From Actinophytocola xanthii (lineage in GTDB: Bacteria > Actinomycetota > Actinomycetes > Mycobacteriales > Pseudonocardiaceae), in contig NZ_MSIE01000020.1 in the NCBI RefSeq assembly GCF_001921205.1, forward strand, positions 1 through 37,958: 37,958 nt of DNA, read 5' to 3'. The position numbers were made by a program, and so were the translations under genes. Position 1 is the first letter of the stretch. Each line of letters starts with the position of its first letter. Shown piece after piece: positions 1 through 37,958 of this stretch. The notes beneath the pieces were generated by a model. That model had not been told where the DNA came from. It worked only from the letters and a program-made list of their open reading frames with translations, and did no database searches.

Positions 1-37
1 GCGCCGGTTAAAGCGTCCGCCTCAGGCTCACCCTCAG

Positions 38-490
38 CTACGCGTGCCTGGTGTCCTCGAGGTCTCGGAGGAACCGGGATGCCGCTCCTGTCTGGTCGAT
101 GTATCCGCGGCGCCGGTAGAACTCGTGCGCGGTCCCGCGCCGGTCCGCGCTGGTGACCTCCATGCGTAGGCATCCCCACCGGTTGGCGAACGACTCCGCG
201 GCCGTCACGAGCTGGCCGCCCACGCCTCTGCCGCGTGCTCGGTCGGCGACGACCAGCGCGACGATCCGCGCCCACGCGCCGGCGCGTTCGAAGAACGGGC
301 AGATGTGGACCGCGACGAGGCCGAGGATGTCTCCGTCCACCTCGGCCACATAGGCCGCGCTGGAGGGGTCGTGCCGCCAGGCCTGGATGCGGGACGCCGT
401 TGTCGCGGCGTCGTCCGGGGGATAGCCCAGTTGGTCGAGCAACTCGTTGACCGCCGCGGCGTCGGTGGTCCGTGCCAGTCGTATCTGCAT
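38..490 (-). CDS. GNAT-family N-acetyltransferase
   Basis: About 150 residues, the size of a single GNAT domain, which transfers an acyl group from acyl-CoA to an amine. The acetyl-CoA pyrophosphate-binding loop is visible around residues 84-95 (RARGRGVGGQLV), after a beta strand IVALVV. The C-terminal half has the usual HEFYRRRGY element before the last strand. I chose the ATG at 490 because the upstream ATG at 532 would run into vanX, whereas 490 leaves a 22-nt gap after the vanX stop. Same strand and close spacing suggest it is the last gene of the vanHAX transcript. The substrate is unknown. Linkage to vanHAX may be incidental, and I see nothing that ties it to glycopeptide modification. 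Confidence 0.85.
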   Translation of the reverse strand: MQIRLARTTDAAAVNELLDQLGYPPDDAATTASRIQAWRHDPSSAAYVAEVDGDILGLVAVHICPFFERAGAWARIVALVVADRARGRGVGGQLVTAAESFANRWGCLRMEVTSADRRGTAHEFYRRRGYIDQTGAASRFLRDLEDTRHA

Positions 491-512
491 GCCGTCCTCG
501 GCCGGGGATCGT

Positions 513-1121
513 CTACGTGATCGGGACGTCAAAGTAGGTGTCCGGGTAGGGTTCGTTCTTGAGCGTGTAATGCCACCATTCCTTGTCGTACCGCTGGAAC
601 CCGCAGGTCTCCATGATCACGCGGAGGTGCCGCCGGTTCTCCGACTCGACCTCGGTGATGCCCTCGGCGTCGTGGTGCGAGACCGGGTCCATCAGGTCGT
701 GGTCTCCACCCATCGCCGCGAGCTCCCCGGTGGCGAGGTGGTAGAGGGTCAGGTCGACGGTGCTGCCCCGGCTGTGGCCCGACCGGGTGGCGACATACCC
801 TTTGTCGAACATCTCGGCCCGGTCGATGTTCGGATAGTGCCGTGCCTTGCGTCGGCCGTCCTCCGGCTGCTTGGACCATCGCAGGAAACAGTTCACGGCG
901 CGCTGGGGACGATAGCCGTCCCACACGAGCAGGCCGAAGCCGACCGACTCGGCCTTCGCCCGAGCCTCGTCCAGGGCCGCGCACAGCGCTCTCGTGCCGA
1001 CGATGCGGTTCACCAGGTACCCGTCCACCGGTTTTCCGGTGAAGTTGTCCCAGGTGGCGTACTTGGCGTCCCAGCGGATCCCGGGTACGACCTCGTCCAG
1101 GAACACAAAACCGTCCCTCAC
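513..1121 (-). CDS. vanX: D-Ala-D-Ala dipeptidase VanX
   Basis: A 202-residue zinc D,D-dipeptidase that hydrolyses cytoplasmic D-Ala-D-Ala, so that only D-Ala-D-Lac precursors feed peptidoglycan synthesis. The length and active-site positions match enterococcal VanX: zinc ligands His116 and Asp123 in SGHSRGSTVDL, the catalytic Glu181 and zinc ligand His184 in EWWHY, and Arg71 in DGYRPQR. There is no signal peptide, as expected for a cytoplasmic enzyme. Its ATG overlaps the vanA stop by 4 nt, which suggests translational coupling and the canonical H-A-X order. All catalytic residues are intact, so I expect an active enzyme. Confidence 0.97.
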   Translation of the reverse strand: MRDGFVFLDEVVPGIRWDAKYATWDNFTGKPVDGYLVNRIVGTRALCAALDEARAKAESVGFGLLVWDGYRPQRAVNCFLRWSKQPEDGRRKARHYPNIDRAEMFDKGYVATRSGHSRGSTVDLTLYHLATGELAAMGGDHDLMDPVSHHDAEGITEVESENRRHLRVIMETCGFQRYDKEWWHYTLKNEPYPDTYFDVPIT

Positions 1122-2155
1122 TGGAACTTCCCGGTCAGTGTGGAGGAGACCAGCCGGTCGAGCACCTCGCCGAGCGACAACCCGGCGGCGGCCATCATGC
1201 GCGGGTACCGGCTGTAGGAGGTCAGGCCGGGCAGGGTGTTGACCTCGTTGAGGACCACTGTGCCGTCGCGGGTCAGGAACATGTCCACGCGGGACAGACC
1301 ACGGCAGCCCAGGGCGCGGTAGACGGTCTTGGCCGCTTCCTGGACGAGCGCGCGCGACTCCGCCGGGATGTCCGCCGGCACGATGAACGTCGAGTTCTCC
1401 GAGCCGCTCTCCGGGTTGCTCTCCTGGTGGATCCGGAAGAAGCCATGCGTGAGCGCGACCCGGTCCACCTCGCCCACGAACAGGTCCAGGTCGTTCCCGA
1501 GGACCGCGCAGCCGATCTCACTGCCGACGACGGCCTCCTCGACCAGCACCTTCGAGTCGTACCTCCGCGCGGTCTCCACCGCGTCGGGCAGCGCCTCCCG
1601 GGCCGACACCTTGGTGACGCCGAAGGACGAGCCCGAGCGGGCGGGCTTCACGAAGACGGGGTAGACGAGCCCGTCGGGGTCGACGTTCTCGTTCTCCGTG
1701 ACGACCCGGAAGTTCGGCGTCGCGACGCCCGCACTCCTGGCGACCAGGTAGGTGAGGGACTTGTCCATGCACAGGGCCGAGCTCTGGATGTCGCAGCCCG
1801 CGTACGGGATCCCGGAGAGCTCCAGCAAGCCCTGGATCGCACCGTCCTCGCCGAGTTTGCCGTGCAGGACGGGCAGCACCAGGTCCAGCTCGATCGTCTC
1901 GTACCGCCCCTGCTCCACGACCAGCAGCCCCCGCACGCTCCGGTCCGGCGACAGGACGACCGTCCGGCCGTCGTCCTCCCAGCCCGCGTCGGGTCGCTCG
2001 CAGAGCTTCCAGGCGCCGCTCTCGGTGATTCCGACGTAGAACGGCTGGTACTTCTCGGTGTCGAGGCTCCTGGCGACCTCCCGCACGGACTTCACCGAAA
2101 CAGGATGTTCCTCGGAACAACCGCCGAAGATGATTCCGACTCGCAACCTATCCAT
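1118..2155 (-). CDS. vanA: D-alanine--D-lactate ligase (VanA type)
   Basis: An ATP-grasp ligase of 345 residues that joins D-Ala to D-Lac, giving the depsipeptide terminus with low affinity for glycopeptide antibiotics. The N-terminus GIIFGGCSEEHPVS is typical of the Ddl/Van family. The omega-loop contains FRIHQES around residues 240-246. Its His243 corresponds to VanA His244, which favours D-lactate, whereas D-Ala-D-Ala ligases carry a YDYEAKY-type loop. ATP-grasp motifs KPARSGSSFGV and NEVNTLPGLT are present. The frame is open upstream, but the ATG at 2155 starts exactly at the conserved MDRLRVGIIFGG and overlaps the vanH end by 8 nt. VanA versus VanB/VanM-like subtype cannot be settled by eye. 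Confidence 0.96.
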   Translation of the reverse strand: MDRLRVGIIFGGCSEEHPVSVKSVREVARSLDTEKYQPFYVGITESGAWKLCERPDAGWEDDGRTVVLSPDRSVRGLLVVEQGRYETIELDLVLPVLHGKLGEDGAIQGLLELSGIPYAGCDIQSSALCMDKSLTYLVARSAGVATPNFRVVTENENVDPDGLVYPVFVKPARSGSSFGVTKVSAREALPDAVETARRYDSKVLVEEAVVGSEIGCAVLGNDLDLFVGEVDRVALTHGFFRIHQESNPESGSENSTFIVPADIPAESRALVQEAAKTVYRALGCRGLSRVDMFLTRDGTVVLNEVNTLPGLTSYSRYPRMMAAAGLSLGEVLDRLVSSTLTGKFQ

Positions 2156-3188
2156 GATGCATCGCACTTTCGAATCTGAGGCAGTTGATGATGGAGTTCT
2201 CGACGGTGTCGCGTAGCGCGTGGTCCGTGTAGTAGGCGGTGTGCGGGCTGACGAGGACGTTCGGCAGCCCGTGCAGGCGCAGCAACAGTTCGTTCTCGAC
2301 CTGTTCACCCCTGAGGTCGGCGTAGAAGATTCCTTCCTCCCCCTCGAGGACATCCAGCGCCGCCCCGCCCAACCTGCCGCTCTCCAGCGCGGCGACCAGG
2401 GCCTCGGTGTCGACGAGGGAGCCACGTGCGGTGTTGACGACGAACGCGCCGCGCTTCAGCTGCTCGATGCGTCGGCGGTTCAGGAGGTGGCGCGTGTCCC
2501 CGGCGAGTGGCGTGTGGAGCGTCACGATGTCGCTCTGCATCAACAGGTCGTCCAGGGGGACGTAGTCGGCGGAGGTCTGCGGGTTGATGTCGTAGGCAAG
2601 GATCTGGCAGCCGAAGGCACGCAGCCGGTCGATGACCGCGGCGCCGATGCGCCCTGTTCCGACCACGCCGACGGTCAGGTCACGCAGCTCCCTCCCCCGC
2701 ACCTCACCGAGTCGGTAGTCGTGCACCTCGACCCGGCGGATGAGGGACTTGGCGTGCCGTACCGCCATCAGCATCAGCATCAACGTGTAGTCGGCCACGC
2801 TGTCCGGCGAGTAGGCGACGTTCTCGACGGAGATGCCGACGCTCTCGGCGTACCGCACGTCCAGGTGGTTGTAGCCGATGCTGCGCGTGGAGACGTACCG
2901 CACGCCGGCACGGCTCAGCGCGAGCAGGGTCGGGTTCGTGACCCGGGTCTTGTGTCCGATGCTGATGCACCGGTTGCCGACAGCCAGTTCCGCGTTGGCT
3001 TCGGACACCGCGACCTCGGTGATCGTCGGCACCACACCGATACGAGCCGCCAGCTCGCGGAACAGGGCGGCCTCGTCCTGCCCGCATCCGTAGATCGTGA
3101 TGCCCGTTGCCGGGCGGTCCGAGAACGACACGGTCGCCGGCGAGCGGATGGGGCGGGCCGCCGTTCGTGCTGGCTCCCTGTAGGTCAT
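2148..3188 (-). CDS. vanH: D-lactate dehydrogenase VanH
   Basis: A 346-residue D-2-hydroxyacid dehydrogenase that reduces pyruvate to D-lactate for the adjacent ligase. The nucleotide-binding motif VGTGRIG lies at residues 176-182, with Asp200 at the end of the following strand (YDINP), as in NAD-preferring members. Catalytic residues include Arg255 (NTARG), Glu in LDVLEGEE and His316 in SPHTAYYT. STRSIGYNHLD and NVAYSPDSVADYT are VanH-type signatures. The start at 3188 gives about 28 residues ahead of the family core (GITIYGC); a GTG at 3131 is an alternative, but neither has a strong ribosome-binding site. First gene of the H-A-X operon. No regulatory genes flank it on the right, and the left side runs out of the window. 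Confidence 0.96.
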   Translation of the reverse strand: MTYREPARTAARPIRSPATVSFSDRPATGITIYGCGQDEAALFRELAARIGVVPTITEVAVSEANAELAVGNRCISIGHKTRVTNPTLLALSRAGVRYVSTRSIGYNHLDVRYAESVGISVENVAYSPDSVADYTLMLMLMAVRHAKSLIRRVEVHDYRLGEVRGRELRDLTVGVVGTGRIGAAVIDRLRAFGCQILAYDINPQTSADYVPLDDLLMQSDIVTLHTPLAGDTRHLLNRRRIEQLKRGAFVVNTARGSLVDTEALVAALESGRLGGAALDVLEGEEGIFYADLRGEQVENELLLRLHGLPNVLVSPHTAYYTDHALRDTVENSIINCLRFESAMHHG

Positions 3189-3355
3189 GGCCGCCAGTCA
3201 AGGCAGCGCGACGTTGCCAGCGCGTATGTGCTTTCCGATATGCCGGCGAGATGTTACCCACGAGTAGGGTCCGCGGTACCGCGCCCGGTCCGGCTGGGGC
3301 ACGATCGGCGGTGGCTCGCCGCCGCGCGTCGGGTCCGGACACGAGGGAGGGTGCG
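3189..3355. promoter_or_regulatory. Divergent intergenic region upstream of vanHAX
   Basis: This 167-nt gap separates vanH (minus) from a TIGR03086 gene (plus) and must hold the vanHAX promoter. On the minus strand a TAACAT hexamer is a possible -10 for vanH, but I find no convincing -35 at the right spacing. I cannot identify VanR boxes by eye. On the plus strand GAGGGAGG just before 3356 serves as the ribosome-binding site of the next gene. Position is supported by the divergent genes; the exact elements are not. Confidence 0.4.
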
Positions 3356-3955
3356 ATGACCGAGCACGGTGTGGGCGAGGTGCGCGAGCTGCACCGGCGG
3401 GCGCTGTCGGCCACCGGAGAGGTCGTCGCCGGCGTGCGACCCGCGGACCTCGGTCGGCCCACCCCATGTGCCAGGTGGTCGCTCGAGGACCTGCTGGTGC
3501 ACCTGGTGAACGAGAACCGCGGCTACGCGGCCGGCGCGCTGGGCGCGCCCGCGATCGTGTCCATCTGGTACTCGGCGGACCTCGAACCCGGTCCGTACAG
3601 CGCCTACCAGGAGTCCGCGGACCGGGTCCGGCGGGCCTTCGCCACCCCGGGTGTGCACGAGGGCAGCATCGAGGTGCGGGAGTTCGACCACCTCCCCGCG
3701 CCGGTCGCCATCGGGATGCACTTCGTCGACGTCCTCGTGCACGGATGGGACGTGGCCGTCAGCATCGGCGAGCCCTACCGACCCGATCCCCGGTCGGCGG
3801 CCACCGCGCTCGCGATCGCCTCCGGATGGCCGCCCGACCATCGGCGCCGCGCCGAGTTCGGCCCCGCGGTGGCCGTGCCGGACACCGCCTCGGACTTCGC
3901 CCGGCTGCTCGGGCTGCTGGGCCGCGACCCGGCGTGGCGACCGCCGCGGAGCTGA
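3356..3955 (+). CDS. TIGR03086-family protein (maleylpyruvate isomerase N-terminal/DinB-like fold)
   Basis: A 199-residue actinobacterial protein of the mycothiol-dependent maleylpyruvate isomerase/DinB four-helix superfamily. The N-terminal stretch with PCARWSLEDLLVHLVNEN (about residues 37-54) and the later MHFVDVLVHGWDVA (121-134) are the usual signatures. His49, His122/His129 and nearby acidic residues could form the metal site. The ATG at 3356 was chosen over longer upstream openings because it follows GAGGGAGG at a good distance and begins at the family N-terminus. Members may use mycothiol as cofactor in isomerase or transferase reactions, but the substrate of this one is unknown. It is divergent from vanHAX and probably independent of it. 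Confidence 0.8.
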   Translation: MTEHGVGEVRELHRRALSATGEVVAGVRPADLGRPTPCARWSLEDLLVHLVNENRGYAAGALGAPAIVSIWYSADLEPGPYSAYQESADRVRRAFATPGVHEGSIEVREFDHLPAPVAIGMHFVDVLVHGWDVAVSIGEPYRPDPRSAATALAIASGWPPDHRRRAEFGPAVAVPDTASDFARLLGLLGRDPAWRPPRS

Positions 3956-4006
3956 CCGGAGGCGTCCGGCCCGAGTGCACCGACGGCAAGATAGCCAGAT
4001 GACCGG

Positions 4007-4012
4007 TATATG
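4007..4012 (+). promoter_or_regulatory. Possible -10 element of the PadR gene
   Basis: TATATG stands out as the only AT-rich hexamer here and ends 8 nt before the PadR ATG, which would give a very short or leaderless transcript. The bases ATATG-TTGAT-CGTAT around it form an imperfect inverted repeat that could be an autoregulatory PadR site. I see no good -35, so this is tentative. Confidence 0.35.
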
Positions 4013-4020
4013 TTGATCGT

Positions 4021-4356
4021 ATGACCGACGCCCTGCGGGAGCCGACGTTCCTGATCCTGACCGCGTTGGCCGCACGCCCGCAGCACGGCTACGGGATCCT
4101 GCGCGACGTCGAGGAGATCTCCGGGGGCCGGGTGCAACTGCGCGCCGGGACCGTCTACACCGCACTGGACCGGCTGCGTACGGACGGGTGGGTGGCCGTC
4201 GACCGCGAGGAGGTCGTGGAGAGCCGGCTGCGTCGTTACTACCGGCTGACCGACACGGGGGCAGCCAGACTGGAGGCCGAGGTGACCAGGATGCGGGCAC
4301 ACACCCTCGCGGCGGAGAAACGGCTGCGGGCCCGGCTCGCGGGAGGCACCGCGTGA
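4021..4356 (+). CDS. PadR-family transcriptional regulator
   Basis: A 111-residue winged-helix repressor. The PadR signature is complete: LREPTFLILTALAARPQHGYGI at the start, then GTVYTALDRLRTDGWV as recognition helix and wing, then RRYYRLTDTGAARLEAE. The C-terminal helix is short, as in the small PadR subfamily that dimerises through one helix. PadR proteins typically repress an adjacent transporter or membrane protein and are released by small ligands. Here the stop overlaps the GTG of the next gene (4353) by 4 nt, so the two are translationally coupled. The ligand is unknown. Confidence 0.93.
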   Translation: MTDALREPTFLILTALAARPQHGYGILRDVEEISGGRVQLRAGTVYTALDRLRTDGWVAVDREEVVESRLRRYYRLTDTGAARLEAEVTRMRAHTLAAEKRLRARLAGGTA

Positions 4357-5287
4357 CCGACCTCGAACGGCGTTATCGGCGGCTGCTCGCCCTGTACCCG
4401 CGTGACCACCGCGAGCGCACCGGCGAGGAGATGCTCGCCGTCCTGGTCGCGGACGCCGGTGACCGGAGCCGACCGGGGTGGCGGGAGACCGCGAACCTGC
4501 TGTGGGCCGCGGCACGGCTGCACCTGCGCCGGCTGGTGGCGGCCGACGGCGGGGTCGAGCCCGGCGACGTGCTCGCGGTCGTGAGCCTGCTGGGCCCGGT
4601 GGCCCTGTTGGCCGGCGCCGCGGGCAGCGTGCACGAGCTGGCGTGGTGGGTCCGGGCCGGCGCGGTGGGGCAGCTGCCGTGGAGCGAGCAGGTCCCCGAC
4701 CTGCCGGTGTGGCTGGTCTGGTTCGCCGTCGCCGTGGCCGCCTGTTCCGGTGGCGGCGCGCCGCGGCGGCCGGCGCCTGGCTGGGGGTGGTCGGTTTCCT
4801 GCTGCTCGCGATGTTCGGCTCGACCTCCTACCTCTGGATCGGGCCGGGTGCCGGCTGGGTGCTCCTCGGCGTGGTCACCGCGGCGGCACTGACCTGGTCG
4901 GCGGGCCCGGCGCGGGGGCGGGAGCTCGTGGGCTGGCAGGCGGTACCCGTGGCGGCGGGGGCCGCCGTCGTCGTGGTCGCGCTCGAGGTCCTCCTCTACG
5001 GCGAGCCGTTCCTGCTGTGGCTGGAGCTCGCGGTGATGGCCGTCGGCGCCCTCGCGGCGTGCGGCCGGGACTCCCGCGTGGGCCGGCGGGCCGCGCTGGT
5101 GCTCGTGCTGCCGGTGATGACGGCCCTGCTGGCCGATCCCCTGCTCTACGGGGAGAACGGTCCCGCCCCGCTCGGCCACGCACGCCCGGGGGTGGTGGCC
5201 CTGGTCTTCTACGGCGTGCCGGTCCTGGTGCTGCTCGCCCTCGGCGCCCTCCCCCGTCGGCTCGGCCGCCGCGAGCCTGTCGCGTAG
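4353..5287 (+). pseudogene. PadR-coupled integral membrane protein, interrupted by a frameshift
   Basis: From the GTG at 4353 the first frame encodes a cytoplasmic segment common in actinobacterial PadR-linked membrane proteins (RRYRRLLALYPRDHRERTGEE), then two hydrophobic stretches ending near VWLVWFAVAVAAC (about 4710-4742). After that the frame turns into arginine/cysteine-rich noise. The membrane-protein pattern resumes in the frame one base back, at GAWLGVVGFLLLAMFG (from about 4770), and continues through several hydrophobic helices to the stop at 5285-5287. The span of 935 nt plus one base is an exact multiple of three (312 codons), which fits a single-base deletion between about 4742 and 4772, inside a very GC-rich run. 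It may be a true pseudogene, a sequencing error or, less likely, programmed slippage. Function unknown. Confidence 0.75.
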
Positions 5288-5340
5288 TCGCCAACTATCG
5301 TCGGGGTAGGGCACGACGGCGGGCGAGAGGACACAACCGG

Positions 5341-6501
5341 ATGGCACGGACCGAGACCCGGGGGCGAACGGGGCGCCGAGGAGCCTTCTTCGGGATCATG
5401 GTCGTCGCGGTCACGCTGCTGTTCGGGGTGCCCTGGGCGGCGTTGGTCCTGGTGCCCGGCTGGTCCACGCCGGTGGTCGCGGCGAGCAGCGCGGTGTTCC
5501 TGGCCGGCGCGGTCTCCCTGCCCTGGTTGATGGTGCTCGGGCACGGGCGGGGCAGCGACGCGGCGGCCCGGGTCGGGGACACCCTGCTCGGCGTGGTCTG
5601 GGTGCTGTTCGCCTGGTCGGTGATCGGGTTCCTGGTCCGGCTCGTGCTCTCCGCGCTCGGCCTTCCCGAGGCCGCGCGGGCGGTGCCGATCGCGGTCGTG
5701 GTGGTCACCGCCGTGCTCGTGGCCTGGGGTGTCACCGAGGCGATGCGGGTCCCCCGCGTGCGCCGGGTCGAGGTGCGCCTGCCGAGGTTGGGCCGGGGCC
5801 TGGACGGCGTGACGGTCGCCCTGCTCGCCGACACCCATTTCGGGCCGATCAACCGGACGAGGTGGTCGGAGCGGACCGCCGCGGCGGTCAACCGGCTCGA
5901 GCCGGACATCGTCTGCCACGCTGGGGACATCGCCGACGGGACCGTCGAGCAGCGGCGGGAGCAGGCCGCCCCACTCGGCACGATCAGGGCCCGGCTGGCC
6001 CGCGTGTGCGTCACCGGCAACCACGAGTACTTCGGCGAGGCCCAGACCTGGCTCGACCACCTCGCCGAGCTCGGCTGGGAACCCCTGCACAACCGGCACC
6101 TCACGGTCGAGCGCGGCGGCGATCGGCTCGTGGTCGCCGGCGTCGACGACGCCATCGCCGGGGCATCCGGGCTCGCCGGTCACGGCGCCGACCACGCCAC
6201 CGCGCTCGCCGGTGCCGACCCGGACCTGCCCGTGCTGCTGTTGGCCCACCAACCGCGCCAGGTGCGCCAGGCGGTCGAGGCCGGGATCGACCTCCAGGTG
6301 TCCGGGCACACGCACGGCGGCCAGATCTGGCCCTTCCACTACCTGGTCCGGGTGGACCAGCCGACCGTGCACGGGCTGTCCCGGCACGGCGAGCGCACAC
6401 AGCTCTACACGACCCGCGGGGCGGGGTTCTGGGGTCCGCCGCTCCGAATCTTCGCACCGAGCGAGATCAGCCTGCTCACCCTGCGCGCGGGCGAGGCCTG
6501 A
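5341..6501 (+). CDS. Membrane-anchored calcineurin-like metallophosphoesterase (YkuE/YaeI type)
   Basis: 386 residues: four hydrophobic segments in residues 15-133, then a metallophosphoesterase domain. The dimetal motifs are complete: Asp164-x-His166 (ADTHFG), Asp196 (GDIADG), Asn227-His228 (GNHEY), His303 (LAHQP) and His323-x-His325 (GHTHGGQIW). The spacing matches YkuE/YaeI-like enzymes that act on lipid-linked or nucleotide phosphoesters at the membrane. GAGAGG at 5325-5330 supports the ATG at 5341. It is separated from the frameshifted gene by 53 nt and may share its transcript. The substrate is unknown. It is not the vancomycin-linked VanJ, which belongs to a different (EEP) fold. Confidence 0.88.
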   Translation: MARTETRGRTGRRGAFFGIMVVAVTLLFGVPWAALVLVPGWSTPVVAASSAVFLAGAVSLPWLMVLGHGRGSDAAARVGDTLLGVVWVLFAWSVIGFLVRLVLSALGLPEAARAVPIAVVVVTAVLVAWGVTEAMRVPRVRRVEVRLPRLGRGLDGVTVALLADTHFGPINRTRWSERTAAAVNRLEPDIVCHAGDIADGTVEQRREQAAPLGTIRARLARVCVTGNHEYFGEAQTWLDHLAELGWEPLHNRHLTVERGGDRLVVAGVDDAIAGASGLAGHGADHATALAGADPDLPVLLLAHQPRQVRQAVEAGIDLQVSGHTHGGQIWPFHYLVRVDQPTVHGLSRHGERTQLYTTRGAGFWGPPLRIFAPSEISLLTLRAGEA

Positions 6502-6601
6502 CGGCCTTTTTCTGGCCGCGTTCTGGCCATTCGCCACGTCCGGGTCATCTTGTGGAAAACACGGCAACATTTTCCCGGCCCGTGCGACTGTTCTCGTGAG
6601 C

Positions 6602-6619
6602 CGTCGGGAGTTCCCGACG
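6602..6619. promoter_or_regulatory. 8-bp inverted repeat upstream of the membrane/cyclase-like pair
   Basis: CGTCGGGA and TCCCGACG flank two bases, in the 144-nt gap before the gene at 6646. It lies about 26 nt upstream of the start. It could be an operator or a short hairpin in the leader. There is no other evidence. Confidence 0.3.
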
Positions 6620-6645
6620 CCTGGGGCCAGGGAGCAACCGCAGTG

Positions 6646-8331
6646 ATGCGCGACGACACGACCCGGTATCTGTGCGCCGCCGCCCACGAGGACTCGACGT
6701 TCGCCAACCAGGCGATCCGTGAGTTCCTCGTCGAGGACACCCGACCGGTGCCACCTGCTCCGGGCGTGGACGCGCCCGCCGTCCTCGGCGAGGCGATCGC
6801 CGCCCGAACCCGGCGAAAGCTGCGCGACAGCGCGCTGCTCGCGCTGTTCCTGGCTTTCGCCGTGCTCGCGCCGCTCGATCTGCTGCTCTACTGGGTCGTC
6901 CTGGCCGTCCTGTTCAGCATCGGCGCCATCACCCGGGCCAGGAAGGACGCCGAGCTTCGCACCGAGATCTCCAACGGCGGTCCGGCGGTACTCGCGACGA
7001 TCGTGATCAGCGCGGTGTTCCTGTACCTGCTGTACGACTACCTCGCCTCCTCGCCCGGTGGGGCCGGCGTCCCGCCGGGGTACTACCCGTACCCGGTCGA
7101 GCCGGACTCGGCCCTCCCGGTGGCGCTCGGCACCAGCGCGCTCGTCGCCGCGATGCTCGTCGTCCTCCTGTGGGACCGGCTCGTGGTGTGGCGGCACCTG
7201 CGGGACCGGTTCTGGCCCAACCACCTCGGCGGCGCGGTACCACCGCTGCCGGACCGAAGCGTCTTCCGCCTGAGCCCGGAACGCTTCACGAACCAGTTGT
7301 GGCGCCACCACAACAACGCGCCCACGATGGCCCCGCCCACCGGGAACGGTTCAGCGGGGGTGCCGATGACGGTCTACCGCGGCTTCGAGCCGTTCGTCGG
7401 CGCGGGCCTGCGCCACGAGCCCTGGTCGATTGCCGTGCCGCTGGAACGGATCCCCGACGTGGAGCCGACGATCTCGCTCGGGACCGACACGCTCTACGCG
7501 GCGATCCAGCGCGAGGTCGGCTCGCTGCGCGAGGCCAGCACGCTCGCGCCCGGCCGGCGACTTCGCGCCCTGGCGCTGGTCGAGCAGGTCGTCGTGGCCG
7601 CGGACGAGCTCGTCGACCACCTCCACGAGCCGGAGTCCTCGCTCTTTCTCGCCCACCCCGGCGCCGCGCCCTACACCGCGCTGAGCGCGGCGCGGGTCGG
7701 GTCGTTGCGGATGGAGCCGCTGGAGTGGGCCAGGTACTACCACTGCTACCAGGTCGAGACCTGGGACCGGGACCTGGTCGTCTCGGTCTTCGTGCACGTC
7801 GCCGTGGGCGCCGGGGCGTTGTACGTGGAATGGACGCCGTGCCTGCTGCTGCCGATCAGGAAGCGGTACCAGGACATCGACCGCCGGTCCCGCTCCCCGC
7901 TGCGTGCCGTCGGCCAGGCCGTGCTCGACGTACTGCGGCTGCCGGCCACCGTTCCCGAACGCCTCGTGCACCTGCTGACGTTCATCCGGCCCCTTCCGCA
8001 CGCGCCGGGCGCGGTCAACCCCGACAGGTACGGGACGGCGAAGAGCCTGCGGGAGCTGGCAGCCGACCGGAACGTGCACAACTACTTCCAGCTGGCCGAC
8101 GTCGACCGGTACCTGAAGACGATGGAGAGCCGGCTCATCCTGGCGGTGGGCCGCACGATGCGCGAGGCCGGCTACTCCCCGGCCTCCTTCGAGGAGCAGG
8201 CCGCCACGGTGGTGAACAACAACGTCCAGATCGCCGGGTCGGTGGGGGGTTCGGTGGTCGCCGGAACCGGCAACCGGATCCGGACCACCCCAGCTCCCCG
8301 CGCGACCGAACAGGCGGGAAAGGCTCGATGA
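6646..8331 (+). CDS. Multi-spanning membrane protein with C-terminal GSVVAG motif
   Basis: 561 residues, not a family I can name. Hydrophobic segments lie at about 62-95, 112-134 and 153-180, with a further one near 380-405. The rest is a large soluble region with conserved-looking aromatic and charged patches but no recognised catalytic motif. The C-terminus departs from this: residues 524-545 read NNNVQIAGSVGGSVVAGTGN and on, a low-charge Asn/Gly/Val motif followed by a disordered tail. Almost the same motif begins the next protein. AGGGAG at 6629-6634 serves either GTG 6643 or ATG 6646; I used the ATG. Its stop overlaps the next ATG by 4 nt. I infer the two products act together, possibly by motif-motif templating. 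Confidence 0.75.
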   Translation: MRDDTTRYLCAAAHEDSTFANQAIREFLVEDTRPVPPAPGVDAPAVLGEAIAARTRRKLRDSALLALFLAFAVLAPLDLLLYWVVLAVLFSIGAITRARKDAELRTEISNGGPAVLATIVISAVFLYLLYDYLASSPGGAGVPPGYYPYPVEPDSALPVALGTSALVAAMLVVLLWDRLVVWRHLRDRFWPNHLGGAVPPLPDRSVFRLSPERFTNQLWRHHNNAPTMAPPTGNGSAGVPMTVYRGFEPFVGAGLRHEPWSIAVPLERIPDVEPTISLGTDTLYAAIQREVGSLREASTLAPGRRLRALALVEQVVVAADELVDHLHEPESSLFLAHPGAAPYTALSAARVGSLRMEPLEWARYYHCYQVETWDRDLVVSVFVHVAVGAGALYVEWTPCLLLPIRKRYQDIDRRSRSPLRAVGQAVLDVLRLPATVPERLVHLLTFIRPLPHAPGAVNPDRYGTAKSLRELAADRNVHNYFQLADVDRYLKTMESRLILAVGRTMREAGYSPASFEEQAATVVNNNVQIAGSVGGSVVAGTGNRIRTTPAPRATEQAGKAR

Positions 8332-9005
8332 AGGGCAGGCAGAGCAACAGCATCAGCGTCGGCGGCGACGTCTCCGGGTCGGTGGTCGCCGGCAACCGCA
8401 ACGTCGTCCAGCACACGCCGCGACCCCAGACCGCCGAGGCCGGCGAGCCGGCCGAGGGTCTCACGCCGCGGCTGGGGTTCGTGTTCGACATCGTCGGGTA
8501 CGGCGGGCGCCTGGCCGAGGGCAAGGCCGACCTCGAGGAGCGGCTGAGCTCGCTGACCCGCCGGGTCGTCGCCGACCTCGGCATCGACCTGGAGGACACC
8601 CGGTACGCGGTCTCCGGCGACGGGATCGTGGTGTTCCTGCCGGTGGGGGTCGCGTCCACCCGGGTCCTGCCCACCCTGATCTGCGCCGCGTCGAGCCGGC
8701 TCGCCAGCGACAACAACCGCTTCCGGGACCGGATGCGGCTGCGGCTCGCCGTCGGGTCGGGGTTGCTGGGCGACGGGCCGCTCGGCTTCACCGGCGACCT
8801 GGTCGTCGACCTGCACCGCCTGGTCGACAGCGACGTGCTGCGCCAGGCGGTGCGGGAGAACCCGAAGGCGGACCTGGCGATCCTGGTCAGCGCGGCGCTG
8901 CACGACGAGGTCGTGCGGCCCGGCTACCTCGACGCCCGGGACTTCACCCGCTGCGAGGTCACCACCAAGGAGTTCAGCGCGCCGGCCTGGTTGCGGCTCT
9001 GCTGA
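8328..9005 (+). CDS. N-terminal GSVVAG motif plus class III nucleotidyl-cyclase-like domain
   Basis: 225 residues. Residues 7-27 carry the motif NSISVGGDVSGSVVAG, followed by a Pro/Ala/Glu-rich linker to about residue 47. The remainder resembles the class III cyclase fold. FVFDIVGYGGR (Asp54) matches the first metal-binding strand and SGDGIVVF (Asp98) the second metal-binding hairpin. RLAVGSGLLGDG with GDLVVDLHRLVDS (153-168) matches the region that normally holds the transition-state Asn and Arg. Arg164 may be kept, but the Asn position looks like Val160 or Asp161, so activity is doubtful. No transmembrane helix. Such domains accompany actinobacterial signalling and conflict-type proteins. 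It is coupled to the upstream membrane protein. Confidence 0.75.
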   Translation: MKGRQSNSISVGGDVSGSVVAGNRNVVQHTPRPQTAEAGEPAEGLTPRLGFVFDIVGYGGRLAEGKADLEERLSSLTRRVVADLGIDLEDTRYAVSGDGIVVFLPVGVASTRVLPTLICAASSRLASDNNRFRDRMRLRLAVGSGLLGDGPLGFTGDLVVDLHRLVDSDVLRQAVRENPKADLAILVSAALHDEVVRPGYLDARDFTRCEVTTKEFSAPAWLRLC

Positions 9006-9052
9006 TCGGGCATGATCGGCGTGCCGGGGGCGGAACCACCGAGGAGACCACG

Positions 9053-9826
9053 ATGCCGCTGCTGCGGGACCTGCTCACCGCCGTCGCCGAGAACCGGGTG
9101 GAGATCGTCGACCTGACCGCGCCGCTGTCCCCGCGCACGCCGATCCTGCGGCTGCCGGAACCGTTCGCCAACACGATCCCGTTCTCCCTCGAGCAGATCA
9201 GCCGGTACGACGAGGCCGGGCCCGGCTGGTACTGGAACAACATCCACACCGGAGAGCACACCGGGACCCACGTCGACGCCCCGGTGCACTGGGTGTCCGG
9301 AAAGGACGGTGCGGACGTCTCCCGGCTGGAGCTGCGCCAGCTCGTCGCGCCCGCGGCCGTCCTCGACGTGTCGGAGCGCGCCGCGGCGGACCCCGACCTC
9401 CTGGTGGAGATCGACGACGTCCGCGCCTGGGAGTCAGCCAACGGGCCGATGCCGGCCGGCGGCTGGCTGCTGCTGCGTACCGGCTGGGACGAGCGGTCCG
9501 AGGACGCCGAGCGGTTCCTCAACGCGGACGAGAACGGGCCGCACTCACCCGGGATCTCCGCGGAGTGCGCGCGGTGGCTGGCCGAGGAGACGCCGGTCGT
9601 CGGGCTCGGGGTGGAGACCGTCGGCACCGATGCCGGCGCGGCGCACGGCTTCGAGCCGGCGTTCCCCTGCCACCACTACTTCCTCGGCGCGGGGAAGCTG
9701 GGCCTGACCCAGCTGCGGAACCTGGCCCGGTTGCCGGCCACCGGCGCGGTGCTGGTCGTCTCCCCGCTGCCGATCGTCGGCGGCTCCGGCAGCCCCGCCC
9801 GCGTCTACGCCCTGGTCGAACGGTGA
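9053..9826 (+). CDS. Cyclase-family metal-dependent hydrolase (KynB-like fold)
   Basis: 257 residues of the family that includes kynurenine formamidase KynB and isatin hydrolase. The defining metal motif HxGTHxDxPxH is complete at residues 69-79 (HTGTHVDAPVH). VGLGVETVGTDAG and a C-terminal GSGSPARVYALV strand follow the family pattern. GAGGAG at 9040-9045 supports the start. Its stop overlaps the GTG of the ThDP enzyme in GTGA, so both are translationally coupled and likely act in one pathway. Substrates in this family are N-formyl aromatics, cyclic imides or lactams. None can be assigned here, and no tryptophan-degradation genes are nearby. Confidence 0.87.
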   Translation: MPLLRDLLTAVAENRVEIVDLTAPLSPRTPILRLPEPFANTIPFSLEQISRYDEAGPGWYWNNIHTGEHTGTHVDAPVHWVSGKDGADVSRLELRQLVAPAAVLDVSERAAADPDLLVEIDDVRAWESANGPMPAGGWLLLRTGWDERSEDAERFLNADENGPHSPGISAECARWLAEETPVVGLGVETVGTDAGAAHGFEPAFPCHHYFLGAGKLGLTQLRNLARLPATGAVLVVSPLPIVGGSGSPARVYALVER

Positions 9827-11448
9827 GCGTTGGCGAGCTCATCGGGAAGACGTTGGCCGGCCTCGGGGTGGGGCACGCGTTCGGTCTGGTCGGTAGCGGC
9901 AACTTCGTGGTGACGAACGCCCTGCGAGCGGCCGGGGTGCCGTTCGTCGCCACGCGGCACGAGTGCGGTGCCGCGGTCATGGCCGACGCCTACGCCAGGA
10001 CCAGTGGACAGCCGGCGGTCCTCACCCTCCACCAGGGCTGTGGGCTGACCAACGCCATGACCGGCATCACCGAGGCGGCCAAGAGCCGAACACCGCTGCT
10101 CGTGCTGGCCGCCGACACCCCCGGCGCGGCGGTCACCTCGAACTTCCGGATCGACCAGGACGCGCTCGTCGCCGCCGTCGGTGCGGTGCCCGAGCGGGTG
10201 CACTCCCCGGCCACCGCCCCGACCGATGTCGAACGCGCCTACCGCACGGCGGTGCACCAGCGCCGCACGGTGGTGCTGAACCTGCCGCTGGACGTGCAGG
10301 CCGCGCCGGCCCCTGAGCAGCCGTCCCGGCCGCCGGTCCCCGCTCCCCTGCCCGCCCGCCCCCACCCGGAGGCCGTGACCGCGCTCGCCGCGGCCCTCCG
10401 GGCGGCGCGACGACCGGTGTTCGTCGCCGGACGGGGCGCGCGGCACGCCGCCGCCGAGCTGCGCGAGCTGGCCGAGGCCAGCGGCGCGCTGCTCGCGACC
10501 TCGGCCGTGGCGAACGGCCTGTTCACCGGGGACCCGTGGTCGCTCGGCATCTCCGGCGGGTTCGCCACCCCGCTGGCCGCCGAGCTGGTCGCCGCCGCCG
10601 ACCTGGTCGTCGCCTGGGGGTGCTCGCTGACCCACTGGACCACCCGGCACGGCAGGCTGGTCGCCGACGACGCGGTGGTGGCGCAGGTCGACCTCGAGGT
10701 GTCCGCGCTCGGCGCCCGGCAGCGGGTCGACCTCGGCGTGGTCGGGGACGTGCGGCTGACCGCGCGCGACGTGCTGGCCGAGCTGGGGTCCACCGCGGGC
10801 ACGGGCTACCGGACCGAGGAGGTGCGGGCCCGGATCGCCGAGCGGGGCCGCTGGCGGGACGTCCCGTTCACCGACGCGTCGACCGCCGACCGGATCGACC
10901 CGCGCACGCTCAGCGTCCGGCTGGACGACCTGCTGCCGGCCGAGCGGGTGCTCGCCGTGGACTCCGGCAACTTCATGGGCTACCCGAGCGCCTACCTCCA
11001 GGTTCCCGACGCCAGCGGGTTCTGCTTCACCCAGTCGTTCCAGTCCGTCGGGCTGGGCTTGGCGACCGCCGCCGGCGCCGCCCTGGCGCGGCCGGACCGA
11101 CTGCCGGTGGCCGCGCTCGGCGACGGCGGCGCGATGATGGGCGTCGCCGAGCTGGACACCGTCGCGCGGCTGCGGCTGCCGATGGTGGCCGTGGTCTACG
11201 ACGACGACGCCTACGGCGCGGAGGTGCACCACTTCGCCGGGCAGGACCTGGGCGCAGTGCGCTACCCGGACACCGACGTGGCCGCGGTCGCCACGGGCTT
11301 CGGCTGGGTGGCGCACACCGTGCGCACGGTGTCCGACCTCGACGTGGTCACCGCCTGGCTCGCCGGCCCCCGGGACCGGCCGCTGTTGCTCGACGCGAAG
11401 ATCACCGACGACGGCGGGTCCTGGTGGCTGGCGGAAGCGTTCCGGTAA
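9823..11448 (+). CDS. Thiamine-diphosphate-dependent enzyme (acetolactate synthase superfamily)
   Basis: 541 residues with the three-domain layout of ThDP decarboxylases and carboligases. The PYR domain has the activating Glu47 in [18 protein letters not shown] central Rossmann-like domain covers about 180-330. The PP domain has the ThDP/Mg motif beginning at Gly433 ([14 protein letters not shown]), running to VVYDDDAYG. The GTG start overlaps the upstream stop by 4 nt, and the frame has no better start. There is no FAD-specific or regulatory-subunit partner gene, so a catabolic enzyme is likelier than branched-chain acetolactate synthase. With the cyclase-like hydrolase it may cleave a 2-oxo or diketo intermediate. 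That pathway is inference. Confidence 0.88.
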
Positions 11449-11509
11449 TGACGTTCCGCTGACGGGACAACGCCTTCCGCTCACCCCGGGGGTCATCCAC
11501 CATCGAGAC

Positions 11510-12271
11510 ATGACACCGGACGAGGTGAGGACCCAGGCGACCGGGCCGACGGCCGGTCTCGCGCCGGGCTACGCCCAGGCGAACCTGATCGCCGTGCCCG
11601 AGGACTGGGCCCTGGACGTGCTGCTGTTCGCCCAGCGCAACCCCAGGCCGTGCCCGGTCCTGGACGTGACCGACACCGGCAGCCCGCGAACCGTGCTCGC
11701 GCCGGGAGCCGACCTGCGCACGGCGATCCCCCGCTACCGCGTCTGGCGCGACGGCGAGCTGGTGGACGAACCGACCGACGTGACGCGGTACTGGCGCGAG
11801 GACCTGGTGGCGTTCCTCATCGGCTGCAGCTTCACCTTCGAGACGGCGCTGGCGCGGGCCGGGGTGCCGCTGCGGCACGTCGAGCAGGGCCGCAACGTGT
11901 CGATGTACCGGACCGACCGACAGTGCCGTCCCGCCCGTCGCCTGCACGGCCCGCTGGTCGTGTCGATGCGGCTGGTCCCGGCCGAGCTGGTCGCCCCGGC
12001 CACGGCGATCAGCGCCAGGATGCCGGCAGTGCACGGCGCACCGGTCCACGTGGGAGACCCGAGCGCACTCGGCGTCGCCGATCTGGCCCGTCCGGACTTC
12101 GGCGACCCCGTCGAGGGCGAGCCAGGCGACGTCCCCATGTTCTGGGCCTGCGGCGTGACACCGCAGGCCGCGCTGGTGGCCTCCCGACCGCCGTTCGCAA
12201 TCACCCACGCCCCCGGGTACATGCTGGTCACCGACGTTCCGGACAGCGAGTACGAACTCGCCGGCGGCTGA
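11510..12271 (+). CDS. DUF1445 putative hydro-lyase (D-glutamate cyclase-like)
   Basis: 253 residues of the DUF1445/YcsI family. The signature [22 protein letters not shown] lies near the N-terminus, with [13 protein letters not shown] in the middle and [11 protein letters not shown] and [15 protein letters not shown] near the C-terminus. A domain of this family in the mammalian protein DGLUCY has D-glutamate cyclase activity, and bacterial members are annotated as putative hydro-lyases. I see no strong ribosome-binding site before the ATG at 11510; the nearest purine run lies about 18 nt away. It follows the ThDP enzyme by 61 nt and could be its third operon member. Substrate unknown. Confidence 0.85.
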
Positions 12272-12283
12272 GAACCGCCACGC

Positions 12284-13471
12284 TCAGGGCGAGGCGACCT
12301 TTTCCGGCTCGGGCACCGGGGGCGGCGGCGCCTGCGGCACGATCGCCACGTTCACGGTGCGGGACAGGCGTTCGTGCGGACCGGGGTCGCCGCCGACGAG
12401 CACCGCGAGGGGTGTCCAGATCCCGACGACGAACAGCGACAGCAGTATCCCGGCCGGGATCAGCAGCTGGTGGGGTGCGTCGAAGAAGTCCCACCGGTCG
12501 ACCGACAGGGCCAGCCAGGCCAGCCACATCGGCGAGAGCAGCACCCCGTTGCGCACCACGATGGACAGCGGTCCGGCGCGCCGGCCGTCGGTCCGCGCCA
12601 GGCGCAGCAACATCGCCCGCTTTCCCGGTGTCGACCCGGTCAGCGCGGGCACCAGCAGGAACCACACGGCGGCCAGGATGACGACGATCGTCCCCTGACC
12701 GACGACCGTCCCGCCGAACAGCACGATCAGGCCGAGCACGATCCCGACCACCGCGACGAAGCCGACCAGGTCGGCGAGCAGCGCGAACAGCCGGCGGCTG
12801 GTGGTGACCCTGGTCGCGTAGCGGCGGCGGTCACGCTCGGGCTCGAGCGACGGCAGCAGCCGGGCGAGCGGACCGGCGACCAGCCAGCCGAGCGCGGCGC
12901 CGACCGTGTTCAGCATCAGGTCGTCCACGCTGAACAGCCGGTAGGCGCACGGGTAGACGAACCACAGACCGGTCAGCTGGGTCAGCTCGAACAGCAGCGA
13001 CGTGGCCGCGCCGACCGCGACCGCGGACAGCAGGCGCATCCCGACCAGGTAGCGCAGGAAGAAACCGAGCGGTGCCAGCAGGACGACGTTCAGCGCGGTG
13101 CTCCACAAGGCACCGTTGCCCACCATCGCCCGCAGGCTCCAGTCGCCCCCGGCCCGCTCCTCGAGCACCTGGAGGAAGTAGAACGGGCGCAGCTGCGGGG
13201 TGCTGGCGTAGGTCTGCTCGGCGCAGTAGCCCGCCGGGTCGCTCGGCAGCGGGATGACCGTCTGCATGGCCGCGGCCAGCAGGTAGAACAGGAAGCAGTA
13301 GAAGACCAGTGTCGTCCACCCGCCTGCCCGGCCACGGCTGCGATAGCTGTGCACGGCGACCGGCAGCATCACGACCAGGGCTATCAGGGGGAAGACCAAC
13401 AGGGCCGTCTTGACCGGCAGCAGGAAGGTGGCGACCACGGGGAGTTTGTACCCCACCGCGCCCGATCCCAA
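12284..13471 (-). CDS. VanZ-domain/RDD-domain fusion membrane protein
   Basis: 395 residues. The first half is a VanZ-like domain: hydrophobic helices at about 15-37 and 52-75, LNVVLLAPLGFFLRY, then FELTQLTG and YRLFSVDDLMLNTVGAALGWL, the acidic signature of the family. The second half matches an RDD domain (RRLFALLADLVGF, then GSTPGKRAMLLRLARTDGRRAGPLSIVVRN) with three further helices and a proline-rich cytoplasmic tail. VanZ proteins raise teicoplanin resistance and related domains are linked to cell-envelope lipids. RDD domains are found in some ion-transport proteins. It ends 12 nt from the convergent DUF1445 gene and starts 81 nt from a divergent creatininase-family gene. A direct role with the vanHAX genes 9 kb away is only possible, not shown. 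Confidence 0.85.
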   Translation of the reverse strand: MGSGAVGYKLPVVATFLLPVKTALLVFPLIALVVMLPVAVHSYRSRGRAGGWTTLVFYCFLFYLLAAAMQTVIPLPSDPAGYCAEQTYASTPQLRPFYFLQVLEERAGGDWSLRAMVGNGALWSTALNVVLLAPLGFFLRYLVGMRLLSAVAVGAATSLLFELTQLTGLWFVYPCAYRLFSVDDLMLNTVGAALGWLVAGPLARLLPSLEPERDRRRYATRVTTSRRLFALLADLVGFVAVVGIVLGLIVLFGGTVVGQGTIVVILAAVWFLLVPALTGSTPGKRAMLLRLARTDGRRAGPLSIVVRNGVLLSPMWLAWLALSVDRWDFFDAPHQLLIPAGILLSLFVVGIWTPLAVLVGGDPGPHERLSRTVNVAIVPQAPPPPVPEPEKVASP

Positions 13472-13552
13472 GCACCCGTCCCGACAGTCCGTCTACAGAG
13501 GACAAAAGCCGCACGGTACGGTCGTTCCCGACCGGAGGAGAGAGGGGACCAC

Positions 13553-14275
13553 ATGACCGGGTACGGCGACTACCTGCTGCCCATGTCCACCGCGGCGCAG
13601 GAGCGGGAACGGGGGGCGGAGGTGGCGCTGCTGCCGGTGGGCAGCTTCGAGCAGCACGGCGCATTCCTCCCGCTGGCGACGGACACGGTGATCGCGGTGA
13701 CCGTGGCCAGGGCGATCGGCGAGGCGTACCCGGTCTTCCAGCTTCCGCCCATCACCATCTCCTGCTCGCACGAGCACGCCGCCTGGCGGGGCACGGTCAG
13801 CATCTCGGCGTCCACCCTGTACGCGGTGGTCACCGACGTCACGGAGTCGCTGCGCGCGAGCGGCGTCGAGCGGCTCGTGCTGGTCAGCGGCCACGGCGGC
13901 AACTACGTGCTGGGCAACGTCGTGCAGGAGGCCGGCGTCCGCGGCCGGTCCATGGCGCTGTTCCCCAGCGAGAACGACTGGGCGGCGGCGCGCGTCGCCG
14001 GCGGGGTGGAGCTGACCGCGGTCAGCGACATGCACGCCGGCGAGCTCGAGACCTCGATCCTGCTGCACGCCCACCCCGCGCTCGTCGGCGCGGACTACGC
14101 CGAGCACGACCACCTCGCCGACGACCGCGAGCGGTTCCTCACCCTCGGTCTCGGCGCCTACACCGAGTCCGGGGTGGTCGGCCGCCCCTCGTTGGCCTCG
14201 GCCGAGAAGGGCCGTGGCGCGCTCGCGAGCCTGGTCACCTCGTTCGGCGGCGTGCTGGCGGCGTTGGACAGGTGA
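13553..14275 (+). CDS. Creatininase-family amidohydrolase, candidate FAPy deformylase
   Basis: 240 residues of the creatininase superfamily. Metal-site residues visible are Glu33 and His35 (GSFEQHG), Asp44 (LATDT), His114 (SGHGGN) and the Glu residues of HAGELETS (161-168). The family includes creatininase, mycofactocin peptidase MftE and archaeal ArfB, which removes the formyl group from the pyrimidine FAPy. No mycofactocin genes are present. The neighbouring cyclohydrolase paralogue carries the residue expected to release FAPy, so deformylation is my preferred role, by inference. GGAGGAGAGAGGGG before 13553 decides the start. The last 118 nt overlap the convergent cyclohydrolase gene tail to tail. 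Confidence 0.87.
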   Translation: MTGYGDYLLPMSTAAQERERGAEVALLPVGSFEQHGAFLPLATDTVIAVTVARAIGEAYPVFQLPPITISCSHEHAAWRGTVSISASTLYAVVTDVTESLRASGVERLVLVSGHGGNYVLGNVVQEAGVRGRSMALFPSENDWAAARVAGGVELTAVSDMHAGELETSILLHAHPALVGADYAEHDHLADDRERFLTLGLGAYTESGVVGRPSLASAEKGRGALASLVTSFGGVLAALDR

Positions 14276-14886
14276 GGAAGGTGGTGGCCCAGCCGCTCGC
14301 GCTTGGTGCTCAGGTAGCCGAGGTTGTCCGGCGACGGCTCGATCAGCAGCGGTACCCGCTCGGTGATCCGGATGCCGTTCGCCCGCAGCGACTCCACCTT
14401 CTGCGGGTTGTTGGAGAGTAATCGGATCGAGCCGACGCCGAGGTCGTCGAGGATGTCCGCGGCGATGTCGAAGTTGCGCGCGTCGATGGGCAGGCCGAGC
14501 GCAACGTTGGCCTCGACGGTGTCCAGCCCGTCCTCCTGCAGCCGCATCGCCTGCAGCTTGGCGACCAGGCCGATCCCGCGGCCCTCGTGTCCCGTGAGGT
14601 AGATCACCATGCCGGCGCCCTCGGTGACGATGCAGTGCAGCGCCGTGGCGAGCTGCTCCCCGCACTCGCAGCGGGTCGAGGCGAACACGTCACCGGTGAG
14701 GCACTCGGAATGCACGCGGGTCAACGGGCTGTCGACCGCGGTCAGGTCGCCGTGTACCAGCGCCATGTGCTCGTCGCCCTGCGCGTCGACGTACCCGATC
14801 GCGCGGAACTCCCCGTACCGCGTCGGCAGGCGGGTCTCACCGACCCGTTCCGTCCCCTGCCGCTCGATGTCTGCCAGCTCAGTCAT
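14158..14886 (-). CDS. ribA: GTP cyclohydrolase II paralogue with Tyr-to-Met switch (FAPy-forming type)
   Basis: 242 residues with the GCH II zinc site Cys62, Cys73, Cys75 (ECLTGD, TRCEC) and the GTP-binding GHEGRGIGL (99-107). Aligned by eye, E. coli RibA Tyr105 (KIRAYALQ) becomes Met114 here (KLQAMRLQ). In S. coelicolor SCO6655 the same substitution gives release of the formylated pyrimidine FAPy instead of the deformylated riboflavin precursor. There is no fused DHBP synthase and no riboflavin gene nearby, so a role outside riboflavin synthesis is likely. The start overlaps the flippase stop by 4 nt. Leu156 is a TTA codon. The C-terminal tail of about 35 residues beyond the usual family end is encoded antisense to the creatininase-like gene. 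Confidence 0.93.
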   Translation of the reverse strand: MTELADIERQGTERVGETRLPTRYGEFRAIGYVDAQGDEHMALVHGDLTAVDSPLTRVHSECLTGDVFASTRCECGEQLATALHCIVTEGAGMVIYLTGHEGRGIGLVAKLQAMRLQEDGLDTVEANVALGLPIDARNFDIAADILDDLGVGSIRLLSNNPQKVESLRANGIRITERVPLLIEPSPDNLGYLSTKRERLGHHLPHLSNAASTPPNEVTRLASAPRPFSAEANEGRPTTPDSV

Positions 14887-15893
14887 GCCACCCTCTCCCG
14901 TCGGCGGACCAGCATCAGCGCGCCCGGCAGGCTCGCCACCAGCCCCAAGAGACCGTATGTCACCGCGGCGGTGAGCCCCTGCGCGGCACCGAGGCCGGCC
15001 GCGGCGAACATGAGCGCGGTCACACCCTCCCGGGGTCCCCAACCCCCGACGTTGATCGGCAGGCCCATCGCGAGCAGCGCCACGACGACGATCGGCAGCA
15101 GCTGCTCCGGCGACTGGGTCGCGCCCGCGGCCCGCATCGCGATCAGGAACAGCGTCACGTGTCCGGCCAGCGCGAGCGCCGAGAGCAGCGCGACGCCCGG
15201 CCACGCGTTCCGGGCCAGCAGCCCCGCGCGGATGTCGTCCAGGCCGCGGCGCCAGCGCGACCGCGCCCCGGTGAGGCGGCGGGCGGCGAGGTAGGCCAGC
15301 ACGACCACCGCGGCGACGGCCAGCACGATCAGGCCCACCTGGCGGGCGGGGGACGCCAGCAGCACCGCGACGCCGGCCACGATCAGGACGGCCTGCCCGG
15401 CCACCCGTTCGAGGACGACCGCGCGCACCCCGGCGCCGAGGTCGCCCTCCTCCCTGCCGTGGCGGACGGCGCGCTGGACGTCGCCGAGGACACCGGCCGG
15501 CAGGACCGCGTTGAGGAACAGCGCGCGGTAGTAGTCGGTGACCGCCCGGCGCAGCGGCAGGTGCAGGCCGAGCCGGCGGGCCACCAGGCTCCAGCGCCAG
15601 GCGCAGAGCACCGTCGTGGCGAGCCCGATGGCGAGGGCGGCCAGCACCTCGACGAGGGAGATCACCCGAAGGCCCTCGGCGAACCCGCTGGCACCGACCT
15701 TCCACATGACGGCGACGACGATGCCCACGCCGACCAGCAGCTTGCCCCAGGCCCAGAGGGTCTTGCGGCTCACCGTCCGGCGGGCCCGGACCGGCTCCGG
15801 CAGGGGCTCGGGCAAGGGCTCGGGCACCGCCACCGGGGCGGGGAACCGGTCGAGGGGGCGCTCCAGGATCGTGGGGTCCAGGGTGGTGGTCAC
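14883..15893 (-). CDS. UPF0104/LPG_synthase_TM family membrane protein, possible lipid flippase
   Basis: 336 residues. The N-terminal 40 residues are cytoplasmic and proline-rich, with a PLPEPLPEP repeat. About eight hydrophobic helices follow from residue 47. Family signatures are DYYRALFLNAVLPAGVLGDVQRA (around 124-146), VLERVAGQAVL and MGLPINVGGWGPREGV. Members include the flippase half of MprF and many glycosylation-cluster proteins thought to move lipid-linked intermediates. It overlaps the glycosyltransferase gene (4 nt) and the cyclohydrolase gene (4 nt), so it belongs to the same operon. Placement beside a GT4 enzyme suggests a membrane-associated glycosylated product. The substrate is unknown. 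Confidence 0.88.
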   Translation of the reverse strand: MTTTLDPTILERPLDRFPAPVAVPEPLPEPLPEPVRARRTVSRKTLWAWGKLLVGVGIVVAVMWKVGASGFAEGLRVISLVEVLAALAIGLATTVLCAWRWSLVARRLGLHLPLRRAVTDYYRALFLNAVLPAGVLGDVQRAVRHGREEGDLGAGVRAVVLERVAGQAVLIVAGVAVLLASPARQVGLIVLAVAAVVVLAYLAARRLTGARSRWRRGLDDIRAGLLARNAWPGVALLSALALAGHVTLFLIAMRAAGATQSPEQLLPIVVVALLAMGLPINVGGWGPREGVTALMFAAAGLGAAQGLTAAVTYGLLGLVASLPGALMLVRRRERVA

Positions 15894-16981
15894 CAGGCCT
15901 CACCCCGCAGGCGCTCGAGCACGGCGGAGAGCCGGGCCGCGGCCGTCTCCCAGCCGTCGAGCTCGCGCTTGTCGGCGGCCGCGCGCAGGCGGTCCCGCAG
16001 CCAGGGCTCGGTGAGCCAGCGGCGTAACGCCTCGGCCAGGGCGTGCGGGTCCTCGGGTGGTACGAGGATGCCGGGCACCTCGCCGCCGGGACTGTGCCCG
16101 AGCGTCTCCGGCAGCGCGTCGACCGCCGTGGTCAGCACGGGGACGGCCCGGGCCAGCGCCTCGGTGACGACCATGCCGAAGGTCTCCCGGCGCGAGGGCA
16201 GCACGACCAGGTCGGCGCGGTCGAACAGCTCCGCGAGCCGTGCGTCCGGCAGCGGCGCCATCGGGCCGGTGAGCCGCACCCGGTCGGCGAGGCCGTGGTC
16301 GGCGACCAGCCGACGCACCCGGTCCACGTACTCCGGGTCGCGGTCCACCGAGCCGACCAGGTCGCAGGTGAAGGGCAGGTCCGCTACCTCGGCGAGCGCC
16401 TCGACCAGGAGGTCCTGGCCCTTGCGCGGGGTCACCGAGGCCGGGCAGAGCAGCCGGGTGCCGTCACCGCCGCGCGCCCGCGGGGCGGGGTCGGTGCCGG
16501 GCTCGACCACGTGGACCCGGTCGGCCTCGAGGCGGTGCAGCCCGATCAGCCGGCGCTGGGCCCAGGGGCTCGTCGCGATGACGGCGAACGCCTCGCGCAG
16601 CGTCTCCCGCTCCAGGCCGTCGAGGTGGGCGGCGCGGTCGAGCGGCAGGCCGGTCTCGTCGCCCAGCGGGAGGTGCAGCAGCACCGCCAGCCGCAGCCGC
16701 CGCGCGTGCGGCACCACCACGGCCGGCACACCGCAGGCGACCAGGCCGTCCACCAGCACGACGGCCCCGTCCGGCACCGCGCCGAGCGCGTGGTCCAGGG
16801 CCACCCGGGAGGCGGTGTCCGGCGTCGGCCACTCCCCGGAGACCGGCACCGCCCGCAGCCCGAGGAGCTCGCACATCCGCTGGTCGTAGATGCTGCCCCC
16901 GCTGGCGAAGGACACCTCGCCGGCGTCCGCGGGCAGGATGAGGTCGACGACCGGGCCGGAGCCGGTCGGGGTCGCGGTCAC
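15890..16981 (-). CDS. GT4-family (GT-B fold) glycosyltransferase
   Basis: 363 residues. The C-terminal half shows the GT4 nucleotide-sugar-binding pattern: [18 protein letters not shown] (179-196), then [31 protein letters not shown] and [20 protein letters not shown] with its E-x7-E element (266-274). The N-terminal acceptor domain includes [12 protein letters not shown] and [22 protein letters not shown]. There is no signal peptide or helix, so it is cytoplasmic. It overlaps its neighbours by 4 nt on both sides. Leu319 is a TTA codon. The acceptor is unknown; from context it could be the pteridine or pyrimidine product of the operon, or a lipid carrier. Confidence 0.9.
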
Positions 16982-17376
16982 AGGGCCCGCCGGTAGCTCG
17001 CCCAGGCCACGTGTGACTCGCGCAGGGTGACCTCGATGTCGGCCAGGTCGCGGGCGCCCTCGCCCAGGCGGCCGGCCCGCACCCGCTCGGCGAGGCGGTC
17101 CGCGACCACCTTCGCCAGGAACTCCGTCGAGGTGTTGACCCCCGCGAACTCGGGCACCTCGTCGAGGTTGCGGTAGTTGAGCTCGCCGAGGATCTCGGCG
17201 AGCTGCGTGCTTGCGAGTCCGATGTCGACCACGAGGTTGTCCGGGTCGAGCTCGGCCCGGTGGAAGGTGGCATCGACGACGAAGGTGGCGCCGTGCAACC
17301 GTTGTGCGGGGCCGAACACCTCGCCGTTGAAACTGTGCGCGACCATCATGTGGTCCCGGACGGTGAGGCTGAACAC
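16978..17376 (-). CDS. PTPS/QueD-family protein lacking canonical catalytic residues
   Basis: 132 residues of the 6-pyruvoyl-tetrahydropterin synthase/6-carboxytetrahydropterin synthase fold ([58 protein letters not shown]). Aligned by eye with E. coli QueD (CGRLHGH), the catalytic Cys is Ala24 and the third zinc His is Ala30, leaving His14 and His28. The QueD Asp-His pair (LDHHYLN) is replaced by Asn67-Tyr68. The pterin-anchoring Glu is kept as Glu120 (LRESHVAW). The pocket may therefore bind a pterin-like ring but perform different chemistry. It starts 21 nt after the dehydrogenase stop and overlaps the glycosyltransferase gene by 4 nt. Confidence 0.9.
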
Positions 17377-17397
17377 CCGCGCCTCCGTGCTGTCGTG

Positions 17398-18369
17398 TCA
17401 GTAGCTGTCGTACCTAACACGGACACAGAGCGCGGACAGTTCAATCTTGTTCAGCCTCGACAACACCGAGGGCAGTTCGGTGAATTCGCACTCCCCGCTG
17501 ACCAGGGCGTCGAAACCCTCGTCGGCCAGGAGATCCATGGCGACGGCGAGCCGCTCGGCGTAGCCCCGACGCCCGCGCTGGGCCGGTGAGACCATGCCCA
17601 CCTGGCTGCCGCGCACGGTCAGCCGCCGGGAGTGGAACCACTCCCCCAGCGGCACGCTGACCCGCCGGTCGCCGTACCAGCTCAGCTCCACCACCACGCC
17701 CTCCGGCGCGAGCAGCTCCAGCGCCCGGACGAGCCCCGCCTCCGAGGCGCTCGCGTGCACGACGAGGTCGCAGCCGCCGCGCGCGGCCTCCGGGGTGGCG
17801 AACTCGACGCCGAGCGCCTCGGCGAGCGCGGCACGTGCCGGGTCGATGTCCACCAGCTGCACGCGGGCGGCCGGGACGCCGGCGAGCACCTTCGCCACGG
17901 AGGCACCGACCATCCCGGCGCCGATCACCGCGATCCGGTCGCCGACCAGCGGCCGGGCGTCCCAGGCGGCGTTGACCGCGGTCTCCACCGTGCCGGCGAG
18001 AACCGCCCGCGACGCCGGCACCGCGTCCGGTACGACCGTGACTGAGCTCGCCGGCACGACGTAGCGGGTCTGGTGCGGGTAGAGGCAGAAGACGGTGCGG
18101 CCGCGCAGCTCGTCCGGGCCGTCCTCGACCACGCCGACGTTGAGGTAGCCGTACTTGACCGGGGCGGGGAAGTCGCCCTCCTGGAACGGCGCCCGCATGA
18201 CCTCGTGCTGGCTCGCCGGCACCTCGCCGCGGAACACCAGCGTCTCGGTGCCGCGGCTGACCGCGGAGTACAGGGTCCGCACGAGCACCTCGTCCGGCCC
18301 GCGCTCGGGCAGGACCACGGGCCTGATCTCGCCCCGCCCGGGGGCGTCCAGCCAGAACGCGTGATCCAC
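17398..18369 (-). CDS. Medium-chain (MDR) dehydrogenase without obvious zinc ligands
   Basis: 323 residues of the MDR superfamily. The N-terminal GroES-like part has LYSAVSRGTETLVFRGEVP. The Rossmann part has VIGAGMVGASVAKVLAG (GxGxxG, about 148-164), followed by LVDIDPARAALAEALG with an Asp that suggests NAD(H). The usual zinc-enzyme GHE motif is replaced by KYGYLNVGVVE, and no Cys sits at the usual catalytic position, so it may be a zinc-independent reductase. It is the first gene of the five-gene operon. Reduction of a sugar or a pteridine side chain is possible. Substrate unknown. Confidence 0.88.
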   Translation of the reverse strand: MDHAFWLDAPGRGEIRPVVLPERGPDEVLVRTLYSAVSRGTETLVFRGEVPASQHEVMRAPFQEGDFPAPVKYGYLNVGVVEDGPDELRGRTVFCLYPHQTRYVVPASSVTVVPDAVPASRAVLAGTVETAVNAAWDARPLVGDRIAVIGAGMVGASVAKVLAGVPAARVQLVDIDPARAALAEALGVEFATPEAARGGCDLVVHASASEAGLVRALELLAPEGVVVELSWYGDRRVSVPLGEWFHSRRLTVRGSQVGMVSPAQRGRRGYAERLAVAMDLLADEGFDALVSGECEFTELPSVLSRLNKIELSALCVRVRYDSY

Positions 18370-18393
18370 GGCTGCACCCTACGTGAGGGGTTC

Positions 18394-18425
18394 CGGCCGC
18401 GCCGACACCCGCGCCGGCGCGGCCG
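18394..18425 (-). terminator. Hairpin terminator downstream of the M28 peptidase gene
   Basis: An 11-bp perfect stem (CGGCCGCGCCG at 18394-18404 with CGGCGCGGCCG at 18415-18425) and a 10-nt loop, 8 nt past the M28 stop on the minus strand. It separates the peptidase from the dehydrogenase operon. No U-tract, as is common in actinomycetes. Confidence 0.65.
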
Positions 18426-18432
18426 AAGCTCC

Positions 18433-20594
<2,162 letters not shown>

Positions 20595-20624
20595 CTCCAC
20601 CACAACTGAACACGCTCTCCGGCT

Positions 20625-20654
20625 GTGCGTCGTCGAAGCGATTCGACGACGCAC
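20625..20654. promoter_or_regulatory. Main operator palindrome upstream of the sugar-transport operon
   Basis: A perfect inverted repeat with 13-bp arms (GTGCGTCGTCGAA and its complement) around GCGA, 26 nt before the binding-protein ATG. The central 22 nt match the site before the LacI gene. The longer arms make it the likely high-affinity operator. It could alternatively form an RNA hairpin ending the LacI transcript, but the repeated core argues for protein binding. Confidence 0.78.
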
Positions 20655-20680
20655 CCACCCCACTGGTTGGAGGAACAAGG

Positions 20681-21964
20681 ATGTTCAAGCCAGGCAGGAT
20701 CGGCGTGGCGCTCGTCACGTCGGCCACGCTGTTGACGGCGTGCGGCTCCGAGGACGCGGGCGGCGACGACGAGCTCGTCCTGTGGCACTACGAGAGCCCG
20801 GACAGTGCGATGGGCATCGCCTGGAACGAGGCGATCGAGGAGTTCGAGCGGACCCACGAGGGCGTCACCGTGCGGTTCGAGGAGAAGGGCTTCGAGCAGA
20901 TCCAGAAGAACGCCCAGATGGTGCTCAACTCCGACGAGGCACCCGACATCATGGAGTACAACAAGGGCAACGCCACCGCGGGACTGCTGTCCAAGCAGGG
21001 GCTGCTCACCGACATGTCGGCCGAGGCGAGCGAGCGCGGCTGGGACGACATGCTCTCCCCCAGCCTCCAGACCACGTGCAAGTACGACGAGCGCGGGGTG
21101 ATGGGCGGCGAGAAGTGGGTCGGCGTGCCGAACTACGCCGAGTACGCGATGGTCTACTACAACAAGGACCTGTTCGCCCGGCACGGTGTCGCGGTACCAA
21201 CCACTTTGGACCAACTCACGTCCGCGATGGACACGTTCGTGGACAAGGGAGTCACCCCGCTCGCCGTCGGCGGCAAGGAGTACCCGGCCCAGCAGCTGTT
21301 CTACCAGCTCGTCCTGTCCAAGGCGGACAGCGGATGGATCAACGACTTCCACCGCTACACCGGTGACGTGGACTTCCACGACGAGGCGTGGACCTACGGC
21401 GCGGAGACCTTCGCCGACTGGGTGGACCGCGGCTACCTGAGCAAGGACGCGACCGGGATCGACGCCGAGGGGATGGGACTGTCCTTCATGGCCGGCGACT
21501 ACCCGATGATGATCTCGGGCAGCTGGTGGTACGGCCGACTCAAGAACGAGATCAAGGCCTTCGAGTGGGACTCGTTCCTGTTCCCCAGCGACTTCACCCT
21601 CGGCTCCAGCGGGAACCTCTGGGTGGTCCCGGAGAACTCGCCGAACAAGGAGCTGGCCTACGACTTCATCGACATCACGATGAAGAAGGCCAACCAGGAC
21701 CTGCTCGGCAACTCCGGCGGCGTCCCGGTCGCGGCCGACACCGAGGCGATCAGCGACGAGAAGAACCGGACGCTGATCGACAACTACCAGACCCTCGTCG
21801 AGCGGGACGGGCTCGCCTACTACCCCGACTGGCCGGTGCCCGGCTACTACGACGTGCTGGTGTCGGCGACCCAGAAGCTCATCAACGGGACCGCGTCGCC
21901 GGAGGAGGTCCTCGACGAGCTGGCCGCGCCGTACGAGGAGAACCTCGCGAACGTCGGCTCCTGA
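20681..21964 (+). CDS. Sugar ABC transporter substrate-binding lipoprotein (family 1)
   Basis: 427 residues. A lipoprotein signal ends in the lipobox LLTAC with Cys21 as the lipidated residue. The mature protein starts with an acidic linker and the family core LVLWHYESPDSAMGIAW. Typical CUT1 solute-binding features follow: APDIMEYNKGN, VPNYAEYAMVYYNKDLFARHG, and FMAGDYPMMISGSWW near the hinge. Aromatic residues are frequent, as in oligosaccharide binders. GGAGGA at 20669-20674 supports the ATG. First gene after the main operator, followed by two permease genes. I infer binding of xyloglucan oligosaccharides from the linked enzymes. Other beta-glucans cannot be excluded. Confidence 0.93.
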   Translation: MFKPGRIGVALVTSATLLTACGSEDAGGDDELVLWHYESPDSAMGIAWNEAIEEFERTHEGVTVRFEEKGFEQIQKNAQMVLNSDEAPDIMEYNKGNATAGLLSKQGLLTDMSAEASERGWDDMLSPSLQTTCKYDERGVMGGEKWVGVPNYAEYAMVYYNKDLFARHGVAVPTTLDQLTSAMDTFVDKGVTPLAVGGKEYPAQQLFYQLVLSKADSGWINDFHRYTGDVDFHDEAWTYGAETFADWVDRGYLSKDATGIDAEGMGLSFMAGDYPMMISGSWWYGRLKNEIKAFEWDSFLFPSDFTLGSSGNLWVVPENSPNKELAYDFIDITMKKANQDLLGNSGGVPVAADTEAISDEKNRTLIDNYQTLVERDGLAYYPDWPVPGYYDVLVSATQKLINGTASPEEVLDELAAPYEENLANVGS

Positions 21965-21973
21965 GGTCTTGTC

Positions 21974-22915
21974 ATGGCCCTGCTGACCACGGCGCCGCCC
22001 ACCGCGCCACCACCGGCCGCGACCCGACCGGCCCGCCGGCGCGGCGGCTACCTGCTCTACCTCGTGCCGGCCGCGGTGCTGTTCGTCGCGGTCATCGCGG
22101 TCCCGCTGGCGATGAACATCGGGCTCAGCTTCACCCGCTGGCAGGGTGTGGGGTCGCCGGACTGGGTGGGGTTCGAGCAGTACCGCAAGCTGTTCGCCGA
22201 CGAGACGCTCTGGGTCTCGTTCGGCAACAACCTGGCGCTGATCGTCGCCATGGCCGTGCTGCCGAGCATCCTCGGCCTGCTGCTGGCCTCGGCACTGTTC
22301 GACGTCGTGGCGAAGCGGTTCGGGCAGGGGACGACCAGCGCGCTGCGCGCGTCGTTCTACCTGCCGCAGGTGCTCCCCGCCGTCGTCGCGGGCGTGGTGT
22401 GGGGCTGGATCCTGCACCCGGAGTACGGCTCGGTCAACGCGTTGCTCCGGGCGGTGGGGCTGGACTCGTGGACCCAGAACTGGCTGGGCGACGAGCGGAC
22501 GGCGCTGCTGTCGGTGATGGCGGTGCTGGTCTGGATCCAGATCGGCTACCCGCTGGTTATCTTCATGGCCGGGCTCCAGCGGATCGACCCCGAGCTGTAC
22601 GAGGCGGCGGAGATCGACGGCGCCTCGTGGTGGCAGCGAACCTGGTCGATCACGATCCCGCAGCTCCGGCCGGAGATCTTCGTCGTGCTGCTGACCTGCA
22701 CGATCGCCGCGCTCAAGTCGTTCGACAAGATCTTCGTCCTGACCAGGGGCGGCCCGGGTGGTTCCACGAACACGCCGGCCTACTTCTCGTTCCAGAACTT
22801 CTTCGAGAAGGCCAACGTCGGCTACGGCGCCGCGATCGCCACCCTGCTGACCGTGCTCATCGTGGGCCTGGCGTTCCTGTTCCTCCGCGTCCAACGCGGC
22901 AAGGAGCAGCTGTGA
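21974..22915 (+). CDS. ABC transporter permease, MalF type
   Basis: 313 residues with about six transmembrane helices. A proline/alanine-rich cytoplasmic leader comes before the first helix (YLLYLVPAAVLFVAVIAVPLA). The EAA loop, which contacts the ATPase, begins at Glu210 (EAAEIDGASWWQRTWSITIP). FDKIFVLTRGGPGGSTNT near the C-terminus is a hallmark of the MalF/UgpA branch. It lies 9 nt after the binding-protein stop and overlaps the next permease start (GTGA). No ATP-binding gene lies in this operon. In many actinomycetes one MsiK-type ATPase encoded elsewhere serves several such transporters, and the same is likely here. Confidence 0.93.
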   Translation: MALLTTAPPTAPPPAATRPARRRGGYLLYLVPAAVLFVAVIAVPLAMNIGLSFTRWQGVGSPDWVGFEQYRKLFADETLWVSFGNNLALIVAMAVLPSILGLLLASALFDVVAKRFGQGTTSALRASFYLPQVLPAVVAGVVWGWILHPEYGSVNALLRAVGLDSWTQNWLGDERTALLSVMAVLVWIQIGYPLVIFMAGLQRIDPELYEAAEIDGASWWQRTWSITIPQLRPEIFVVLLTCTIAALKSFDKIFVLTRGGPGGSTNTPAYFSFQNFFEKANVGYGAAIATLLTVLIVGLAFLFLRVQRGKEQL

Positions 22916-23853
22916 GACACAATCCGTCCACCCACCGAACCGTCACCTCAGGGGAACGTGACGCAAACCAGCCACAAGTACGTGACCAGGCGGCACTCTC
23001 CCGACCGAAGCCCGCCAACAGGAAGAAATTCGGGGAGGCGGGACAGCGGCAGCTCGTGCTGGTCGTGCTCGTGGTTGCGGCGGTCGTCACGCTGTTCCCG
23101 TTCCTGCTGGTGGCCATGAACGCGGTGAAGTCGCCGGCCGAGTATGCGGCGCGGGGGCCGCTCGGCTTGCCCGACGGCCTGTACCTCGACGGAATAGCCA
23201 ACTTCTGGGAGCGGGTGGACTTCGGGCTCAAGCTCGCCAACAGCACGGTCATCGCCGGCTCGGTCGCCGTGCTGGCGGTCGCCGTCTCGGTGCTCACCGC
23301 CTACGCGCTCGGCATCGGGCGGATCAGGGGTCGCCTGTGGATCGTCGCGATCTTCCTCCTGGCGAACCTGATGCCGCAGGAGGCGCTGGTCTACCCGCTG
23401 TACTACCTCGCCAAGCAGGTCGGCCTCTACGACACCCAGCTCGCCGTGATCATCATCTTCACCGCCATCCAGAGCGCGTTCGGCACCTACCTGCTCACCT
23501 CGGTGCTGGCCACGTTCCCCCGCGAGATCATCGAGGCGGCGAAGATCGACGGCGCCAGCCGGTGGCAGGTCCTCTGGCGGGTGGTGGTGCCGATCAGCTG
23601 GCCGACGCTGTCGGTGCTGCTGGTCTTCTTCTTCATCTGGACGTGGAACGAGTTCTTCATCCCGATGATCATGCTGGTCTCCAACGACACCCAGACGGTC
23701 CCGGTCGCGCTCGGCGTGCTCCAGGGCCAACGACTCATGGACGCCACCGCGCAGAGCGCCTCGGCGCTGCTGGGCATCCTCCCGGCGGTGGTGTTCTTCC
23801 TGATCTTCCAACGGACACTGACCCGGGGCATCGCGGTGGGGGCGATCAAATGA
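22912..23853 (+). CDS. ABC transporter permease, MalG type
   Basis: 313 residues with six predicted helices after a polar leader of about 45 residues. The EAA loop starts at Glu208 (EAAKIDGASRWQVLWRVVVP), and the C-terminus ends FQRTLTRGIAVGAIK, the usual MalG-type ending. The GTG at 22912 overlaps the MalF-type stop and was chosen for this coupling. No other start nearby has a better ribosome-binding site, though the leader is longer than usual. Its stop overlaps the GH31 ATG by 4 nt, tying import directly to the intracellular enzyme. Confidence 0.92.
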   Translation: MRHNPSTHRTVTSGERDANQPQVRDQAALSRPKPANRKKFGEAGQRQLVLVVLVVAAVVTLFPFLLVAMNAVKSPAEYAARGPLGLPDGLYLDGIANFWERVDFGLKLANSTVIAGSVAVLAVAVSVLTAYALGIGRIRGRLWIVAIFLLANLMPQEALVYPLYYLAKQVGLYDTQLAVIIIFTAIQSAFGTYLLTSVLATFPREIIEAAKIDGASRWQVLWRVVVPISWPTLSVLLVFFFIWTWNEFFIPMIMLVSNDTQTVPVALGVLQGQRLMDATAQSASALLGILPAVVFFLIFQRTLTRGIAVGAIK

Positions 23854-26114
23854 AGTTCACCGACGGACACTGGATGATGCGGCCGGGCGTGCGCCCGGAC
23901 TACCCCGTCGAGGTGCTCGACGCCGCGCGGACAGCCGACGGGCTGCGGATCATCGCGCCGACCTACCCGGTCCGCACCCGGAACGACCTGCAGAGCGGCG
24001 CGGTGCTGACGGTCGACCTGACCGCGCCGATGCCGGACGTGGTCGGCGTGCGGATCACCCATCACGCCGGCACCGCGGCGAACTCGCCTCGCTTCGAGCT
24101 GTTCCCCGACTCGACGGCCACCCACTCGACCCATGTGGACGACACCACCGCAACCCTCACCTCGGGCGACCTGTCGGTGCGGGTGAGCCGCAAGGCACCC
24201 TGGCGGGTGGAGTTCGCCACCGGCGACCGCGTGCTCACCACCAGCGGGCCCGAGGACATGGCCATCATGTCCACCGAGGACGGCGGGCACCACCTGCGGG
24301 AACGCCTCACGCTCGGCGTCGGTGACGCGGTGTACGGGCTCGGCGAACGGTTCGGCCCCCTGGTGAAGAACGGCCAGGTGGTCGACATCTGGAACGCCGA
24401 CGGCGGCACGAGCAGCGAGCAGGCGTACAAGAACATCCCGTTCTTCCTCACCAACGCCGGCTACGGGGTGTTCGTCGACCACCCCGGACTGGTCTCGTTC
24501 GAGGTCGGCTCGGAGGACGTGTCCCGGGTCCAGTTCTCCGTCGAGGCCCAGTCGATGCGGTACTTCGTCATCCACGGCCCCTCCCCGAAGGAGATCCTCG
24601 CCCGGTACACCGCGCTCACCGGCCGGCCCGCCCTGCCGCCGGCCTGGTCGTTCGGCCTCTGGCTCTCCACGTCGTTCAACACCGACTACGACGAGGACAC
24701 GGTCACCTCGTTCGTGGAGGGGATGGCCGAGCGGGACCTGCCGCTGTCGGTCTTCCACTTCGACTGCTTCTGGATGCGCGAGCTGAGCTGGTGTGACTTC
24801 GAGTGGGACCCGAAGACCTTCCCCGACCCGCGCGGGATGCTGGCCCGGCTCAAGGCCCGGGGGCTGCGGGTGTGCGTGTGGATCAACCCCTACATCGCCC
24901 AGCGCTCACCGCTGTTCGACGAGGGCATGGCCCGCGGCTACCTGCTGCGCAGGCAGAACGGCGACGTCTGGCAGTGGGACCTGTGGCAGCCCGGACTCGC
25001 GGTCGTCGACTTCACCAACCCCGAGGCCCGGGAGTGGTACGCGTCCAAACTGGACGCGTTGCTGGACATGGGCGTCGACTGCTTCAAGTCGGACTTCGGT
25101 GAGCGGATTCCGACCGACGTCGTGTACTTCGACGGCTCCGACCCGCACCTCATGCACAACTACTACACCTACCTGTACAACCGCACGGTCTTCGACCTGC
25201 TGCGCAAGCGTCGGGGCGAGCGGGACGCGGTGGTGTTCGCCCGGTCGGCCACGGTCGGCACCCAGCAGTTCCCCGTGCACTGGGGCGGGGACAACCTGTC
25301 CACCCGGGAGTCGATGGCCGAGTCGCTGCGCGGCGGGCTCTCGCTGACCATGTCGGGCTTCGGGTTCTGGAGCCACGACATCGGCGGGTTCGAGGGGACC
25401 CCGGACCCGGGGCTGTTCAAGCGTTGGATCCCGTTCGGGCTGCTCTCCTCACACAGCCGGCTGCACGCCAACTACTCCTACCGGGTGCCGTGGGCCTTCG
25501 ACGAGGAGGCCGTGGACGTCCTGCGCACCTTCGCCAGGCTCAAGGCGTCACTGATGCCCTACCTGTACCAGGCGGCGCGGATCGCGCACCTGGAGGGGAT
25601 CCCGGTGATGCGGGCGATGGTGGTCGAGTTCCCCGACGACCCGGCCTGCACCTACCTGGACCGCCAGTACATGCTCGGCGACGACCTGCTGGTCGCCCCG
25701 GTCTTCACCGCCGACGGCACCATCGACTACTACGTGCCCGACGGCGAGTGGACCCACCTGCGCACCGGTGAGCGGGTCAGCGGGCCGCGCTGGGTGCGCG
25801 AGCGGCACGGGTACGACAGCGTGCCGCTGCTGGTCCGGCCGGGCACGGTGATCCCGCTGGGCGCGGTCGAGGACCGGCCCGACTACGACTACGCCGACGG
25901 CGTCACCCTGCTCGTCACCGAGCTCGCCGACGGCGCCTCGGTCGCCACCACCATCCCGACGGCGACCGGCGAGGTCGCCTGCACGTTCACCACGACCCGG
26001 CGCGGCGACACCGTCCACGTCGAGGTCGACGACGCTCCGTCCCGCTGGCGGGTACGCCTGTTCGGGCGCGACCCCGTGGAGGTCACCGGCTCCACCGCCA
26101 CCGTCCACCTCTGA
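23850..26114 (+). CDS. yicI: GH31 alpha-xylosidase (YicI type), cytoplasmic
   Basis: 754 residues, close to E. coli YicI in length and numbering. The nucleophile is Asp415 in KSDFGERIP and the acid/base Asp481 in HWGGDN; YicI uses Asp416 and Asp482. FGLWLSTSFNTDYDE (268-282) matches the alpha-xylosidase substrate loop, which separates this group from alpha-glucosidases. The N-terminal beta-sandwich and C-terminal domains are complete. No signal peptide, so it acts inside the cell and removes alpha-1,6-xylose from the non-reducing end of imported xyloglucan oligosaccharides or isoprimeverose. The ATG overlaps the permease stop by 4 nt. The gene symbol is by similarity. Confidence 0.93.
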   Translation: MKFTDGHWMMRPGVRPDYPVEVLDAARTADGLRIIAPTYPVRTRNDLQSGAVLTVDLTAPMPDVVGVRITHHAGTAANSPRFELFPDSTATHSTHVDDTTATLTSGDLSVRVSRKAPWRVEFATGDRVLTTSGPEDMAIMSTEDGGHHLRERLTLGVGDAVYGLGERFGPLVKNGQVVDIWNADGGTSSEQAYKNIPFFLTNAGYGVFVDHPGLVSFEVGSEDVSRVQFSVEAQSMRYFVIHGPSPKEILARYTALTGRPALPPAWSFGLWLSTSFNTDYDEDTVTSFVEGMAERDLPLSVFHFDCFWMRELSWCDFEWDPKTFPDPRGMLARLKARGLRVCVWINPYIAQRSPLFDEGMARGYLLRRQNGDVWQWDLWQPGLAVVDFTNPEAREWYASKLDALLDMGVDCFKSDFGERIPTDVVYFDGSDPHLMHNYYTYLYNRTVFDLLRKRRGERDAVVFARSATVGTQQFPVHWGGDNLSTRESMAESLRGGLSLTMSGFGFWSHDIGGFEGTPDPGLFKRWIPFGLLSSHSRLHANYSYRVPWAFDEEAVDVLRTFARLKASLMPYLYQAARIAHLEGIPVMRAMVVEFPDDPACTYLDRQYMLGDDLLVAPVFTADGTIDYYVPDGEWTHLRTGERVSGPRWVRERHGYDSVPLLVRPGTVIPLGAVEDRPDYDYADGVTLLVTELADGASVATTIPTATGEVACTFTTTRRGDTVHVEVDDAPSRWRVRLFGRDPVEVTGSTATVHL

Positions 26115-26146
26115 CCCACCACCTCCGACAGCACCCGGGAGTGCTC

Positions 26147-29125
26147 ATGCGGATCAGACCGCGCACCACCGTCCCCCTGCTCGCCGCGCTGCTCACCACG
26201 ACGCTCGCCGCGCCCGCCGCGGCGGGCACCGACTACCCCTTCCGCGACCCGGACCTCCCGCTGGAGCGCCGGATCGACGACCTGCTCGGCCGACTGACGC
26301 TGGACGAGAAGATCTCCCTGCTGCACCAGTACCAGCCGCCGATCCCGCGCCTGGGCATCGGCCGGTTCAAGACCGGAACCGAGGCACTGCACGGGCTGGC
26401 CTGGTCCACCGACATCCACTCCACACCGGACCCTGGCGCGGTGCGGACCGCGACCGCGACGGTGTTCCCGCAGGCGGTCGGGCTCGGCTCGACCTGGGAC
26501 CGGGACCTGATCGAGCGGGTCGGCACGGTCGTCGGCAACGAGACCCGCGGCTACAACTCGGCCGACCCCGACGTGTGGGGCCTGAACACCTGGGCGCCCG
26601 TGGTGAACCTGCTGCGCGACCCCCGGTGGGGCCGCAACGAGGAGGGCTACTCCGAAGACCCCCACCTGACCGGGGTGATCTCCACCGCCTACGCGGGCGG
26701 CATGCGTGGCGACGACCCGCACCACCTCAGGACCGCGCCGACGCTCAAGCACTACCTTGCCAACAACAACGAGGTCCGGCGGGACCGCACCTCCTCAAAC
26801 CTGCGCCCGCGGGTGAAGCACGAGTACGACGAGCAGGCGTTCCGACCGGCCATCGCGAACAACGCGGCGACCGGGGTGATGTCGGCCTACAACCTGGTCA
26901 ACGGCCGCCCGATGACCGCGCATGCCGACCACGACGACGTGGTCCGGTCCTGGACCGACCAGACGCTGATGAACGTCACCGACGCCGGAGGCCCCAACAA
27001 CCTCGTCGGCTCGCAGGCCTACTACCCCACCCTCGCCGAGGCCGACGCGGCCACGCTCAAGGCCGGTGTGGACAGCTTCACCGTCGACAACACCAACGCC
27101 ACCCCGACCGTCGAGGCGATCAGGACCGCGCTGTCGCGGGGCCTGCTCACCGAGGCCGACGTGGACACCGCGGTCCGGCACATCCTGAGCATCCGGTTCC
27201 GGCTCGGCGAGTTCGACCCGGACGGCGGACCGTACGCGGGAATCACCATGGACGTGGTGAACAGCCCGGAGCACCAGCGGCTCGCCCGCGAGGCGGCCGC
27301 CGAGGCCATGGTGCTGCTGAAGAACGAGGGCACGCTGCCCCTGGCGGCCGGGGACCGCACCGTCGCGGTGGTCGGGCCGCTCGCCGACACCCTCTACACC
27401 GACTGGTACTCGGGCCGGATGCCCTACCAGGTCACCCCGCGCGCGGGCATCACCGAGCGGCTCGGCGAGTCCGGCACCGTCACCGGCGGCGAGGCCGTCG
27501 ACCGCATCGCGCTGCGCTCGGTCGACACCGGCCGGTACGTCACCGCGGGGTCGGCGCCCGAGGGCGCGGCGCTCACCGCGGCCGGCACGAGCGCCGGGAA
27601 CAACGAGCAGTTCGACGTGTTCGACTGGGGGCAGGGCGTGCTGACCCTGCGCAGCGTCGCGAACGGGATGTACGTCGAGCGCGCGGACTTCGGTCCCACC
27701 AGCACGTTCGTCAACCGCGCCCCCCAGCCGCGGGACTGGTTCGTCCACCAGCAGTTCTCCCTCGAGGACGCCGGCGACGGCACCGTGGTGATCAAGTACG
27801 TCGGCTACGAGACCGTCAACGACTGGGAGGGCCCGAACAACTACCTGACCGTGGCCGCCGACGGCACCCTGGTCCTCGGCTCGCCCGACGCCGCCGGGGC
27901 CGCCCGCTTCACGAAGGAGACGCTGGTCAGCGGCGTCGACAGCGCGGTCGTCGCGGCGACTGGAGCGGACGCGGCGGTCGTGGTGGTCGGCAGCATGCCG
28001 TTCATCAACGGCCGCGAGGACCACGACCGCACCACGATGGCGCTCGCCGAGAGCCAGGCCGAGCTGGTCCGCGCGGTGCGGGCGGCGAACCCGAACACGG
28101 TCGTGGTGGTGGAGAACAGCTACCCCACCACGCTCACCTGGGAGCAGGACAACGTCCCGGCCATCCTGTGGACGACCCACGCCGGCCAGGAGACCGGCCG
28201 CGCGCTCGCCGACGTCCTGTTCGGCGACGTGAACCCGGCCGGGCGGCTCACCCAGACCTGGTACCGCTCCGACGCCGACCTGCCGAGCATCCTCGAGTAC
28301 GACATCATCAAGGCCCGCCGCACCTACCAGTACTTCGACGGCGACCCGCTCTACGCCTTCGGGCACGGGCTGTCCTACACCACGTTCCGCTACGACCGGC
28401 TCCGCGTGGAGAACTCGGTCCGTCCGAACGGGACGGTGCGGGTCAGCGTGGACGTGACCAACACCGGCCGGGTCGCCGGGGACGAGGTCGTCCAGCTCTA
28501 CACCCACCAGCGCGCCTCGCGCGACCCGCAGCCGAACCTGGAGCTGCGCGCGTTCGAACGGGTCGGCCTGGAACCAGGCCAGCGCAGAACCGTCCGGCTC
28601 ACCGTGCCGGCCCGCGAGCTGGGCCACTGGGACGTGACGCGCAACCGCTGGGTCGTCGAGCGGGCGACGCACGACGTCCTGGTGGGCGGCTCCTCGGCCG
28701 ACATCCGGCAGCGGGGTTCGGTACAGGTGCGGGGCGAGGCGATCCCGCCGCGTGAGCTGGACCGGACCACCCGCGGGGTCGACTTCGACGACTACGCCGG
28801 TGTCGACCTGGTCGACACCTCCAAGGAGCGCGGTGACGCGGTCGGCGCGTCCGGCGGCGACTGGGTCTCCTTCGCCGACGCCGACCTCGACCGGCCGCGC
28901 GCGCTCACCGCACGGGTCTCGCGGGAGCAGGCGGGCGCGGCCGGTGTCGAGGTCCGCCTGGACAGCCCGACCGGGCCGCTGCTCGGCACGGCGACCGTCC
29001 GCTCCACCGGCGACCGCTACGCCTACACCACGGTGACCGCGCCGCTGCGCCGCGTGGACGGCCGGCGGACGGTGTACCTGGTGTTCACCGGGGACCTTCG
29101 CCTCGACCACTTCAGCCTCAGATAG
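26147..29125 (+). CDS. Secreted GH3 beta-glycosidase with fascin-like insert and C-terminal CBM6-like domain
   Basis: 992 residues with a signal peptide (TVPLLAALLTTTLAAPAAA). The GH3 N-terminal barrel has KHYLANNN (201-208) and the probable nucleophile Asp279 (NVTDAGGP). The C-terminal GH3 domain has NGREDHDR with candidate acid/base Glu624. Between them, residues about 452-593 form a beta-trefoil/fascin-like insert (IALRSVDTGRYVTAGS, GVLTLRSVANGMYVE, NNYLTVAADGTLVLG). A Fn3-like domain follows FGHGLSYTTF, and the last 130 residues resemble CBM6 (GDWVSFADADLD). CGGGAG upstream supports ATG 26147. Beta-glucosidase or beta-xylosidase are both possible; the locus favours trimming the glucan backbone of xyloglucan oligosaccharides outside the cell. 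Confidence 0.9.
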   Translation: MRIRPRTTVPLLAALLTTTLAAPAAAGTDYPFRDPDLPLERRIDDLLGRLTLDEKISLLHQYQPPIPRLGIGRFKTGTEALHGLAWSTDIHSTPDPGAVRTATATVFPQAVGLGSTWDRDLIERVGTVVGNETRGYNSADPDVWGLNTWAPVVNLLRDPRWGRNEEGYSEDPHLTGVISTAYAGGMRGDDPHHLRTAPTLKHYLANNNEVRRDRTSSNLRPRVKHEYDEQAFRPAIANNAATGVMSAYNLVNGRPMTAHADHDDVVRSWTDQTLMNVTDAGGPNNLVGSQAYYPTLAEADAATLKAGVDSFTVDNTNATPTVEAIRTALSRGLLTEADVDTAVRHILSIRFRLGEFDPDGGPYAGITMDVVNSPEHQRLAREAAAEAMVLLKNEGTLPLAAGDRTVAVVGPLADTLYTDWYSGRMPYQVTPRAGITERLGESGTVTGGEAVDRIALRSVDTGRYVTAGSAPEGAALTAAGTSAGNNEQFDVFDWGQGVLTLRSVANGMYVERADFGPTSTFVNRAPQPRDWFVHQQFSLEDAGDGTVVIKYVGYETVNDWEGPNNYLTVAADGTLVLGSPDAAGAARFTKETLVSGVDSAVVAATGADAAVVVVGSMPFINGREDHDRTTMALAESQAELVRAVRAANPNTVVVVENSYPTTLTWEQDNVPAILWTTHAGQETGRALADVLFGDVNPAGRLTQTWYRSDADLPSILEYDIIKARRTYQYFDGDPLYAFGHGLSYTTFRYDRLRVENSVRPNGTVRVSVDVTNTGRVAGDEVVQLYTHQRASRDPQPNLELRAFERVGLEPGQRRTVRLTVPARELGHWDVTRNRWVVERATHDVLVGGSSADIRQRGSVQVRGEAIPPRELDRTTRGVDFDDYAGVDLVDTSKERGDAVGASGGDWVSFADADLDRPRALTARVSREQAGAAGVEVRLDSPTGPLLGTATVRSTGDRYAYTTVTAPLRRVDGRRTVYLVFTGDLRLDHFSLR

Positions 29126-29143
29126 CGGAGAGGGAGGCACACC

Positions 29144-31993
29144 GTGTCGCGCTGGACGATCCGCCGACTACTGCTGCCGTTCCTGGTCGCGGCCGTGGCC
29201 TTCGCCACGGTCGCGGCCCTCCCGGCGGCGCCGCGACCGGCCGCCGCGGCTCCCGACCGGGGCCACGAGGTCACCTACGACCGCTACTCGCTGAAGGTGG
29301 ACGGCGAGCGCGTGTTCCTGTGGAGCGGCGAGTTCCACTACTTCCGCCTGCCCAGCCAGCAGCTGTGGCGGGACGTGCTGGAGAAGATCAGGGCCGCCGG
29401 CTTCACCGGCGTCTCCCTGTACTTCAACTGGGCCTACCACTCCCCCGCACCCGGACAGTACGACTTCAGCGGCGTGCGGGACGTGGACCGGCTGCTCGAC
29501 CTCACCGAGGAGCTCGGCCTCTACACGGTCGTCCGGCCCGGTCCCTACATCAACGCCGAGGCCAGCGGCGGCGGCTTCCCCGCCTGGCTCAAGCAGGTGC
29601 CCGGCCGGGCCCGCTCCAGCGCCCCCGGCTACACCGAGGCCTACCACGAGTGGCTTGACCACATCAACCCGATCATCGCCCGCCACCAGGTGACCCGGGG
29701 CGGCTCGGTCATCGCCTACAACGTGGAGAACGAGTATGCCGCCAACACCGACGCGGCGTACATGCAGGACCTCCAGGACACCGCGCGGGCGGCGGGGATC
29801 GACGTCCCGATCACCCACAACCAGTGCTGCGACGCGTCCTGGACCCCCACCTGGGCCTCCGGGCTCGGCGCGGTCCAGATCCCGGGCGTCGACGACTACC
29901 CCCAGTCGTTCGAGTGCCAGACGCCCGAGGTCTGGGGACCGTGGGGGGAGGGCGTCACCGAGCGGCTCAGCGAGAACGCCCCGGTCTACGGCGCGGAGTA
30001 CCAGGCCGGCGCGATCGACCTGCACCGCGCCGGGTACGAGAAGTGCCGGGAGCTGACCGGGCCCGCGTTCATGAAGTACTTCTACAAGTCGAACCTGATC
30101 GCGAGCGGTGCGACCATGCACGGCTTCTACATGGCCTTCGGCGGCACCAACTGGGGTTGGCTCGGCCAGCCCAACGACGTCTACACCTCCTACGACTACG
30201 GCGCGGCGATCACCGAGACGCGCCAGCTGACCGAGAAGTACGACGAGTTCAAACGCCAGGGCTACTTCGTGCGCGCGGTGGCCCCGCTCACCAGGACCGA
30301 CCCGGCCGACGCTCCTGCCTCGGCCAACCCCGCGCTCGGCACGCTCGCCCGGTCCAACCCGGACACGCGCACCCAGTTCGTCCTGGTGCGCCACGCCGAC
30401 CGGGCCTCGACGACCACCGAGGACACTTCGCTGGACTGGTCCACCCCGGACGGTGAGTACCAGGTGCCGGTGCGGGTGTCCGGTCGGGACGCGAAGATCC
30501 TCGTCGCCGGCTACGACCTGGGCGGCCAGCGGCTGGTGTGGTCCAGCTCGGAGATCATGACCCACGAGCGGATCGCCGGCCGGGACGTCGCGCTGCTCTA
30601 CGGCCGGTCCGGCGAGCCCGGCGCGACCGTGCTGCGCTACCCCAGCCGCCCGAGCGTCCGGGTGCTGTCCGGTTCGGTGCGGACCAGCTGGCGCGACGGT
30701 GACCTTCGGCTGGACTACACGCACGCGGGACTGGCCAGAGTGGCCGTCAGCGGCGGCGGGCGGCCGCCGATGCTGCTGCTGCTCGGCACCGACCAGACCG
30801 CGGCGGAGTTCTGGCGGACGGACACCGACGCCGGGCCGGTCCTGGTGCGCGGCACCGAACTGGTCCGCTCCGCGCGGGTCGGCGGCTCGACGCTGTCACT
30901 GCGCGCGGACACCGCCGCCCCGGGCGAGGTGGAGGTGTTCGCACCCCGGAGCGTCCGCCGGCTGACCGTCGGCGGCGAGTCCGTGCGGGTGCGGCCGACG
31001 ACGAGCGGGTCACTCGCCGGCCGCCTGCACGGCCCCGCCCCGGTGCGGCTGCCGAAGCTCTCCGGGTGGCGCTACCGCCCGGAGGCCCCGGAGAGCCGGC
31101 CGGACTTCGACGACTCGCGCTGGACGGTCGCCGACCGCACCACGTCGGTCAGCCCGTTCCCGCCCACGACGCTGCCTGTGCTGTTCGCCGGCGACTACGG
31201 CTTCGACTACGGGCAGGTCTGGTACCGCGGCCACTTCACGGCGACCGGCACCGAGACCACCGTCGACCTCAACGCGATCACCGGGCGCGACGGCGTCTAC
31301 CAGGTGTGGTTCAACGGGCGGTACCTCGGTTCGGCCCGCGGCGGCGTCCAGGCCGACTCCGAGCCCCCGGTGAACCAGAACCCCGGTCCCGGCTCGTTCC
31401 GGCTCCCGGCCCTGGCGCCGGGTGAGCGCGGGGTGATCTCGGTGCTGGTCGAGAACCTGGGCCACAACGATGACTGGACGGCCGACGACAACCGGTTCAA
31501 GCAGCCCCGCGGGCTGGTCGGGGCGTCGTTGCCGGGTTCGACGGCGACGGTGCGGTGGCGGTTGCAGGGCGCCCACCGGGAACGCGCCGATCCGGTCCGA
31601 GGTCCGCTGAACACCGGCGGCCTGTACGGAGAGCGGCACGGCTGGCACCTGCCCGAGGCCGGCGGGTCCTGGGCCGCTCCCCGACCGCCGGGCCCCGGGG
31701 TGTCCTGGTACCGGACCGACTTCCGCCTCGACCTGCCCCGCGACCAGGACGTTCCGCTTGGCCTGCGGTTCGACGGGACCGGCCCGTATCGGGTGCAGAT
31801 CTACCTCAACGGCTGGCAGGTCGGGCGCCACACCGCCGACCTCGGTCCCCAGCGGGAGTTCGTGCTGCCGGCCGGGCTGCTGCGGGAACGGGGCGCCAAC
31901 ACCCTCGCTCTCGCGGTGACGGCGCTGGACGAGGCGGCCTGGAGCCCGCCGCGGCTGGTGGTGCAGGCCAACCACTGGACCGGCCGCCGCTGA
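29144..31993 (+). CDS. Secreted GH35 beta-galactosidase
   Basis: 949 residues with a signal peptide (IRRLLLPFLVAAVAFATVAA, cleavage after about residue 36). The GH35 barrel starts FLWSGEFHYFRLP. The acid/base is Glu197 (NVENEYA) and the nucleophile Glu285 (VYGAEYQAG). GTNWGWLGQPNDVYTSYDYGA is a GH35 signature near the barrel end. The long C-terminal part comprises beta domains including a jelly roll (PYRVQIYLNGWQVG). GGAGAGGGAGG before the GTG at 29144 gives a strong start, 18 nt after the GH3 stop. In this locus it probably removes terminal beta-galactose from xyloglucan side chains. Action on other galactans is possible. Confidence 0.93.
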   Translation: MSRWTIRRLLLPFLVAAVAFATVAALPAAPRPAAAAPDRGHEVTYDRYSLKVDGERVFLWSGEFHYFRLPSQQLWRDVLEKIRAAGFTGVSLYFNWAYHSPAPGQYDFSGVRDVDRLLDLTEELGLYTVVRPGPYINAEASGGGFPAWLKQVPGRARSSAPGYTEAYHEWLDHINPIIARHQVTRGGSVIAYNVENEYAANTDAAYMQDLQDTARAAGIDVPITHNQCCDASWTPTWASGLGAVQIPGVDDYPQSFECQTPEVWGPWGEGVTERLSENAPVYGAEYQAGAIDLHRAGYEKCRELTGPAFMKYFYKSNLIASGATMHGFYMAFGGTNWGWLGQPNDVYTSYDYGAAITETRQLTEKYDEFKRQGYFVRAVAPLTRTDPADAPASANPALGTLARSNPDTRTQFVLVRHADRASTTTEDTSLDWSTPDGEYQVPVRVSGRDAKILVAGYDLGGQRLVWSSSEIMTHERIAGRDVALLYGRSGEPGATVLRYPSRPSVRVLSGSVRTSWRDGDLRLDYTHAGLARVAVSGGGRPPMLLLLGTDQTAAEFWRTDTDAGPVLVRGTELVRSARVGGSTLSLRADTAAPGEVEVFAPRSVRRLTVGGESVRVRPTTSGSLAGRLHGPAPVRLPKLSGWRYRPEAPESRPDFDDSRWTVADRTTSVSPFPPTTLPVLFAGDYGFDYGQVWYRGHFTATGTETTVDLNAITGRDGVYQVWFNGRYLGSARGGVQADSEPPVNQNPGPGSFRLPALAPGERGVISVLVENLGHNDDWTADDNRFKQPRGLVGASLPGSTATVRWRLQGAHRERADPVRGPLNTGGLYGERHGWHLPEAGGSWAAPRPPGPGVSWYRTDFRLDLPRDQDVPLGLRFDGTGPYRVQIYLNGWQVGRHTADLGPQREFVLPAGLLRERGANTLALAVTALDEAAWSPPRLVVQANHWTGRR

Positions 31994-32021
31994 GCGTGGT
32001 CCCCGGCGCTGCACCGGCTGG

Positions 32022-32041
32022 CCCCCGACGATCGTCGGGGG
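32022..32041 (+). terminator. Terminator of the xyloglucan operon
   Basis: CCCCCGACGA followed directly by TCGTCGGGGG, a perfect 10-bp inverted repeat about 28 nt after the GH35 stop. Effective stem of 8 bp with a GATC loop. No T-run follows. Confidence 0.75.
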
Positions 32042-32225
32042 GACACCGCCGAACGGAGCAATTCTGTCCGCCACTCGCCAAAAGTGGGAAAAACGTTCAG
32101 AGAAACGGCCTGAACTGCTGAAACGAGTGGCTCATGTGGACCGAAGCTATCCGGTACGAACAGGTACGACCCGCGCGCGCATGCCCACTCCCCTGTGCTG
32201 CGCCGCTGGATTGGAAAGGGATTCA

Positions 32226-34397
32226 ATGCGACGTAGCCGATTAGCGTCGGCCGCAGCGGCAGTGCTGCTCGTCCCCCTGGTGCAGGTGCTGCCGGCATCG
32301 ACGGTCGGGGCGGAGCCGGCCGCGGCGCCGTTCGACGACACCAGGGAGCCGACGCGCCAGCAGCTGACCCTCGACGGCAAGCCCGTCGAGACGCCCGCGA
32401 GCTACCAACCGAAGTCGGCCAAGAGCCGGGCCGCGGCGGCGGCGACCCCACCGGTCGGCACCGTCCGCGGCTGGCTCGGCCTGGACGACTTCAACGGGAC
32501 GCTCTACCGCAAGGACTACACGCTGCGTGGTGTCGGGAACAACATCGAGGTCTGGGTCGCGAACGACATCGCGTTCCCGGAGGGGGACTGCCGCCGGCAG
32601 ATCCCCAACTCGACCGAGGTCACCGACGCCCAGGTGGCGGACCTGGTCAGCGAGTTCGACAACAACATGTACCCGAAGGAGACGGCGGCCTTCTCCACGC
32701 CGCCGGACCGCGACGGTACGAACGCCGCGATCGAGGGCGACTTCACCGGTGACGGCAACAAGACCGTCGCACTCATCGACAACGTCCGGGACGACAACTA
32801 CTACGAGTTCCCGGCCGCGCCCACCTACATCGCGGGCTTCTTCTCCGCGCAGTTCAACGAGCTGCTCGACCGCAACGTGATGACCATCGACGCGTTCGAC
32901 TGGGCACACCGCACCGGGGCCGACCCGGCGGACGAGCCGACCGACGACCTGTGCACCAGCCGCCCGGCACGGCCGCGCCTCTACGAGGGCACGTTCGCGC
33001 ACGAGTGGCAGCACCTGCTGATGTACTACACCGACCCGTTCGAGGGGAACTGGATCAACGAGGGTCTCTCCGACTTCGCCCAGAGCCTCACGGGCTACGT
33101 CGACCCCCGGCTGACCGTGTTCGACAAGGGCGGGGACAGCCACCTGTACTGCTTCCAGGGCTTCGGCCCGGTGGAGACGCCGTACAACACCAACCCACGG
33201 GACTGCGGCGGGCCGGAGAACTCGCTGAACCTGTGGGGCGAGGGGAACCCGAACGCGGTACTCGCCGACTACGGGCACGCCTACTCGCTGATGCAGTTCC
33301 TGCACGACAGGTACGGCACGGACTTCATGTCCCGGCTCCACCGGGACGGCGAGCACCAGGGGCTGGCCAGCCTCGATGCCGCGCTGGAGGCCGAGGGCGT
33401 CACCGACATGTACAAGGTTCTGCACGACCACCAGTCGATGGTGCTGCTGGACAAGATCGTCGGCGAACGTCGGGGCGTCATGCTCGGCGTGCCGAAGGGC
33501 AGGGTGACCACGCCGAGCCTGCGCTCCACGGTCAACCTGGCCAACCCGCAGGCCAACGACGACCCGGGTGCCGCGCCCAACGGTGCTGACTACGTCCAGC
33601 CCCGGCGGGCCAACGGCCAGGTGCTGCGTGGTTCGGAGCTGCGGTCGTTGACCTTCCAGGGCGCCGCGACGCTGCCCCCGCTCCCGCTGGAGTGGACGAC
33701 GGTGTCCGACGACCCGGACAGCCCCGGTGACCCGGTGCTGTGGTCGGGCAACGGCAACAACATCAACGCCACGGCGGTGACCGAGGTGGCCGTGCCGACG
33801 ACGGATCCGACGCTGCGCTTCCAGGCGAAGTACGGCGCGGAGCTCGGCTACGACTACGGCTACGTGGTCGTGTCGACCGACGGCGGCGAGACCTACACCC
33901 CGATCGCCGGTGACCGGACGGTGGAGGGCCCGCTGGGTCCGTCGCTAAACGGCACCACCGAAGGGTTCGAGCCGCACTCGTTCGACCTGTCGGCCTACGC
34001 CGGGCAGACGGTGCTGCTCGGTCTGCAGTACGTCAGCGACGGCGGCGTCAACGAGGGCGGCATCCTGGTGGATGACGTCACCGTCGGCGCGACCGTCGTG
34101 AGCGACGGCTCGAGCCTGGAGCCGTTCGACTCGCCGACCGAGATCAACCCGGCCGAGGTGCACAACTGGAACCTCAAGGTCATCGGCTTCGACGAGCGGA
34201 ACCAGATCGGGCTGCAGGCCGAGTTCAACGGCCGCAACTCGGTTCGGCTCGGCGCGCTGCAGACCCTGGTGTTCAACCTGTTCCCGAAGGTCGTCGTGAC
34301 CGTGTCCTACGACGATCCGACGGAGCTGGTGCAGCAGTACGCGCCGTACACCCTCACGGTGAACGGCGTGGTTCAGCCGGGCGGCGGCGGAGCCTGA
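32226..34397 (+). CDS. Secreted M6-like (immune inhibitor A-type) zinc metalloprotease
   Basis: 723 residues. A signal peptide (RLASAAAAVLLVPLVQVLPAS) is followed by a pro-region of about 75 residues. The zinc motif HExxH is HEWQH at 259-263 (TFAHEWQHLLMYY), with a likely third ligand Glu279 in WINEGLSDFAQ. An Asp-rich GDFTGDGNKT (171-180) could bind calcium. The C-terminal half is beta-rich with MAM/VEG-like features (YGYVVVSTDGGETYTPI, GGILVDDVTVG). M6 peptidases cleave host or environmental proteins. The ATG at 32226 follows GGAAAGGG; the upstream in-frame opening lacks a signal peptide. Leu6 is a TTA codon, suggesting bldA-type translational control. Family assignment is moderate. Confidence 0.8.
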   Translation: MRRSRLASAAAAVLLVPLVQVLPASTVGAEPAAAPFDDTREPTRQQLTLDGKPVETPASYQPKSAKSRAAAAATPPVGTVRGWLGLDDFNGTLYRKDYTLRGVGNNIEVWVANDIAFPEGDCRRQIPNSTEVTDAQVADLVSEFDNNMYPKETAAFSTPPDRDGTNAAIEGDFTGDGNKTVALIDNVRDDNYYEFPAAPTYIAGFFSAQFNELLDRNVMTIDAFDWAHRTGADPADEPTDDLCTSRPARPRLYEGTFAHEWQHLLMYYTDPFEGNWINEGLSDFAQSLTGYVDPRLTVFDKGGDSHLYCFQGFGPVETPYNTNPRDCGGPENSLNLWGEGNPNAVLADYGHAYSLMQFLHDRYGTDFMSRLHRDGEHQGLASLDAALEAEGVTDMYKVLHDHQSMVLLDKIVGERRGVMLGVPKGRVTTPSLRSTVNLANPQANDDPGAAPNGADYVQPRRANGQVLRGSELRSLTFQGAATLPPLPLEWTTVSDDPDSPGDPVLWSGNGNNINATAVTEVAVPTTDPTLRFQAKYGAELGYDYGYVVVSTDGGETYTPIAGDRTVEGPLGPSLNGTTEGFEPHSFDLSAYAGQTVLLGLQYVSDGGVNEGGILVDDVTVGATVVSDGSSLEPFDSPTEINPAEVHNWNLKVIGFDERNQIGLQAEFNGRNSVRLGALQTLVFNLFPKVVVTVSYDDPTELVQQYAPYTLTVNGVVQPGGGGA

Positions 34398-34419
34398 GCC
34401 TGGTCGTCCCGTTGACGTC

Positions 34420-34445
34420 GGCCCCCGAGGTTCGCCTCGGGGGCC
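34420..34445 (+). terminator. Terminator of the metalloprotease gene
   Basis: A perfect 11-bp stem, GGCCCCCGAGG/CCTCGGGGGCC, with a stable TTCG tetraloop, 23 nt after the stop and followed by a short T-containing stretch (ATTTCTACTC). Confidence 0.88.
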
Positions 34446-34454
34446 GACCCATTT

Positions 34455-34503
34455 CTACTCCAGAGTAGGTTAGTGTGAGCTGCACCACCCCACACTCTGG
34501 AGG
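34455..34503 (+). promoter_or_regulatory. Leader region of the lipase gene with two small inverted repeats
   Basis: CTACTC-CA-GAGTAG (34455-34468) could be an operator. AGTGTG (34472-34477) can pair with CACACT (34491-34496), next to the ribosome-binding site GGAGG (34499-34503). The region is AT-richer than its surroundings and probably holds the lipase promoter. Elements are not assigned with certainty. Confidence 0.35.
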
Positions 34504-34508
34504 ACTCG

Positions 34509-35267
34509 ATGACGCGTCGTCTCCGGCTCACCCTGCGCTGCTCACTCTCCGCGCTGATCGTCTCACTGTTCGCGCTCGTGGCCTCCCCAAGCGCCGCGGC
34601 CGCCCCGCCGCGCGACCCCGTGGTGGTCGTCGCCGGCACGTTCGGCCCCGCGTTCTTCTACGAGCCCCTGGCCGCCCGGGTGCGGGCCGGCGGGGCGCAG
34701 GCGTTCGTCTTCGAGCTGCCCGCCCTGGGCACCGGCGACATAGCGAACTCCGCGCGGGCGCTGGACACGTTCGTCGACGGCGTGCTGGCCCGCACCGGCG
34801 CCTCGCGGGTGGACCTGGTCGGACACTCCCAGGGTGGGTTGGTGGGGCGCCAGTTCATCAGGTTCGAGGGCGGCAGTGCGGTGGTGGACAGTCTGGTCAG
34901 CCTCGGGGCGCCGCACTACGGCACGGCGGTGGCGAACATCGCGGACTTCTTCGGCCTCGGAACGTGTCTTGGGGTGGTCGCCTGCGAGCAGATGGCACTG
35001 GGTTCGGACTTCCTGGCCCGCCTCAACGCCGGCGACGACACGGTGGGGAACGTGCGCTACACGAACCTGTTCACCGCCCTGGACGAGCTGGTCCGCCCGG
35101 TCCAGAACGCCGCCCTCGCCGACGGTGCGACCAACGTCCTGATCCAGTCCCAGTGCCCGGCCAGGGTTGTCGCCCACGTCGGCCTCGCCCTGGACGGCAC
35201 CGCCTACGACGGCGTCCGAGACGCTCTCCTCGGCGAACCGGTCCGCCTCAACTGCCTGGCTGTCTAG
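34509..35267 (+). CDS. Secreted alpha/beta-hydrolase lipase (LipA/class 2 lipase-like)
   Basis: 252 residues with a signal peptide (LSALIVSLFALVASPSAAAA, cleavage near residue 32). The nucleophile elbow is GHSQGG with Ser107. The likely triad partners are Asp192 (TALDELVRP) and His223 (VAHVGLALD). GTFGPAFFYEPLA near the start provides the oxyanion region. Cysteines at 153/160 and 216/249 may form disulfides, as in extracellular Streptomyces lipases. GGAGG at 34499-34503 supports the ATG. It is monocistronic between a terminator and the DUF1028 gene. Chain-length preference cannot be read from sequence. Confidence 0.9.
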   Translation: MTRRLRLTLRCSLSALIVSLFALVASPSAAAAPPRDPVVVVAGTFGPAFFYEPLAARVRAGGAQAFVFELPALGTGDIANSARALDTFVDGVLARTGASRVDLVGHSQGGLVGRQFIRFEGGSAVVDSLVSLGAPHYGTAVANIADFFGLGTCLGVVACEQMALGSDFLARLNAGDDTVGNVRYTNLFTALDELVRPVQNAALADGATNVLIQSQCPARVVAHVGLALDGTAYDGVRDALLGEPVRLNCLAV

Positions 35268-35339
35268 CGCCGGAGGCGACTGTTGATCAGTCGTTGGGTT
35301 CGCAGGCGGGGTGGGCGCTCGACATCCTATGGTTGGCCG

Positions 35340-35972
35340 GTGACGTTCTCTGTCGTCGGGTTCAGTGGTGCGGAGGAGTCCTGGGGTGTCGCGGTGGCCA
35401 CCAGGTTCCTGGCGGTGGGGGCGATGGTGCCGGCCGCCGAGTTCGGCGTCGGGGCGTTGGCGACCCAGGCCCTGACCAACATGGCCTACCGTGCCGAAGG
35501 GCTCGCGTCGCTGCGGGAGGGCCGGGGCGCCCAGGAGGTTGTCGACACCCTGGTGAAGGGCGACGACCGGCGCGAGGAGAGGCAGCTCGGGGTGGTCGAC
35601 CGCGACGGGGTCGCCGCCGCGTGGACCGGGGGGCAGTGCGGGGCGTTCGCGGACTCCCGGGTCGGCGAGGGCTACGCGATCCAGGGCAACCTGCTGGTCG
35701 GTCCCGAGGTGCTCGACGCGATGGAACGGACCTGGCTCTCGGAGCGGACCGGTCTGGTCGACCGGCTGCTGGCCACGCTGGCCGCCGGGGACGCGGCGGG
35801 CGGTGACCGGCGGGGTCGGCAGAGTGCCGCGATCTACGTCGTCGGGCCCGAGGGGATCGCGCACGGGACCCGGGTGCGCATGGACCTTCGGGTGGACGAC
35901 GCGCCGGAGCCGATCGCGGAGCTGGTGCGGCTGCGGGAGCTCCAGCGGCGACTCGAACAGAGGAAGCGATGA
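35340..35972 (+). CDS. DUF1028-family protein (Ntn-hydrolase-like)
   Basis: 210 residues from the GTG at 35340, which begins the conserved VTFSVVGFSG. The longer frame from about 35283 gives an arginine-rich extension unlike the family. Conserved features are WGVAVATRFLAVGAMVPAAEFGVGALATQA, REERQLGVVDRDGVAAAWTG and GEGYAIQGNLLVG. The fold is related to Ntn hydrolases (proteasome/penicillin acylase type), but the reaction is not known. No ribosome-binding site precedes the GTG. A TATGGT hexamer 7 nt upstream could be a -10 for a leaderless message. The stop overlaps the next ATG by 4 nt. Confidence 0.85.
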   Translation: MTFSVVGFSGAEESWGVAVATRFLAVGAMVPAAEFGVGALATQALTNMAYRAEGLASLREGRGAQEVVDTLVKGDDRREERQLGVVDRDGVAAAWTGGQCGAFADSRVGEGYAIQGNLLVGPEVLDAMERTWLSERTGLVDRLLATLAAGDAAGGDRRGRQSAAIYVVGPEGIAHGTRVRMDLRVDDAPEPIAELVRLRELQRRLEQRKR

Positions 35973-36544
35973 GGCGCGGAGACAGGGTACGCCGGATCCG
36001 GTTCCGCTGGAGCCTCGCCCACCCGCTGGTGCGGCTCCTGGTCCAGGCGACCGTCGCGGCGGCGATCGCGATCTCGGTGTTCGCGTTCCTGAGCATCGGC
36101 GACGTGATCAACGAGACCGCGGCGTCCGTGCTCGTGGCCGTCGTCTTCGGGGCCGCGTCGGTGTTGCAGCTGCGTCAGGCACAGCGCCGGCAGTACACCG
36201 TCGGGCTGCTGACCAACTTCCAGAGTTCCGAGTCGCTCAAGACCGCCGACATGTGGATGGCCGCCCGGATCGGCTCCCGGCAGGAGCTGGCCGCCAACCC
36301 GCCGTCGGACGAGCTGGTCCACGTGATCGCGATGCTCGACTACTACGAGTTCCTCGCGACGCTGGCCCTTCGCGGCTTCATCGACACGCCGCTGGTGCGG
36401 ACACTGCGCGGCGGCACGATGGCGCGCTGCTTCACCATCTGTCGCACGTACATCATGACCTGCCGTTCGGAGATCGGGTCGGAGCTGTACTGCAACTTCG
36501 AGCTGTTCGTCGAGGAGCACAACCGCACAGCGAAATCGGGCTGA
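35969..36544 (+). CDS. Small membrane protein of unknown function
   Basis: 191 residues. A basic N-terminus is followed by two transmembrane helices, about 21-44 (VRLLVQATVAAAIAISVFAF) and 52-68. The remaining 120 residues are cytoplasmic, with helical stretches including DELVHVIAMLDYYEFLATLALRGF and a CFTICRTYIMTCR cysteine cluster (about 153-165). It resembles DUF4760-type proteins in general architecture, but I do not recognise it with confidence. It is coupled to the DUF1028 gene by a 4-nt overlap, which suggests a joint role. Confidence 0.75.
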   Translation: MRRGDRVRRIRFRWSLAHPLVRLLVQATVAAAIAISVFAFLSIGDVINETAASVLVAVVFGAASVLQLRQAQRRQYTVGLLTNFQSSESLKTADMWMAARIGSRQELAANPPSDELVHVIAMLDYYEFLATLALRGFIDTPLVRTLRGGTMARCFTICRTYIMTCRSEIGSELYCNFELFVEEHNRTAKSG

Positions 36545-36551
36545 TCGACTC

Positions 36552-37684
36552 TCACGCCACGTTGGACGGGCGGCAGTCCTGAAGGGTGTAGCGGCTGAGC
36601 TCGGCGATGACGTCGGTGAGCCGCCCGCGACGCCGGAAGGCCGCACGTTGCAGCACTGCCCCGTTGCCGTCGCGGAACGTCCTGGCCAGAAGCTGCCGCA
36701 CCGCGCGCAGCTCACCTCACCGGTGCGTCGCAGCGCGGGTTCGACGTGGTGCACCAGCTTTCGCGCCAGCTCGACGGCGGGAGCGAGGCGTCCAGTGGCG
36801 ACGTCGACGCCCTTGCCGGTGATGCCGTCACGTGCGGCGCGCCAGTACGCGGCCCGCAGCACCTCGACAGCGACCGCTCGTGCCGGTCTGCCGGTGGCCT
36901 CCGCGTCGAGGCCGGTCATCACCAGCGCCCGGACCAGCGCGGCGAGCAGCACGGAACCGTCCACAGTGGCAGGAACGTCGCTGACCCGGACCTCGACCGT
37001 CGGCAGGTGCTCCGAGGGACGCACGTCCCGGTAGATCATCGCCCGGTCCACGACGGCGCCGGTGCGGACCAGGGTGTCGACAGCCGCGTCGTAGTCGGCC
37101 GCGGAACCGAAGTGCGGCGGGGCGCCAGAGCAGGGCCACCGTCCACACAGGACGGCACGCCAGCTCGCGTACCCGGTGTCGAGGCCGCGGTGGATAGGGG
37201 AGTTCGCGGTGAGCGCGAGCAGGGTGGGCAGCCAGGAGCGCAGGTGGTTCCCCACCCGCACAGCGCTGTCGCGATCCGGCACGGCGACGTGGACGTGGCA
37301 GCCACACACGTCGTGCTCGGCGGCGAGCAGGCCGAACTCGGCGCCGATCCGGCGGTAGCGCTCGTCGTCGGTCACCGGGGGGTCGGTGTGCTCGGCCAGG
37401 GGAACGCCGGTCGCGACGAGCTGGCTGCCCGTTTGCAGGGCCGCCGCCGCGGCGGTCGCCCTGGCCCTCAGCAGGTGCGCCCGCACGTCGCGCATGCCCG
37501 TGCAGACGGGTGTGTTGCTCTCGACCTGTGCCCGGGTCAGCTCGGGTCGCAGGTCGGCGCCGAAGTGAGCCGCGGCGTGGATGACCGCCGGCCCGGCCGG
37601 CATCGGTGCGGCGGAGTGGGGGTCGACGAGCAGGAACTCCTCCTCGACCCCCAGGGTCGGAACTGGAGATGGCGAATCAGCCAT
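36552..37684 (-). pseudogene. YbdK-type carboxylate-amine (glutamate-cysteine) ligase, frameshifted near the 3' end
   Basis: The N-terminal signature LGVEEEFLLVDP (11-22), VCGCHVHVAVPDRDSAVRV and HLPTVEVRVSDVPATVD identify the family that makes gamma-glutamyl-cysteine in vitro. The match runs to about residue 322 (HHVEPALRRTGE). There the frame shifts, giving SCARCGSFWPG and a nonsense extension reaching 35834. In a different frame the normal ending ELRAVRQLLART, AAFRRRGRLTDVIAELS, stop at 36552, is intact. The break coincides with a tandem GTGAG duplication at 36711-36720. Removing one copy restores a 375-residue protein of family length. Probably inactive or altered, unless this is an assembly error or a reversible (phase-variable) allele. 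Confidence 0.8.
36711..36720 (-). repeat. 5-bp tandem duplication causing the YbdK frameshift
   Basis: The coding strand reads GTGAGGTGAG. With a single GTGAG the codons read R-T-G-E-L-R-A-V, continuous with the downstream conserved frame. Two copies shift the frame by five bases. Confidence 0.8.
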
Positions 37685-37921
37685 GACTGCCCTTACAGAT
37701 CAGCCGACGACCGGCGTCGGAGGAAGGGTCAGCGCGCTGCTCGACCGACCGGAGAGGAAGGCCGTCACCCCGGAGGCGGCGGCGCAGGGTGGCTACCCGC
37801 TGCGCCAGGCTCCAAACCCACTGTGGTTGGCCGGCGGTCGCCGTGGCCGCGCCGCGCGCCTGCTCGGTGCTGAACCAGTCAGGGGCCGGTGGGCCAGGGC
37901 CGGTCAGAACAGTCGGAAACG
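37685..37921. other. Gap upstream of the YbdK-type gene, no convincing gene
   Basis: 237 nt between the minus-strand start at 37684 and the terminator. AAGGGC on the minus strand is a weak ribosome-binding site for the YbdK-type gene. An ATG at 37683 on the plus strand opens a frame to the window end, but it overlaps the divergent start and runs through the terminator stem, so I do not call it. Confidence 0.4.
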
Positions 37922-37957
37922 CCAGCAGGCCCCGCGATGGTTCGCGGGGCCTGCTGG
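37922..37957. terminator. Strong bidirectional hairpin terminator at the window edge
   Basis: A 15-bp perfect stem (37922-37936 with 37943-37957, CCAGCAGGCCCCGCG and complement) and a 6-nt loop ATGGTT. It probably ends a gene lying beyond the window on the minus-strand-reading side. The flanks are too short to judge direction. Confidence 0.8.
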
Positions 37958-37958
37958 G

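Follow-up and report, generated by a model that had tools for sequence, protein, structure and literature searches.

The window analysed here is a stretch of 37,958 nucleotides (positions 1-37,958) of contig NZ_MSIE01000020.1 in the assembly GCF_001921205.1 of Actinophytocola xanthii, and the genes under study lie within its positions 13,553-18,369:

17398..18369, minus strand: MDR-superfamily dehydrogenase, BchC-like (ADH_zinc_N 30.4 bits, cut-off 31.8; best NCBIfam model bchC, 39.7 bits, cut-off 291)
16978..17376, minus strand: PTPS-like T-fold protein, orthologue of SCO6650 (PDB 3d7j) (Pfam PTPS 80 bits, cut-off 22.4)
15890..16981, minus strand: GT4 family glycosyltransferase (E-x7-E columns conserved)
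14883..15893, minus strand: UPF0104/LPG_synthase_TM (flippase-like) membrane protein (Pfam E 4.2e-33)
14158..14886, minus strand: GTP cyclohydrolase II (GCH II) paralogue with switch Met, predicted to be of the FAPy type (domain match and alignment)
13553..14275, plus strand: creatininase-family amidohydrolase of the HGGN type, predicted FAPy formamidase (Pfam Creatininase 198.7 bits, cut-off 31.3)

As described in the initial annotation, the five minus-strand genes overlap or nearly abut, with overlaps of 4 bases at three junctions and a gap of 21 bases between the MDR and PTPS-like genes, and the creatininase-family gene converges on the GCH II gene with a tail-to-tail overlap of 118 bases.

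Proteins encoded at the locus

The PTPS-like protein matched SCO6650 of Streptomyces coelicolor with an E-value of 6.7e-64, and SCO6650 (PDB 3d7j) is reportedly a zinc-less PTPS homologue. The altered active site that had been claimed was recovered: HGH is changed to HGA, the third zinc His and the Asp-His pair are lost and the pterin-anchoring Glu is retained, these being the presumed roles of the motifs. LHGAT was present in 131 of 135 loci, HGH in none of the 135 and L.E[SN], containing the pterin-anchoring Glu, in 133 of 135. The zinc-His and Asp-His residues of 6-pyruvoyl- and 6-carboxy-tetrahydropterin synthases were not found in the protein, which scored 34.5 bits against the QueD cut-off of 89.25. 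In the MDR protein the position that we take to be that of the usual zinc Cys is occupied by SRGTE (SxxSRGTE in 118 of 134 loci), so that the protein is probably zinc-free. Residues E255 and E263 (E-x7-E) of the glycosyltransferase fall within columns that are at least 95% conserved across 134 loci, and the UPF0104 protein reached 38.3 bits with the NCBIfam flippase-like model, under its cut-off of 43.2.

The GCH II carries Met at the switch position, as had been noted: the Met of KLQAMRLQ aligned with Tyr105 of E. coli RibA, which we take to be the switch residue, and the zinc Cys triad and the catalytic Arg, whose roles are likewise assumed, were retained in the alignment to E. coli RibA. 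Tyr occupied the switch in 31 of 31 canonical GCH II sequences, comprising 29 loci, E. coli RibA and a second, Tyr-type RibBA encoded elsewhere in the A. xanthii genome (L002). SCO6655 of S. coelicolor is reportedly a FAPy-forming GCH II with Met120 at the switch, and the window enzyme is predicted from its sequence to open GTP to FAPy and not to the deformylated product.

The metal residues of the creatininase-family protein had been called intact. The set is not entirely classical: the His-x-Glu motif HYEN is replaced by HGGN, so that one metal ligand differs from the classical set if the aligned residues have the ligand roles that we assume. Both E.HG...D and HGGN were found in 96 of 96 loci and H.EN in none of the 96. 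The window protein fell below the NCBIfam cut-offs for ArfB (28.5 bits, cut-off 180) and for MftE (125.3 bits, cut-off 172), the latter being the best NCBIfam model; it may act like ArfB though it is not classed as ArfB. The accessible part of PMC9478397 describes BrbF as a bacterial creatininase-family enzyme that deformylates FAPy in the riboflavin route of rhizobia.

Conservation of the locus and its partner genes

The initial annotation had suggested a search for co-occurrence of the six genes and had named its lack as grounds against a shared pathway. The six families cluster together across 15 named actinobacterial genera, each being present at 67 to 80 of the 80 loci with a name; the loci of a family carry 12 to 16 of the 16 genus labels, one of which stands for an 'Actinomycetes' MAG and the other 15 for genera. 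These loci lean to close kin because they are the best 80 of at least 528 confirmed relatives, in which genes were called with a simple codon-usage script. Chance neighbourhood was rejected, since, within the 40 largest protein clusters of these best 80 loci, families unrelated to the six reached at most 28 of 80 loci and 5 of 16 labels. A phage origin was also rejected, no relative having been detected in a viral-contig scan. The co-occurrence marks the six genes as a co-inherited unit.

The loci of relatives add a methyltransferase (MT), a CDP-alcohol phosphatidyltransferase (CDP enzyme), an LtaS/EptA-like membrane protein and, in some cases, a RibD_C reductase resembling ArfC. LtaS-like proteins had been grouped into the CDP protein cluster and were counted separately. 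The CDP enzyme was identified by the motif DGxxARx8Gx3Dx3D in 124 of 126 loci and by its Pfam model in three proteins (47.7, 43.8 and 34.8 bits, cut-off 22); its structure model, of low confidence, gave no Foldseek match at E <= 0.001. In 12 loci, A. xanthii included, the CDP enzyme is fused to the LtaS/EptA-like domain, and where an LtaS-like protein occurs without fusion the CDP enzyme lies at most 8 kb away. LtaS-like proteins were counted at 33 loci, among them L127 and a genome that is represented twice (L139, equal to L082). The A. xanthii fusion adjoins an MT gene on another contig (C153), outside the window.

In the 394-genome class draw, a fairer sample than the 80 named loci, PTPS was found in 57 genomes, MT in 49 (48 shared with PTPS) and the LtaS-like protein in 40 (38 shared); the three class searches were taken to cover identical genomes because counts and handles agree. 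Among the 57 PTPS genomes, 19 had no LtaS-like match and 9 had no MT match. An LtaS-like protein was matched in only 2 of 16 PTPS genomes of group f86 and in 19 of 19 PTPS-positive genomes of group f5, where the copy of genome G193 lies about 4 Mb away.

The structure model of the LtaS-like protein of locus L096 (mean pLDDT 71) matched LtaP/LtaS best (E 5.2e-8), followed by MCR-1/EptA (E 3.9e-7), with modest TM-scores of 0.35 and 0.47. By sequence the likeness was weak (LtaP E 0.0014; Pfam Sulfatase reached by one of three proteins scanned), and the motifs ESYGR and GDHQP are conserved, with membrane helices preceding a catalytic domain of the alkaline-phosphatase superfamily. The protein may be a headgroup transferase using phospholipid as donor. 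It might instead act as polymerase of a teichoic-acid-like surface polymer with a ribityl-pyrimidine repeat, as the best fold match to LtaP/LtaS and the fusion to the CDP enzyme would allow, but EptA/MCR-type single-headgroup transferases matched nearly as well and no further family recurred across many genera among the 40 largest clusters (best 80 of at least 528 relatives); we regard a polymer as very unlikely.

The product could also be a soluble pterin or pyrimidine glycoside comparable to the biopterin glucoside of cyanobacteria, serving as cofactor or light screen, with the CDP enzyme, UPF0104 and LtaS-like proteins as a separate, co-travelling envelope function. This would agree with the finding that MDR, PTPS and GT4 also occur jointly in L039, L173 and L176, divergent loci where the other families were not found within stretches of 12 to 20 kb, and with the 19 of 57 PTPS genomes that have no LtaS-like match. 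It is at odds with the presence of the CDP enzyme in 79 and UPF0104 in 77 of the 80 named loci (best 80 of at least 528), with the 12 CDP-LtaS fusions, with the 38 of 40 LtaS-like genomes that also have PTPS, and with L042, which has CDP, MT and UPF0104 genes but no GT4 match; we regard it as unlikely. In the preferred reading, the unit would instead be part of one larger conserved actinobacterial set of about ten proteins, common to many filamentous bacteria of the soil.

Switch residue, creatininase and reductase

From 138 PTPS loci, the window included, 21 without GCH II in the stretch (L051 and L064 carry a creatininase gene, and six carry RibD_C) and 3 duplicates, recognized only by identical GCH II sequence, were dropped, leaving 114. 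In all 94 loci with a creatininase gene the GCH II switch was non-Tyr (M 69, H 18, L 5, Q 2), and in 18 of the 20 loci without one it was Tyr. The two exceptions are L160, whose creatininase (62% identity) lies about 13 kb away from the PTPS gene, and L115, in which the GCH domain is altered and has probably decayed. When ten genomes of the 18 Tyr-type loci (one of them 68% complete) were searched as a whole for the creatininase, five gave no match and five gave only matches of 35-40% identity, compared with 62-63% in two non-Tyr control genomes. RibD_C was present in 18 of 18 Tyr-type loci and, at more than 100 bits, in only 19 of the 94 creatininase loci.

The switch changed once in a 91-row tree, from which 54 of the 114 cluster rows, L115 among them, had been omitted, and twice when all 114 were included. 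Support for the joint clade of the non-Tyr GCH II groups was 86, not starred, and the cluster groups as one clade relative to canonical RibBA were neither favoured nor excluded (p-AU 0.54). Counting loci as independent events was rejected, as the independent-pairs test comprised 2 pairs and was powerless; in essence the correspondence reflects a single evolutionary change. Non-Tyr switch and creatininase were kept strictly in two separate well-supported GCH II groups, the residue varying among M, H, L and Q and never returning to Tyr in this sample.

This retention bears on the alternative that the creatininase-family protein cleaves another amide than FAPy and is linked to non-Tyr GCH II by shared ancestry only. 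MftE, which acts on a peptide, is the best model at 125 bits (cut-off 172) and ArfB reaches only 28.5 bits, and loss of Tyr and presence of the creatininase coincide in one part of the tree without independent replicate. Against these points stand the strict retention in two groups with no return to Tyr, and BrbF, which according to the accessible part of PMC9478397 shows the family to be capable of FAPy deformylation in bacteria; we regard cleavage of another amide as distinctly unlikely. The claimed sequence of FAPy formation and deformylation gains strong circumstantial backing from the correspondence, tempered by the low ArfB score and the single evolutionary switch.

RibD_C gave no match in the window; elsewhere in the A. 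xanthii genome a strong match is fused to a deaminase and two others are weaker. The L096 protein scored 133.8 bits with the ArfC model (TIGR01508), below its cut-off of 186.45 (E 4.7e-39). RibD_C is fused to GCH II in four loci. In L175 and L177, which are distant, the GCH II-RibD_C gene is perhaps a separate gene. One query for a RibD-type deaminase (phmmer, E 1e-5) matched none of the called genes of the PTPS loci; its sole match was its own source, L128, which like L127 is not a PTPS locus. The correspondence and RibD_C without deaminase fit a route from GTP via FAPy and a diaminopyrimidine to a ribityl-pyrimidine, as in archaea.

The stated absence of riboflavin and F420 genes is uncontradicted in the window for riboflavin, but the clusters of some relatives do include a RibD_C reductase. 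A plain second supply line of riboflavin or F420 precursors was rejected in view of the Tyr-type RibBA elsewhere in the genome and of the called genes at the PTPS loci, in which one query detected no RibD-type deaminase; moreover, we know of no role for PTPS, GT4, MT and CDP proteins in flavin synthesis. Such a supply is hardly probable, even though GCH II, creatininase-family formamidase and RibD_C are riboflavin-pathway families and BrbF serves riboflavin in rhizobia (accessible part of PMC9478397).

Proposed pathway and comparison with known systems

The best explanation overall, to which we assign a probability of roughly 0.45, is a conserved GTP pathway of about ten proteins and five steps. 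GCH II with a non-Tyr switch would open GTP only to FAPy (step 1), and the creatininase-family enzyme would strip the formyl group to give 2,5-diamino-6-ribosylamino-pyrimidinone 5'-phosphate (step 2); in Tyr-type lineages, where the creatininase is absent, one enzyme would perform both. Support for these steps comes from enzymes already known in these families and from the correspondence described above. In step 3, supported by gene content and fusions, a RibD_C reductase would convert ribosyl to ribityl, encoded within the cluster in some lineages and otherwise perhaps provided by the housekeeping RibD. With no deaminase found among the called genes of the loci, the 2-amino group would be retained and the route would head for a pterin-type ring and not a flavin. 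From gene content and one fusion we infer that in step 4 the zinc-less PTPS-like protein and the MDR protein close or tailor the ring, MT methylates and GT4 glycosylates, and that in step 5 the CDP enzyme links a polyol or polyol phosphate to a phosphatidyl group, UPF0104 aids membrane crossing and the LtaS/EptA-like enzyme passes the phospho-headgroup to an outside acceptor.

Glycosylation and possible movement across the membrane had been proposed before; the GT4 gene is the sole basis for the former, and with the MT, CDP, RibD_C and LtaS/EptA-like partners the likely ending shifts to a product possibly on phospholipid and transferred outside. A more specific version is rather doubtful: archaeal-style GTP opening with ribityl reduction and without deamination would be diverted to the synthesis of a membrane lipid whose headgroup is a pterin- or pyrimidine-polyol. 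This headgroup would be glycosylated, methylated and flipped, and the LtaS/EptA-like enzyme would transfer it to the outside of aerial or spore-forming cells. We know of no precedent for a nucleobase-derived surface modification of that kind.

The pathway had been called undescribed. We know of no product of it, and no published product assignment for the gene set was found in the open PMC literature. Two parts are not new, given the orthology to SCO6650 (PTPS-like) and the likeness to SCO6655 (GCH II), both reportedly in print. BrbF is also known (accessible part of PMC9478397). The set of about ten genes occurs in 15 or more named genera of actinobacteria, Streptomyces and Micromonospora included, and the proposal, if true, would give a purpose to the odd activity of SCO6655 and the zinc-less fold of SCO6650. 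For SCO6652, the accessible part of PMC3610822 gives increases in differentiated S. coelicolor mycelium of 4.3 log2 units at 48 h and 4.1 at 72 h. SCO6652 would be the cluster methyltransferase, SCO numbers other than SCO6650 and SCO6655 being derived by counting, and its induction may tie the pathway to development.

Among known systems, SCO6655/SCO6650 of S. coelicolor share the cluster type and the switch Met, and the gene order of Streptomyces loci fits the numbering 6650-6655; the window differs in having no MT and CDP genes at the locus, both being on another contig in A. xanthii, and the publications on SCO6655 and SCO6650 are said to concern the single proteins. Cyanobacterial biopterin glucosylation likewise pairs a protein of the PTPS family with a GT4 glycosyltransferase, but starts from GCH I and is not known to involve creatininase, RibD_C, CDP or LtaS parts. 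The archaeal ArfA/ArfB/ArfC system is alike in ring opening to FAPy, a creatininase-family deformylase and a RibD_C reductase without adjoining deaminase, but here a GCH II variant and not GCH III would supply FAPy, and the scores lie below the curated ArfB and ArfC cut-offs. BrbF, likened by description and not by sequence, shares creatininase-family FAPy deformylation in bacteria but serves riboflavin in rhizobia, its own cyclohydrolase partner being not yet known according to the accessible part of PMC9478397. LtaS/LtaP and EptA/MCR share with the cluster protein the fold, the ESYGR and GDHQP motifs and the helices ahead of the catalytic domain, and the cluster protein is distinguished from them by being fused to, or lying at most 8 kb from, a CDP-alcohol phosphatidyltransferase.

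Layout and conservation of the cluster

The features of the window considered here are the following:

513-3131, minus strand: vanHAX-like set (D-Ala-D-Ala dipeptidase of the Peptidase_M15 family, D-Ala-D-X ligase, 2-hydroxyacid dehydrogenase); such sets are frequent among actinomycetes
9053-12271, plus strand: putative cyclase (PF04199), ThDP-dependent enzyme and D-glutamate-cyclase-like protein, consecutive
12284-13456, minus strand: VanZ-RDD domain fusion adjoining the cluster; the VanZ-F model score is far under the cut-off
13553-18369, cluster: five minus-strand genes (MDR, PTPS-like, GT4, UPF0104, GCH II) and the creatininase-family gene on the plus strand
19467-29125, plus strand: LacI regulator and apparent sugar ABC importer genes (judged from translations), followed by GH31 and GH3-CBM6 glycosidases

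Of the junctions between the five minus-strand genes, three are 4-base overlaps and one is a gap of 21 bases; the gene of the creatininase-family protein, a predicted FAPy formamidase, runs toward them from the opposite side, which is the layout described in the initial annotation. The genome (8.3 Mb in 204 contigs) additionally encodes a Tyr-type RibBA (locus L002).

The PTPS-like protein was scanned for with one genome per species; at least 528 relatives were confirmed and the best 80 were kept, all of them from 15 named genera apart from one 'Actinomycetes' MAG. Around these best 80 of at least 528 relatives, MDR (80/80), CDP-alcohol phosphatidyltransferase (79/80), GT4 (79/80), methyltransferase (78/80), UPF0104 (77/80), GCH II (71/80), creatininase (67/80) and RibD_C (24/80) genes were found. 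The six-gene co-occurrence across actinobacteria, initially put forward as a check, was thus observed, with the six families present at 67 to 80 of these loci. Among the 40 largest protein clusters around the same best 80 of at least 528 relatives, no unrelated neighbour family exceeded 28 loci or 5 genus labels. MDR, PTPS and GT4 form a near-invariant core; three loci (L039, L173 and L176) show these three only in the fetched stretch, and no GT4 match was obtained at locus L042.

Across 394 genomes drawn evenly from the class, the PTPS-like protein (presence threshold E 1e-20 or better) was found in 57 genomes, the methyltransferase in 49 (48 of them sharing the PTPS-like protein) and an LtaS/EptA-like membrane protein in 40 (38 sharing it). 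The two genomes with the LtaS-like protein but without the PTPS-like protein were G337, a fragmented assembly of 430 contigs which carries the methyltransferase too, and G509. The LtaS-like protein was present in 19/19 PTPS-positive genomes of group f5, but only in 2/16 of group f86.

Switch residue, creatininase and proposed early steps

The creatininase-family enzyme would finish the reaction that a cyclohydrolase with a non-Tyr residue at the switch position (aligned with Tyr105 of E. coli RibA; Met in the window) stops short of, and in that case should be required only by cyclohydrolases lacking the Tyr. Among the 114 distinct GCH II-bearing loci, the switch residue was non-Tyr in all 94 loci with creatininase (M 69, H 18, L 5, Q 2) and Tyr in 18 of the 20 loci without it, as well as in 31/31 canonical GCH II controls. 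The exceptions are L160, where a 62% identical creatininase lies about 13 kb from the PTPS gene, and L115, in which the conserved GCH motifs are altered, the zinc pattern is broken, the catalytic Arg is replaced by His and the domain is fused to RibD_C. Ten whole genomes of the 18 Tyr-type loci were searched for creatininase; five had no match and five only matches of 35-40% identity. The loss of Tyr is one change in a 91-row tree, from which L115 and many near-copies were left out, and two changes when the tree covers all 114 rows, while an independent-pairs test comprised 2 pairs only and had no power; the counts from the 114 loci are therefore not independent events.

The ArfC-like reductase RibD_C (>100 bits) occurs in 18/18 Tyr-type and 19/94 creatininase loci, and is fused to GCH II in four loci (L094, L115, L175, L177). 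A search with a RibD-type deaminase found no match among the called genes of the PTPS loci, and the top-scoring model for the RibD_C protein of L096 was the archaeal reductase, with the cut-off not reached. Therefore, the early route looks, from sequence, like the archaeal one minus deamination: RibD_C reduction would come third, and the 2-amino group of a pterin would be retained. The sole strong RibD_C match of the window's genome is fused to a deaminase (locus L128), so that this step is putative there. In two Pseudonocardia loci (L094:13303-13866 and L115:13436-14062) a gene labelled histidine-phosphatase-like from its sequence separates UPF0104 from the GCH II-RibD_C fusion, and perhaps provides a putative phosphatase step.

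The HGH motif was absent from all 135 PTPS-like sequences, in line with the altered active site noted initially, while the first zinc His (134/135) and the pterin-anchoring Glu (133/135) are retained. The protein can hardly be an ordinary PTPS.

Methyltransferase, lipid-related genes and proposed product

In relatives, a class I methyltransferase sits between GT4 and UPF0104, and a divergent CDP-alcohol phosphatidyltransferase (CDP enzyme) mostly precedes MDR. Both are missing from the window's locus; they adjoin each other on another contig of the same genome (C153), where the CDP enzyme is fused to an LtaS/EptA-like domain in a single 779-residue frame. Such fusions were seen in 12 loci, this genome included, and LtaS-like proteins in 33 fetched loci (one a duplicate). 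The CDP motif is intact in 124/126 loci; with a low-confidence model, PgsA, AF2299 and PIP synthase ranked high amid designed helical proteins, none with E <= 0.001. The LtaS-like model of L096 (mean pLDDT 71) best matched LtaP and LtaS, followed by MCR-1 and EptA, with modest TM-scores; these four enzymes transfer a headgroup taken from phospholipid. Two gene arrangements were additionally observed: a different methyltransferase adjoins the CDP-LtaS fusion in two Tyr-type loci (L151:16988-17770 and L155:9319-10086), and what looks like a single reading frame spans GT4 and methyltransferase at L048:10525-12762 and L177:10253-12157.

The gene content suggests as product a glycosylated and methylated pterin- or pyrimidine-polyol set on phospholipid and moved outside, for which glycosylation, methylation, phospholipid attachment and outward transfer would be the late steps.

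Relation to known systems

The pathway had initially been called undescribed. This holds in so far as no paper on the cluster as a pathway was found in the open PMC literature, but two of its proteins are not new, since SCO6655 is reportedly a FAPy-forming enzyme and SCO6650 is said to be a zinc-less homologue. SCO6650 (structure 3d7j) is the orthologue of the window's PTPS-like protein, and from gene numbering we infer that SCO6652 is the cluster methyltransferase. In one expression study, differentiated mycelium has SCO6652 up by 4.3 log2 at 48 h and by 4.1 log2 at 72 h (PMC3610822), and another lists SCO6655 in a table of genes mostly up in stationary phase (PMC2853524). Creatininase-family deformylation of FAPy in bacteria is described for BrbF (PMC9478397). 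What the evidence supports is a variant early riboflavin route of the archaeal style, placed among a new set of genes; a lipid-headgroup product, if true, would be categorically new.
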